NCBI RefSeq assembly: GCF_001653235.2
Contig: NC_035792.1
Coordinates: forward strand, 5,084,001 to 5,148,000
Direction: 5' to 3'
DNA: 64,000 nt
Origin: Pochonia chlamydosporia 170
Taxonomy: Eukaryota; Ascomycota; Sordariomycetes; Hypocreales; Clavicipitaceae
The notes beneath the pieces were generated by a model. That model saw only the letters and a program-made list of their open reading frames with translations. It was not told the DNA's origin and made no database searches. How positions within the stretch are numbered: the first letter of the stretch is position 1; each line of letters opens with the position of its first letter. The translations under genes and the position numbers were made by a program. Shown here piece after piece: positions 1 to 64,000 of this stretch.

Positions 1-1
1 T

Positions 2-145
2 GCTGTGACGGAAGATAAGGAGATGAAGGATTGGGTTGGGGAAGAGTTGTTAACGCATTATGTGAGGGTTAAGCAGAAAGAGGTTGAGCATTTTGGCAAG
101 ATGGGAGAGGATGAAAGGAGAATTAAGATGTTACAATACTTTTAG
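2..145 (+). CDS. Glutamine synthetase-like protein, C-terminal end (partial)
   Basis: The window opens inside a reading frame that ends at TAG 143-145, giving 47 residues. The end of this peptide, with a YVRVKQKEVEHF stretch, a D-E-R-R pair and a final Q-Y-F, matches the usual C-terminus of glutamine synthetase and FluG-like proteins (Y-x-x-VK-x-x-E, then E-R-R and an aromatic end). The catalytic barrel lies outside the window, so it cannot be said whether this is a true glutamine synthetase or a GS-like/FluG-like protein. It is convergent with the NLR gene, only 110 bp away. The call rests on a short tail and is therefore moderate. Confidence 0.6.
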   Translation, partial: AVTEDKEMKDWVGEELLTHYVRVKQKEVEHFGKMGEDERRIKMLQYF

Positions 146-255
146 TCTCAGGGAGGGGGTCGTTTGCTGGCTGGCTATATTGGTTGGGGTATTTGTATTG
201 TCGTCGGTACCACATCATCGTCCCTCGTCCTAGTACATCTGCATTTCGGCACTGT

Positions 256-3200
256 CTAAATTGACCAGAAGCAAACCAAATCATCAAAGTCAGCTGGCTC
301 CAACCCTTTCGCCGCCTCATTTGGTAAAATCGACTTGCGCAGCAGCGTAGCCCGCTCTATCCACCAGGTACCCTCTTTCTCGTTTTCTCTCCCGCCAATA
401 GACTTGAGGTGAAATCCACGCAAGAAAGATGACCTGGCTGATTCATTCCTAAACCACGGCCTTTCGCCCCAGATGCTGAGGCCACGATCGAGGTAGTCCC
501 TGATTGGAGATAAGTACTATGTTTTGCAGCTACGCATCACAGAGAGAAACTTACTGTGCAGTATCGTGATTCTTCAAACGTATGTGATGCTCTGCGAGCT
601 TGTGGCAAGCATCTGCTGTGCGGTGGTTGAACTCTCCCAACGTTGACTCGTATTGCTGGAGACACCAGGTATGAAGTTGGAATGCTTCGTTCCACAGCAA
701 CTTCGCCTCCTCTTGGTTGCCCCGCTCCTCGGCTTGTCTTGCTAGACTCATCTTGACATTTCCGAGAGCTTGGAGGACCCTGCCGGTTCTTAAGTCGTGC
801 CAGTGTTAGTAGCTGTCTCGAAGAGTTGGTTCTATACGGGTGAAAAGGGAGGCAGCGGTACTTACTTGTATGACACCTTGTCCAGTTTGCCATGTCTTTT
901 CTCACGTTGTGCCAAAAGTGCAGTAAGAGTGCCATCTGCTTCCTGAAGCTGCCCTTGAACCCAGTATGCCAGACCAAGATTACAAACAGGGAACCCGTAT
1001 TCGTCCACGTCGATATCCAGCCCATCTAACATCTCTACACACTGCTTGAAGTATTCGGTAGCAAGCGCAAACTTCTTGACCATCATGTAGGCAATGCCCA
1101 TTTGGCTGTGTGCAAAGGCGAGACGAAGATCGGGCTTGTTATTATTGGCGGCTTCTTCTTTACGTTTGGCGAGGCACAAGCTGTTGTGTTCAAGACACGC
1201 CTGAGCATCATTGGTTTCATTAGATAGAGCACCCATTGTGAGATGCATATCGCTGATGAGTGGCTCGTGAACCAAGTTGCCCTTTTCACAGAGTGACAGT
1301 GCCAGATTCAGATAGGGCTTCCCGTCGTGAGAGAATCCTCGTTCATGAAGATATCTTACGAGTGGTCAGCATCCAATAATTTTAATTGTCTTCAAACTCG
1401 GTATCTTCTGTCATGTCACTTACACAGCGGCTTCGTTCATCAGCTCAGGTAGTGCTGGGTCCACTTCCCATCGTTTCCAAGCCTTTGAATAATCATTGTA
1501 CACCTGGTATAATCGTTCCAAGTGAGGCAGGAGCTTTGCGCACAACGGCCATCGCTCGCTTGCTTGAGTGCAGAGATTACCTGGAGGCCAAAGAACTGCA
1601 AGAAGAGCCGTGGCCTCTCTGAACGTGTCGTACCGCTCTTTTTCTGACATCCTAATCCGTACTTCGGCTTGAATAACTCGATGAATAGAAAGCTCCTTCT
1701 TGTCAATGTTGCGTTTGATCAAGGAAGTGGCGAGGAGCTCGTGCCTGGCGCTGTCAAAGACTTCAAAGGTCCAAAGATAGTCGTTATCGGCTTCCTGTGG
1801 CATTGGATTGAGGAAGACTTCCTCCTGTATTCTGTCTGGATTCATAAAGGCGATAAGCTGCAGCAGTTTGGTAGCACTCCGACTGAGTTCCTGAATATTG
1901 TATGCCGTGGCTAAAGTGTGTGTATACCGTCGCAAGTGTGAATGACTGGCCACATGGTGCACCGCTTTGTACTGCGCATCGGGGCGATACTGATCCACAA
2001 ACTCTCGCATAGACAGTTGTCTCCAACGAATGTACCCTGCAGTTTGGATCAAGGCCAATGGTAAGCCGTCAAATTCAGCAGCGATGGCCTGAGACGCATT
2101 CTGCTCATCTTGACTGAGGCCTTCACTAGATCGCTGGACCAATTTCCACAACAGCTCTACGGCTTCAGTTGACCCTAAAGGTGTCAGATCAATACCGGAT
2201 CCATGAGCAAAGAACTTGGTTTTGGCAGCAGGGTCTCTGCTGGTAACCAGTATAGACCCGTTTCCAGTAAGAGGCACGTAGTCGGTAATCACATCCAGGT
2301 TGTCTGCGTTGTCAAAGATCAGGAGCCAAGACTTGTTTTCTGGAGCTTCTCCTTCTTGCTTCCCTTTATTAGATGGCTTGGTGAACCACGCTTTAGCAAT
2401 CTCAATGCTCGTTTCGAGATCTTGTGCCTCTTCGGGTGTTTCAAGCCCGAGTTCCATGGAGATTCGCCCAAAATCTGTTGCCAGCTGTGACACACCATCC
2501 GAGTCAAGCCAAAAGATGGCATCAAACTTGTCTCGCCTAGAGTAGGCGTATTCGACTGCCAAATCAGTCTTCCCCATGCCTCCCATGCCACATAGCGCAT
2601 ATAACTGGGTACTTTCAACGCCTTTCGACCCTGGAGTCTGCCGGGGCAAAAGACATCCATCCATCAGAGGAAATATGTCAATACGGCCAACAAAGTCTGT
2701 ATTGGGTGAGTGTTGTGCCATCACAAAGCAGGGAAGCTTGGCCGTCCTTGACCCCAGGAGTCGGCCACGGCTTGCGGATACCATGTCCAAGTGTGGTGGA
2801 AGCTTTTCGTGGTTTTGCGTAGCGCGCCCATCCATGCTGGAACTTTGAGAAGAGCGAAGGATCGGTTTCTTGTTGATTGTATGAAGAGGCTGAATAGTGG
2901 CGAGGTTTCGGGGGTTCAAGGGATTAGACGGAGTATGCATGAGGCCCTGCCCTGGCTCGTTTGCTGCCCTGCTCCTACCGGTTGTCCAGCGTTCCAATTC
3001 GTGTGCTACCATTGTTCAGTAACGTAACCTTTTTTTGAAGTCTGGTTGATCAAGTTCTGAACAGAGTCCAAACTCACTTGACATGTCCTGAAGAAGACGT
3101 CGAAGAAAAGTTCTCGCGGAAAGAGATGTGTGCACATCGTGCAGACGCGATATTTTGCACAACTCCCCGTGAGACAAGTGGATGCCCAACATTTGCTCTG

Positions 3201-4235
3201 CATTTGAAGAGACGGTCGCAAGTTGTTCATCGACTAGGGCCTAGATAAAGTGAGCCGGTGCTCTAATTGCGCTTCACTGACATGATATATGTGGTTTACC
3301 TTTTTCTTGGTGCCAAAGAACCTTTCAATGGTGTGCATGTTTGATTGACTTTCAGCATGCTCAAAGACTGATAAAATAGGTATGTTTGCAATCTGCTCAA
3401 AAGTCGCGGCCAAATTTGCCAGCGCATGAACATCTTGCAGCGGAAGCTTTGAGGCTTGCTTTTCAACAGAGATCTTTGCGCAGCTATGCAGGATCTGATT
3501 GTGGCTGATCAAAGTATCTGCATCCGTATTGCCAGAATGCGGCGTGCCAAGAAAAAGAATGCCTGAGAGGCAGTCAATGACTAGCTTGAATCGTGCATCG
3601 TGAACGTTCTCATGAGCTAGAAGGAGTGCCTGAAGAGAATTAGAGCAATACTGTCTGGTAACTTTGGGCCAATGCAAATTACTTTTTTCAATAGGACGCC
3701 ACCAAGGGAATGAGCGATGAATATAACTGGGCGGTTTGGGCACTTGTTACAATTCATCAGAAACGAGAGTCATGGCAGGCTTCCCGGTGCTTACAATACT
3801 AGCATACCTCCTCTGCAAGACGCGCCAAATCTTCAGCAAGATCGCTACCTGCCTTTAGGAAGTTCTCCCAGGTAAAATCGTCTGGCGAGGCGTAGTTTGG
3901 CTCATATATGTATAGGTGCAGATGTGAGACTGACTCTACATTGATTGCAGCCATTTCTAGCTCCTGTTTCACTCCCCAATTCGGCACCGGAGGTGTGCGA
4001 TAGCCAGGAACCGCAACGAAGCTACAATTGATAAGCATTGAGTGATGAATAGCAGAGAGGACCAAGTCTACCTGGGCTCAAACTTCATCTTGTCTGGAGG
4101 CTGCAACTTGATAGTTTTGCTCAAAATCAGTGAGCGAGGAGGCAAAGCTGCCTCTGACGAAGAGGGGTTGTTGGATTCTTGCTTGCTTGAAGTTCCGTGC
4201 TGTCGCAGGCGAGAAAGATACTTGGAGCCTATCAT
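256..4235 (-). CDS. NLR-type protein: alpha/beta hydrolase - NB-ARC - TPR
   Basis: Nine exons on the minus strand: 4235-4072, 4021-3808, 3742-3683, 3629-3300, 3240-3078, 3005-1424, 1354-866, 788-555 and 499-256. They sum to 3480 nt (1159 aa) and every splice phase fits. Residues about 55-230 are an alpha/beta hydrolase like those at the N-terminus of many fungal NLRs, with the nucleophile elbow AHSLGG (Ser about 138) and GILFLGTPHSG. The NB-ARC part has Walker A GMGGMGKT (about 450-457), Walker B LLIFDNAD (about 538-545) and GLPLAL (about 624-629). The C-terminal 300 residues read as tetratricopeptide repeats, with a GRVLQALGNV and TADACHKLA pattern. Fungal proteins of this build are thought to act in non-self recognition or programmed cell death; the hydrolase would be the signalling domain. 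No stop or frameshift is seen, so the gene looks intact. The start at 4235 is the most likely ATG; the frame is open further upstream to 4559. It is divergent from the amidase gene. Confidence 0.9.
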
Positions 4236-4746
4236 CGGCACACAGGTTTGGTCCGTGATACCGACCAGTCCTGTAATGATCCCAAGTTGGTGTAAGAGAT
4301 AGCCACAGCTTTTATTGTATAGCCAACCGTAGTTTCCCTCAAGATGGACCTTGGCAATACATCCTCGTGTGCGCTTATATCCGCCCCTAGCAAACTCCGA
4401 GCAAACAGACGAGTCACAACACCTCCAAGGGCTGGGAGATGCTCTACAACTCAAGGGCAGAGCGCGAGGCATTGCTGCAATAACTGCGGAGAACTGTCGA
4501 GGCGAGCGGGGTTGCAGCGAATAGTTTTGGAGGGCAAATGTATCAGACCAGATGGCCAAGGCTCGTTGTATCCCAGGTCGGTTCTATCTGTCATTCCGCA
4601 GCCTACAGCCAAGTCGGCTTTGGTCACACTACCCAGAGAATTTTTTCCATCCAAATATTCACATTTATCTGAGAAACCCAATGATGCGAGTCCCAATCTT
4701 GCACAATCTAGTCGACAGCATGAATCTTCGCTCCAAGTTGCCCCCA
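4236..4746. promoter_or_regulatory. Shared upstream region of the NLR and amidase genes
   Basis: About 510 bp separate the two divergent start codons. The open frames in it (minus strand to 4559, plus strand from 4552) are in frame with the two genes, so part of it may be coding if upstream ATGs are used. No clear TATA box or repeated motif was seen. Confidence 0.35.
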
Positions 4747-7194
4747 ATGACGACGGCGCCGTCCAATCTTCAGGTGGAGGAGACCGTTAACGCAGGTGAC
4801 GCCGAGTATTTATTGGTGCCAAATTCCGAGGTATGCTATCTCCTGCGACAATACAAAATCTGCCTCCGGATGGCATGTTGCTCGCAATTGCGCGTGGGGA
4901 TGCTAACCATTTCACAGAACTTCCTGTCCGCCCTTTACGAGAACCCCCACGGCCCAGCCCTTCAGGCAGTTAAAAATGCGAGCTACAGCCTCGTACTGGT
5001 CTACTTAGTCGGATCTGACCGAGTCATATCAAAGTCAAAACTCATGAAATTTCGCTCGACAGTGCTAGAAAATGATGACGTTTTCCATCCAGACTTTCTC
5101 ACTAATGTAATTCTATTTGGAAGTAACTCTACAGATGCTTCCTTAGATACAGATGCCTGTCAGCTTCTCGATGAATGGACTAAGAACTGGCATTTTCTTA
5201 AAGGCAGCCTAGAGGCCAAGGTCAAGCCAGGTCCCTACGTTTTTGCTGGTGGTAAAACTTGGCAGCCCTGGAAGATTTACCATGACTTTAACGCTTGCTT
5301 TATGAAGACTTTTAAGCCTTCATCCGATGGGTCGGGCAAGTAAGTGGCTAAGGCATTATATACTGAGAGGCTATGAGAACAAACTTGACTAATAATTCAG
5401 CTTGCTCACTCTCGACTCGACACAGGCAGGTATCAATGGAAGGGTGATTGTACCATCTCGAAGCTACTTTAAGCCTTCTGCCTCACAACCTCTAGATGGA
5501 GCCAGGATTAGCGTGAAGGACAATATTGATATTGCGGGCCACAGAACCACATTGTGCAATCGCGCATGGGAGGACTTATATCCGCCAAAGTCCAAGAATG
5601 CTGCATGTGTTCAGACCCTTATTGATGCAGGCGCTATAATTGTCGGCAAGGTTAAACTGCAGGCAATGATTATGAGGGAGGAGCCCTTGGAGTGCGTAGA
5701 ATTTACAGCCCCGTTTAATCCTCGCGGGGATGGATACCAGGTGCCGTCTGGCAGCAGCCACGCAAGTGCTGCAGGAGTTGCTTCGTATGACTGGCTAGAC
5801 TTTTCATTTGGATCTGACAGTAAGTATTTGTGCTTACCTGTGAGATAGAAAATCTTTATCTAACCTGGCGTTTAAGCAAATGGAAGTGGCCGCAAGCCTG
5901 CGCACTATAACGGCTGCCATTCGATTCGCCCATCTACAGGAATCATGGACACTTCTGGCGTTGTAGGTCAATTTGAGTAAGCAAAAACATCGCCAAAATA
6001 TTCAGCTTAAAGCAAGGATCTAAACCATTGACTAACTTGGTCAGTAAATTTGATATGCCGGTGTTCTTTGGACGGGATATCACTCGGTTCCACGATTTTA
6101 TTTCAGTCTGGTATGGGAACTCCCCAATGCTCAAGGCTCCGAAGCAGGTATGTTTACAGATAAACTGTATGTCTGAACAGCTCTAACCGACGGTCACAGG
6201 CACCAGTGCGAATTCTCTATCCTCTAGATTACCTTCCCACCATTAATGAAGCTCAATCCGCAGTCATTAACAGATTTGTCGAAGGACTGGAGGCTACCTT
6301 TAATGTGAAAAGAACAGAGATATCTTTGGCAGAGCAGTGGAAGACGGATTTGCCTGACGGACCAGAACATGACGATATCGCAAAGTATCTAGAGCTGGTA
6401 CGTTCTGTGAACGTCGGTTGTACGCAGTGCCTAACGATGGACAGGCCGGAGGATACCCCTACTACCGTGATTCATACCTACATTTGGAAGACTTCCGAAA
6501 AGTCTATCAGACGAAGTATGGGAAGCCGCCATTTGTTCATCGAGCCATGCATTGGCAGTGGTAAGACCTAGGCTGCTGTGTCTCTTCCAGGCGGAGGCTG
6601 AATGTATCTCACAGGGACGTGTCCAAAACCATTTCACTCGAAGAGAGGGACTACTACTGGAATCGATCTGAGACCTACCGGAAGTGGCTGCTTGAAAACA
6701 TCTTTGACGCCCAGTCCGACACAATTACGGTCATGATCTTCCCCATAGAAGTTGGCAAACCAAGCTATCGAGACTCGACGCCGCCGTAAGTTAAACAGAC
6801 CTCTCTCACTCACGCAACAGAACTAAGGTTTAAAGACCCTTCGCCATGTTGAGCGGCTACAGTTCGCTAAACATGTCTCCCATGATGCGAGCCCCTGAAG
6901 TAACGGTCATAGGTTGGTACTTTGCTCCAAAGCTCCATGTCTGCAGTTCTGACTTTTCGTCCAAGCTGGGCAAACAACATTTGATTCCATCGTAACCAAA
7001 AGAAGGGAACCCTATCCAATAGGTGTATCCGTCATAGGAGCTCCAGGTATATCTTGACCACTGCTAAGTGTGCCCACGTTGACCCTAACTGACGTGCTAT
7101 AGGGACTGATTTAATTCTCGTTGATATGGCGACAAAGGGCATGAGAGCCGCTAGTATCCCACATCAAGTGAAGACAGGACCATCGGTCTACTGA
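4747..7194 (+). CDS. Amidase-signature family protein with N-terminal Arp1-like domain
   Basis: Eleven exons: 4747-4830, 4918-5339, 5401-5819, 5877-5976, 6045-6147, 6200-6397, 6445-6560, 6615-6785, 6836-6912, 6966-7046 and 7103-7194. They total 1863 nt (620 aa). All introns are short GT-AG and the phases agree. Residues 1-165 resemble the N-terminal region found before some fungal amidases (scytalone-dehydratase-like Arp1 type). From about 185 the amidase signature follows: the catalytic Lys in SVKDNID (K208), the cis-Ser in GSSHASAAG (S288) and the nucleophilic Ser in GSDTNGSGRKPA (S312). The usual C-terminal SGYSSLNMSP and GVSVIGAPGTD blocks are present. The triad is complete, so an active amide hydrolase is likely; the substrate is unknown. 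The first intron (4831-4917) is a multiple of three without a stop and could be retained. ATG 4681 is an alternative start. Confidence 0.87.
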
Positions 7195-8047
7195 CATGAA
7201 ACAGTGGATCCCTGCCTGTATGGCACTTTCAAGGTTTACAGCAACGAGAGTGGTACCAGGGGTAAACTAGAATGAAGAGTGATTCAAGGTGAAGGCGTAT
7301 ATTTTGCAAAGGCTTGAAAGTGTGAATATGCAGCAGTGGAACGCATTCGCCTGAGAAAATGTAGCAATTTATCTGAACAGTATGAATCTTGCATGACCTT
7401 AGTAAACTGTTAGCACCAATAGAATGAAGCACAGTAGAATGGTGCAGCGGGGTTACGAGCGGTTAGGTCACTTTCGGTGTTGGCGTTAACCATGATGATG
7501 TCTGTCCAGAATGGTGTATCTGACCAAGTAGGTCCCATGTAATGGCCAACAAGGCTGCAAGTGTGCTCAATCGTGCGACTGGACACGCCTCATGGTCTGC
7601 ACCAATCCTTTGTACAGGCGACCCTACCTGACCGGGTTTATGAGCTCAGCTTGAGGTTGGCTTTGTTGATGCCTAAGCCTCGTTCGAATGCAAAACGCAA
7701 TTGCGTCTACATTTTATGTATTAGTTCCTAACGCATCGCTGTTGAATTTTTGGAGACGTTAAGGGATGTTTTGTGTCTCTGCTTGGTCCTGATATCACAG
7801 GCGCATGACACGGGCTTAATATCCCGTGGGTGAGAATTGAAAAAGACGCACAGGACAGCTGCCTCATTGTGGGCAAACTCTCCGCAAGCATTTGTATCAT
7901 CCGAAGCAACGTTTACTAGCAGGCGGAATAATAAGTTGTGGTGATGTCTCAGCAGCAAGGTTTGTCTCTTGGCTAAAGCAAACACGACTTGGATGACTGA
8001 CCTGCAAAACAGAGCCGGAATGGAACTTCCAACGACACATTCAACTA
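7195..8047. other. Intergenic, no gene recognised
   Basis: About 850 bp between the amidase stop and the CorA-like remnant. Only short open frames with no recognisable protein similarity are present. The 3' UTR of the amidase gene should lie in its first part. Confidence 0.5.
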
Positions 8048-9095
8048 ATGGCTGCGAGGTCAGGCTCAGACCACCTCTATCCTCGGCCGGACTTGAACAA
8101 CCTGTCCGATTTCTTGAGATCTGCGGGCAACTTGTTTGGAGATTCAGCCTCGTCTCAACTCACAGCATTAAATGTGCCTTGGGACATTAAGGACAGCTTT
8201 GTGGTCGTACACGATTTGGAGACGGGCGATTGCAGGCCGTTTGGGACGACCAAAAAGGATGCCCGTACTTTTAGGGCCCATGATAGCCTTACCCGTCCGT
8301 CGCTCGTCTTTTTACGAGGTTACGCATCACCACACTGGTTGAACCTTATCGGGCAAAAGCATGGCGTAAGCCCAGAGCTTTATCAACGGCATCTGGACTA
8401 TGATGCCTTTAGCTCATCGGGGAGGGACTTGCACCTCGCCGGGCTTGCCGTCTTCCTCTACCCGCGTCTTCCAGTTGACGATTCCTACTACTTGTCAGAG
8501 AAACATTGAGAGCTCATACGAACCAGAGGATCTGCAAAGCGCACGGCAGCAGCAGTTGGAAGACATGAAAGCGTACTTTAGACATCTGCGAGGGCAGGCC
8601 AATCTGGTGCATTCGGTAGTCCGCAGATGTCTCCTTCTAAGCAAGCAGGTGTATGTCGTGGAGCAGAGAGCGTCCGTGGAGGTTGCTAGCTGTGGAGATA
8701 GCTGGCGAGCCATAATATGGCTGGACAATGGAAGAGATCTTTCTGAGAGCGTTGCTGGGCCATGGCTTCCATACCAGGCCAGGTTGGCCTGAGAAACACA
8801 CTTCTTTCCAGTGATAGTGGGCGGGGATGTCGCATCTGCGGCAACGCCATCCCCGTCAAACAGACTGGCAGACGGGTTGACCAAATCTTCGACTGGGGAG
8901 ACGTCTCACATTGCTACTCAGGCTGGCAGTAGTCACAGCTCGAATGGTGGCATGTGGAAAGCAGCACAGAATATGTGCATGCTGCCATTCCAATATGGGT
9001 CAAATCTCGACAGATATGTCGCTGCACAGGATGCCCTTTATGCGCTGAAAAAAATAAACTACCATAACTATAGCACAAGAATACCTTCTCTATAA
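8048..9095 (+). pseudogene. CorA-like (fungal Mg2+ transporter-like) protein, broken
   Basis: The first 153 codons (8048-8509) carry FLRGYASPHWLNLIGQKHG and ELYQRHLDY, typical of the soluble N-terminal half of fungal CorA-like proteins. The similarity then moves to the +1 frame at about 8440 (LPSSSTRVFQL, SSYEPEDL, then W-R-A-I-I-WLDNG and GPWLP), with no usable splice donor there, so this is a frameshift. The second frame meets TGA at 8790-8792. The same frame is open afterwards to 9095 (FFPVIVGGD), as expected if that stop arose inside the gene. The C-terminal membrane helices with the GMN signature are absent because the sequence passes into AT-rich DNA. The combination of frameshift, nonsense codon and truncation makes this a pseudogene. 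Confidence 0.7.
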
Positions 9096-9700
9096 CTATT
9101 AGAACCTTTAAAAGTGCTAAGTTAAGATAATATAGAAGTTTATAATATAGCCTCCCCTATATAGCATTATAAATAATAGTTATACTAGATAATAGCCTGC
9201 TTTGCTCTCGCCTTAGCCTTAGATAGAATATTCTATAAGTCCCTCCCGCCTTTATAAAACCTTACAGTTAAATAAGAGTGCTTAAAATTAACCTTATTAC
9301 TCTAAATAGTAGATAGGTTAGAATGTAAAGCAATTAAATAGGTATCTAACTGCACAGGCAGTAAGGGGGCTAGAGATCTAAAGAGCTTTAAGCTTCTATA
9401 GGTTAATAGAATAGGCATCCCTAGCATAATATGCAGCTAACTAGTTAGTTTACTAAATAAAATCCTAGCTATATATTGTTATTATAGCCTCTCTAGAGAT
9501 GTAGGCTGTATTCTAGATCTCTTGTTAGGAGGCAAAAGGTTAGCATCTCCTTTAGTTCTCTTTAAGGCTAGTCTCTCTGCCAAGGGAGGCCCCACAATAA
9601 CCTTTCTCAACGACAGGATTGCATTTCTAGATCTAGAGTTCTTCTATTAGTTAGTATCAAATAATTAGGCCGGAGGAGTGGGGAGAGCAGAACTAACATA
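9096..9700. repeat. AT-rich, RIP-like island
   Basis: Base composition changes abruptly at about 9050: the stretch is full of TA and TAG/CTA steps and poor in CpG and in long open frames, unlike the DNA on either side. This is the usual look of repeat-induced point mutation (CpA to TpA) of an old repeat in ascomycetes. No recognisable element remains. Confidence 0.5.
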
Positions 9701-10296
9701 AGAATTGCACCGACTACAACAGTCCAAACAGTTCTTGGTGCTGTCAGCAGAGTTCCGCTTGCTAGTAAAGTCACCCACCAGCTTTTTCTCGCCACAGCGG
9801 GCGCAGAGGACGGGAAGTAAGTTGGCTTAAAGCCATTAATCCGAAGACTAAGGACTCATTACACACCCACACCCGCTCGCACAACGTATTACGCCTGGTG
9901 GATTCTCCTAATAAGGCAGACTCCTCACAGACGTCGAAAAAGTTAACATGAAGACGCGTTAAGTGAAGCCCTGTCTTTTTGGAGCGCGTTATCCAATTAT
10001 TACACGGCGGGCAGCAGTCCATGCCTTGAGGAACGAAAGGTCTCTATGCTCTACCCTGTGAAGACTTTGCACGTGATCTTTGCCCTCTCGGCCAATCACA
10101 TTTGGCCCTTTAGTGCTCCGAAATCTTGATGAGTCGCTATGGGTCCTCTCGCACTACTTCTTCCCCTTGCCGCAAGAAACTCGCGTTTTTTCCGGGTATA
10201 TCCGGGTACTAGGGAGGCCGAGTCGCTAGAGTCGTCCATTCTTATACGCTTGGTCCCGCTGTATTTTAGCTTCGACCATATCGAGCACAGGCCCAG
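9701..10296. other. Sequence between the AT-rich island and the gypsy LTR
   Basis: Normal-GC DNA with two short minus-strand open frames (9771-10022 and 10096-10302). I do not recognise either. It may be part of an older insertion that the gypsy element entered. Confidence 0.3.
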
Positions 10297-10531
10297 TGTC
10301 ACGGGCTATGCCCGATGCTGTGGACCCGGCTCTGCCGGGCCCGGAGCTTCGGCGCCGTGCAGACGGTCGGTTGTGTAATTGGATTAATTTCGCCTAAGTT
10401 GCCACTGCAACTTAACTGCGCAAGCTCGAGGCGAGCCTCGAGCTTGCTCTTCTCCTTTCTTTCTCCCTAGCTTTAGATAGACAATCATACGGCACCCTTA
10501 TGTTGAACAAACAGCGGCGCAGCCCCTTACA
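10297..10531 (+). repeat. 5' LTR of gypsy element
   Basis: 235 bp, starting TGTCACGGGC and ending CCCCTTACA (TG...CA ends). It matches 18567-18801 at every position I compared. A CT-rich stretch (about 10448-10468) lies just before the predicted transcript start at 10469, so U3 would be about 10297-10468 and R-U5 10469-10531. Confidence 0.92.
10469..10479 (+). promoter_or_regulatory. Predicted 5' end of the gypsy transcript (self-primer)
   Basis: The 11 bases AGCTTTAGATA inside the LTR are the exact reverse complement of the 11 bases directly after the LTR (10532-10542). In Tf1 the first 11 nt of the mRNA fold back onto the primer-binding site, so this would mark the RNA start. The placement is inference; the complementarity is seen. 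Confidence 0.7.
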
Positions 10532-10542
10532 TATCTAAAGCT
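10532..10542 (+). promoter_or_regulatory. Primer-binding site, self-priming type
   Basis: TATCTAAAGCT begins at the first base after the 5' LTR. It does not begin with TGG, the complement of a tRNA CCA end, but pairs perfectly with 10469-10479 of the same transcript. This is the Tf1/sushi-type arrangement, in which the RNA primes its own reverse transcription. Confidence 0.75.
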
Positions 10543-10572
10543 CAATCAATCTACTATCGCGGAACCTGTCGC

Positions 10573-11700
10573 ATGACCGCTATGATGGAGCAGCAAACAC
10601 AGTCCGGTGATAGTCCTACGTCCCAGCACCAGTGGATCGACCATCGTATTCATGAAGCGATCAATGCAAGCTTGGGGCCCTTGCAAGCCCAGTTGGCGGC
10701 GTTAACGCAGCATCTCGCCAACAGCACGACGGCGCCGCAACCTCAGGAAGGACTTCAACCACCGCTTCCAACGCGAACGCCAAGCGAGAGCTTGTTCGGC
10801 ATCGATGCTGCGCAGCTTCCGCAACAGTCAAATGGGAGCCCTAACAAGAGGAAACCATTGCCAAACCCGCCAAAGTACAATGGCTCCCGGAAAGGTTATG
10901 CGGCCTGGGCAAGGCAGATGAGAGACAAGCTAGAACTCGATGCACACTATTATAACGGGAACCGAGACTTGTGGTATCTTATTAATTCGTGCCTAGAAGA
11001 AAAACCACAACAGGTCGTGGCCACGTTTTACGCGGCAGGTGGGCCAGGCGGCAATTTTGACCCCCACGAGTTAATGCGATACCTTGACCGCACGTATAAG
11101 GACAGTAATATCCAGTCACGAGCAGCGACCTCACTGAGGACTCTACGTCAGCGCGAAGATCAGTCGCTGGCCACATTCCTTCCCCGGTTTGAACAAGCCT
11201 TGGCGGAAGCAGGTGGAGGCGACTGGCCAGACAGCGCAAAGATTGTGTTCCTTGAGAACGCCTTAAGCTCGCAACTGCAACGATGCTTGGTTACTGCGCA
11301 CCTACCCACGTTATATCAGGAATGGCTAAGCCGAGTTCAGGAAATTGCTGGGAAACTGGAGAAGCTAGAAGCCCGTGGAGGTTCCGTGCCAAAAGAAGAG
11401 AAGGCTCGCTCAGGAGGTTATCAGCATGGCCAACATTCATCACAGGACCAGGACGGTGACATAAAGATGGCGGGGGTAAACAAGACTGCCGAGAAGCCAG
11501 AATTGCCGCGGAACGAACGACGGTGCTATCGTTGCGGGCGGACAGGCCATTTTGTTGCGAGTTGCCCAGCCCAAGTGGTGTTTCCAGGAAATCAGAAGAA
11601 AGGCAAGGCTAAAGTCGGTCGGGCGAGCAAGCCCAAGGCGTCAGACAGTTCGGAACCCACGTCCGAGACGAGTGAAGATGAAGGGGCGGGAAAAGAATAG
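10573..11700 (+). CDS. gag: Gag protein of gypsy element
   Basis: 375 aa. The N-terminal 100 residues are rich in Gln and Pro, a capsid-like helical part follows (KYNGSRKGYAAWARQM onward), and a single zinc knuckle CYRCGRTGHFVASC (C-x2-C-x4-H-x4-C) lies near residues 318-331. The tail is Lys/Ser/Glu-rich. The last codons contain a slippery heptamer directly before the TAG stop. The ATG at 10573 is the first in the open frame; a second Met lies at codon 4. The frame is undamaged. Confidence 0.9.
   Translation: MTAMMEQQTQSGDSPTSQHQWIDHRIHEAINASLGPLQAQLAALTQHLANSTTAPQPQEGLQPPLPTRTPSESLFGIDAAQLPQQSNGSPNKRKPLPNPPKYNGSRKGYAAWARQMRDKLELDAHYYNGNRDLWYLINSCLEEKPQQVVATFYAAGGPGGNFDPHELMRYLDRTYKDSNIQSRAATSLRTLRQREDQSLATFLPRFEQALAEAGGGDWPDSAKIVFLENALSSQLQRCLVTAHLPTLYQEWLSRVQEIAGKLEKLEARGGSVPKEEKARSGGYQHGQHSSQDQDGDIKMAGVNKTAEKPELPRNERRCYRCGRTGHFVASCPAQVVFPGNQKKGKAKVGRASKPKASDSSEPTSETSEDEGAGKE
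11688..11694 (+). promoter_or_regulatory. Candidate -1 ribosomal frameshift site between gag and pol
   Basis: GGGAAAA is read in the gag frame as G GGA AAA, the canonical X XXY YYZ register, two codons before the gag stop TAG (11698-11700). A shift of -1 here enters the pol frame (11712 frame), which is open upstream through this point. The exact register fits a programmed gag-pol fusion; a downstream pseudoknot was not established. Confidence 0.6.
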
Positions 11701-11711
11701 CCTCGAGGCGA

Positions 11712-14700
11712 ATGCGGGCCTCGGGGCCAACCAAGGCGGACATCCAGAGTTGGGCAGAGTTTCGGCCTCAGATGAATAGTGACCCGGTGCTGATCGAAGC
11801 ACGGGTTAATAGAGGTATTCAGGTGCGCGCCCTTGTTGATACCGGATGTGACTGCTACGCCGTAATCGACGAAGCTGTAGTTAAGAGACTGCGGATTCCA
11901 TTTATCGACAGGAATCCAAGGCGGTTAGGTGGGTTTTCCGAGGCGACTAAAGACGTGATGTCGCCAGGGATTGTAGTCTTTATGATGGAGACTGGAGGAT
12001 ACGACGAACGCATCTTTGCTTATGTCGTTCCGCGGTTAGGCCAAGATGTGTTCCTGGGCCGGCCGTGGATGAAGAAGAACAAGGTGGTATACGACGCGGC
12101 TGAACAGCGAGTCTACCACGGGGTTGCCGGCATTACCATACGGCTCTTAGGACAGGAAGAGCCCGAAGGGGTAAAGGCGATCCGAGCCGCCCGTGTTGTG
12201 CCGGCGGCTGTGTTTGCGGCAGAGTGCCGCCGAGGGAGGAAGCGCCGAGGGCACGGCGCGGCCGCAGTGCAAGCGATCAGCCTGTCTGATATTGAGAAGG
12301 CATTGAGGCCAAAACAGCCAGTGGATCCGAGTAAGACAGTTCCCAAGGAAGTGCTGGACGAATTCAAAGATCTATTCTCGCCGGAAGAAGCGATGAAGCT
12401 GCCTCCGCACCGACCAGGGGTCGACCACGAAGTACATTTGCAACGTGATAGCGACGGGAACGAACCACCACTGCCGTGGGGACCATTGTATAGTATGTCC
12501 CGCGAGGAGCTCCTCGTGTTGCGGAAAACACTGCGGGATCTGCTGGATAGAGGGTTTATCCGGGCAAGCAGCTCGGCAGCAGCTGCCCCAGTGTTGTTTG
12601 TGAAGAAACCAAACGGCGGCTTACGATTCTGTTGCGACTACCGCGCACTAAACGCAATCACGAAGCGTGATCGTTACCCGTTGCCTCTGATTGCGGAGAC
12701 TTTAAACAATCTGACAAGGGCCAAGTGGTTTACGAAACTAGATGTCGTGGCCGCCTTCCACAAGATTCGCATGGCCCCGGGCCACGAGGAGAAGACGGCG
12801 TTCCGGACCAGATTCGGGCTGTATGAGTGGCTCGTATGCCCCTTTGGCCTGAGTGGCGCTCCGGCATCGTTCCAGCGGTACATGAATAGCGTGCTGAATA
12901 AGTACCTTGACGACTTCGTCACGGCGTACCTGGATGATGTGTTGATCTACTCGAGCGGAACATTGGCTGAACACGAGATGAAAGTGCGTCGAGTCCTCCG
13001 ATCGTTAGCAGATGCTGGTCTGCACCTGGACCCGGCCAAGTGCGAGTTCTCCGTAAAGGAAGTCAAATATTTGGGCTTTATTGTACGAGCAGGCAAGGGG
13101 GTTGCTTGCGACCCTGAGAAGCAACAGGCCATCCGTGAGTGGCTGGTGCCAACAACCGTAAAAGGTGTCAGAAGCTTCCTTGGGTTTGCGAATTACTATC
13201 GGATTTTCATTCCCGACTATGCACAGATTACCAAGGCACTAGATGCACTATTGAAGAAAGGAGTCATCTTCCGCTGGGGTAAAGCAGAGGATGAGGCGTT
13301 TCGAGAACTGAAGCGAAGATTCTGCGACGCCCCAATTCTAAGGCAGTGGGATCCATCCCTGCAAACCTTCGTGGAAGCAGATTGCTCGGGCTATGCGCTT
13401 GGAGGCGTATTATCCCAGGAAGGAAAGGATGGGCGTCGACACGCTTGTGCATTTTACTCGCGGCGGCTGTCGCCCGCAGAGTACAACTACCCGATCCACG
13501 ACAAGGAGATGTTGGCCATCATGAGGTGCCTGGACACATGGAGTGCAGAGTTAAGGAGCTGTGGAACATTCACGGTCTTAACAGACCACCGCAACCTTGA
13601 ATACTTTATGACGCGGAGAAAGTTGACGGAACGCCAGAGCCGATGGGCTGCCGAGCTTTCACAATTCGACTTCAAGCTGGACTACCGTCCCGGGTGTGAG
13701 GCTGCCGTGCCGGACGCGCTGTCCCGCCGCGAACAAGATGCCCCGCAGGATATAAATGACGATCGTGAACGAGGGCGGGTGATCCAATTGATCCCAGATA
13801 ATTCTATTCCGGAATCAACAAGACTACGAATCAGCAGAATCGGACTAGAAACACCAACCCCGCCAGATATGAAGGTGTTTGAGGCCAGCGATTTACAGGC
13901 GCTCTGGGACGAAATAATTAAGGACGACCAGATATATCGGGCAGCGTACGAGGCGGTACGGCAACGAGAGCGGGCCTTTCCGCCCGCGCTAGGGTTGAAG
14001 GTACAGATATCAGAATGCGGCATCGACGCTGGTAAGCGACTGACCTTCAGAGACCGAATCTGGGTACCTGGAGGCTCTGGAGAGAAGGGGAATCAAGGCG
14101 AGGCGGAAAAGGACACCCTTCGGACGCGCATCGTGCAAGACTCACACGACTCAACTGCCGCCGGCCACCCAGGAAGAGAGGGGACCTTGGCGATTGTGGC
14201 TCGCAGTTTCTACTGGCCGGGACAGTCGCAGTTGGTTCGACGATTTGTTGCAAATTGCGACGTATGCGGACGTGGCCATATTTGGCGCCAGTCGAAGAGA
14301 GGGTTCCTGAAACCACTGCCTATCCCAGACAGACCACGCAGTCATTTAGCAATGGACTTTATTACCGATCTTCCAGCTACAGGGCCTAGCAATGCAACAT
14401 ATATCTGGGTAATTGTGGATCGGCTTACGAAGGCTGTAACGCTGGAAGTGATGGACACGATGGAGGCAGAAGCGTGTGCAAAACGTTTCCTACAATGCCA
14501 CTATAGGTTTCATGGAATGCCACGGTCTATCGTAAGCGACCGCGGGAGCAACTGGCTGAGTCGATTCTGGAAGAGGTTCTGCAAGCTAGCCGGGGTGACG
14601 CAGCGGTTAAGTACAGCATACCACCCACAGACGGACGGGGGCCCGGAAAGAGCAAACCAAGAGATACAGGCATACCTGCGGGCGTACGTATCATACATGC

Positions 14701-15497
14701 AGAAGGACTGGGGGGACTTCCTCCCAGTGGCACAGCTGGCCCTTAACAACCGTGAATCCGCAGCGACGAAGATCAGCCCGTTCTTTGTCGAACACGGATA
14801 CCATGTAGAACCAGTGGCTGTCGAGGATCCAGCAGATCCGCCCCAGAGCAAGGAGGAAGGCAAGGCAGACGCCCTTCTTAGCCGTCTGCAGGAAGTCTCG
14901 GAGTATATGCAGGCTATGATTGCCGCCTCCCAGCAGCAACAAGAAGAGGCAACAAATGCAAAGAGGCAGCCAGCCGAACGATTTGAAGTTGGAGATAAGG
15001 TTTGGCTATCGATGGCGAACTACAGGTCACCACGACCATGCAAGAAGCTAGATTGGCTGCACCACAAGTACACAGTCACAAAAGTCATCAGTTCACACGT
15101 CGTGGAGTTAGACGTGCCAGGTTCTATACACCCACGATTTCACGTCGATCTGCTTCGCCGAGCTAGACAAGACCCGGCACCCGGGCAGCGAGTTGACGAC
15201 TCACAACCGCCGCCGATACAGGAGGAGAACGGCGTGCAAGAATGGGAAGTGGAAGAGATCCTCTGCGCTCGTTGGAAGAACCGTGGACGCGGGAAATTTA
15301 GAGAAGTATTTGTACGCTGGCGTGGATATGCAGATGCAACATGGGAGCCAGCGGAGGCTCTACGGGAGACAGAAGCGATGGAAGAGTTTGAATCGGTTTA
15401 CGGCCCAGTCATGAAGTATGACGGGCCATTGGAGAAGTATCAGACGACTACTGGACCCCGGCGCCACGGTCGGGGACGGAAGGGAGGAAGGGGATAA
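11712..15497 (+). CDS. pol: Pol polyprotein of gypsy element (PR-RT-RH-INT-chromodomain)
   Basis: 1261 aa from the first ATG; the true N-terminus is probably a Gag-Pol fusion made by -1 frameshifting. The aspartic protease has ALVDTGCD (about 40-47). Reverse transcriptase has FCCDYRALN and the active-site YLDD (406-409). RNase H has the VEADCSGYALGG, KEMLAI and LTDHRNLEY blocks. Integrase has an H-H-C-C finger (HPGREG, then CDVCGRGH) and a D-D-E core (AMDFITDLP, VSDRGSNW, PERANQEIQ). The C-terminal chromodomain reads EWEVEEIL, FVRWRGYADATWEPAEAL. No stops or frameshifts, so it looks coding-competent. The stop codon lies directly against the next LTR. Confidence 0.94.
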   Translation: MRASGPTKADIQSWAEFRPQMNSDPVLIEARVNRGIQVRALVDTGCDCYAVIDEAVVKRLRIPFIDRNPRRLGGFSEATKDVMSPGIVVFMMETGGYDERIFAYVVPRLGQDVFLGRPWMKKNKVVYDAAEQRVYHGVAGITIRLLGQEEPEGVKAIRAARVVPAAVFAAECRRGRKRRGHGAAAVQAISLSDIEKALRPKQPVDPSKTVPKEVLDEFKDLFSPEEAMKLPPHRPGVDHEVHLQRDSDGNEPPLPWGPLYSMSREELLVLRKTLRDLLDRGFIRASSSAAAAPVLFVKKPNGGLRFCCDYRALNAITKRDRYPLPLIAETLNNLTRAKWFTKLDVVAAFHKIRMAPGHEEKTAFRTRFGLYEWLVCPFGLSGAPASFQRYMNSVLNKYLDDFVTAYLDDVLIYSSGTLAEHEMKVRRVLRSLADAGLHLDPAKCEFSVKEVKYLGFIVRAGKGVACDPEKQQAIREWLVPTTVKGVRSFLGFANYYRIFIPDYAQITKALDALLKKGVIFRWGKAEDEAFRELKRRFCDAPILRQWDPSLQTFVEADCSGYALGGVLSQEGKDGRRHACAFYSRRLSPAEYNYPIHDKEMLAIMRCLDTWSAELRSCGTFTVLTDHRNLEYFMTRRKLTERQSRWAAELSQFDFKLDYRPGCEAAVPDALSRREQDAPQDINDDRERGRVIQLIPDNSIPESTRLRISRIGLETPTPPDMKVFEASDLQALWDEIIKDDQIYRAAYEAVRQRERAFPPALGLKVQISECGIDAGKRLTFRDRIWVPGGSGEKGNQGEAEKDTLRTRIVQDSHDSTAAGHPGREGTLAIVARSFYWPGQSQLVRRFVANCDVCGRGHIWRQSKRGFLKPLPIPDRPRSHLAMDFITDLPATGPSNATYIWVIVDRLTKAVTLEVMDTMEAEACAKRFLQCHYRFHGMPRSIVSDRGSNWLSRFWKRFCKLAGVTQRLSTAYHPQTDGGPERANQEIQAYLRAYVSYMQKDWGDFLPVAQLALNNRESAATKISPFFVEHGYHVEPVAVEDPADPPQSKEEGKADALLSRLQEVSEYMQAMIAASQQQQEEATNAKRQPAERFEVGDKVWLSMANYRSPRPCKKLDWLHHKYTVTKVISSHVVELDVPGSIHPRFHVDLLRRARQDPAPGQRVDDSQPPPIQEENGVQEWEVEEILCARWKNRGRGKFREVFVRWRGYADATWEPAEALRETEAMEEFESVYGPVMKYDGPLEKYQTTTGPRRHGRGRKGGRG
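15478..15494 (+). other. Polypurine tract, plus-strand primer
   Basis: An uninterrupted 17-nt purine run (GGAAGGGAGGAAGGGGA) sits three bases before the TG of the following LTR, and codes the last residues of Pol. This is the expected site of plus-strand priming. Confidence 0.75.
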
Positions 15498-16036
15498 TGT
15501 CACGGGCTANNNNNNNNNNNNNNNNNNNNNNNNNNNNNNNNNNNNNNNNNNNNNNNNNNNNNNNNNNNNNNNNNNNNNNNNNNNNNNNNNNNNNNNNNNN
15601 NNNNNNNNNNNNNNNNNNNNNNNNNNNNNNNNNNNNNNNNNNNNNNNNNNNNNNNNNNNNNNNNNNNNNNNNNNNNNNNNNNNNNNNNNNNNNNNNNNNN
15701 NNNNNNNNNNNNNNNNNNNNNNNNNNNNNNNNNNNNNNNNNNNNNNNNNNNNNNNNNNNNNNNNNNNNNNNNNNNNNNNNNNNNNNNNNNNNNNNNNNNN
15801 NNNNNNNNNNNNNNNNNNNNNNNNNNNNNNNNNNNNNNNNNNNNNNNNNNNNNNNNNNNNNNNNNNNNNNNNNNNNNNNNNNNNNNNNNNNNNNNNNNNN
15901 NNNNNNNNNNNNNNNNNNNNNNNNNNNNNNNNNNNNNNNNNNNNNNNNNNNNNNNNNNNNNNNNNNNNNNNNNNNNNNNNNNNNNNNNNNNNNNNNNNNN
16001 NNNNNNNNNNNNNNNNNNNNNNNNNNNNNNNNNNNN
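15498..16036. other. First 12 bases of an LTR followed by a 527-N gap
   Basis: 15498-15509 is the LTR start TGTCACGGGCTA; 15510-16036 is N. A full LTR remainder plus leader, gag and the first part of pol would need about 2.66 kb, so the gap is too short for a complete tandem copy unless its size is arbitrary. Confidence 0.9.
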
Positions 16037-18566
16037 TGAACACGAGATGAAAGTGCGTCGAGTCCTCCGATCGTTAGCAGATGCTGGTCTGCACCTGGAC
16101 CCGGCCAAGTGCGAGTTCTCCGTAAAGGAAGTCAAATATTTGGGCTTTATTGTACGAGCAGGCAAGGGGGTTGCTTGCGACCCTGAGAAGCAACAGGCCA
16201 TCCGTGAGTGGCTGGTGCCAACAACCGTAAAAGGTGTCAGAAGCTTCCTTGGGTTTGCGAATTACTATCGGATTTTCATTCCCGACTATGCACAGATTAC
16301 CAAGGCACTAGATGCACTATTGAAGAAAGGAGTCATCTTCCGCTGGGGTAAAGCAGAGGATGAGGCGTTTCGAGAACTGAAGCGAAGATTCTGCGACGCC
16401 CCAATTCTAAGGCAGTGGGATCCATCCCTGCAAACCTTCGTGGAAGCAGATTGCTCGGGCTATGCGCTTGGAGGCGTATTATCCCAGGAAGGAAAGGATG
16501 GGCGTCGACACGCTTGTGCATTTTACTCGCGGCGGCTGTCGCCCGCAGAGTACAACTACCCGATCCACGACAAGGAGATGTTGGCCATCATGAGGTGCCT
16601 GGACACATGGAGTGCAGAGTTAAGGAGCTGTGGAACATTCACGGTCTTAACAGACCACCGCAACCTTGAATACTTTATGACGCGGAGAAAGTTGACGGAA
16701 CGCCAGAGCCGATGGGCTGCCGAGCTTTCACAATTCGACTTCAAGCTGGACTACCGTCCCGGGTGTGAGGCTGCCGTGCCGGACGCGCTGTCCCGCCGCG
16801 AACAAGATGCCCCGCAGGATATAAATGACGATCGTGAACGAGGGCGGGTGATCCAATTGATCCCAGATAATTCTATTCCGGAATCAACAAGACTACGAAT
16901 CAGCAGAATCGGACTAGAAACACCAACCCCGCCAGATATGAAGGTGTTTGAGGCCAGCGATTTACAGGCGCTCTGGGACGAAATAATTAAGGACGACCAG
17001 ATATATCGGGCAGCGTACGAGGCGGTACGGCAACGAGAGCGGGCCTTTCCGCCCGCGCTAGGGTTGAAGGTACAGATATCAGAATGCGGCATCGACGCTG
17101 GTAAGCGACTGACCTTCAGAGACCGAATCTGGGTACCTGGAGGCTCTGGAGAGAAGGGGAATCAAGGCGAGGCGGAAAAGGACACCCTTCGGACGCGCAT
17201 CGTGCAAGACTCACACGACTCAACTGCCGCCGGCCACCCAGGAAGAGAGGGGACCTTGGCGATTGTGGCTCGCAGTTTCTACTGGCCGGGACAGTCGCAG
17301 TTGGTTCGACGATTTGTTGCAAATTGCGACGTATGCGGACGTGGCCATATTTGGCGCCAGTCGAAGAGAGGGTTCCTGAAACCACTGCCTATCCCAGACA
17401 GACCACGCAGTCATTTAGCAATGGACTTTATTACCGATCTTCCAGCTACAGGGCCTAGCAATGCAACATATATCTGGGTAATTGTGGATCGGCTTACGAA
17501 GGCTGTAACGCTGGAAGTGATGGACACGATGGAGGCAGAAGCGTGTGCAAAACGTTTCCTACAATGCCACTATAGGTTTCATGGAATGCCACGGTCTATC
17601 GTAAGCGACCGCGGGAGCAACTGGCTGAGTCGATTCTGGAAGAGGTTCTGCAAGCTAGCCGGGGTGACGCAGCGGTTAAGTACAGCATACCACCCACAGA
17701 CGGACGGGGGCCCGGAAAGAGCAAACCAAGAGATACAGGCATACCTGCGGGCGTACGTATCATACATGCAGAAGGACTGGGGGGACTTCCTCCCAGTGGC
17801 ACAGCTGGCCCTTAACAACCGTGAATCCGCAGCGACGAAGATCAGCCCGTTCTTTGTCGAACACGGATACCATGTAGAACCAGTGGCTGTCGAGGATCCA
17901 GCAGATCCGCCCCAGAGCAAGGAGGAAGGCAAGGCAGACGCCCTTCTTAGCCGTCTGCAGGAAGTCTCGGAGTATATGCAGGCTATGATTGCCGCCTCCC
18001 AGCAGCAACAAGAAGAGGCAACAAATGCAAAGAGGCAGCCAGCCGAACGATTTGAAGTTGGAGATAAGGTTTGGCTATCGATGGCGAACTACAGGTCACC
18101 ACGACCATGCAAGAAGCTAGATTGGCTGCACCACAAGTACACAGTCACAAAAGTCATCAGTTCACACGTCGTGGAGTTAGACGTGCCAGGTTCTATACAC
18201 CCACGATTTCACGTCGATCTGCTTCGCCGAGCTAGACAAGACCCGGCACCCGGGCAGCGAGTTGACGACTCACAACCGCCGCCGATACAGGAGGAGAACG
18301 GCGTGCAAGAATGGGAAGTGGAAGAGATCCTCTGCGCTCGTTGGAAGAACCGTGGACGCGGGAAATTTAGAGAAGTATTTGTACGCTGGCGTGGATATGC
18401 AGATGCAACATGGGAGCCAGCGGAGGCTCTACGGGAGACAGAAGCGATGGAAGAGTTTGAATCGGTTTACGGCCCAGTCATGAAGTATGACGGGCCATTG
18501 GAGAAGTATCAGACGACTACTGGACCCCGGCGCCACGGTCGGGGACGGAAGGGAGGAAGGGGATAA
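16037..18566 (+). pseudogene. Second copy of gypsy pol, 5'-truncated by the gap
   Basis: It reproduces 12968-15497 at an offset of 3069 bp, with no difference noticed in the translation or in open frames on the other strand. It starts within reverse transcriptase after the YLDD box and keeps RNase H, integrase and chromodomain to the stop at 18564-18566. The missing part lies in, or was lost at, the N gap. It is scored as a pseudogene or partial because no start is visible; it may be an assembly duplicate. Confidence 0.85.
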
Positions 18567-18801
18567 TGTCACGGGCTATGCCCGATGCTGTGGACCCGGC
18601 TCTGCCGGGCCCGGAGCTTCGGCGCCGTGCAGACGGTCGGTTGTGTAATTGGATTAATTTCGCCTAAGTTGCCACTGCAACTTAACTGCGCAAGCTCGAG
18701 GCGAGCCTCGAGCTTGCTCTTCTCCTTTCTTTCTCCCTAGCTTTAGATAGACAATCATACGGCACCCTTATGTTGAACAAACAGCGGCGCAGCCCCTTAC
18801 A
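18567..18801 (+). repeat. 3' LTR of gypsy element
   Basis: 235 bp, TGTCACGGGC to CCCCTTACA, matching the 5' LTR as far as compared. It is followed by GAGAG, which does not repeat the CCCAG found before the 5' LTR. Confidence 0.92.
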
Positions 18802-20610
18802 GAGAGCATGTTTAGGCACTTTTAGAAGGTAAAAAAACTATACTACTAAGGGGAGTTAAACACATGTATTTTACATTTACGTTACATCTATGTTACCACT
18901 ACACTACGGCATTATATTCTTACCAGCTAATTGTAATTGACTGTTATATGGACGGTAGTACTAGCTGGCAGCTGGCAGTATCTAGGTGTGGACCCTTGGC
19001 ACCTCAATGGCACCCTCTGGCATGGCGCTAGAATTTGGGACCGTGCTGGCACTATACCACTATGAGTAAGGGGGGTGGCACCAGTTGACCCTTAGCATAG
19101 TGCCACTGTGGTGCCGGCACCCCAAGTTCAACTGCTTGACGCCACTAAGGTCCACAGTGCCCTCTACAGAGTACTTCGGCCAACTTTAACCTTCAGCTCA
19201 GGTGAGGAGCCCCCAAAAACCTCAGGTTGTGTGTAGTCTCGGCGAAACAAGCAACTTCCTTCGGTGGGACTTGACGCTGGAGAGGCATGGCATTGCCATT
19301 CTGGATTGGCCGTGTGTAAAACTGGGCTGGGCTGCCATTATCTCATTGCCCTCCGCCGTACTCCGTACATGGGTACCTGGCAAAGTGGCTGGTTAGATCC
19401 GGGATTTCAAGGATCAGATTAATGATGGCACGGTACAGTAGATATGGAGTACAGTCTGAGCTTTCCGTGCTGCGAACCAAGCAGAAGTGACGGATGACGC
19501 GGCGGTGGTATGTTCCATCATAATGACAACGGCCCATGCCGTGCTAGATGTGTACAAAGATCACAGTCTGGTCAATGCAACATTTTGACGCTGCCAGGTT
19601 CTGACAGCTTGAATGAAGAGCGGTCCGCAGCTGACGGATTGTGGCTGCAGTGCGTGTTGCGCCATGGAAAGAAGTGCAAAATGGCGACCTGTGGAATATG
19701 GAGACAATGTCCTCTATGCCGAGTTTTCCATGCACCATCATGAGGTGTGTCAAAACGTATTTGCATTTGTTGTCTTACGCGCCGGAGATTATCGAAACCA
19801 CTACTTCCACACATCTTGCAATTTATTTTTGGACAACACTGCAATTTTGCCGCAAGTCTGGTGTAACCAGTCTGTTTCCTCGCCCTGCTCGCATTGTGAT
19901 ATGTCACGTTTGGTGTATCACCGTCAACGCACCAGTCCACTGAATATATTAACTCCCCGCCGGTGTCTAAGTCTAAATTGTCAATGCGAGCTGTAAAAAG
20001 TTAGTCTTCAAGCCTTCTCGGGATGCCCCCTCTTGGCGGATAAGGTGAGCTGAGGCTGGCCACCCCTGACTGCCCATGTAACGGCCCCTCGGTCAGAGTA
20101 AACAACTTCGACGGATCGCACTTTCCCCGAAAAGGCTAAAAATACTCTCAGAAGATTAAATCTGGCATCGCGGTCTACACTCTGTCACCCGTGATCGAAT
20201 AGCTGGGAACCGAGTTCGCATCTGCGCTCTCTTGTTCATCTAGGATCCCGAAATTCACATCCAGCATCTGCTTCGGTGCAGCGACCCCAATTGGTTGGGC
20301 ATCTATCCAACAATCTGGATCGCGTTCCGTCCCAGAGCGGTCATAGTGTTTGGGTTCGCAGGTTGGCATTGCTTACCACTTCTTGCGGGATGTGTCCTCT
20401 TAAGCTTTAAGCTTCCGATTCAAGACAGGAAGGTAAGACCTATGAGCCTGAGTTGCGTCGACGAAATTCCTCAATTCAGGTTTGAGCCACAAGGGGTGAT
20501 TCTGGGAACTTCCGCCAAGCCGCGCAGGGGTCGCATGTGCGATACCACTGCCCTGCTTTAAGAGCCCCTTCACCCCGCAATGGCTCCTCCTGTCACCTTC
20601 AACCTTAATT
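18802..20610. other. Intergenic, no gene recognised
   Basis: About 1.8 kb with only short overlapping open frames on both strands (for example 19572-19940 minus and 19613-19996 plus). The first 350 bp are rich in GGCACC/GGTGCC words and look like an old repeat. No protein family is recognised. Confidence 0.4.
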
Positions 20611-21144
20611 GTGGCAAATACCTACCAGCCAGAATTAAATATGTGTGCGAACGACGATGTCGTCTACCTTTATACAATACGCCGTTCGGTAGTGCCTCCA
20701 GCATCAGCGACCGATACAAGCCCAATCAATTCGAACCGTACCAAGCGTCTTGCCATACGACGGCGCCGGTCTCGAGACAAACGTGTGTCTCCCTTGCAAG
20801 GCCGCAGAAGCAGCCATAGCAGCCGGCACAAGCCGCAGGTAACAGTGCGCAAGGCGAAACCAAGATGGACCGTTCCTCACGAGATAAGAAACAAATGTGT
20901 CCGATTGGGCTGGACTCCTAATGCCGTCGATGGTGAGCATAAAAGTGTGTTTGGCCTGTTTGATGCAGCGGGTCGCTTCTGTCGCCGAATTGGCACTGAA
21001 GCACCTTCCTCCGAATCAATAAAACATAAAAACATCAAATATTTTGAAAGGTTTAGCGGATTGTCAAATACTCAGGTTAGGAACAAGGTATTGAAACTTT
21101 TGATGGGAAAATACGGTCCAACCTTGGGACCAGGGGAAATATGA
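20611..21144 (+). CDS. Unrecognised open frame, possible gene
   Basis: 177 codons with no known motif. The middle is very basic (IRRRRSRDKRVSPLQGRR), and the C-terminal third (KYFERFSGLSNTQVRNKVL) looks like folded helical protein. A further open frame, 21141-21398, starts overlapping its stop. It could be a short lineage-specific gene, one exon of a larger gene or a chance frame. No function is proposed. Confidence 0.25.
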   Translation: MANTYQPELNMCANDDVVYLYTIRRSVVPPASATDTSPINSNRTKRLAIRRRRSRDKRVSPLQGRRSSHSSRHKPQVTVRKAKPRWTVPHEIRNKCVRLGWTPNAVDGEHKSVFGLFDAAGRFCRRIGTEAPSSESIKHKNIKYFERFSGLSNTQVRNKVLKLLMGKYGPTLGPGEI

Positions 21145-21345
21145 GTTTTAACCAGACTTGTCAAGCATGCATGGGTGAATATGGTAGCAATATAGTACGA
21201 AGCCAAAAACCAGGACATTATACATATTGGTATCGTATTCATTGGCTTCAGAAAGATCACGACGACGCGGGTAGGAAGTCTGACTTTGTAATGTACGTAA
21301 TATTCGCTCTCATTAAACCTTCAATTTCCTTCCCATACGCCTTCT

Positions 21346-22207
21346 TTAGTGTAGTGACTGAAGCATATGTGATGAATGCGACGGCATGCAAAGCGTAATA
21401 ATCTTATGGTCCTTCTTCGGTGACTTAGTCCGTTTCACCAGAGGCTGAAAGTCCAGAGACAGTTCGTCTGCGGACGTTTCCGATTTGTAGACTGGCAAGT
21501 TATGGGGTTCGGCATTTAAAACCGTTTCTTGGCTGGTGATAATTGTTTCGGCGGCGGATGCATCACTCTCAAAGCTTAAGCCTAATCCGTCCCCTGATGT
21601 TAAAGTAGTTGGGCCACGAGATTCCCTCTTGTTTGCTTCATTAATTGTGTTGTCTCTTTGACGTTTGGCCCAATCTCTACCATTCCGGAAAGCGGTAGCC
21701 CCTTGCCGGAATGCATCGCAGTTGCCGGTCACGCTCCAAGAGTTTATTTGCGTCATCACGAAGCCCTTCTTTGACCGACCAGAAGGCCTACGCGTCGCGA
21801 CACGACAACGACCAGCTCTCGTCTCTCTTGTTTGGCATCGTACCGCACAGGGCTTGGCGACTTTGTTTGCCGCCTGTCGGCAAAGTCACAACTGTATCAG
21901 GGGGGAGCTCGGCTTCAAGCGACCGGCCAACATTTCGCTGTGTCCGCCGCACCACCAGCTCACCATCGTTCGGGGGATCTTCTTCACACCTGGGCATGGT
22001 ACTCCTCAAAGATAAGTCGAACAGCATGCCTCGCGGCACACAATCTCGTGAGCCTTGTCCTGATGCGCTGATCATACCTTAACTTAGCAGGTAGGTGCCT
22101 GATGGTTGCTTCCGCTGCTTGCGGTTGCATTTGCGGGGAATACGATTGTATTCCCAGGGCTGTCGGGAACGGAGTTGCATAAAGTTTGACTCTACAGCCC
22201 TCCTTTC
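21346..22207 (-). other. Minus-strand open frames of uncertain status
   Basis: Three adjacent minus-strand frames (22345-22079, 22075-21788 and 21759-21346) are polar and Arg/Ser/Thr-rich, with blocks such as CEEDPPNDGELVVRR. They may be exons of one gene divergent from the MARVEL gene, but I could not join them with convincing splice sites. Confidence 0.2.
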
Positions 22208-23312
22208 ATGATCCAAGACGGCTTTCGCACCCCCAACACGTATCTCATTCTGAACCACCTTCAGAGCGCTTGGGGAAAACTCCAAATCCAACAGCCATCC
22301 AACTGTCATGGACTCGCCAAGACGACCTGCTTGAAGAGAGCACATCCCTATCTACCCACGAGGTTGGATTGGCGTCTCCATTTGTCAACTTATCCTGGAC
22401 GTCATCATTCTCGGCTTTGCTGTCTACAACGCCCTCGGACGTTCTTCTGCGAAGAGTACTTACACTACGATTTGCTGTGTGCGTACCCTCCGCTCTTGCT
22501 TCTTTTTCTCTCCCCCTTCCCCTCTCCTCCGCGAGAGTTATTTCAACATTTTTCGTCGGAGGCAATCTGAGCTAATAAAGCACTGTCCCTGCCAGGGCGC
22601 GGTAACTCTGGGTGTAACTATATGGCTGCTGTGCGCCTACTCTTGTCAGCCTAAATCATATAACTACTGGGCGGTCTCGACACTTGATATTATCCTCTGT
22701 CTATTCTGGCTAGTCGCATTCATCTTAGCAGCGATGGATGCCAAGGAGTTTATTTCCACTCTAGGCCCCGATGTGGCAGAAGCACGACTTTGGCCTGGCA
22801 TGGCTGCCACTGTTGCGACTCCAGCGGCATTAAGGGGTTGCGAGTTGTGAGTACATATTGTGAAATTTCTCTCTCAGTCGTGGGACTGGGTACATGACCC
22901 CCCCAAAATACTGATAAGCTTTTAATCTATCCTTAGCGCTCTCTTCCTCCTTGCCGCTATCGTTGATTGCATCGCCATACTCAAACACCGTCGCCAGGGT
23001 CTACAATCCGAGCCAACTCGAAGAGCAACTGGCTGGCCGTCCATTCAAAGCCTACCACGACGCTCGATGCCCACCCAAACTCATATGCAAGTAGCATATA
23101 AGCCAGAGCTGGATGGTCGGGTGGCATCAAACCAATTTATTTCATCTTCTCCAGGGCAGCCAGTTCCAAGACCCGAACCACATGAACTGTGGTCGAGAAA
23201 CCCGCCGCTGCAACAATATGCAGAGTTGTCATCTCCGGCAAAGCCCCACGAATTGCCAACAAACTTCTACCCATACCCAAATGACACGATCTCTTCGCGG
23301 AACGTTTCTTAA
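22208..23312 (+). CDS. MARVEL-domain membrane protein
   Basis: Four exons: 22208-22239, 22337-22478, 22596-22846 and 22937-23312. They total 801 nt (266 aa) with consistent phases. After a short N-terminus ending IYPRGW come four hydrophobic helices: QLILDVIILGFAVYNAL, GAVTLGVTIWLLCAYSC, STLDIILCLFWLVAFILAAM and FALFLLAAIVDCIAIL. This order, with the PRGW start and an acidic loop (MDAKEFISTLGPD), is that of ascomycete MARVEL proteins. About 110 polar, Pro/Ser-rich residues follow as a cytoplasmic tail. Such proteins sit in the plasma membrane or secretory membranes; the precise role is unknown. The first, very short exon is the least certain part. Confidence 0.75.
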
Positions 23313-23525
23313 TATCCGAGGGTTTTTCGTCTTCTACACTGTTGACTTGGTGTGAGACATGTACCAAGACATTTTTAGGCAGATGAGTCACTACCAAGTG
23401 GCACGGGCCGTGCCACTAGGTATATATTTGTATGAGAGCTGTCAGCCAGAATTGAAGATAATAAGTTCAATCGCAACACTCCCTGCAACAGTTCTCGCAG
23501 AGAATCACACTGCCAGATTCGCGGG

Positions 23526-24023
23526 TTACAGGAATACCAAAGACTCTGGTGATTCCGTGCTCGTGGTTGTCCTGGAATGCTCTCCGTTTGCGCTTCCTCC
23601 GGAGGAGCAAATTGCGCACTCGGCGCATGGTGTATCCGGGAATTCCTTGTTCCAGCGGTGCTTAAATCTGTTCCTCATCCCTCGAAATCGTACTTGAGCC
23701 TCTGCAAAAATCGCCTCAACGCGGCGCCGTCGAGGTCTCGCTAAGGAAAATGCGGCATGTCCGTCCCTCCTCGTCCTCTTCCGCCTTGCAGTATCAACAA
23801 TAATAGTGTCACCGTCTCTTGCATTGTGACCACCGGTAATATCGTCTGGGGGAAGCCGGCTCCGCTGGTTGATTTCTGTGTTGATGGAAAACGTTTCTAA
23901 TAGTTCATGACTATACCCGTTGAAATCCGATTGCACGGGGATTCGTACCTTGCGCAGGCGGCCTTGTTGCTCGTCGGTGGCGGCATTGTAGCTGTAAAAT
24001 TTTTGCTGACGACCTCCAGACAT
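23526..24023 (-). CDS. Hypothetical protein, basic
   Basis: A single open frame of 165 codons, convergent with the MARVEL gene. The middle is highly basic (TARRKRTRRDG, LARPRRRRVEA) and could be a nuclear localisation signal. Near the C-terminus is a small Cys cluster (CAECAICSSGG) followed by a Ser/Thr-rich end. I do not recognise it. The length and lack of internal breaks favour coding, but it could be one exon of a larger gene. Confidence 0.4.
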   Translation of the reverse strand: MSGGRQQKFYSYNAATDEQQGRLRKVRIPVQSDFNGYSHELLETFSINTEINQRSRLPPDDITGGHNARDGDTIIVDTARRKRTRRDGHAAFSLARPRRRRVEAIFAEAQVRFRGMRNRFKHRWNKEFPDTPCAECAICSSGGSANGEHSRTTTSTESPESLVFL

Positions 24024-24504
24024 TATGAAAGCATGGTAGTACGTTACGGTACGTTACGCGCGCCGGACATTGGGAAACCGTAAAAGCAGAGCCTTAAGGA
24101 AAATTAGAATCAGTGCAGCAATAAACTACAGAAACAGCCAAAGCAAAGAAATGGCAAAGCAAAGAATGCCTCTTATTCGTCAACCTCATCATCGATAAGC
24201 ATCTGCTTCGCTTTCTGACTCGGCTTCCGACTGCGCTTAGACGAAGGCTCCTGAGTGGGTTCAGTCGCTTGACGCTTGTCCTGCAAATCACCCGGGGCAA
24301 ATGATCCCACCGCAGAATTGCAATGTTGAGACCCGGAGTCGCTCGTGAGAGCCTCAAAATCAACAACTATATTCTCCTTGCTGCCATCACCCATTGTAAG
24401 AGAGGATGTGGAGCTGGCCACTCTGGGAGTAAATGTGTCAGATACAGAATGTGACGGCGATGCGGAACTCCCGCTGAGTTTGGCGGAGTCTTAGGAGCGG
24501 GCCC
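24024..24504 (-). other. Short acidic/basic open frame, status unclear
   Basis: A minus-strand frame at 24173-24421 (82 codons) starts MASSTSSLTMGDG and ends in a basic then acidic tail (SSKRSRKPSQKAKQ, then DDEVDE). It resembles the disordered end of a nuclear or transposase-type protein, but no domain is present. Confidence 0.2.
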
Positions 24505-24840
24505 TTGGGTCTTATTCCGATTCAGGCTAAAAAACGAGACCCAAAGCTTAGTGCACGAGTTGCTGCAAGGACATATAATGTAAGCCTCACAACCTTAACA
24601 CGTCGAATAAAAGGAACAGCATCGCGGCGCGATATTATGGCCAATTGTCGGAAACTTACAGATCTGGAGGAAAGTGCAATTATTCAATATGTCCTTGACC
24701 TAGATTCGCGATCTTTTCCTCCTCGGCTTTGTGGTGTGCGAGATATGGCTAATCGGCTGCTTGCGGATCGGGGCGCGCCTCTTGTCGGAGTCAACTGGGC
24801 TTCACGATTCGTCAAGCGCCACAAAACAGCGGAGGAGTGA
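24505..24840 (+). pseudogene. Pogo/Fot1-type transposase N-terminal fragment
   Basis: 111 codons carrying the psq/CENP-B-like helix-turn-helix region of fungal pogo-family transposases: SARVAARTYNVSLTTLTRRI, then CRKLTDLEESAIIQYVLDLD, FPPRL, DMANRLLADR and NWASRFVKRH. Full-length relatives are about 500 aa with a DDE catalytic domain, which is missing here, and the frame stops at 24838-24840. No terminal inverted repeats were found. It is a dead remnant. Confidence 0.65.
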
Positions 24841-26475
24841 CCGGGGGAACAGCCCTAGCTTCGAAGTAAATTAGAAGCTGTCTGGCAGCTTGCGTTTGGA
24901 GAAAACCTCCGCAACCTGCCATCGTTGTTTGGAAGGTGCTGGCTTTCCAATACCCATGGCTGCTCTCTTCGCAAGAGAGCAAGGGGTCCGAGTGGCCGCG
25001 TTGTTGTCGAGACTAGCTTTGCAGAAGAATATGAACTCCCATGGGTCTTCTGCTGTGCTGTCAGGGCGGCGGCGACGGGCTCAAAGTAGAAAGCGTAAAT
25101 CGGTTGGCCTGCAAGGTCCGGCCGCGCTAGGCATGGTCGCTCGCAGGATTGGATCCAGACGCGAAGATCGATCAGAGTTCGCTCGCAGAGCTCTCTTGCG
25201 AAGATCACTTCTCACCAGCTGAACCTGACGCGACCGCTGTGGTCACCAGCAACTTGCCTTGCCAACCGCGTATATGGGGGGTTTAGGATCTGTGCCGCAG
25301 TCCAGCGATTACGACAGAAGCCATGACCAAGTGTCTGGTGCGCGAACAATGCGGCGTTGGAGCAATGTCGGGGCATAAGCAAAGTCGGTGAGAAATTCGT
25401 GCTCCAACTGAGGCTGATCACATCCACTAGTAAGTTACGCTGTTGCAGAAGCGGCACCTCCCGCCCAACGATACCGTGTGCGACGGGCCGTACCAGAGAC
25501 TCTTTCCCAATCACTAGTGGTTTAGTCCAGACCACCTTCGCAATACAGATGAGTACATTGTGAACGGCTACGCAGTTGAGCTGTCTTCCTCTGTCCCTGC
25601 TTGTCGGGCACGAGATCAACATGGCGCCGACGCGTCGCGATACAACAACGGTCACAGCAAGCTCGTTTATCACTCTACCTGCGATGTACCACACAGAGCT
25701 CAGCGACTTGGCTGCTGCGGGTTGTCAAGTCCCGACTTCCCGTGGACTCTTGACCAGGCAGCATTCACAATGGGCTCCAGCTCTTCGGCAGGGCCTTACG
25801 ACACAGTATGGCACTCGGTTTGCTCGTCTTCACAGAGCGTACAGGACGCGCATCTTGCTACCGAATTTGCCAAGAAAAGCCGAATTGCTCGGGGTTTTAT
25901 TGTTTACTCTGCAACTCACGTTTGCATCGTCGATCTGCTGTTCTACCTAGGCTTTTTCACTCATAAGAGGACGGCAAGCCATTTGCAGCTCTGTTGTCAC
26001 TGTCGGCAGCTGGGATCTGCGATCCTACCTCTTTGATCATGGCGTCTTTGCCCAAGATCTGTGATCTTCTAACCCCGATCCAACATCCTAGTAAAATATA
26101 TCCTTTTGCACACCCGGGTGTGGCAGTTAGGAGTATACTCGAGCCACAGCTCCAGCCCGGCGTACAGCCCATAGTCATGATGCGGCTTTCCTGGACACAG
26201 GTTTGTGACTACTTCATGTGAGCTTCCGTTGTTGTGCCACACTTATCAACCTCGTTTCCGCTCCTATGTAGCCTGGCTTCATTCTGCAAATCCGTTTCAA
26301 TACAAGGATCGACGATATCGTACGAGGGCACAGCAGTTGACAGGAGGGTACGCATGACACCTACCCTACATCGGGTTTCTTTTTTTTTTTTTGTCGCAAC
26401 ATATGCCAACTGCCCTATGTTTGTCCACATTAATCCGTAGTTCGGGAAAAAACATGAAAATTAATACTATTGCGT
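24841..26475. other. No gene recognised
   Basis: About 1.6 kb with several overlapping open frames (25212-25694 minus; 25560-26036 and 25576-25950 plus), none with recognisable motifs. The region is bounded by a transposase remnant and a decayed gene and probably consists of old repeat material. A 12-T run lies near 26381. Confidence 0.35.
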
Positions 26476-26685
26476 CTACACTCCACACTCATCCCATCCT
26501 AGATTACAGTGGGATATCAGAGCAATCCAGGGAGTCAAGTATTTGCAAACATCGTGATACATCAGGCACCGAGCACAGTCATCGGCCTCATGACAACAGA
26601 GGGCGGGTTCGCGTTCATATAGTTCTATGTAATCGATGGGGTGTTTGACATGAGACAAGGCGGAACAGGGAATCCTCACTGACAT
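26476..26685 (-). pseudogene. Decayed paralog of the secreted Cys-rich protein at 29743-30084
   Basis: The C-terminal half (ADDCARCLMYHDV, KYLTPWIALI, then C-N and DECG) lines up with ADDCAACLIYQDV, KYLTPWVALI and DECG of the 29743-30084 protein, and the DNA is also similar over about 110 bp. The signal peptide and the first cysteines are not present upstream in this frame. It is best read as a truncated duplicate. Confidence 0.6.
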
Positions 26686-27145
26686 AGAGCCAAAGAACAG
26701 AACAATTGAATACTAGCTTGGAAAGACTACAGACGCATCTAGATTGACCAGTTTATGGCGCAGCTATTTTACGCTTGGCTTGGATGAATGGCGGCGGAAG
26801 GCTATCGAAATTGTCCATGCATTTGGGAACACGGACGTGCGGGTTTCCGTTGCACTCGGACTGCCCGATGAGACTCTAATATCGCCACGAATGTTACTTG
26901 CTGCCCCAGAAGCGGCATACATACACTTCAATGTTCGGAGTTTGAGATGAATATTCGAGGGCCAGCCTCGTTGTAAGAATAGCTATGTTAATTTGCGGCC
27001 TCTCCTCCTCCGCCAACCCCCCGAAAAAAAAAAATAAAATAAAATAAAAAACACCTTGCAGCGACTTAGACGCTAGTTCCATTGGTGTTCTCTACCTACC
27101 GCTGTTCAAAAAGTTTAAAACACATAGCACTCACGTTTCCGCGTC

Positions 27146-28939
27146 TCAACTTGGGTATTTGTCTGGAACAACATTTAGACCCTTGGTGCCGGTAAGCCCC
27201 AAGTTTTGAACAATACTTTGCGGAATAGGCGGGGTCTCACGAGACCCCAGCCCATCAGCCGCATACCTGTTAGCCTCGCTAACGAGCTCCTCCTTGCCCC
27301 ATCCGAGTCCTCTGAGATGCAGTCTATAGTATGCCAACCAAGACTTATATATCCGGATCTTTTCCTTCTCATCCATCCTTTCAGCAATGTGATGAACTTC
27401 CTCACCAGATGCCATGCTCGCCTCGTGTGGAATAAACCTTGTCTGGTTCAACGCCGAGTTGGGAAAGAACGACTCAGCCTCACAAATGAGGAAAATGCCA
27501 CGCCCTTCAGCGTTTGCACGCCCGGTGCGGCCTAGACGATGAACATAACTTTGTTTGTCCAAGGGGATACCAATCTGAAATACGGTAGTAACTCCGGGGA
27601 AATCCATTCCTCGAGCGACGAGGTCAGTGGCCACTAAAATTGCCGAGCTAGCGATGCGGAATTTATTGCTGATCCTTGTCCGCTTGTTTTGTCTCATTCG
27701 ACTCTGAAGAGAAGAGATCTGGGGCAGACCGGGCACCATGGATAGAATGTGCCCATAAAATCCGGCTAGCGCAGCCGTTGGAGCAAAGACGATAGCTTTG
27801 TAGTTTTCATGCTTTGTAGCTTCGTCTACCACGGAACTTACCATACCTGCTAAGACGGATGCGAATGTAGGAACTTTAATGAGCATCTGGGCCACATGCT
27901 CGTGTGTATTAGTTGCACCGGTGGGGATGGTAGAGATGGACTTGTATCCTGGGGATAAAACGAGGCCGGCTACTTGACTAACATGAGGCATAACGGTGGC
28001 AGAGAAAAGCATGCTTTGTCTGGGTGCCCTCTCCTTGGACGGAAGGTTTCGGACAATCTCTCTCAAAGTTGGCATGAAGCCCATGTCAAGCAAAGTATCA
28101 GCTTCATCAAGAACAAGGGTATCTAATTGTCCAAAAGCATTCGAGATGTGCTCATTAGACATGTGGTCGACGAGTCTTCCAGGGGTGGCGACCAGAACAT
28201 CACATCCATTCAAAATTTGTATCTTTTCTTTGTCTCTATTCGTCCCGCCAATGGCAGTACATACGCGGTAGTTGGGTAACCTCTGGAGCAAACGGGTAGC
28301 TTCCTGGGCAATTTGTAATGCTAGCTCCCGGGTTGGGGAGACAACAAGTAAGGAGACGGTCGAACTTGCAGGAGATTTCTGGGAAACCATTGTCTGAAGA
28401 GCTGGTAATAAGAATGCAACCGTTTTGCCAGTGCCGGTTTTTGCTTGGACAAGACAGTCCCTTCGGTTTGGGGGTAAGAGCTCCCACAGGGTAGCGGCCT
28501 GTACGGGCATCATGTGCTGGAATCTGAGGTCGTCAGTGATAGCTTGGGTCAAAAGGGGATGGAGAAAGTGTGCGCTAAGATCGGCGAATCTTGGTGTGTC
28601 ATGACGCAAATCCTCGGTGAGACTAGGTGTGGAATTAGTCGCCGGCGGCAAGTCGTCTACATCCATTGCCATGGATGGACCGTCCGAGGCAAAGGCAATA
28701 CCGTCATGCTCTACCCTTGTGGAATTCCTTGCGGTCTGCTTTGACGCAAGTTTTGGCCTACGATGGCGTGGGTGACCAGGATATTGACCCTTTGCCCCTA
28801 GTCTTTTGCTCCTGAGGGTAAGTAAGGTCATGGTAACTTGTTTTGCACCGAAATCGAGAGGCAGCTGGCACAGAAGTCGACTGAACCAGCGTGCAGTCAG
28901 TAAATTCACAGGCGCGCGGAACTCAATAACCCTCCGCAA
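27146..28939 (-). CDS. DEAD-box RNA helicase, probably mitochondrial (Mss116-like)
   Basis: One uninterrupted frame of 597 aa. Motifs in order: Q-motif region FQHMMPVQ, motif I AKTGTGKT (166-173), Ia SPTRELALQ, Ib TPGR, II DEAD (278-281), III SAT, V TDLVARGMDFPG and VI HRLGRTGRA. These are the full set for ATP-dependent RNA unwinding. The first 50 residues are Arg-rich with almost no acids (MRRVIEFRAPVNLLTARWFS), like a mitochondrial targeting peptide. The C-terminal extension, with YKSWLAYYRLHLRGLGW and QNLGLTGTKGL, resembles the Mss116/CYT-19 group that chaperones mitochondrial introns. Met at about codon 37 is an alternative start. Intron-free coding is unusual beside its neighbours. Whether it is the main genomic copy or an extra one cannot be told here. 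Confidence 0.85.
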   Translation of the reverse strand: MRRVIEFRAPVNLLTARWFSRLLCQLPLDFGAKQVTMTLLTLRSKRLGAKGQYPGHPRHRRPKLASKQTARNSTRVEHDGIAFASDGPSMAMDVDDLPPATNSTPSLTEDLRHDTPRFADLSAHFLHPLLTQAITDDLRFQHMMPVQAATLWELLPPNRRDCLVQAKTGTGKTVAFLLPALQTMVSQKSPASSTVSLLVVSPTRELALQIAQEATRLLQRLPNYRVCTAIGGTNRDKEKIQILNGCDVLVATPGRLVDHMSNEHISNAFGQLDTLVLDEADTLLDMGFMPTLREIVRNLPSKERAPRQSMLFSATVMPHVSQVAGLVLSPGYKSISTIPTGATNTHEHVAQMLIKVPTFASVLAGMVSSVVDEATKHENYKAIVFAPTAALAGFYGHILSMVPGLPQISSLQSRMRQNKRTRISNKFRIASSAILVATDLVARGMDFPGVTTVFQIGIPLDKQSYVHRLGRTGRANAEGRGIFLICEAESFFPNSALNQTRFIPHEASMASGEEVHHIAERMDEKEKIRIYKSWLAYYRLHLRGLGWGKEELVSEANRYAADGLGSRETPPIPQSIVQNLGLTGTKGLNVVPDKYPS

Positions 28940-29742
28940 ACGGTCTGGTATATAAGGGCCTGCTGCCGCGAAATAGCAAGTGAATGGTCAAAATGCAGTT
29001 GATGAAGCACAGTACATGTGTCAGTCCCTGAGCTATGGCAACGTCGGTATCATGTAGAATACCAGTCATGTTTGTGGAAGGCTCTCTCTATATAGATCAC
29101 TGACCAACTTCAGTGGTGCATGTACTTGCGATTGTGGCTTGCTCTGGGGCAGGGGGCCGATCCGGCAAGATTCAAGTAAAGGAACTTAGATCTCGGATCT
29201 TAAGCCTCGGATCGTAAGCGTCGGATCTTAAGCCTCGGATCTTATACCTCGAATCTTAAACCTCAGATCTTAACCTCAGATCCAAGAACTCACATCTTAG
29301 GTAGCAACCCGCATCATATAGCAGCACTGTAAACGCAGTCTCATAGTCGTTTCGCCGGCGACGTCAAACCGGTAACGCAATATACAAATAAGACGTTCTC
29401 GTAATAAAAGCTAGGGAGGAATGTCTCTGCCATCATTTGGGCCCATTTCTGCGGCTCTTTTCGCCCGCCTGATTCACTGTTAAAATACTCCCACCCAAAA
29501 ACCACATAACGAAAACAATAAGGCAATGCCTCTCCAGTGCGAATATGTCCAGAGTAGATGCTCATGTATCAGTAGTGTCACCCGTCTCCGTAGCATCAGT
29601 GCCTGGTGGCACATCTCCACGATACATCAGCACACGCAATAGGCCCGACTGCTACAGATTACAGTCCAAACGGCCGCGAATAATTCGCACTTGGGCTTTG
29701 CTTATGGAGCCTTTACTCCTGGTGTTTGACGCTCTATTGAGC
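28940..29742. other. Upstream region of the helicase and intergenic DNA
   Basis: No gene recognised. It contains the 14-bp-period repeat at 29195-29284 and a short unremarkable minus-strand frame (29341-29565). Confidence 0.4.
29195..29284. repeat. Tandem 14-bp repeat, consensus GGATCTTAAGCCTC
   Basis: About six imperfect copies in a row, with variation mainly at the third-last bases (TAAGCCTC, TAAGCGTC, TATACCTC, TAAACCTC). Similar words recur at 54661-54744 and singly elsewhere in the window. Confidence 0.7.
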
Positions 29743-30084
29743 TCATTCGGGTCCATCCATGAGAGGTAGCATTCTCGCTTCTAGATCCCCGCACTCATCA
29801 CGCCGTGGATTACAGTACGCTATCAAAGCGACCCAAGGGGTCAAGTATTTCCAAACGTCTTGATATATCAGACACGCGGCACAGTCATCAGCCATTTGAA
29901 GAAATGGAGAGCCGCAAGAACACAAGAGCAGACGTGCACCCCGCATGGCTGCAAACTCCTTTTGGGCGGCTGCGCATTCGCGAAGGCATTGTGTGCTTCC
30001 TTTGTTGCCATGCATGGCTGACACTGGTTCTAAAGCTATCAACGAGAGTGCCCAAAAAGCAACAACTGTCTTCGACAGAATCAT
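29743..30084 (-). CDS. Small secreted cysteine-rich protein (effector-like)
   Basis: 113 aa. The N-terminus is a clear signal peptide (MILSKTVVAFWALSLIALEP, then VSA, the likely cleavage site). The mature part of about 90 residues has eight cysteines in paired patterns (QCLREC, LCSCG, DDCAAC, then YC and ECG), suggesting four disulfides. The small size, signal peptide and cysteine content are features of fungal secreted effector-like proteins. The spacing recalls CFEM-type proteins but is not close enough to assign. A decayed paralog lies 3 kb away on the same strand, beyond the helicase gene. Host or target is unknown. Confidence 0.6.
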   Translation of the reverse strand: MILSKTVVAFWALSLIALEPVSAMHGNKGSTQCLRECAAAQKEFAAMRGARLLLCSCGSPFLQMADDCAACLIYQDVWKYLTPWVALIAYCNPRRDECGDLEARMLPLMDGPE

Positions 30085-30906
30085 TGCTATTGCTAGAAAA
30101 TCACTGGTCTAGTGGTGTGATAGGTATAAAATGATGACGACAATAGGGGCTGAGAAAAACGGGCGTTAGAGACCCTTAAATGTTTTCACGGCAATCATCA
30201 GAAAACAGCTTCTTTCTCAAGCGCCGAGTGGCGTGACATCTGCAATTACCACCTTTCCAGTCGTCAAACGCAGTATGTAATTGTACAGCAGAATGTCTCT
30301 ATCCCTTGCCGCATCGTGGTGTCGAGTCTCGTTCTGTGTCCAATCAACGGTGCTATCACAAGTTAGTGACATCAAGCGCTGAGGTGATTTGGAGGGCACA
30401 AGTAGCGGATCTTCATTGGCCAACGGTTCACAACAACAAACCAACAGATTAACAACCAACAATTATTCCTTTGACGAATACCTTTGCAGCCCACAACTCC
30501 ACATTAATCATGTATTTATGGAACGGATCTTGTTGGAGAAGCCTTCTAGCAAGACCGAAGTGACTCACCCCACCGCAAAGCCGCGCGTACCAATCCTAGC
30601 TGTGCTGCTCGCTTTCATCCCGTTCTCTGCCCCCCAGCTTTGAAACGCTTGGTGTATCTACGAGACATAATAAGAGGACGGGACCTTTATCTCTCTTTAT
30701 CTCCCTCGCATAAGCCAAGTCAAGTGAAATCGTTGTACAATCATATATAGCTCGCCATGTCCGTCATCTTTGCCGAATTGTTGCAGAAGGAACTATGCAG
30801 TTCCACAGATGTTACAAAGGTCTTTGAGCGTTCTTATTCGGAGCCGACCATATTTAAAACACTGTCTAACCGTGGCTAGTTCATCGATTGTGTTTGGCGC
30901 ATACTT
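30085..30906. other. Intergenic, no gene recognised
   Basis: Contains a short minus-strand frame (30217-30462) and plus-strand frames at 30389-30643 and 30770-30970, none recognisable. It should hold the promoter of the gene at 30907. Confidence 0.35.
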
Positions 30907-32298
30907 ATGGATGATGACCGGAGCCGAGCCTTATTGGCACGTAAGATCGAATCTACTCACCCAGCTGTAGATGTCAAAAACTCAGCATCAACACCGTGTG
31001 CGATTCTCGACAACGGTCCAACACCAGAAGGTGTGATTACTGGTGGTTCCGCTTCGTGTCCTCCATCCGATAGCTTAAGTCACAGTGATCACGATTTCCC
31101 ATCCGCTTATGCTAACTCGTCGGCGCAAGTTTGCATTGATAATGATAAACCATCTGACTCGAGGTTCCGCGACGGAGCATCTCGTACAGGCTGCCAAACA
31201 TCTGAAGAAGAGACGCCATGCTACCTCTCTCCTTTGCTCATATCTAGTTCTCGGCGTAGACCTCGAACACCCGATATTGAAGACGAAGCTGTTACTTACA
31301 GCAATGGACGCACCAAGCGCCGACGAACGAGTGAGGAAGAAGGAGGTGCAAAAGAGGATTCGTCGGTAGATGTCTCACAGCTGTCACCCCCACCTCTCCA
31401 GCGGAGATTGCCTGATCCGGGGAAGAGAAGGAAAGAAACAGCCCCTGTCTTCGGGATACAGAAATTTCTCAAGATTGAGGAGTCGCTCCGACTTAAGGTT
31501 TTTAAACATGCTGAGCTAGATGGCTTGCAAGATGCCTGGAAGTTGGTTGATGCCTTTAGATCCCAACCCATCGAACAAGTGCCGCCTATTCCATCATATT
31601 CCCCGGTTAAGAGACTGAAGTGCTCTCTGTATTATGTATCGGAGAAAAAGAGTAGCAGCTTGATGGTCAGAGCGCAGATTTGGCGTCGATTCAATATGGT
31701 GCAGGTGATTGCCGAATATCGCCGTCAGGAGAAGGAGAAAGAAAACAAGAAACGAACCGAGTCCATCGTGGAAGACTTCAAAAGAGAGCTTTTCCCAGGG
31801 GAGAGTCCAGCAGAAGCAGAATCGTCTTGGGATTGCTTCCGTCGAGAAGGAGATGTCTTATTCGAGGCCGTACAACGTTATGGTTATGGCGCCCTGGTCA
31901 TTCCGCTGCAACGGGTAGCTGACGGAAGGTTTGTGCTCCGTGATTGCTTATTAAATGGAGCTAATGTACATAGTTTGCATGGGATTTCACGCAAACGTAT
32001 TGACGACTTCGTCGACTACATAGGTAGGTGCAAGCCCGGATTGGAGGCAAGGATTCGTAACTTTTCTTACGTCTTGCCAAGATTGATGACCTGGGGCTTA
32101 CCGCCGGATGGTCTGTGGATTGAGAATATGCGCTATGAAAATCTATCCGTGGAGGGTGATGATGTTTTCAATCGCATGTTTCCGCTGCCTCCGAATGTTA
32201 CAGGAGCGGAGTTGCAGCTGCCAGGTTTGGGCACGGAGATAACACCTTGGCCCACGCAGGTTGTTACTGGAGACTCGGTCCCTGACGTCGTGACGTAG
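30907..32298 (+). CDS. Hypothetical protein, probably nuclear
   Basis: 463 aa in one uninterrupted frame. Residues 1-160 are disordered: Ser/Asp-rich with basic clusters (SSSRRRPRTPD, RTKRRRTSEEEGG) that fit a bipartite nuclear localisation signal. From about 185 the sequence looks folded, with a helical segment, a Lys/Glu-rich stretch (YRRQEKEKENKKR) and a later part with aromatic and hydrophobic patches (EAVQRYGYGALVIPLQ). No family is recognised. The length of the undisturbed frame and the change from disordered to ordered sequence argue strongly that it is a gene. No function is proposed. Confidence 0.65.
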   Translation: MDDDRSRALLARKIESTHPAVDVKNSASTPCAILDNGPTPEGVITGGSASCPPSDSLSHSDHDFPSAYANSSAQVCIDNDKPSDSRFRDGASRTGCQTSEEETPCYLSPLLISSSRRRPRTPDIEDEAVTYSNGRTKRRRTSEEEGGAKEDSSVDVSQLSPPPLQRRLPDPGKRRKETAPVFGIQKFLKIEESLRLKVFKHAELDGLQDAWKLVDAFRSQPIEQVPPIPSYSPVKRLKCSLYYVSEKKSSSLMVRAQIWRRFNMVQVIAEYRRQEKEKENKKRTESIVEDFKRELFPGESPAEAESSWDCFRREGDVLFEAVQRYGYGALVIPLQRVADGRFVLRDCLLNGANVHSLHGISRKRIDDFVDYIGRCKPGLEARIRNFSYVLPRLMTWGLPPDGLWIENMRYENLSVEGDDVFNRMFPLPPNVTGAELQLPGLGTEITPWPTQVVTGDSVPDVVT

Positions 32299-33464
32299 AA
32301 AATGTGTGCATGTTTGAGCCTATGGTGGTGATGTTTTTGGGAGTTTTGAGTGTCCATGAAGGTGTCGGAAACCGTGTTGCAGTGGGTGTAGATGTCGATT
32401 GACAGGTTGTATCAGCAACCATACAAAATTGCAAGTAGCAGCTGCAGGCAGCTAGCTTCCGACTATAATGATGTCTCTGTTGAATCTCTTAAAGCCTAAA
32501 TACAAGAATCAGTTCGTTGTCTTGTATTAAATGTAGCTAGCATTTGGTGCATTGGGAACGTGGGAGGCTCTCTATCTCCTACATTGCTAGGCATGAACGC
32601 CAATGCTTCGACGTCCTTGTATTCAGTTACAGAGCAGTGTAGCAAGCCTACCATTCTTGTAGTTGTGCCGGCCGGGTGCAGGGCATTAGACAACTTGAGA
32701 CACTGTTCAGACGTAGTGGTCCAATGGAGCGCTTCCATACCACAGATCACAGGGCTTCACAGCGAATCAAACTTTTAAAATGCCAACTACGTATAACAGG
32801 GAAGGTGCACTGGATCTCAATTACTTTTTCTCAACGCCTTGGGGTCAGTATGACAGCCAGCACTCGCAAGTTGACTGGTCTTGAGCATCTCGCGCTCACG
32901 AGCATCACGGTGTGCTCTTGCGAGAGCATTGCGATCATATTCAGGACACACCCAGATGTGGCAAGACGAAAAACAGAGAAAGTCCTAGTGACATCCTAAC
33001 TCCGATGTATCAGGTATCGTCGGAAGTCTGCAGAGCAAATCACTCGTGATCTCTCATCTTCCACTCGCGCCTCGAGTGCATCCCTATTATCGGGTACACC
33101 TTGCTCCTGGGGCCCTGAGCAAGCTCGGCATTCCCACCGCAGGCCGCGGCTGTGCAAAGGACGCTACCATGTTTAACTCACTCTGCGTCAGTCCCATATA
33201 CCGTTATCTCATTACCAGGCGGTTGGCAGCTCGGCTCCTACCATGAACAGTCGTTCCGCAGCCAACACTGGACCATTTCCCGAACCAAGACAAAAAAAAG
33301 AAAACTTCCCGCTCCAGCAGCGACCAGAGCAAGGATTGTGCATGAATATCTGTCGCGTTACGCCAAACCAATGGACCTCCAGACGGATTCAGCGGGTGAG
33401 ACCCGCCATGACCATTGACACCTATGTATAGGCGCGTGTAAGAGCTGACATTTTATCTCCACAG
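32299..33464. other. Intergenic, no gene recognised
   Basis: About 1.2 kb with several short frames and no recognisable family. It may contain the lost 5' exons of the methyltransferase fragment that follows. Confidence 0.35.
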
Positions 33465-33784
33465 ATGACGCTCGATGCGCACGTGTGCTGGGAGATGTGG
33501 AAAATCGTAACGGAAATAGGCGGTATAGAAAGGATGACCAGGGTCTGAGGAGAAGCTCGTACATATTTCCAATTGATGAGGTACAGTCCGCACGGCGTAC
33601 TCTCGGCGGCACCTTACTGACAATGCGCCGCACAGGAGGAACTCGACCATTTGGATATATTTCACAAATTTTTCCTCACAGCTCGAGGTGATGCACTCTT
33701 CTCATCCCCGATAGACACCACAACGGACCTGCGGATCCTCGACCTGGGTGCCGGAACGGGCATCTGGTCCATAGACACAGCCAA
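33465..33784 (+). pseudogene. LaeA-like SAM-dependent methyltransferase fragment
   Basis: Two exons (33465-33580 and 33636-33784) join to give RYRKDD...YIFPIDEEELDHLD, then IFHKFFLTARGDALFSSPID and motif I ILDLGAGTGIWSIDTA, the SAM-binding glycine loop of fungal LaeA-like methyltransferases. The usual next part (post-I and motif II, about 200 residues) is not found in any frame downstream, and no good first exon was found upstream. The fragment thus keeps only the N-terminal lobe of the fold and is probably inactive. Confidence 0.6.
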
Positions 33785-35183
33785 GTCAGTCTACTGAATG
33801 TTCCGGCTCATGATTGGTGCTAAGACTGAAATAATTGTCTTCTTCTCTCGCCGCCCTCCACCCTAGTAACCTTCTTACTACGCCCCTTCTCGGCCCCCTA
33901 ATCTTTACAACCGGGGTGGGCCTTTCCAAAGCAAACAGCCCTTGGGGTCGCACAACGTTATCCCTATGGGTTACATTAAGTAAGCATCTCTCGCGAATAT
34001 GTCTCTTCTTCTTACGACTAATGCCATCAACTCCCCTAATGCATTCCTCAGATATTGTATAAATCGTGTCATCTGAATAATAGGATATTTATCCATAGCT
34101 TGCCACTACTCTAGCGGAAGAACACACTCGGGTCTCTGGCTATCGTCAGATTGTTATCCTCCGTGGGCCTAAGGCTAAATTGAACTTTAATACAAGTTCC
34201 CACCAGCCTGACTTCCTTCCTTTGTGCGTCAAATAGCTCGGGGTTTTGTAGTGAGGAAACCCAACTACCCTCCAGATACGGAAGTTTCACCAACCAGTCA
34301 AGCTTCAGAAGTAGCAGGCATGCGTCAGAATTTGGATGCCTAGAGAGATTCTCAAGATCAGGACTTATAATAGCAAGGTCAACGGTTGGAATATGCGCCG
34401 AAATTTGATCAGGCGATGTAGAGCGCTTGAATATCTTGCTCCAGATCCAAGAAGAAAATATTTCGGCAGGAAAGAACTTTTGTTCAGGGCATGGTAGTAA
34501 ACTAATTAACTGTTGCCTTTACAGTGGGGTTAAATAGTGTACCATTTGGCTAAACACTTCCTGGGGAATGTTGGGCAACGCCGGGCTAAGCTCAGGACTG
34601 TCGTAAGTCTCCTCTTCCTCCATATTGTCAATGTTAGGATGCCTGGACTGGAAGTAGTATGGACAATCCTTGTGGAATATGATGAGTAAATTTATTTAAT
34701 TCTTCGACTGTTGTTGGTCCGCGAATGGAATACATATATGGCAACGTCCTTATTCTCGACTCCTGGTGTTTGTGATCGGTCGTGAAAACACACTTTAAGA
34801 TCCTTGTTGCGAGTGAAGCAATTCTGGCAGGAATGGCTTGATCTCTAGAAACGAAGGTTGGGGCACACGCGGACATACCTGTATTTATAGTCGATTTGCT
34901 GCATAGCCGCCTAAAGGCGGCTAGGACAGTCTATGAACCAATCAAATCAAATCAAATCAAATCAATCGCCGATCTTCGTTCTTAAATTTCGGTATCAAGA
35001 CCTGAAATCGTGGAACCTTCATCTCGGACTCGAGTGTTCACTATGTATAACACAAATACGAAACTTTCACCGAGTTACTTCTCAGAGCCTCCGCCCATAA
35101 AGAAGCGTTTTGCTTTCCAGTCAATTACGGCAAATTTGTCTTAGTAGACATCTTGTTTTGCGCCAGGGAGCGAACTATTCAAT
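33785..35183. other. Intergenic, no gene recognised
   Basis: About 1.4 kb. It holds a short AATCA pentanucleotide repeat near 34943-34970 and only short frames. Confidence 0.35.
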
Positions 35184-35981
35184 TTGCCCGGCTGTGAGAC
35201 TCTCTCTGACGTTATGCCAACGCCTACTTCTTCGTTTATGGCAACCCGAGGGCTGACTCCCCAGTCCCGGGCCATGCCAGCACCTCCGATGCCCACTGCT
35301 TCCACCAGAGGAGGAACGGCCACAAGGCCTAGTGCTGCCGCCTTTAATGAGGCATCCACTCCCCGTCTCCAAGCCTTCCGCTGCTTTGAACGCACTCGGC
35401 ACCGCCTCCGCTGGCAGCTCATCGGCCTCAGTGATTCGTATCGTCGGGCTTTAGCATCAGCTGAATCTGGTTTCACCTTGCAGGATGCAGAGTTTAATTT
35501 TAAGCTGGATTTCCATGGATTTTATGCATCGATTGAACAAGCTATTGTCAGTTTGCTGCACATTTTCAAGGTCTCCCTGCCAAGTCAACCACTTAGGTCA
35601 AACAGAAAGATGGATCAGTTGTCCAGCATCTTGAAAGCCCTTGATCGTCATTGCTCGCTACGTGCGACACTGGGAACAGGAGATACGAGTCGGGCGTTGT
35701 GGACTGCCTACGAACTGGGAAATAAGTGGAAGAATCCGGAGGATGTAGAAGGAATTCCGTCACTGAGGATGTATAACTTGCCATGGATTGTGGCGGGCAT
35801 AATGACGGGAGTAGAAGCTGCTTACATGGCTGCGGTGAAGGAGGTGGAGATTCCCATGGGAAAGCAGCGCGAGGCTGGACAAACAGATTGTGTGGTAGAC
35901 TCTGGAGCAGACCCTATGGATTGGGAACCAACTGGACCCTGCATTGTGGTCTCGCTAGGGTCCTTAATGAATGGGCGATAA
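35184..35981 (+). CDS. Hypothetical protein, conserved-looking
   Basis: 265 codons from the first ATG; ATG 35211 (MPTPTSSF) is an alternative start. The N-terminus is Pro/Thr/Ala-rich and disordered. From about residue 65 it looks folded and helical (LRWQLIGLSDSYRRALASAE, then FHGFYASIEQAIVSLLHIF and ALWTAYELGNKWK). I have an impression of similarity to uncharacterised ascomycete proteins but cannot name a family. The C-terminus is acidic. A rewarding check would be whether orthologs share the FYASIEQ and ELGNKWK blocks. Confidence 0.55.
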   Translation: MPGCETLSDVMPTPTSSFMATRGLTPQSRAMPAPPMPTASTRGGTATRPSAAAFNEASTPRLQAFRCFERTRHRLRWQLIGLSDSYRRALASAESGFTLQDAEFNFKLDFHGFYASIEQAIVSLLHIFKVSLPSQPLRSNRKMDQLSSILKALDRHCSLRATLGTGDTSRALWTAYELGNKWKNPEDVEGIPSLRMYNLPWIVAGIMTGVEAAYMAAVKEVEIPMGKQREAGQTDCVVDSGADPMDWEPTGPCIVVSLGSLMNGR

Positions 35982-36453
35982 AGATTATAGGGCCCACTGG
36001 CAACCACTGTAATTTGGGTCATTATTCCAGTTGATACATATAGACTGCGGAGGACGGGCTGTGTGCGTATCTAGTCTGGCGTTTCTTAAATGGATTTGTT
36101 TTTTATTGGTCTTCCCCCTGTCGTTTTAAATGAAGAAATGCTAAACCTATTTCCGCCTCCAACCTCAGCACTTCCGCGAGCAATTTGCCTACCCGTCATA
36201 TATTAACGGTCCTCAATCACGCGGAACGTCAACTCATCAAAGAGAATTCGCATAGATGTAAAGCTCGAACTCTGGGTTCATTTGCTCACCTCTTAAAAAT
36301 GGGGTTGCGAGGGCGTTGCTGCAGTGACTCATGGTAAGTAAATAGATACCGCTGGACTAAGGACCTCCTAGTTGACTGGCTGCTTGACTCTCGAATCCCA
36401 GATTTTGACGCGGGGTTATTGGATCTTGGGAATTTAGAACCTACATGGACATG

Positions 36454-36496
36454 CCTCCTCCTCCTCCTCCTCCTCCTCCTCCCCCTCCTCCTCCCC
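36454..36496. repeat. CCT trinucleotide microsatellite
   Basis: About 14 CCT units with one CCC interruption. A short CTAA/TAAC tetranucleotide run also lies near 36737-36755. Confidence 0.85.
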
Positions 36497-37082
36497 TAGT
36501 GCCGACCTGGCATCCCGTGCACCGTATAACCATGATTGCTGATCTCAAGTAGTTTAGATACTCCAAACCAGGATGAAGTATTAATGTACGAAAAGCAGAA
36601 TTCGGCTGTGGATCTCGGAGAGGAGTTCCAAGTCGTAGCTCGCATGCTTGAATCGACACTTGGAGACGTAACTGAAGACTAGAACGGACCCGATGCAGTG
36701 AGAGGAAAAAATGTGAGAAACCAGGTAAGGAAATAACTAACTAACTAACTAACTACTTCACCATTGAGCCAAATACACCATGCCTGTCCGCTCTAGTTCC
36801 GTATAGTGGGCGGATCGTCTATGGGCATTATCTGCCGATGGGTCATGAAGTGCAATTTTCAAGTCAGGCGTAGGACATCATACCAGAATAAGACTACAGA
36901 AACAAATCTCTTCCACTAAAGTTAACAGCAAAACTACAGACAAACGGAGGACCAACTCTTTCCTCACAGCACGCACAAATTTCACAGCAAAATCAGCTAT
37001 AGAGGCTAGATAATAGACTGTGAGCAATCCACGAACAAGCTGATATGCAAGCTCGCAAGCCAGTTCAAAAGGCCCTAGCGGC

Positions 37083-38339
37083 TTACGGCGTCTCCATCGC
37101 ATGCAACAGTTCATCTGCCAGGTCTGCCCTGAAAGCAGGTACATCAGTGAGTAAACCTCTCCAACCTTCCAGTCTTGAAACATCTTCGATCACACAAGCA
37201 GCAAATCCGGCAATGAGCAACCGCAAGCTACTATCCCGTGTGTCACACTCTTTGTATACAAACTGGACAAGCCTCTTGAAAACAGGGACAAACAGCGTTG
37301 CACGGATAACAAAGTGTGCGAGCTCAAGGGCTAACTGTGATAATGCGTAGTCCATAAGCGTAGGTATGGCGTAATTGCAAGCAAAGTGCCACATTCGACA
37401 ATGGCTTAGGAATACATTGACAATGGTACGCGTCGTCGCCGTACCATCAGTACTATCAGCCTGAAAGTTGTGCTCATCGATCCTGTATTTCTTCAAAAAT
37501 AGGGAAATGCAGTGTTGTTGAGTCTCAGAGTGCTTTGCTAGGTTTTCGCCATCACTTGGGGTATCACGCTTGCGCTTGGATGATACCTGCGAACCTGAGT
37601 AGATAGTCAACGCAGTCGTATTGGAAACAAGTGAGTAGGGCTGTTTTGATTTCGGTAAACTCTGCCCTGAATCAAATGGCGAGCCAGATCCCCCGGATAA
37701 GCAAGAACCGTTCATCATATCTGTGCTCCTGATTTTGGACAGACTATTGCTGGCTGCGCCGTCAACCCTACAGGTCCCGAACAATCCGCCGCCAGTGGCA
37801 GCGATAGCCCCCCCAAAAATTCCACCGCCGCCGGTACTAGCGAGAGGACTCCACGGCGTCCCAAACATCCCACCACCGCCAGTGCTAGCGATAGCGCCCC
37901 CAAAAATCCCACCGCCGCTGGTGCCGTTGCTTTTCTTTGGTGTACTCAGGAGACTGTGGCTGGAAGGATCACTCACAACCTCAGGTCCATCCCTTTCGAT
38001 GGGCTCCAGGCAATCATACGTGCCAGAGAACACGAACTGAAAGAAATGCCAAAAAGTATCAGCATCCACAGCCTCTACTGCTAAGACATTGTCCTTGGAG
38101 TCTCGATCTCTTTTTACCAAATCACCTAGACTAGGTGACAGGCGAGAAATCAAGTTTAAAGGAACAACAAAACTTGGCGACTTGCGCCCATCGCCCGTTA
38201 CTCTGCACATACATGCAGCATGCCTCATGGTCCATGTTAGTCACTACTCATGAATATTCACTCACAAAAAAACTCACTCTGTCAAGTCCTCAAAATTCAA
38301 CTCGAGAACCCCACGGTAGCAAGGTGTTGGGCTGCTCAT
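37083..38339 (-). CDS. BTB/POZ-type protein with FG-nucleoporin-like insert
   Basis: Two exons (38339-38278 and 38202-37083; intron 38203-38277), 1182 nt, 393 aa. Residues about 8-90 fit a fungal BTB domain: FVVPLNLISRLSPSLGDLV, then AVDADTFWHFFQFVFSGTYD. Residues about 117-164 are low complexity with GGGIFGG, GGGMFGT, GGGIFGG and GGGLFGT, very like the GLFG/FG repeats of nucleoporins such as Nup98. A basic stretch (SSKRKRDTPSDG) could be a nuclear signal. The C-terminal 150 residues are helical (MWHFACNYAIPTLMDYALSQ), as in BTB-containing proteins with a BACK-like part. The stop at 37083-37085 may not be final, as another open frame continues below it. The combination suggests a nuclear or pore-associated adaptor; this is inference. 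Confidence 0.7.
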
Positions 38340-39782
38340 TTCGATTACAGATGCGATTGGTCTGATGCTGTGGCGGGATTTTCGGAATATGTTGTAGGAG
38401 GAGTGTGACAGTAGGTAGTAGGAGAGAGCCTGTGTTATATACGAAAGACAATGGGTGACAAAAAAAAAGAGAATAAGACAAAGGATGAGTTTTTAATGGC
38501 CCTCAAAAAGTCATATCTCTGATCTTGAAACTCAAATCAAGTTTCACGATTTCATCGTGCCTGGTGACCCCGCAGGCTCGTTTTCGAGAAACTCGTTTCC
38601 TTTATCCTAGAGTTGGAATCGGTGATCTCCCAGCAGCTGCGTCACCTCCACCCGCCGATTGGTTTGTTCAAGAGCTTCGAGGCAAGAACTTGTAACCGAA
38701 ATATTGTTTCTGCGATCTCGTTATCAAAACAATTGTTAATTTTGCACAACCATGTTGGAAATCTAACGTCAGCTGACTGGCCTTCCAAATACCAAAATTA
38801 ACACTCACTCCATCTAACCGCAGCAGGTCCAATTTTATAAAGAGGGGAACTTGGCCTAGGTTGCTGGCACCCGCTAGAGTGCATGGGGGTATTACGTTGA
38901 TTTGGTGTTGCTAGCAGGTGGGTGGTTAGGACTGTGGAGCCAGCTCTAACGTGTAGTAGATGTGCGTCGCCAGTGTCCGGTAATTACTTGGTGCGCACTC
39001 ATACAGCCTGAGACATGGCGGGGGTATATTTTGCTCTGATTTCGTTTCCTCTATGCAGATACGTGGAACAGTAAGAACTACTTTAATGGTTATGTATGTT
39101 CGTTCCTCAGTTTCCTCACCTTCGATATTGAAAATCGTCACGGTCGCGATTTGACGTATTGTCCATTATATCGCAAACACGGCGCAGGGATTGTCATATG
39201 ACATTTTTGTAAGTATGAAATACCAGGGATTGGATTGAAGGCCATAGCTTTTGAAATGGAGAGGATGGATCTTGGGATGCGGATTTATAATCTGGTTTGC
39301 AAGCTTTCCACCGTCTGACCAGGCACTGGGAACATGTGGCCGTGCATCCCAGGACTTCTTAGCGTACTTCCGCTCTTCATGCTCGCCGTTCAGACGCGTT
39401 GCAGGGTGTGAAAAGTAGCGCATATCTCGTTCGTTGCTGCTCAGCATACTTTTCAATGGCATTGTCCAAATCTACAAGCTCCCACTGCGCAATGGCCATA
39501 CCCTATGGAATTGTTGATATTTACCGCTGGAATCCATACAGTCCAGCATTTTATAACATAGCTCACCATACACCATCAGATGACAACAACAAAAACAGCT
39601 CGTTTCGGATAGGACAATTTTGGAAGGCAATCGTTGCTTATCAGCGTATTGCACAACTAATACTTTCAATGTTATTGTTACGGGCACTACCTTGAAGCAA
39701 TCATACGGGACAAAGAAGACCGACAGTATATTCATGTCATTCACTACGAACCCTCAGAGCTTGAAAGTCTACTAATCAAATT
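38340..39782. other. Intergenic, no gene recognised
   Basis: About 1.4 kb. Overlapping frames at 39166-39462 (minus), 39399-39695 (plus) and 39472-39744 (minus) have no recognisable content. Early parts contain GATCTTGAAACTC-like words related to the 14-bp repeats. Confidence 0.35.
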
Positions 39783-40498
39783 CTAATTATCAAACGTAAA
39801 GTGAATTGAGGTAGCAAGCTGTTCAGTTGTCCTTCGCATCTCATCGGCACTACCTGATTTGACTGCCTCCTCAACCAAACTCGCAAGACGAGTGCACTCG
39901 TCAACAAACCTAGGGCTACACTTCTGGAAAACTATGCCTGCTACACTGCTTACTGTGGCTGTATCTATTGCGAATGATCTATGCCTTGAGGAGGCAAAAA
40001 TGTTAGTCCTAGAACCAGATACAAGTATTTAGAATCTTACATAATGGTTTCCGCGTAGTTCGAATAAACTAAAAGAAGTAATGGTGATGGCCCAGCGAGC
40101 CTCTGCCACTGTCTCCCAATCCTTCTACGCTCTCCGACCAATGCCGCGAGCTTCTTCGCATCTACACCAGTATGCTCTTGTGCCCTTTTATAAATTTCGA
40201 TGACATGACTTGCATCCCCGCGGCCAGATTGCCGGCCTGATCCATATTTTCTCTCGCTTCTTACGATTTCTTCAAGTGAATCAGAAAGTCGCATGAGCTG
40301 GAGGTAAGCCAATCGACTCAGCAACTTGTTTCCCCCGGGTCCGGTGATAGCATTGTCTATGTTGCGAAAGGCCTGCACGAAGCGAACATCGGCGCTGTTC
40401 AAGCCATCTGGCGGCGTGGTCTTGAAGAGTAGTGATACCCAGTCCGCAAGAATGGTCTTGCATTTATGGGCGAACAAGTGCAGCGAGTCGGGGGTCAT
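39783..40498 (-). CDS. Unknown-function protein A of a divergent paralogous pair
   Basis: Two exons (40498-40041 and 39984-39783; intron 39985-40040), 660 nt, 219 aa. It is helical and Arg-rich with no transmembrane part or signal peptide. Blocks include LLSRLAYLQLMRLSDSLEEI, RSERKYG, IEIYKRAQE and ERRRIGRQWQRLAGPSPLLL, then VYSNYAETIM at the splice site. The same order occurs in the gene at 41384-42145, with the intron at the same place, so the two are paralogs. The sequence seems to belong to a family spread in ascomycetes, but I know no function. It starts head-to-head with its partner across 885 bp. Confidence 0.75.
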
Positions 40499-41383
40499 AA
40501 GTTTGTCTGGAAGAACCGGACATGGCTCTGAGATTTGCTGACTGCTTTTTTATTCCTCCTAAGATGCTCCTCAGCCTGTGAGAAGGTCCTGCTTCTGGAT
40601 GCTGTTTTTTCCATTTCCTCGGATGGGTTCAGGAAACGGATCGCAGAGGTGGCAAGTTTGCACGCAGATATCTGGGTCGAAAACAGTCAATAAATACCTT
40701 GCACACCATCAAAACATGAAGTCAACATCTTCATTTTGAGCGTTTTGTTCTTGGCTCTTGGATCCAGAATCTGTAATTTCAAGTCTTGTTTCCAGGTTCC
40801 TGAATTTGCTGTGAAATCGAATGCTTGCATGCGGCGGCTCGTTTTCAGGGCCTTCGATCTTGATGCTTGAATTTCAAATTATACCAAGATGTATGTCAGT
40901 ATCGGCAACCTTGGCAACCATGTCACTATTTTGCGTCAAATTTTTTTTGGTTCTGTGTTCTGACGCGGCTATGTTCGGACAATCACGATGTCAGCTCAAG
41001 ATCGGGCTGCAAGCATCCTCAATTTTCAGACATATGACTGCAGTCGAAACCTGACCCATTCAATGGTAGACTCGGTCTGTTACAGAGACATCTTTTGCTT
41101 ATTCCATTCTTTCAATTCTAAGCTAGCGCAAAGTCACAGCTTCTTTCACAGATTCCGGAGATGAGAATTTGTGGAAAAGATCTTGGATTTAGCAAACAGG
41201 TTTCATAATTTCGGATTCCGAATCTCAGATTCCAGATTCCAAGATCCAGGAAGCCGGTATTGTTTTAATAGATAAAAAGCTTCACGCTGGCTTTCGCCAT
41301 TGACCTTACATCGTCCAGCATAATTTCGGTGCTATCCCATCGCACCACACCAAATAAGCCATTCAAGCAATAGAACCTTCAAG
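40499..41383. promoter_or_regulatory. Bidirectional upstream region between paralogs A and B
   Basis: 885 bp between divergent start codons. It contains repeated GATTCC/GGATCC-type words, for example CTTGGATCCAGAATCTG near 40756 and TTCGGATTCCGAATCTC near 41210, the latter partly palindromic. They may be regulatory sites or relics of the 14-bp repeat family. Confidence 0.4.
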
Positions 41384-42145
41384 ATGTCTGCACTCAGCCC
41401 CTTGTCCGTGCATGGCTTGATCAAAGATGATGCAAAGAGCTACTTTGTAAGCTACTTGGAACAAATTTACGATATCTGGATTTCCTTAGTTGATAAAACT
41501 ACACTTCGACCGGACGAATTACCTGAGCTTGTGTCTTTAGGTGATGCGTTTAGGGAATTGGACGAACATATCGCTAGCCCAGACCCGTTGAAATCAAGAC
41601 TAGGCGCCGTTCAATTGACAAATTTAATGGCGTCGCTCAAGGAGCGGATCAAGGCGGACCGTCGACGTGGCCGAATTACCGTGAAAGGAAGATGTGACAC
41701 CTTCGCAATTGATGCGTATGTACAAGCTCGGGGGCTTCCCCATGACAAATTTGCAAGAGTCGAAATCCTTAAGCAGCTCAGGATGAGTAAGCGATGGTAT
41801 GATCTGACCAGGAACTTGCCATTACTTTCCATTATTTTTACGCCTGAGGCTGAAAAAATAGTGTAAGTCGGGTCACATCTCCCGGAGAAGCTAGCTGACC
41901 AGAATAGATCTAACATCAACGTATCCAATGCTACGTTGGTTCAAATTGGCCTGGACGTTCAAGGTCTATACCCTTTGGAATTGGTTGAGGCAGCGAACTA
42001 CTTAGCGGAAATCAGCGCATCGGGGCTACGGATTGATGACCTTAAACAGGAGCATCTAGATGTGCTGAGGGGAATACTGGGGCTGAATAATTTTGATGTG
42101 TCAAGAAAGGATGATGGTGGTGACTATGATATGGAAATATTTTAG
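41384..42145 (+). CDS. Unknown-function protein B of a divergent paralogous pair
   Basis: Two exons (41384-41862 and 41908-42145; intron 41863-41907, 45 bp), 717 nt, 238 aa. It parallels protein A: KSRLGAVQLTNLMASLKERI against LSRLAYLQLMRLSDSLEEIV; a DRRRGR segment; AIDAYVQARG; then LRMSKRWYDLTRNLPLLSII and FTPEAEKIV immediately before the intron. The C-terminal exon has diverged and ends in an acidic tail (KDDGGDYDMEIF). No catalytic motif is visible. The shared intron position and divergent arrangement indicate an inverted local duplication. Confidence 0.75.
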
Positions 42146-42279
42146 AATGTGGTGAGCTTCCATCACCGTTATCTCCAGTCAGTATTGCTAGCTGAATTGA
42201 CGCTACTTGTCTTAATCACACTTCTCTATTACTTGCTTTATGACCGGTTTCTTAACTTCTATTTAGGCAGAATACTACT

Positions 42280-42837
42280 ATTTACTCGCTACTATTCTCA
42301 CTACTACTTCCTTTACTATCACTTCCACTACTACCATTTCAACTACTATCACTTCAACTACTACCACTTCCACTACTACCACTTCCACTGCTACCACTTC
42401 CACTACTACTACTTACACTACCACTAGTCTTAGTACTGCCAGGGCTCCCAATAGTCCAGACTGTTTGGACTAATAGTCCAAAGTTTATTTGAAAACCCTC
42501 TCTCTATTCTGAAACTGCTGAAGATGAATAGCAGCCAGTCATTTGCTGTTGTTTGTTGCTTTATATAGGTTCATCACAGTGTTGTCCAGGGCAACGATGC
42601 AAAACGTGGACTATTAGTCCAAACAGTCTGGACTATTGGGAGCCCTGAGTACTGCTACTTCTCTGACTACTACTATTTCTCTGCTTGACTACTACTGCCT
42701 CTCTGACTACTTCCATTACTACTACCTCCGCTACTACTGCTTCTTTGACTACTACTATTTCTCTGCTTGACTACTACTGCCTCTCTGACTACTTCCATTA
42801 CTACTACCTCCGCTACTACTACTACTACTACTACTAG

Positions 42838-42914
<77 letters not shown>

Positions 42915-43340
42915 TCACTGCTACTACTTTCACTACTACTACTTTCACTGCTACTACTTTCACTGCTACTACTTTCACTGCTACTACTTTCACTGCTACT
43001 ACTTTCACTATCACGACTCTCACTACCACTACTTCCAATCCCACTACTTCCAATCCCACTACTTCCATCACTACTACTTTCACTACTACTTTCACTACTA
43101 CTTTCACTACTACTTTCACTACTACCCCCTCTCTATTATCACTTCCACTACGACTACTTCACTTTCCACTACTTCGCTTTCTACTACTTCAATCACTACT
43201 ACTTCCACTACTACTGCTTCCACTATCACGACTCTCACTACCACTACTTCCAATCCCACTACTGCCATCACTACTAATTCCAATACTACCTCTCTAGTCA
43301 CTACCTGGCTGGCAACTATTTCCACTACTAATACTTTCCT
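42280..43340. repeat. ACT/CTA-based microsatellite and minisatellite block
   Basis: About 1 kb of ACTTCN-ACTACTACC-type repeats, interrupted by the MITE at 42440-42647. It includes a duplicated unit of about 81 bp (42656-42820), a pure CTA run (about 42812-42912) and CACTGCTACTACTTT units. Long open frames on both strands encode only Thr-rich or Val-rich repeats and are not genes. Confidence 0.9.
42440..42647. mobile_element. hAT-type MITE
   Basis: 208 bp with perfect terminal inverted repeats of 41 bp starting CAGGGCTCCCAATAG. It is flanked by the 8-bp direct repeat AGTACTGC (42432-42439 and 42648-42655). An 8-bp target duplication and CAGGG-type ends are the marks of hAT transposons. There is no coding capacity, so it needs a transposase from elsewhere. 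Perfect repeats suggest a recent insertion. Confidence 0.9.
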
Positions 43341-43725
43341 CGCCACTTTCCCTAACAATGACTATATGACCTGATGCTGCTTTGAATTCTATTACCTTTG
43401 TAAGTGCTATTTCTATCACTACCAAATCTTCCCGTACCCATCACCTTTATGCCGTCTCTATTCTATGTATGACCATGACTTTCGAATCGAAAATATTAAG
43501 GCATAAGTCGGACTTTTCCAAAAAGTGACTGGCCGCATGTAATCCTTCTCCATCAACTCTCCAACTAATTGGCTCTAAAACGAGACGTGCCAGTCGTTTC
43601 GAAACATATCAGTAGTTTTGACGGCAACTCTCTGACGGAAAAACTCACCAAATACTCTGCATGCGTTTTTTTTTTCTTTGGCTGAATGGATCACACTCTC
43701 ATAACTCTGCTTAACAAAATTTTGA

Positions 43726-44219
43726 CTACAACGCCAATAATCTGGCTGATCGCCTTAATGGCCTTCGGTGTGACACCTCCACGTTTCTGCTTAGAGTCTT
43801 CCCCTCCTGCCCAGGGGTTGCACCAAGGGCATTTGGCCCAGCGTCTACAGAGGCCGGTTCACCGCCAGCAAACAGTCTACCCCATGGCATATGGTGGAAC
43901 ACCCGAAGTTCGAGGTCTTCCGAGTCGGATGGGTCCTGGATGACACTAGGTATCTGCGATATAGTGTTAGGTTGACGGCTCGGGTGGGAATGCGAGGCAT
44001 CGTCCCCATGGGTCTCCACCCGGAGGACTACATGAGAGTTGGCCTTCTGTGGTACCCAAATAGCATGCCAATTTGCGCTGAAATACCTTTTGCCAACAAA
44101 AGTTTTCATATGAAATCGCATATGAAGCCTGAGCCCTTCGATGTTTGGGGAAAGCGTGACAGCCCGCATCTTATCATCATCTGGGTCATACCATTCGTCT
44201 ATCATGCCCAATTTGTTAG
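43726..44219 (-). pseudogene. Transthyretin-like/RRSARL family paralog 1, 3' part (split by copia element)
   Basis: This is the C-terminal part of a 198-residue protein whose first 34 codons or so lie at 50217-50319. It begins within the GMIDEW block shared with the intact sisters at 51308 and 62938, continues through HMRFHMKTF and IWVPQKANSHVVLRV, and ends HRRPLRRSARLLAL before TAG (rev. 43726-43728). The break is exactly at the copia insertion, with the target duplication GTTAG at 44215-44219. No other damage is seen, so the gene was probably functional until the element landed. Confidence 0.85.
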
Positions 44220-44434
44220 TGTTGGAAGCGCAAGGCTTCTATTCGGGTGATAATTATCACGCGGTTTGGGGTACTCGTAACTGGTTGATTGATGCTTGTT
44301 GAATTCATCTAGCTATAGATAACGTACGCCTGTGTTGGTGTTGAAGCCTGCTCACGTGAGGTCTGTTTCAGCCACTGTTTGAAGCCATTCGCAGGCTACT
44401 GGCTCCGCCGCCAAAGACGGCGGTGGAAGCAACA
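44220..44434 (-). repeat. 3' LTR of copia element
   Basis: 215 bp, TGTTGGAAGC...GGAAGCAACA; both ends carry a short inverted form of TGTTG/CAACA. It matches 49997-50211. Confidence 0.93.
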
Positions 44435-44607
44435 CTGGCAGCTTCTCTCTTTGAGGCCTCAATTCATTCGAAAACAAAATAAAACAAGACACCTGTTGAA
44501 GGCGTACACACTAGAGGCAAATTCCTCTGTTCTGAAGCCAAGTTTTCTTGTATTCTTACCTTGTACCGTGGTGGCTATATCCTAACAATTTGGCCACGGT
44601 AATTCCC

Positions 44608-47103
44608 TCACTTTTCGTCCTTCTTCCTCTCTACCCAGCCTTCCACTCGTATCGCGATCTTATTCTTGTCGATAAGGGTTCTCAACGCGTGATTTGGCGA
44701 TGCTTTCGTCATCGCGTCTGCCGGGTTATCTCCTCCGTTGATCCATCTGACTTCATGGACTTCGCGGCGCTCGTATGACTGTCGGAGAGCCATGATATCT
44801 ATCATGAGCCTCTTCTCTTTGGTTGTGCCGAGCTTAACAAGGCACTCATATAGGGAATACGAGTCCGTGAGAAGGATCGTGGGGATGTCTGGAATTCCCA
44901 GTTGTTTTGTGATGAGCTTTAAAGTCGAGGCTATCGCGTATCCAATGTCTGTGCCTTGAACCATGCTATAAAGCTCAGAGGCTAGGGCACTTCGCGTAAC
45001 TCTCTTTGACTTGGTTGAAGAGTACGTGATGATGTTGCCTTTAACGAGCATTTCGCCATTGTTGGTCTCTTCTTCTGTACCGATGACGATAATGTATCCC
45101 AGCTGGGAACTCAGATCTTCGTTGTTGGCAAAAGAGCCATCAACAAACACAAAAAGCTTTGCTTTATCGAGGTCAAATGGTATACATTTTAGGCCTCTAC
45201 CTGGGTTATCAATCTGCCACTGGATGCGGCGTCCTAGACGTTTAAAGTCATCGCTAGATGGTTCCTTTTGTTGGGCAGCAACTGAAAGGTCAAAGGCTGC
45301 CTCTGGTTGGCAGATACTGGCGAGATATGCGCCGCGGGCTCGTTGCTCAATATATTCCTGATTGGTTGTTGGAATCTGAAGCTTTAAAGCCTGTTCTTTC
45401 TGGGTCATCATGATGCTTCCATCGGCGTTAAGAGAGATTCGGCAGCCATTGAAAGTGAGTGGCTTTTCCACCTTGAGGACTTCCTTTGGCTTTGCTGCAA
45501 AAGCTGCCTTCTGGAGCTCTTCCTCTTCAAGATTAGAGAACTGTTTGTCACTAAGTCCAAGTGTGTCATCGGTTTGCATCCCAATGATACCAAACTTGTC
45601 GCATTCTGAGATCAGCAGGCATGGGTCGTAAGTCGAGGTCGCCATCTTTAGCTTTTCTCGATGGTGGGTGGAATAAGTCGCCCACCAGTGGGTGCCGGCT
45701 TCTGGTATTCCGTATAACGGTTTAACTACTACCATGATGGTGCCTTCTGGGTATCTACCGCGGAGTTGCTCAGGAATCTTTGCGATAATCGTCCTTTGGA
45801 GAGGTGTTTGAGATTGCACATAGGCTTGGGTAATATCCCTTATCCAGAGGATAATTCCTCGTTGGAAGAGAGAGGGCGCGAGTGCAATCATAAGCCGTTG
45901 GCTGGCTCGTTGTATTGTTGGTGATTGCGTCAAAATGAAGGCTTTACCCTCGTCATTATATCCCCGAATGACGAGGCGAGATTTCTCATATGGGGCAGCT
46001 GTATCCTTGCCTTTGACCTCATTAACCATTCGTGAGTCAAAGATGCGAAGTTTAGCATGCTTTATAGGGTCATAAAGCTCAAATTTAAAGACACCTCTGG
46101 CTATCAAGTTATCAATCTCAGTGCGGCCTGAGATTTCAAACGGCTGGCCAGGGGTGATTATGAGTCCTTTACTGCGGAGAAGGACAGCAAGGTCGCGGTC
46201 TCCTTGCTCCTTCGTGGTCAGGAATGCTATTGTTTTGATGCTCTTAAGGAGCTTGGTACGTTCGGGCGGGTCCTCAAGGGCGTTAAAGAAGTACTGTTCT
46301 TCGATAAGGCGTTTACGTGGCCTTCCTGGGCCTCTTCTTGGAAATGTTTGATAAGGAGCTCTTCTGGTCTCTGGGTCTTTACGCGGTCTTCCCGGGCCTC
46401 GTCTTGCTGTTGGGATAGCAACAGCAATGCTATCTCTGATATCTTCGTCCTGGTTAACCTCCCCGTCACTCTCGTTAGCAACCTCAGCATTATCTTGGTT
46501 AACAGCCTGCTGTTGGGGTAGCTTGTTATCCGTTGGGGTTGTATCCTTATCCTCTAGATAGGGTTGTACAATCGTGGAACGGAACTTCGAGGTTATTCCA
46601 GCCTCATTAGCAACGGTGCAGGTCTCGCCTTCAACGGCAATAAGTTCAAAGGGGCCCTGCCACCCGTTCTTTTCTCTCCAAACGCGAACCTTGGATTGCA
46701 ATGGAAGGGTATGTAATGGGGTTGTGTCTGGGCCGTTCCTCGTTAAGAGGGCATTTTGGACCTGCCGCTTAGCGAGGGCTCGTCTGGCTTCACTAGTTGC
46801 CTTACGGATAGCTTCAGCTCTCTGCACGACGCTAAAGCTAGGGGGCGAATCATCCGTCATCCTGGGATAGGCGCCAAAGACTAGAAGTGTTGGGACGAGT
46901 CCGTCTGGGCCAGCTGTATCATTTATAGCTTTTACAGCCATTTGAAGCTTCTGATCGTCGGTCAGAGCGTCGCCAAGTTCTGCGTCAATTATCTGATATG
47001 CACGGCGGAGAGGGCCATGATATCTTTCTGCCTTGCCAATACATATACAGGCCTTTGGCATACTGTTTGAATTCTGCCGAGCTAAAGTTCTTTCCAGCGT
47101 CAT
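44608..47103 (-). CDS. pol: Copia Pol, C-terminal part (integrase end, RT, RNase H)
   Basis: 831 codons, but the natural frame is entered from the upstream ORF near 47050. It starts at the end of the integrase core, with the catalytic-Glu region KAERYHGPLRRAY. Reverse transcriptase follows (RDITQAYVQSQTPLQRTIIA, then PLYGIPEAGTHWW and the active-site QTDD in GMQTDDTLGL, around residue 510). RNase H has FVFVDGSF and LASELYSMVQG, and the C-terminal INGGDNPADAMTK block is typical of copia. QTDD replaces the common YVDD; the two catalytic Asp remain. This half has no stops. Confidence 0.88.
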   Translation of the reverse strand: MTLERTLARQNSNSMPKACICIGKAERYHGPLRRAYQIIDAELGDALTDDQKLQMAVKAINDTAGPDGLVPTLLVFGAYPRMTDDSPPSFSVVQRAEAIRKATSEARRALAKRQVQNALLTRNGPDTTPLHTLPLQSKVRVWREKNGWQGPFELIAVEGETCTVANEAGITSKFRSTIVQPYLEDKDTTPTDNKLPQQQAVNQDNAEVANESDGEVNQDEDIRDSIAVAIPTARRGPGRPRKDPETRRAPYQTFPRRGPGRPRKRLIEEQYFFNALEDPPERTKLLKSIKTIAFLTTKEQGDRDLAVLLRSKGLIITPGQPFEISGRTEIDNLIARGVFKFELYDPIKHAKLRIFDSRMVNEVKGKDTAAPYEKSRLVIRGYNDEGKAFILTQSPTIQRASQRLMIALAPSLFQRGIILWIRDITQAYVQSQTPLQRTIIAKIPEQLRGRYPEGTIMVVVKPLYGIPEAGTHWWATYSTHHREKLKMATSTYDPCLLISECDKFGIIGMQTDDTLGLSDKQFSNLEEEELQKAAFAAKPKEVLKVEKPLTFNGCRISLNADGSIMMTQKEQALKLQIPTTNQEYIEQRARGAYLASICQPEAAFDLSVAAQQKEPSSDDFKRLGRRIQWQIDNPGRGLKCIPFDLDKAKLFVFVDGSFANNEDLSSQLGYIIVIGTEEETNNGEMLVKGNIITYSSTKSKRVTRSALASELYSMVQGTDIGYAIASTLKLITKQLGIPDIPTILLTDSYSLYECLVKLGTTKEKRLMIDIMALRQSYERREVHEVRWINGGDNPADAMTKASPNHALRTLIDKNKIAIRVEGWVERKKDEK

Positions 47104-49651
47104 GAACTATCCATTCGGGAGGCCCAAGGTACGTGTTAATCCAACAGGCCATAATGGCATCCCAAAGATCCCTTGCCTTTTGTTCTTTATTATTAAGAAA
47201 CTTAGCAGCTTGGAAGGCAGTTGCAGAGTCAATAACATGGAGGACTGGTTGGCCATTAATAAAGAAGATGTCCACAATAATCTCATGGTTAAACTCATGA
47301 TCATCTCGAAGGGTGAACTTAAAGCGGCTTGGGGCTCTTCCGTTCATTTGACAATGGTGGCAGATATCAGTCAGTCGCTTAAGAACGTCACTACTATATT
47401 CTTCCCCGACTTTTGTTAAGATTCTTGATAGTCTCTCAACAGACGGGTGTCCAAAGCGGCGATGTAGTTGCCGAAGCTGCGTTTCTGTGAGGTGGAAGGC
47501 TGCGGAAGCTGCTGGCTCGAGGAGCCACCAGGGATGGCCCCATTGCCTGATAACAGGCACAGTGATGTCTCCTTGGATAAGGCGATTGGTGAGATTATCC
47601 AATCGTACATACATCCTATCCATATCTGTGATGGAGAACAGGAAAGGAGTGGCGGTCGGCAGTACATGGAAGGTGATATTTCCGAATACTGTTGGTACTC
47701 TAATGATGCCGATTGATAAGGCTGATCCTGCACCAAAATAGATCGTTGTTGCTGGTGCGTCTTTAATCTTTAGTGACGGCATTATCCTCATTAAGGCTCT
47801 AACCTGTGGCATGCCTGCGTTGGATGTACCGGCGGCGCCGGTATCAGGCAGGATGCCTCTAAAGATATGGTCAGAATATCTTTCCTCAGAGATGAAAATA
47901 GCAGTCTCTTTTGGTTCTTTTATAAAATAGGGATCTTCAGCCAATAGGGCATGCTTGAACGCTTGGTCTCTCAAACCAGCGAGGATTTCCACTGGCTGTG
48001 GAATTGCTGCCGTGGCTAAGAAATTCTGGGTAATAGTACCCGTACTAGCAAACATGTTACTGCTGCCGACAGGGAGGAATTCGTCATTGTCATCATCGTC
48101 ACTGTTGGCATCATTAAAGGAATTCTGTCTATACATTTCGTCAAGGAGGGCGGTATCCTCATCGTTATCTTCACCCTCAAAGGCAGTTAGGAACGCTTGA
48201 TACCTCTTGGCCGTTGGAGGCGTTGGGTGCTTCTTTTGGAGCCAGGAATTTCGAGCTTGGGAGCGTTCTTGGTCGCTATGCTTGGTCGACCAGCAGCCAG
48301 GTTGGCGGCAAACGTAGCACTTCTTCTGGTGGTTCAGGAACTGCCCTTTTTGGTTATAATTTGAGGCGTTTCCTCCACCGCGTTTGAAAGCGCGATCAGT
48401 ATAAAAGACTTCTGCTGGCTGGGGCGTTATTTCCTCGTGGACAGCGATAGCTTGCTGGAGCTCGGCGGCAAGGTCTTCAAAGGTCTTTGCCGGCTTCATT
48501 AACGGCACCTTGCAAGCCGGGGTCTTAGAAGCGGCAATCTTGAGCTTATCCCTCATGCTATTGAAGCCCGTATCACCAGGTCGGAAGAGGCCCTGGTGAA
48601 GCAGTTGTATCTTCTCCGTGAGGATCTCAAGGCAGGATGAGAGACGTTTGTCACGATGTTGGTTGACAATCGCGGCGAGATTAAGGCTTTCCCACTCGCG
48701 GAGGTATCGGTCTCGAATTGCCTCTGTTTCGTACCTCTTTTGGAGGGCGTGGATGAGGTCGTTATAACTTTTTCCTTTGTTAGCTAGATTGTTGAGATAG
48801 TACCGGTATGCTGGTCCTGTGAGCATGACTGGGACGGCCCGAGCGAGCTGGTCTCGCGGATAGTCAATCCGTTTGCATTTATCAATAAACATGTTGACTT
48901 TGGTCAAGAGGAAGTCATATTCTCGGCCTGAGAATTTGTCACTTTCCTGATAGCCTTTGGTGAGGCTGTCTAGGCGTCTGAGTAGGTCAGGGGGCACTTC
49001 ACCGTCTGAGGAAGAAGGTGATCGCCCTTCCCCAGCCAGGGACCCCCATGACTGTGGTGTATTGACCACCGGGGGAGGTGTATCGACGCCTCCAGACGTG
49101 CGAGTTGTGGTAGGTACTGCTGTCTTAGGGGCTATAATGACCTCTGGTTGGGCTGTTTTAGGTCGTTCTCGGGTCGGTGCCGTGACAGGCTTCGTTATTG
49201 ATGGACTCGGTGGGGGTGTGGAGGATCGTGGAGGGCGCTGTGGATCGTTGTCCGGCCATGTGGGGAAGCCCGGAGAAGACACGGCTTCCATAATGGCATT
49301 AACAATTGGGAACCGGTCTTCCTTTCTGATATAGACCCCCTTTGCACGGAGGGTATCGCGGAAGTCACGGAGGTTGGCCTTTCTCGAGCGGTTAAAATGG
49401 CTATGGTTCCAGTCGGCAAAGTCGTCAATAAGGCATTGCCATATATCATGAGGGCTCCGTTTGCGTTCCCAGTAATAGTTGGTAGCCCAGCTAATAGCGT
49501 CATTAACCTTTTTCGCAGTGGGTTTCCTTAGGTCGAAGTTCGAGGGGGTGGTTGGTTCGTCAGGATCATAAAGATCAGGGTCAAAGGGAGGCGGCTCGGT
49601 GATAGTTTCATCGCCTTGGAGGGATAAGGCATCACTATCTTCTTCTGCCAT
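46985..49651 (-). CDS. gag-pol: Copia Gag-Pol, N-terminal part (Gag, protease, integrase start)
   Basis: 888 codons. Gag spans about the first 430 residues, followed by a Cys/His knuckle-like CYVCRQPGCWSTKHS. The aspartic protease site is LPDTGAAGTSN (around residue 600). Integrase starts with an H-H-C-C finger (HRRFGHPSVERL, later CHHCQMNG) and the first two catalytic Asp regions (IIVDIFFING and IVHDAGKNFSS). It then runs out of frame near 47050 and stops at 46985. Comparison with the usual spacing before the E-R-Y-H-G block suggests a small deletion plus frameshift, so a full integrase cannot be made from one frame. Confidence 0.88.
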   Translation of the reverse strand: MAEEDSDALSLQGDETITEPPPFDPDLYDPDEPTTPSNFDLRKPTAKKVNDAISWATNYYWERKRSPHDIWQCLIDDFADWNHSHFNRSRKANLRDFRDTLRAKGVYIRKEDRFPIVNAIMEAVSSPGFPTWPDNDPQRPPRSSTPPPSPSITKPVTAPTRERPKTAQPEVIIAPKTAVPTTTRTSGGVDTPPPVVNTPQSWGSLAGEGRSPSSSDGEVPPDLLRRLDSLTKGYQESDKFSGREYDFLLTKVNMFIDKCKRIDYPRDQLARAVPVMLTGPAYRYYLNNLANKGKSYNDLIHALQKRYETEAIRDRYLREWESLNLAAIVNQHRDKRLSSCLEILTEKIQLLHQGLFRPGDTGFNSMRDKLKIAASKTPACKVPLMKPAKTFEDLAAELQQAIAVHEEITPQPAEVFYTDRAFKRGGGNASNYNQKGQFLNHQKKCYVCRQPGCWSTKHSDQERSQARNSWLQKKHPTPPTAKRYQAFLTAFEGEDNDEDTALLDEMYRQNSFNDANSDDDDNDEFLPVGSSNMFASTGTITQNFLATAAIPQPVEILAGLRDQAFKHALLAEDPYFIKEPKETAIFISEERYSDHIFRGILPDTGAAGTSNAGMPQVRALMRIMPSLKIKDAPATTIYFGAGSALSIGIIRVPTVFGNITFHVLPTATPFLFSITDMDRMYVRLDNLTNRLIQGDITVPVIRQWGHPWWLLEPAASAAFHLTETQLRQLHRRFGHPSVERLSRILTKVGEEYSSDVLKRLTDICHHCQMNGRAPSRFKFTLRDDHEFNHEIIVDIFFINGQPVLHVIDSATAFQAAKFLNNKEQKARDLWDAIMACWINTYLGPPEWIVHDAGKNFSSAEFKQYAKGLYMYWQGRKISWPSPPCISDN

Positions 49652-49996
49652 TGTTATTATTAAAGTGGGAGGCAGGAGGAAGAAGCTTAGGGGTAAATTC
49701 AGGGGTAGGATAGAATTCAGGGTAAGCTGGAGCTTTTTGGTGGTATTTTCCTGGGCGTGGGATCAAAGATCAGCAGTCAAACTAATGACTCATAGGTGAT
49801 GATGTTCCTTTGCAGAAGACGTTTTCTCGTGATGGACGATGAAGGGATTGCTTCGAGGCGCGGCGACAGTACGCAAAAAGCGGCAGCAGCACTCAAAATC
49901 AATTTCCTTTGGATAGCATAGAAAGTCTGCAGTGGTGGCAGAGATCTATCTCTTCTTGGGTTCCTTGCTGTCTGTGGTCTTGCAACCACTGATCAG
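49652..49996 (-). other. Copia 5' leader
   Basis: 345 bp between the gag start and the 5' LTR. The strand complementary to 49975-49996 reads CTGATCAGTGGTTGCAAGAC just after the LTR; TGGTTGCAAG may be the primer-binding site, but the tRNA was not identified. Confidence 0.4.
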
Positions 49997-50211
49997 TGTT
50001 GGAAGCGCAAGGCTTCTATTCGGGTGATAATTATCACGCGGTTTGGGGTACTCGTAACTGGTTGATTGATGCTTGTTGAATTCATCTAGCTATAGATAAC
50101 GTACGCCTGTGTTGGTGTTGAAGCCTGCTCACGTGAGGTCTGTTTCAGCCACTGTTTGAAGCCATTCGCAGGCTACTGGCTCCGCCGCCAAAGACGGCGG
50201 TGGAAGCAACA
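49997..50211 (-). repeat. 5' LTR of copia element
   Basis: 215 bp, matching 44220-44434, next to the second copy of the target duplication GTTAG (50212-50216). Confidence 0.93.
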
Positions 50212-50319
50212 GTTAGAATACCCCTCAAACTGTTGCTGGGGGTATTTTAAACAACTGAGATCCACGAATACGCCTTCAATGGGTTTGTCATCGACAACTA
50301 GCTGGCAGGTGATTGCCAT
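50212..50319 (-). pseudogene. Transthyretin-like/RRSARL family paralog 1, 5' part (split by copia element)
   Basis: The ATG at 50319 starts MAITCQLVVDDKPIEGVFVD and the frame runs to QQQFEGYSN, where it meets the copia LTR. Counting one copy of GTTAG, this part and 43726-44219 add up to 597 nt with an open frame, the same length as paralog 2. Transcription from the native promoter would now read into the element. Confidence 0.85.
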
Positions 50320-51307
50320 CTTGGAATGATAACAATGGGTGGACTGAGGGAATACAGGAATGTGAATGCGGGGAAATCTTGGAACGAGTCTACATTTGGT
50401 CTTGCAAGACTTTATATCTAGTCGACGTATGCAGTCGCATGTAAAATGGACCCAGCTCCTGGATTTAAGTTTTTAGATTCCGGTTACCTGCGTGGCCATC
50501 GGCTAGGAAGCGATCGCCCAGCGGATGAGACCTCGGAACTTGGATTTCGTGTCTTGAATCCAAGATCTAATATCTCATTTTCGCAGGGCACCCGACCATG
50601 ATACATTTTACTTACCAAATACAGGGCGAAGCTGTGTAGCTTTGCCCGGCAATTTACATTACCATAGTCATTGACATTGAGTTATAGCGATGATGACCTG
50701 AAGTGAGAATATTCAGAGAGTTTTACATCGATTACTCTCTACATCGAAGGTTTTGAGCCATGAGGCCCCGTGCGCAGAATCCTCCTGCGGAAATCGCAAA
50801 AGACAGTTGTACACAGCAGCTCTCAACAAGTATACCCTGCTCTATTGAGAACGTCGATGAGAGACTGCACACCGATCTAGGCGCTTTACTGGACTTTGTT
50901 CAATGGGTTCTGTTCGTCATGTAGTGTTTCATTAAGGTGTGTTTACTACCCTACATGACAAACCAAGCTCAGTGGGATGTCTTTCCCAATGAGCCTCTCA
51001 TGAGCCACTGCCTTGCTTTGAGCCGTCTGCACTGAGCAACATATTATTCTTTTACGCAGTTTACCAACTGTCGTACATGTTTGCCGATAAAGAAACTCAT
51101 TCGACATAATGAAAAGCGAACATCAGCATGAATCATATATAAAATTCGTTGGCAAATATTTTGAGCCTCTATTTTTTTTTTTTGCTGTTGTTGTGTAATC
51201 TACCCCTGCATACTATTTGAAAATATTTAGCTGCTCCGATCCATCGACTAGTTCATTTGGTGAATTTCTCAGTGTCTCCATTCAGAGTTGTAAATTGATG
51301 AATACGT
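50320..51307. other. Upstream region of paralog 1, intergenic
   Basis: About 990 bp without a recognised gene. It includes GATCC/AAGATC-type words (50460-50580, e.g. CTTGAATCCAAGATC) and a long T run near 51171. Confidence 0.4.
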
Positions 51308-51904
51308 TCATTGCTTGGCAAGCCTGGCTGAGCGCCTCAACTGCTTGGGCTGCAGCGCGACCCTTTGTGCTTGCCAACGTGCCTCATGACTAACGTCAGC
51401 TGCGGTCCCGCTTTCTTCTAAGCCGTGGGCTCTGTCATAGGGTATGAGTGTGCCAAAGTTGAAGCCCTGTGTCTGCGGACCTGGTAAATTGTTCTTAGAC
51501 TCAGAGGAGGCAAAGATGAACGTCAGATCGCTCAAGCCAGTTCCTGGTGTTTCAACAAGGGAAGCACCGTCTTTGATAGTCGCGTACATGTCTCTATGCA
51601 CAAGGAAAAGAATGTGGGCGTAGCCTCTTTGAGGCAACCTAATTCTGTTCCAGGTCTTTAGGGGCATTTCGCCAAAAACAGGCTGGGCATGAGTACGCAT
51701 TTGCAAATGCGAACCCTGCATGTTTGGAGTGTAACGAATTCTTCGGACTTTTTGGTCGCTAATGCTCATCCATTCGTCTATCATCCCTGACTTGTCAGAT
51801 ATTCCGCTGAAGTGTTGCTCAGGGTACTGTTCGCATTTGAGCTCCACAAAAACGCCTTCAACAGGCTCACCAAAAAGCGTTTTTAGCTGGCAAGAAATGG
51901 CCAT
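51308..51904 (-). CDS. Transthyretin-like/RRSARL family paralog 2
   Basis: 198 aa, single exon. The N-terminal 105 residues (MAISCQLKTLFGEPVEGVFV, then GISDKSGMIDEW and a later VFGEMPLKTWNRI) have the layout of the transthyretin/5-hydroxyisourate-hydrolase fold: a small beta sandwich starting with a G-x-P-x-x-G-V-x-V strand pair, a D-x-x-G-x-I turn and an FGE...P block. The His of the HIU hydrolase start motif is Gln here and the C-terminal YRGS is absent, so enzyme activity is not expected. A linker leads to PKQLRRSARLAKQ, a basic end shared with both paralogs. No signal peptide, so it should be cytosolic or nuclear. The function is unknown. Confidence 0.8.
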   Translation of the reverse strand: MAISCQLKTLFGEPVEGVFVELKCEQYPEQHFSGISDKSGMIDEWMSISDQKVRRIRYTPNMQGSHLQMRTHAQPVFGEMPLKTWNRIRLPQRGYAHILFLVHRDMYATIKDGASLVETPGTGLSDLTFIFASSESKNNLPGPQTQGFNFGTLIPYDRAHGLEESGTAADVSHEARWQAQRVALQPKQLRRSARLAKQ

Positions 51905-52514
51905 TTTGAATAGGTCTGATGGATTGAGTTGATCAAGAGTTCTCTATATTCATCCGGGCACTTAAGTACTTTAATGTGTATGCCAGGAGCTCATGGCAAC
52001 GTTACGTGGTTAGATGCTAAGATCTAAGATGCGAGAACCAGGATCGCGGAACTCAGATACAGCGCTCTTGGGCTTGGTTCCCGCAATTGGCCGATCATCT
52101 CGTCGACACCTCCTCTGTCTACCTTATTGGCCGGGACGCTACTATAGCTCATAAGCCAGAACCGAAAAGCTCGATCTCGGATCCAAAGGCCAAGATCCAG
52201 CGTGTTGAATTCAAGATCCGACATTTTGCAAATTGATATTGCTATAACGCTGGCTGAATTAGCATGAATCTGAGGATTTGCTTACTGATTGTAGCATTGC
52301 GTCTGTTGGTCCCAATTTGCCGTCGCAGAAATCGCCCGCTGCAATTCGCGATCTTAGACCTACAATCCGTGAACAAAGAACTTAGAGTCAGAATGGTGCA
52401 TTTTTGCAGCTGCTGTGCGCACCAAAAGAATGATTTTCGATGACCCTGACTAACTGCCGTAACTCTTTCTACATTCGCACTTCTGAAGACAATCCCAGAG
52501 CAGGCCACAACAAT
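51905..52514. other. Divergent intergenic region
   Basis: Upstream of paralog 2 and of the membrane protein gene. It holds several GATC-type words (AAGATCTAAGATGCGAG near 52020; GGATCCAAAGGCCAAGATCC near 52180). No gene is recognised; open frames at 52024-52224 and 52242-52568 (minus) are unremarkable. Confidence 0.4.
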
Positions 52515-53168
52515 ATGGATCGCAAAAATTCTTTGACAAAGTATGACCAAATGGTGCTTGAGATGCAAGAGAGTATCGGCTTGTGTTACTTTGTTCTCGC
52601 AGGTTTCCTGTCATGGCTTTTGCTGGCGGGCTTTCTGGCTTCGCCAAGCACGTACTCCTCTATTCGTCTCCATGTACTAGATCAGACGGGCGATATCGTC
52701 AAGGTCGTGATGAGCAGTATCCTCAATATCCCACTGCTTTGTATCGCCATATTTCTGTTTGTGGTGGCTATCCTTGGGCTAGTCTGCCTGTGGTGGAAAC
52801 TGCGACAGAATTACATTTGGGTGAACAACCAGATTATTATGTAGGTCACAGTCTCTGAGAAACTTTGAACACGCCTAACCTGATATAGACCCATCGTATC
52901 ACATTCTGCGATGGGTTTTGTTTCCACCTTTGTCAACGTGTACGGTCCGGGGAGAGGAGAGTGGTCCGTTTCTGCAATTATCACAGCGATTGTTACTGGG
53001 TCATTGTTCGCTTGCTCTGTCATAGGTTTTCTGATTTTTAGGTATATCTTGCTACAGCGACTCAAACAAAAACCATGGACTCCATCCACAGGGTACATTG
53101 AAACTTGTCCTGGAGCCCAGATACATGTATACAGAACAGATTTCAGTGACTCGCTCAATTCAAGGTAG
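52515..53168 (+). CDS. Four-helix membrane protein of an ascomycete family
   Basis: Two exons (52515-52840 and 52889-53168), 606 nt, 201 aa; the frame is also open back to ATG 52440. Predicted helices: YFVLAGFLSWLLLAGFLASP, ILNIPLLCIAIFLFVVAILG with VCLWW, a third formed by IVSHSAMGFVSTFVNVY, and IITAIVTGSLFACSVIGFLI. The motifs LAGF with a following P-S-T-Y, Q/N-x-P-LL, LWWKLRQNYIWVNNQI and G-x-WS-x-x-A-I-x-T are those of a common uncharacterised ascomycete membrane protein. Both termini are probably cytoplasmic. It is convergent with the PAQR gene, 143 bp away. No role is known to me. Confidence 0.7.
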
Positions 53169-53311
53169 CAAATTTGCTAGTACGTGGGTGCTTTCTAGAT
53201 GCTCAATAACAACGATAAATACTGCACAAATCCACACCAGGTTTTTTCCAGGTGAGGTTACATCACACCGCGCGACAGTATGCAGCCATCTGTTCATCCG
53301 CCATCCACTGT

Positions 53312-54404
53312 TCATGTACAAGCAACAGTTCCACGCAGTCTAATGATCGCTCCAAAAATCACCAGAATGTGCATCCAGTGGTGGCTTTGTCCCAGCGGAT
53401 CGAATTTTCCCGGGAACCATCTCTCCGGAACCCTCACCATATAGATTGCTCCCCCAAGAGAGTTGACTACCGCCAGAGCGAGGAAAGATCGCAACCCTGC
53501 CGCTTGGTTTAGCATTTCAACAGAGCCAAACAGTTTCCATGCCGGATATAATGGAACAAATAAGCTTGCGCCGAGAAAACAGTATATAAGTGTCCTCAGC
53601 ATGCGGAACTTAGGCAGCCTGAAGCATGATCGTAGCGTCAGCGCAACACACAAGCTAGCAGTAATTGAAAGGGCAACGAAGTAGACCGATCGGAGACCAA
53701 AAGGGGCACAGCGGAGCGCGAAGTGTGTGCAGGAAATTCCTGCACCCCATAAGACGAACACAATACCAACATGATCTAGGTTATTGCTAAATCGATGGAC
53801 AGAACGACTATGGTCAGAAAAGGCGTGGAAGGTGGCGGAGAGAGCGAAGCAAACGGTAACACCAAGACAATAGAGGGAAATCGCAGCGAGGTCGGCATCG
53901 CTGTCCAGGCGTCCAAAAAGAGTATGGCTGAACAGTGAACATCGGCGGTAGACAAGGTAAATGAATTCTAAAAGGAAGTACATTGCCGCAATAAGATGCG
54001 ACCAAACATGCACTGTCATTTCGGAAGAACCTGAACGTCATTTAAATGCCACTTCAAATGATGATGAAAGAATGAGCGCAGGAATTACTTGCCTGTCTCA
54101 TTGTGGACCCCAAAAATACTTGTGAGAGATCTCACAATGGAATAGGATGCACGGCTGACTTGCAAATTAGCTTCGAGCATCTGGGTTTTGCTGAAGAGCC
54201 CTAACCGATATCCAGAAAGAATGTAAACGTTGTCCCTGGAATGCAATTATCAGAGTCAAGTGAATGTTGGATCCGTCTATACTGACACACACCTCTGCCA
54301 CGACGCTATGCATTGACACAATGCCTCTTAGAAGTTGAGTTCGTGAACGTTTTGAGTTTAAACTTACCCGCGTCCGCCGATAAAAGGAGGGCTTCAGTTT
54401 TCAT
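53312..54404 (-). CDS. PAQR/ADIPOR-like (haemolysin III-related) membrane protein
   Basis: Four exons: 54404-54368, 54326-54293, 54235-54093 and 54012-53312; 915 nt, 304 aa. The first residues lead into WQRDNVYILSGYR and VHNETVHVWSHL, the family's entry motifs. Seven hydrophobic helices follow, with the conserved zinc-site residues: Ser and His in LSATFHAFSDHS, Asp in NNLDHVGIVF and the pair in GQSHHWMHI. These match fungal PAQR/Izh proteins, which are linked to sterol, zinc and lipid signalling and may have ceramidase-like activity. The third intron (54013-54092) has a GC-AG boundary (AG/GCAAGT), which is rare but consistent with the reading frame. Exons 1 and 2 are short and less certain. 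Confidence 0.85.
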
Positions 54405-55065
54405 GTTTATTCTCGCGGGAATAGCGCCAAAGAGTTGAGAAGTCGAACGCCTTGCAACCGGCTGGCAGTCGAATTGCGAGTAGTTACTGTGGGTTGTGTT
54501 ATACAAGGAGTATCAAATGATGCTATGTTGACTTACGGGTGTTAATAGCTCATATCCACTTTCTCACTCAGGTGCATCGAGCCACAGGGCGTCTTGTTTG
54601 AAAGTGAGAATGACTGAGAGTATGACGTAACCATGGAATGTTGTCCAAGTTTTTTTTTCTTGAATCTTGTCTCCTGAGTTTTGTATCCCAAATCTTATAT
54701 CTTGAATCTTGTTTCCTGAATCTTGTCTCCGGAATCTTGTACGTACGTCCTGTCTTCGACACACACGACACTTGCTATAGACCATTCGCATGGGCAGGCT
54801 GGTGGACGCTTGTTACGCTGAAGGTGTATTCGACCATCGCGCAATAAGTCACGGACAAGGCCACAAGCTCCAAATTATGAGAATTTAGTTACAAACTCGA
54901 TTATCGCATTCACGCTCAATTACCATCTCTCATACAGAACGGAAACCGGCCAATGTAGTCCCGTCCCAGTAATTTTCACTACGCTGCCAAGTCGTCATCA
55001 AATACCCCTACTTACAGCTTCTGTTTTTTTTTGTTTAACTTTATGTAAGGATGAACTTTGCCCCT
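54405..55065. other. Intergenic with 14-bp repeat
   Basis: Upstream of the PAQR gene and downstream of the CCCH gene. No gene recognised; it contains the array at 54661-54744. Confidence 0.4.
54661..54744. repeat. Tandem 14-bp repeat, consensus TGAATCTTGTCTCC
   Basis: Six head-to-tail imperfect copies with an exact 14-bp period, starting at 54661, 54675, 54689, 54703, 54717 and 54731. The unit resembles the 14-bp unit at 29195-29284 in its core (GA/GG then ATCTT). Confidence 0.75.
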
Positions 55066-56682
55066 TTAATTCGCTTTAAAAGCAGGGTTTTTAACTTTGG
55101 TTCCAGGGGGATGACTTTCTGCAGGGAATTTGCAATAGGGGTACATACACATATTGTCACGGATGCTAGGGCACTATGAAAGCCAAAGTTAGTACGAACC
55201 GAAGTATATCCAGCAAAAATGTATGAGGGAGGAACTCACATGATGCCCATAAATGCATGCATCATATTTACAGTCCTGTCCATCTTTGCATGGCCGCTGG
55301 CGAGCCAATACGGCAATTGCATTAATTTCCTCACTGCTGGGCGAATAATCATGCACAAAAGGGCATAGGTTGCCCTTTGTGCAAGGCCCTCGCAAGAAGT
55401 GAACATTGCAGAGTTTTTTGGAGTCTTTCCTGCCTTTAATGCTGTCCATTACGAGTATACTAGCCTGAATTGGCGCATCCAACCCACGAGGTCCAGGGTT
55501 CCAATCGACCTGCTCAGAAGGATTATCAAGGTTTTGTGGCTTAGAAACCCGAGAAGCGGTGGGTTTTGGAGTTGCTAGAAATGAAATTTCACGCGGAGGA
55601 CTGCCACTTTTGGCTGCGTCCGCGTATGATGATAAACAACCGGGGTTGTTGACTGGTGCAATGCTGGTGTCAGGGCTGGGAGGTTGAAGTCCTGCGGCCC
55701 ATGATCTAGGACGTAAATCATATGGAATTTTCTCAGATAGGTATGTATCACTACAGAAGAGCTGCTTCCCAAGGTCGAGGCTGGGGATATTGGTAGCGAC
55801 TAACTCGGGAACGGTGGAGTTGCCCTCGATCATGGTCATACGACTGCGGCAGAATTCATCTTGGGAGACCTCGTTGAGGAAAGTAGCGTATGAAGGGTCA
55901 TGCGAGATGCCCATGAGAATGTGTCTGCAATTATAATTTTCAAGATGAAACCTGATGTTTTCTGCGATCTTTGTCAAACAAATTGTTACGTTGCCCAATA
56001 CACCGGAAATGCCACGTACCCTTGATCTTAGATGACAAACAACCCTCGCGGGAGCCAACATCAACAAAGTCAAAACTAGACCCGCCTTGGGTAAATCCCA
56101 AAGCGAAGTCTCTCAAATGGCACACGTCACGGCCCAAAGTCTTGGCCAGACCGTCAATGTTTGTTATCACTTTTGCAATTACTTCGACGTCGGAATGTTC
56201 GCCGCACTGCGCGATAATAGCCCCCTGAAGAGCTTTTGCGGCCCTCCTGCCGCCTTCAGCGCCTTTCTTGATCCATTCATCGCGGAACTAACTTCTTTAG
56301 CATTTCTATATTTATAGCTGGACTCAAGCGTGTCTGGAATATTCATACCAGCAAGCCATTTCCGTCAATCGTGACAAAGATATAGGCATTCTGACTCTGG
56401 TTCTGTTGTCTTAGTGTCTTCCCAAAACCTGACTTGGAGCTCATGCGTTCATACCCGTATTTCTTCATTCTCCTTGATGAGCCACTCTGTTTGAGCTTCG
56501 CTGTTCTGTAGCTGAGCATGCAAGTTCCGGTTGTCGCTTTGACATGCCCGTAATTCGTCCATGAGCCGTTGGTTCTGGAACAACATGGCTCTTTCAAGCT
56601 TATCGCAGTATGAGAGGACATCCTTCCTGGTATTGAATTGAATTGAATTTGGTATCGCCTGCTGGCGCCCTTGCGTAGGCAT
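55066..56682 (-). CDS. CCCH zinc-finger protein with coiled-coil N-terminus
   Basis: Five exons: 56682-56455, 56402-56349, 56287-56020, 55961-55240 and 55173-55066; 1380 nt, 459 aa, phases consistent. Residues 15-75 form a coiled coil (KLERAMLFQNQRLMDELRAC). A globular domain follows (NAYIFVTIDGNGLLF, then RDEWIKKGAEGGRRAAKAL and LRDFALGFTQGG), typical of a fungal family that ends in tandem CCCH fingers. The first finger is C-x8-C-x5-C-x3-H (LCNVHFLRGPCTKGNLCPFV with the His next); the second is around RPCKDGQDCKYDACIYGHH. The last exon (CPSIRDNMCMYPYCKF) adds another Cys-rich end. CCCH fingers usually bind RNA, so a role in mRNA handling is likely but not shown. The last intron is inferred from family resemblance. 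Confidence 0.8.
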
Positions 56683-57085
56683 GAGGCGTGCTAGCTAGTC
56701 TTCAACGATGATTACATAATTGCACCTGCCCTGTAAGCCCCGCAGGACGCGACCGATAGAGTCGTCGTGTCCATGCTCTCACGGTAAACCCCTGAACGGT
56801 CTTTCATGCAAATTCCTCCAACTGCAGCAGATGTTCGCCCAATGGCTATTTCTCTGTTAGTATCAATACCCGTCAGCGGGATCTTGATGCCTGCTAAGGT
56901 TTCCCATCCGGTGATGTATTCCCTTGCGGTCAATTGCGCCTGGTCTTTTCGTGGGGACCAGGGAGAGCCCTAACATCGGTGGCATATGCCTCAACAAAGG
57001 GAAAGCGGATTATTTGACGAGTAGCGCTAACTACTCGGGCTGGATACTGTTACAGAGCGCGCCAGGCTTGTACAGCCTACTTGGT
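56683..57085. other. Intergenic, no gene recognised
   Basis: A short minus-strand frame (56712-56933) without recognisable content. It may be further LINE material. Confidence 0.3.
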
Positions 57086-57693
57086 TTAGTAGCGCTTGTT
57101 GATCTTCGTATAATAGAAGTCCGCAACGCGCAGGTAAACCTTATAGGATCTACCGAGGAACTGTCCTATCGCTGCTTCGGGATCGGGTTTCAGCCGAGCC
57201 CGGAGATGGCGAGGAAACTTTCCTGCAGTAGAAGAGATGGGTAGGCGACTTTCGGCGCCCGCAGGGGCACTCCAGGGTCGCCTGGCCTGGGTGAAATCTT
57301 TCGTGGTAGTCCGCAAAGTCACCGTGGTGTGATCGGGCAGCAAGTAGATATCCTAGCAGACGGCGCGGGAGAGTGAGTTCAGGAAGCTTTTGCAGCTTGG
57401 CGGGCAGGCCGAGCGACGAGTAACCTGTTCTCTCTACTCTTTGCCACCACTGCCGGTAGTCTACGGCTATCTGACCCTTAACCTGTCTCCCATCCTTCCT
57501 GGTATTAGCGCTCCAGCAGCGCATACAGGGTATGGAGACTCACCTGAATGAGCTGGGCTGAGAGGCCTCGCTGCTCTTGTATGTACTGGGGCAGCTGGCG
57601 GGATTCAAAAAGGTTTAATTCAATCGACATGTTGTCACGGGCATCATAATAAGGCACACAGAAATTTTCGACGTAAAGCGCTGTTGTAGCCAT
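57086..57693 (-). pseudogene. LINE (Tad1-like) 3' remnant
   Basis: Minus-strand fragments in two frames. One (57150-57524) has LPRRLLGYLLAARSHHGDFA, then DYHERF and CPCGRRKSPTHLFYCR, the Cys-His end typical of fungal non-LTR retrotransposon polyproteins. Another (57086-57343) continues the similarity after a frame change (IGQFLGRSYKVYL). The reverse transcriptase and endonuclease are absent. An old, truncated copy. Confidence 0.6.
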
Positions 57694-58295
57694 GGCCTAC
57701 TGAAAGCTGTGTCGTGACTGGCTAAAATAAAAAGGAAAGCATCTTTAGAGGGCAGCGAGCCTGCGGATGTAGGAGGTTTATAACTTTTGGCTTCTGAGAA
57801 GACAACAAAAATGAGGCGTAAAGCCAGTCACACACATGCACAGCGCAGATTTTGGAAGCAAACTCCAGCGGTACGACGGGATGACCAACTACTTTTTTTT
57901 TTTACGAAAGGGGGATGTGGTTGGCGAGGTCTGATGGTCAGCCCATGGTCAGCCCGTCACCTCATCTGCCTTGCCGCCGCCTGCCTTTCATCGCCCCAAT
58001 CAGAGTCTTATCCCTCCGTCCAGTAATTCGTACCCTTTGGTGACCCACCAAATTCCTCTCGCTTCCAGCACCTCGCCCCAAACACCATGCAACCTCGCAA
58101 CCCAGCGCTTTGCTCAAGCGCCTGGGTCGCAATCCATTCCATTGTCGAGGTCCCGCTGTTGCACGGCCGCTCCAACCCCTGGTTCGGCGTTAAAGTACTC
58201 CCACCCTGATACTCTCCCAGATCTCGCATCCTAAATCTTATCTGCAGTTCGGAACTTGAACATTGCTGAAATAGACAACCCCGTTGCGTAGCGCC
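57694..58295. other. Intergenic, no gene recognised
   Basis: About 600 bp with short frames only, including a T run near 57893. Confidence 0.4.
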
Positions 58296-59159
58296 TCAGC
58301 ATTCAGTGCCTTTCATCGTTTCGTGTACTGGGACTGCCCGCGGTAGGATCCCCAATGGCTGTTCCCAGTTTCCTGGTGGGTTGGGGTAGGTTGGGTTTAG
58401 CCTTGCACTTTCTGCGTGGAGAATACGTTGAGTTACACCTTCCAGCATAACCCAGTTACTGCCCGCATGGACATGATACCAGGACCCCCATTTCCATACA
58501 AGCCCCGAATCTGTCCATGATGGAATAGGGCCGGATTCAGAATGAATTTTTAGAGAGTGCAACTCGTCACCCCGCAAGAGTAAGGCCCGAGTTACATGCT
58601 TCCCGATGGAGGCAAGCCTTTCCGCCGACATTGTAGGAGAAAGTTGTAGGACAACTTGGTGTTGCATACTCTGCCTTTTATAAGCTGTTGGCCGGATGTG
58701 AACAGCTTCAGCAGCTGAAGACAAGCTTTCAACCTCTTGAAGAGGCTGCGAATCGCGTAGATATTTGTATATGTTGGGGGGACATTGTGTAAACCGACCA
58801 CCCACAAAAGCTAGCGGCACAGCGTGTATAGGTTTCGAGTCGGTCTTTCGTTTGGCAGCGAAAAGGTATTCCAAATCGTTTCCGAGCAAAATAAGATCGT
58901 TGATTGAGCGACATTCAACACTACCATTGCGCAGATCGTGAAGTACAGTTTCCAGATCGATACCGGGCTTGAATATACTACCCCACACTCTCGGATGGCA
59001 CATACGCTGTTGCTGCCATTCAGAAAGGTGCCAATGCAGATGCAACCGAGCGACTGCGGCAGAAGTGGGATCCAAGTAATCCGTAATCAGTACCTGAACC
59101 TCAGCTGGTAATTCGGCCCAAGGTAGATGGGACTGCCTGCAACACATGCTGTAAGACAT
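58296..59159 (-). CDS. F-box-like hypothetical protein
   Basis: 287 aa, one frame, no introns seen. Residues 12-40 (LPWAELPAEVQVLITDYLDP, then TSAAVARLHLHW) resemble an F-box: L-P-x-E-v-x-x-x-I-x-x-y-L-d-p. F-box proteins recruit substrates to SCF ubiquitin ligases. The rest has no clear repeats such as LRR or WD40, though a Trp-rich part (LVWKWGSWYHVHAG) stands out. The F-box match is weak and could be chance, so the call is tentative. The start ATG overlaps the beginning of an unrelated plus-strand frame. Confidence 0.5.
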   Translation of the reverse strand: MSYSMCCRQSHLPWAELPAEVQVLITDYLDPTSAAVARLHLHWHLSEWQQQRMCHPRVWGSIFKPGIDLETVLHDLRNGSVECRSINDLILLGNDLEYLFAAKRKTDSKPIHAVPLAFVGGRFTQCPPNIYKYLRDSQPLQEVESLSSAAEAVHIRPTAYKRQSMQHQVVLQLSPTMSAERLASIGKHVTRALLLRGDELHSLKIHSESGPIPSWTDSGLVWKWGSWYHVHAGSNWVMLEGVTQRILHAESARLNPTYPNPPGNWEQPLGILPRAVPVHETMKGTEC

Positions 59160-60834
59160 GACTCAAAAAATAGAGTTCGGAAAGCGGAGTGTAATTAATA
59201 GAATAATCGACTTCGTCAATGAGACTGTACTCCCATGTCTTGATGGGTTGCTGGACAGTTTAGGACTTATTCGAACTGAAGCTGCCACATCCGAGATCCT
59301 GGATCCAAACTTTTGGATACAAGGTTTAAGATCTATTATCTCGAATCTCCCACCAACCTCAGCGTTGTGTTTGCCCTGGGTGGTGATGTATCAGTTTGGC
59401 AACAACCAACAGCTGTACAAGAACTCGTTTCAGGAAATTTTACGGCAAAGTATGTAGCCTTGTTGAGAATGGAACAGCCGTGTCGATCAAGACTACACAG
59501 GCATATATCAGAGATAGATGATGCAATGCCACGTAATTTTGCAACTCTTGTGTCGCGCTACATATAACGTCTAGAGACTGTCCGCCGTACTTTACCTTCC
59601 AGGCTGTCACGATATCTGTTCTAATATCTACAATAATCCAGAGAGTAATCGCGTCACAAAAAGGTGGTGGAGTACCCCAGATTTAGTCCTCATGTTCCCA
59701 TTGTTTCGGATAGTTAAGGACGTGTCTTTCAAGGCGTGACGGGAACCGAAAGATACCTGATCTTACGTTGCGTAATCTTCGGGTGTTTTTTGAATAGCCG
59801 AAGGGTACGATTGTTCCTGAAAAAGCGTTAGTGAACTCGCCTTGACAAGGAGCGCGAATACCATACAACTTGTTCGGCGGATGGCGGAAACGCCGAGTTT
59901 CTAGCTGAGGTGTAAGTGAAGAAGCGATGTTTTCGCCGTATGACAATATGTAAGTCTGCGTCATAGCGGTGGCAAATCCCATTCCCTTTTTTCATCAAAT
60001 TTTCCATGGCTCTTCTAAAATTGTCATTTGTTCTGTCTCTTTTTTGTACATGTTCACCTTCTTTCAACATCTCGAAGTATGGTATTGTTGGCCACCGTTT
60101 GGCGAGTCCCCGGCAATGTAAGTTACTTGCTGGCCAAGCAATCTTCTGCGCTGCTAAAGTGGATGTTCATTGCCTTGATATGTAGGTAAGCCAACAGTAA
60201 TTACAGTGTCGGCTTCCATGAACAAATCAACAAGAGAAAAAAAAGAAACTTAAAAACGGGATCCTGTATGTCAAATCAAAATTTTCAAATCCTGGCATAA
60301 CATTCATGGAGATGCCTATTTTTAGAAGGTACGAAACCTAGTACTAGAATGTCATGCCTTCACAAGAAGAAGCACATTGGCCACATTAATCGGATGAGAA
60401 ACTGAAAGTTCAGAGCGCTATGTTTCAATAGCTTATTCCCAGAATGGCCAGCACCATGATCAATTATCAAACTAACGAGCGTACCTGGGTGAGGCAGCTG
60501 CGACATACGGCCAAAACTCAAGCTCTGCTTGGTGCCCAAAATATGCATGTAGAAAATCCGTACTGGCAGGAAATGTAATTTCCTTCTTCGTCAAGCGGCC
60601 AATTACTCTTTCCCATTGTAGGAGTGGCAGCAATGGTAAAGCAAAAAATTTTGCATTCGGTTGCAAGAGACTGCGGAGGCAAGACTTTTTAAACTACGAC
60701 TTATGGGAGTCGCAAAACCAAGGTGCTTACATGACATAGCGCTATTGGTCATCAAGTTTAAGGTGAAGTCTGGCGGATCATTTAAGCATCACTTGCTTGA
60801 AAAGGTCGTTTACATCTCGCTGCAAGTTCTTGAC
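59160..60834. other. Intergenic, no gene recognised
   Basis: About 1.7 kb. GATCC-type words lie at 59296-59345 (GAGATCCTGGATCCAAAC). Frames at 59158-59567 (plus) and 59683-60070 (minus) have no recognisable features. Confidence 0.4.
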
Positions 60835-61753
60835 TCAGTCAGACTCTGGAGGATTCTGCAAGTCCGAATGCTGTCTCGACTTGTCACGTTTCCATTGACG
60901 GACAATAAGGAAAACCGTGATCATGTAGAGAATGGCGGTCACAGCGAAGCAGAAAACCCACTGAAAAGGGACGAGCCTGATCTTCAGCTGAGCCACTCCA
61001 AGAGCTCCGGACAGAAAGCTGAGGAAATACGTCATGGTGTAATCCTGTTTTCAGTTAGGCTGCCGGTTAATTCACGATGCATGGAAAGGGCAAACCTGAT
61101 ACTCCAACGTAAAGAAAACCCCACAAGCCAATATCCCCCAGATAGATATTTGGCCCACTGCTAGGCATGCGGTAGAAGTCGGGTTTGGAATAATTATCCC
61201 ACCATTCCAGTACATGGCAACGACGGTCCATGACAGAGGACCTGACAGAACAGCTGCATGAAGCAGCCGCCAGCATAGAGAGTGGCGGAAGTAGAGCAGA
61301 CACAAGTTGATAAGGTTCAGTGCTAAGACAATCTCAGCCAATATGAAGAGTGAGTTGACGAATAAGATAACAAATGCAAAATGAAACACATTGTTGAGGA
61401 TGAAATGGCCGTCTATCATCCCAATGCCTATAGGTGACGTTTTATACAAGTCATGGGCTACATGGACGAGTTGGAAAACGAAGAGGCCGGCCCTGCGAGG
61501 TGTGTAAGACGAACATTCCAAAAACGATTTTAAAATAGAATACAAACCAGAATACGTCCCCTAGAATGTGATCCAAAGTGAAAAGTGACGGATGGAGGTA
61601 GCTTATTTCCCATAACTTGTCGTGAAAGTAGACAGAGACAACAGCAGACGAGATCCAAGTGGCGAGGGTCGCTGTTTGTCTTAGAATGCCCAAGGCTTGG
61701 GTATGTACTCCCACAAGCATACGAGCTTTACATGTTAACATATTCAGTATCAC
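60835..61753 (-). CDS. DUF1774-like multi-span membrane protein
   Basis: Three exons: 61753-61548, 61492-61096 and 61044-60835; 813 nt, 270 aa. Six to seven hydrophobic helices: LATWISSAVVSVYF, VFWAGLFVFQLVHVAH, FHFAFVILFVNSLFILAEIV, LINLCLLYF, a segment with SGPLSWTVVAMYWNGG, ISIWGILACGVFF and WVFCFAVTAILYMITVFLIV. The order LDHILGDVFW, GMIDGHFILNNVFHFAFVIL, NLCLLYFRHS and SGPLSWT is that of fungal DUF1774 membrane proteins. The function of that family is unknown. Met 61753 is chosen because the next Met is at 61720; an extra upstream exon cannot be excluded. Confidence 0.7.
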
Positions 61754-62326
61754 GCATCCACATCACAAGTCTGGGCACCTACATTTTTCACTTTCCATGA
61801 TGGGACGAATAGCAATGAGGATGAACCAAAGTTAAACCCGCTCCGAGTATGTGGTGAAGTGTAAAACGAATAAAGTGAGAATGACAGAAATTTTTTGTGG
61901 AAAAGAATCGACTCTGTAAATATATATCTGCCTCGTGGGTGGGGGCCATTCGGCGGCTGCTAGGTAGGTGGCTGGGTGCAGCTGAACGCAACATGCCCCT
62001 ATTTTGCAACCATGCCAATAACCCTAGGCGCCTAGTCAGGTAGTAGATGTCTCCTTACAAGTGATACCCTCCAATCGTATTTGATTACTTCGACACCCTC
62101 TCATTATTTCTAAAATTGAACTTCCCCTTACAAGATTGTGGCTGGATGGCAGAAGCGGTTATCATAACCCATTGGAGTTTGCTTCACCAATCACTAGCGT
62201 TGCCTACGATAACAATTCCTTGAGGATGCAAAACAGCAAAGCGGCTATTAAATATAGAATTCACACCGAACAGATGATGGTCCCACAACTGGCCGCCTTG
62301 ACGTAGAGAACCACGATGGCAGAATC
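61754..62326. other. Intergenic, no gene recognised
   Basis: Upstream region of the DUF1774-like gene and downstream region of the small gene at 62327-62713. A minus-strand frame at 61788-62018 is probably not coding. Confidence 0.35.
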
Positions 62327-62713
62327 TCAGACTGAATTCCGTCGAGGCTTCCCTGTGACAACCCCTGCAGTAATGGTTTTGTCGTTAGAATTTGGCCCTG
62401 GGTTATGACTGTGCTCCTCTTTTGGTGTATTCCAAGGAGTGCATGGAGTGGTTGGCGTGGTGGGCGGTTTCGGGGTCTCAGCAGTGTCGCATTCTTCCAC
62501 ATCCTCATCCCAGTCAGTGAAGCCCAAGAGAGTCAACATCAACTCATTATCCAGGCTCAATCGCTTTACCTCGGCGGCAACTTCTTTAAACGCTGCTTGA
62601 AAGTACCTCAAGTCGCCATACACAGCTCTCAGTGATGTGCCAGTGGTCTCCAAATGCAGTCTGCAGTTGCTGAGCTGCACTCGGAGGACCGTCTCGTCCA
62701 AGCTGTTTGACAT
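62327..62713 (-). CDS. Small hypothetical protein
   Basis: 128 aa. The first 75 residues are helical and could form a short coiled coil (DETVLRVQLSNCRLHLETTG, then FKEVAAEVKRLSLDNELMLT). An acidic GFTDWDEDVEECD stretch leads into a Pro/Thr-rich disordered tail (TPKPPTTPTTPCTPWNTPKE). No family is recognised. The clear division into helical and disordered parts suggests it is a real gene. Confidence 0.5.
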   Translation of the reverse strand: MSNSLDETVLRVQLSNCRLHLETTGTSLRAVYGDLRYFQAAFKEVAAEVKRLSLDNELMLTLLGFTDWDEDVEECDTAETPKPPTTPTTPCTPWNTPKEEHSHNPGPNSNDKTITAGVVTGKPRRNSV

Positions 62714-62937
62714 GATGGCTACGCTTATTGTTGGCCTACCAAAACAGGAGGGAGTATCGGGTTTGTTGTGCTATTTATCTTCTCGTAGAACTTCTACAAA
62801 ATGGCGTGGAGTTAATCCGCTTGACTAAATGAGCAGCCAGTAGAGTTCGCGACTCCGAGCTATTCGCCGAGCAGCATTGGAAAATCTATAATTAACAGCG
62901 CATCAAAAATAACCTAAGTGTACAAAACAAGGAGTAC

Positions 62938-63558
62938 CTATGACTGTGCAAGCCTGGCTGAGCGCCTCAACTGCTCTGGGCGAGGCACACCCCTCTTTCT
63001 TTTTTTAGGTTCTTCTTCTAGCCAAGGGGCTGCATCAATCACATCTGGCCCGGCGCTTACACAGACGGGCTCATTAAATCCAGAGATTCTATCGTATGGA
63101 AGGGGGGTGGTAACGCGAATTTCCACATCACCCGAACCAGGTAGATTGTGGATCGCCCTTGGGCTTCGTGGCCCATGAATAGAAACAGTTTCAGTTCGGA
63201 GTGTCGCCCCATGCAAGATGTCGTCCCTGATGACTGCGTACATGTTCTTGTCAATCTTAATGACAACATGAGAATCTTCTTCCTTTGGTACCCAAAGAGT
63301 ATTCCAGATTTCTGGGAAGTATGTCTCCCCAAAGAAAGGCTGGAGATGAAATCGCATTTGCCAATGCAAGTCTTCGCCCGGGGTGCATGGGACAGACTGG
63401 AGTTCGCGATTGAGAGAGCTAAACCATTCATCTATCATGCCTGACTGGTCGGAATATCCCTCAAAGGAGTTTTGCGGATGCTCCACGCATTTGAACTCCA
63501 CGAATATGCCCTCAATGGGTTGGTCATATAGCGTGCTTAGCTGACAAGAGATCGTCAT
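62938..63558 (-). CDS. Transthyretin-like/RRSARL family paralog 3
   Basis: 206 aa, single exon. MTISCQLSTLYDQPIEGIFV and GYSDQSGMIDEW match paralogs 1 and 2 and give the same transthyretin-like start; FFGETYFPEIWNTLWVP and a V-V-I-K-I strand complete the sandwich. The middle (VEIRVTTPLPYDRISGFNEP) matches the PYDR part of paralog 2. The C-terminus carries a strong nuclear localisation signal, EEPKKRKRGVPRPEQ, followed by LRRSARLAQS. No signal peptide or membrane part. The NLS and RRSARL end suggest a nuclear protein, perhaps chromatin-bound; this is inference. Confidence 0.8.
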   Translation of the reverse strand: MTISCQLSTLYDQPIEGIFVEFKCVEHPQNSFEGYSDQSGMIDEWFSSLNRELQSVPCTPGEDLHWQMRFHLQPFFGETYFPEIWNTLWVPKEEDSHVVIKIDKNMYAVIRDDILHGATLRTETVSIHGPRSPRAIHNLPGSGDVEIRVTTPLPYDRISGFNEPVCVSAGPDVIDAAPWLEEEPKKRKRGVPRPEQLRRSARLAQS

Positions 63559-64000
63559 CTTGGATGGGTTTATTTGAGGGAGCCTGAGGGAATCAGTAGA
63601 GGCAATGCAGTGGTGGTATGAATCAGGTTTTCACTCGGCTCCTCAGCCTTCTTATATCCCCTTGATTCGTTGGTACACATTTGAAAACTCAACTCCTGGA
63701 ATCTGGTTCTATGTTTCCTTCAAATCTGTCACCGGGACCAACACAAGAACTTGAAAATGAGAACTAGGGCCCGCGAATCAAGGCTGAGAAAGATGGTAAC
63801 TTGCCATTGACACTGAAGTGTATAAATTTTCGAGGCTTTCTGTTGGTGCAGCGCTGAGCCACCGGGCACACCGATGCCAGTTCTCTTTGTCGACGTCCGT
63901 GTCCATACTTGTGCGCTTCCCCAAGCAGGCATCCTTGCACGCAGACACGCACACTCCCTGCCCATTGAGCCTTAACCAAGAAACATCAGACAAGCTGACC
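63559..64000. other. Upstream of paralog 3, no further gene recognised
   Basis: The first 100 bases share a TGAGGGAAT-type word with the region upstream of paralog 1. Three overlapping minus-strand frames (63729-63993) have no recognisable content. Confidence 0.35.

Follow-up and report, generated by a model that had tools for sequence, protein, structure and literature searches.

Three related genes on the minus strand of the Pochonia chlamydosporia 170 DNA analysed here (64,000 nucleotides; hereafter the window) raise the question of what a transthyretin-like protein with a conserved RRSAR-type C-terminus might do in a fungus. Open reading frames and a genome search bore out the positions given for these paralogues in the initial annotation, with copies B and C intact and copy A split in two. 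Copy C (62938..63558, minus strand) is an intact single-exon ORF of 206 aa, comprising a transthyretin-like domain (residues 1–112), a variable linker with a basic KKRKRG (113–195) and the tail QLRRSARLAQS (196–206); the tail, with the LRRSARL that we assign as an HMGN-like core from the sequence and the motif literature, lies at 62941..62973 (minus). Copy B (51308..51904, minus) is likewise an intact single-exon ORF, of 198 aa, and ends in QLRRSARLAKQ (51311..51343, minus); its similarity to copy C (E 2e-35) is far above chance. The 5′ piece of copy A (50212..50319, minus; 36 codons) runs from MAITCQL to FEGYSN, where it meets a retroelement, and the 3′ piece (43726..44217, minus), open over 163 codons, runs from NKLGMIDEW to LRRSARLLAL, with the tail at 43729..43758 (minus). 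GMIDEW and LRRSARL are common to all three copies, as first described, but the N-terminal SCQL is found in B and C only, copy A having TCQL. The window forms part of a 5.36-Mb contig. When the whole 44.2-Mb genome was searched with copy C, four matches came up at E <= 0.001, which are the three copies (A counts twice); no further copies were found at this threshold. Between copies B and C lie genes for an HlyIII-type membrane protein and a DUF7923/CCCH zinc-finger protein (53315–54037 and 55192–56112, both minus).

The N-terminal part had been read as a transthyretin/HIU hydrolase (HIUase) sandwich, and both the sequence comparisons and the predicted fold of a relative, P0003, agree with this. 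Copy C matches the genome's own canonical HIUase across the domain (BLASTP E 1e-8), scoring 37.7 bits where the best of 2000 shuffles reached 23.5. P0003 (41.2 bits), P0004 (28.1), copy B (26.9) and P0007 (25.4) also score above shuffles against this enzyme (2000 shuffles), unlike P0002, P0006 and the copy A 3′ piece. Profile alignment with hhalign gave an E-value of 5.7e-6. All 50 structure matches listed for the predicted model of P0003 are TTR/HIUase proteins with the TTR-like β-sandwich. A profile match placing the proteins in a well-described family was found for P0003, which passes the Pfam Transthyretin family PF00576 (29.2 bits; gathering cut-off 25.3), but not for the window copies: copy C scores 18.3 bits, under the cut-off, and copy B and the copy A pieces give no match. 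PF00576 was matched by three of the nine members of protein set A3 at E <= 10. Among NCBIfam models, P0003 gave a far sub-threshold HIUase match (16.1 bits against a cut-off of 87.45), and a scan with a broader profile including bacterial HIUases confirmed no relative. Homology of the N-terminal ~110 residues to HIU hydrolase/transthyretin, together with the fold, is thus well supported from sequence and from the P0003 model; the family departs from HIU hydrolase in lacking most of the catalytic residues and in carrying a C-terminal extra region of ~90 residues. Vertebrate transthyretin is a secreted hormone-binding tetramer; in the present proteins no hydrophobic N-terminal stretch was seen by eye. 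Weak PDB sequence matches of copy C to ribosomal protein L13 (E ~0.001) were discarded, as they did not recur when the family profile was used; that profile hit no PDB chain at E <= 10.

Conservation along the protein is uneven, with mean pairwise identity of 0.51 in the head, 0.34 over residues 113–195 and 0.60 over residues 196–206. The family set comprises ten sequences (copies A, B and C with P0002–P0004 and P0006–P0009), seven of which have the tail. All seven tails fit R-S-[AV]-R-[LF]: five read LRRSARL, P0007 has LMRSARL and P0009 has LRRSVRF, with RRSxR present in six. The protein stops three residues past the motif in six of the seven. P0003, P0004 and P0006 are without the tail, perhaps owing to short contigs or frameshifts.

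RRSARLSA is described as the nucleosome-binding core of HMGN proteins, and a similar RRSSRLTS as having this role in tardigrade Dsup (PMC12487698, PMC6773438, PMC12480509). R23 and R26 make the major contacts in the HMGN2 structure; within RRSAR these are arginines two and three. These two anchor arginines correspond to the R-S-x-R of the family, unchanged in every tail, although the full core is not reproduced, since its last two positions differ (the nearest is P0002, with RRSARLSN). The possible chromatin-linked role raised in the initial annotation gains support because RRSARL matches this published HMGN/Dsup core. In the host H2A, the histone inspected, the acidic-patch residues are present under a residue numbering that we take to apply to it. 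We infer that the tail may bind nucleosomes through the acidic patch. The case for the motif rests on its conservation in the family and on how exactly it fits the published anchor positions, and not on rarity; by our own estimate, chance alone would give a six-residue match in about one proteome in two.

Comparison with known nucleosome binders shows both likeness and difference. The family shares with HMGN the RRSAR core with both anchor arginines and, in several members, upstream basic residues, but its motif stands at the extreme C-terminus of a protein with a folded domain, and the SA after the motif is not kept. HMGN proteins are small and disordered and are described as vertebrate-only; the present proteins, fungal and with a head of predicted TTR-like fold, are not members of that family. 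Like these proteins, Dsup is non-vertebrate and has its HMGN-like motif in the C-terminal region, but it is disordered and has a DNA-binding stretch past the motif, and the available descriptions of it mention no TTR domain. The CENP-C motif, RRSxR in its letters, has the same R-R-S-x-R acidic-patch anchor; its downstream Tyr-Trp, which is described as contacting H3, is lacking from the family tails. Among the matches listed from the open-licence literature, no paper dealt with this family or with an HMGN-like motif in fungi.

The reading that we favour, tentatively, is that these proteins are HIUase paralogues without enzymatic activity, anchored to nucleosomes by an HMGN/Dsup-type tail. A fungal HIU hydrolase would have been duplicated and then have lost its active site while keeping the sandwich, and would have gained a basic, putatively disordered C-terminal tail ending in the arginine anchor. 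The protein would be imported into the nucleus, where R-S-x-R, usually as RRSARL, would dock on the H2A–H2B acidic patch and the transthyretin-like sandwich would act as a binding head, with some putative ligand, or as an oligomerizing one. If head dimers or tetramers still form, several tails could engage several nucleosomes. We regard as doubtful the fuller version, in which a purine-catabolic enzyme became a multivalent nucleosome binder in a fungal lineage, its HMGN-type anchor having evolved independently and its oligomerizing head being able to bridge nucleosomes. We know of no HMGN-like nucleosome-binding module outside animals, and this one, if real, would be the first. The family would also be a second case, beside vertebrate transthyretin, of an HIU hydrolase emptied of activity and reused. 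The family offers a concrete fungal candidate with a known target surface and with two natural variants that are altered only outside both anchor arginines.

The main rival takes the tail as a mere nuclear localization signal, of the bipartite KKRKRG...LRRSAR type, on a nuclear, non-enzymatic transthyretin-like protein that makes no nucleosome contact. In copy C, P0002 and P0008 a basic cluster (KKRKRG; KKRHRG in P0002) does lie seven residues ahead of RRSAR, and over their final 30 residues six motif-bearing tails (copy A left out) carry a net charge of +2 to +9. However, this cluster is absent from copy B and altered in copy A whereas R-S-x-R is fixed, and we judge that a plain import signal would more readily tolerate lysine for arginine and freer change of the serine, alanine and leucine; on balance, this rival seems to us rather unlikely. 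Transthyretin-like folds have many roles, so the head could also be a binding or scaffold domain with a tail used for protein–protein or membrane-surface contact or for cytosolic retention. This is unlikely, as the tail is basic and matches a known nucleosome-binding core precisely.

We consider it improbable that the family remains enzymatic, with its active site rebuilt for a purine-derived or other substrate. When copy C is aligned to the genome's own HIUase, ITCHVLD becomes ISCQ-LS, DDGR becomes QSGM, HYHVPLLL becomes DSHVVIKI and TTYRGS becomes AVIRDD. Only one of the four catalytic residues (His/Arg/His/Tyr) is retained, a His of HYHVP; the first His, the catalytic Arg and the Tyr have gone, as has the YRGS end, which agrees with the missing enzyme signature reported at the outset. 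In the Salmonella HIUase, rapid hydrolysis is reported to be abolished by H6A, H95A and Y108F (PMC4324301), and YRGS is described as kept in Cryptococcus and Aspergillus HIUases (PMC3646786). With three of the four catalytic residues and YRGS lost, catalysis by the family is unlikely, and its loss is well supported at the level of sequence. The Cys of ISCQ (SCQL) might be seen as favouring an enzyme, but it is probably inherited and no new nucleophile, since canonical HIUase has it too (ITCH).

Divergence among the copies was estimated by the Nei–Gojobori method, dS being estimable for the whole B–C and A–C pairs and not for A–B or the B–C domain alone. B–C gave dN 0.45 and dS 1.87 (dN/dS ~0.24), with dS near saturation; A–C gave dN 0.51 and dS 1.17, with YN00 values, obtained for this pair only, of 0.56 and 1.06. 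These values indicate that the duplicates are old and have, on average, evolved under purifying selection. The initial annotation's local expansion with rapid divergence, like a recent expansion with positive selection, therefore finds no support in dN/dS. Functionless, decaying paralogues are hardly credible: a retroelement has disrupted one of the three copies, relatives are few, with the named ones confined to Metarhizium, and the tail is absent from three of ten sequences, but B and C have stayed intact over ~200 codons at dS > 1 with a B–C dN/dS of ~0.24. Protein searches returned nine proteins in total, of which two belong to the window and two come with names, Metarhizium humberi MHUMG1_08900 and M. 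anisopliae E5D57_000044. The family looks lineage-restricted, in a search that reaches only relatives with shared short exact words.

The gap in copy A is an inserted LTR element and not an intron. A Ty1/copia-type LTR retroelement of ~6 kb (44220..50211, minus) is bounded by LTRs at 44220–44434 and 49997–50211, identical over the 217 bp aligned by BLAST, and is flanked by the 5-bp target duplication CTAAC. Its second ORF matches RVT_2, the Ty1/copia reverse transcriptase, at 32.4 bits (cut-off 31.6), and its first has a gag_pre-integrs match below cut-off. Since the LTRs are identical and the 3′ piece remains open, the insertion looks recent. P0006, from another assembly, has no insertion and is by eye near-identical to both copy A pieces except at the C-terminal end, so the copy A gene was probably whole beforehand. 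A retroelement origin for the three genes was rejected, as the head shares its ancestry with a cellular enzyme and the copy A element was inserted later.

That the motif is a common module of the host genome was considered and rejected. Coded versions of the motif occur at 88 sites against 125 in the reversed control, which is no excess. The LRRSARLA pattern has nine sites against two, the exact LRRSARLA being seen by eye in copies B and C only, and the RRSARLSA pattern has 12 against five. The exact RRSARLSA site lies in a different frame from a 391-aa ORF, which by eye resembles a metal transporter, and two identical sites of this pattern read RRSARFWA. Beyond the three copies and this out-of-frame site, exact LRRSARL was seen by eye at four more of the 88 sites, in putative frames of 220, 137, 37 and 124 aa, of which the 137-aa one stops at the motif. 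A further site of the RRSARLSA pattern reads RRSARLCA; it sits within MAPRRSARLCA, close to the beginning of a 76-aa ORF of the same genome (L016, G000:C4; about 4047–4069, minus) and may mark a second motif protein, with the motif N-terminal.

In copies B and C, QLRRSARL is written in eight identical codons, against a shared codon at 36 of 74 identical residues elsewhere. The 28 bp spanning these codons are identical (51318–51345 and 62948–62975), whereas other synonymous sites are near saturation; local gene conversion or a DNA-level constraint at these codons is possible.

Elsewhere in the window, an NLR-like gene (865–3015, minus) comprises NB-ARC, DUF7779 and TPR repeats spread over neighbouring frames; an ORF upstream of it (3237–3746) has no Pfam match. 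An LTR-type retroelement at 10507–18566 (plus) has gag-like and pol-like ORFs and is followed downstream by another, partial copy of that pol; the ORF ends look chromodomain-like, all judged by eye. Two small proteins (40040–40549, minus; 41324–41863, plus) form a diverged local paralogue pair (31% identity, E 3e-16) without Pfam matches. A long trinucleotide-like simple repeat with several open frames occupies 42673–43374, and a short tandem array of ~14-bp units (CTTGAATC-like) lies at 54644–54741, with weakly related copies scattered near 50545, 52002 and 58213.
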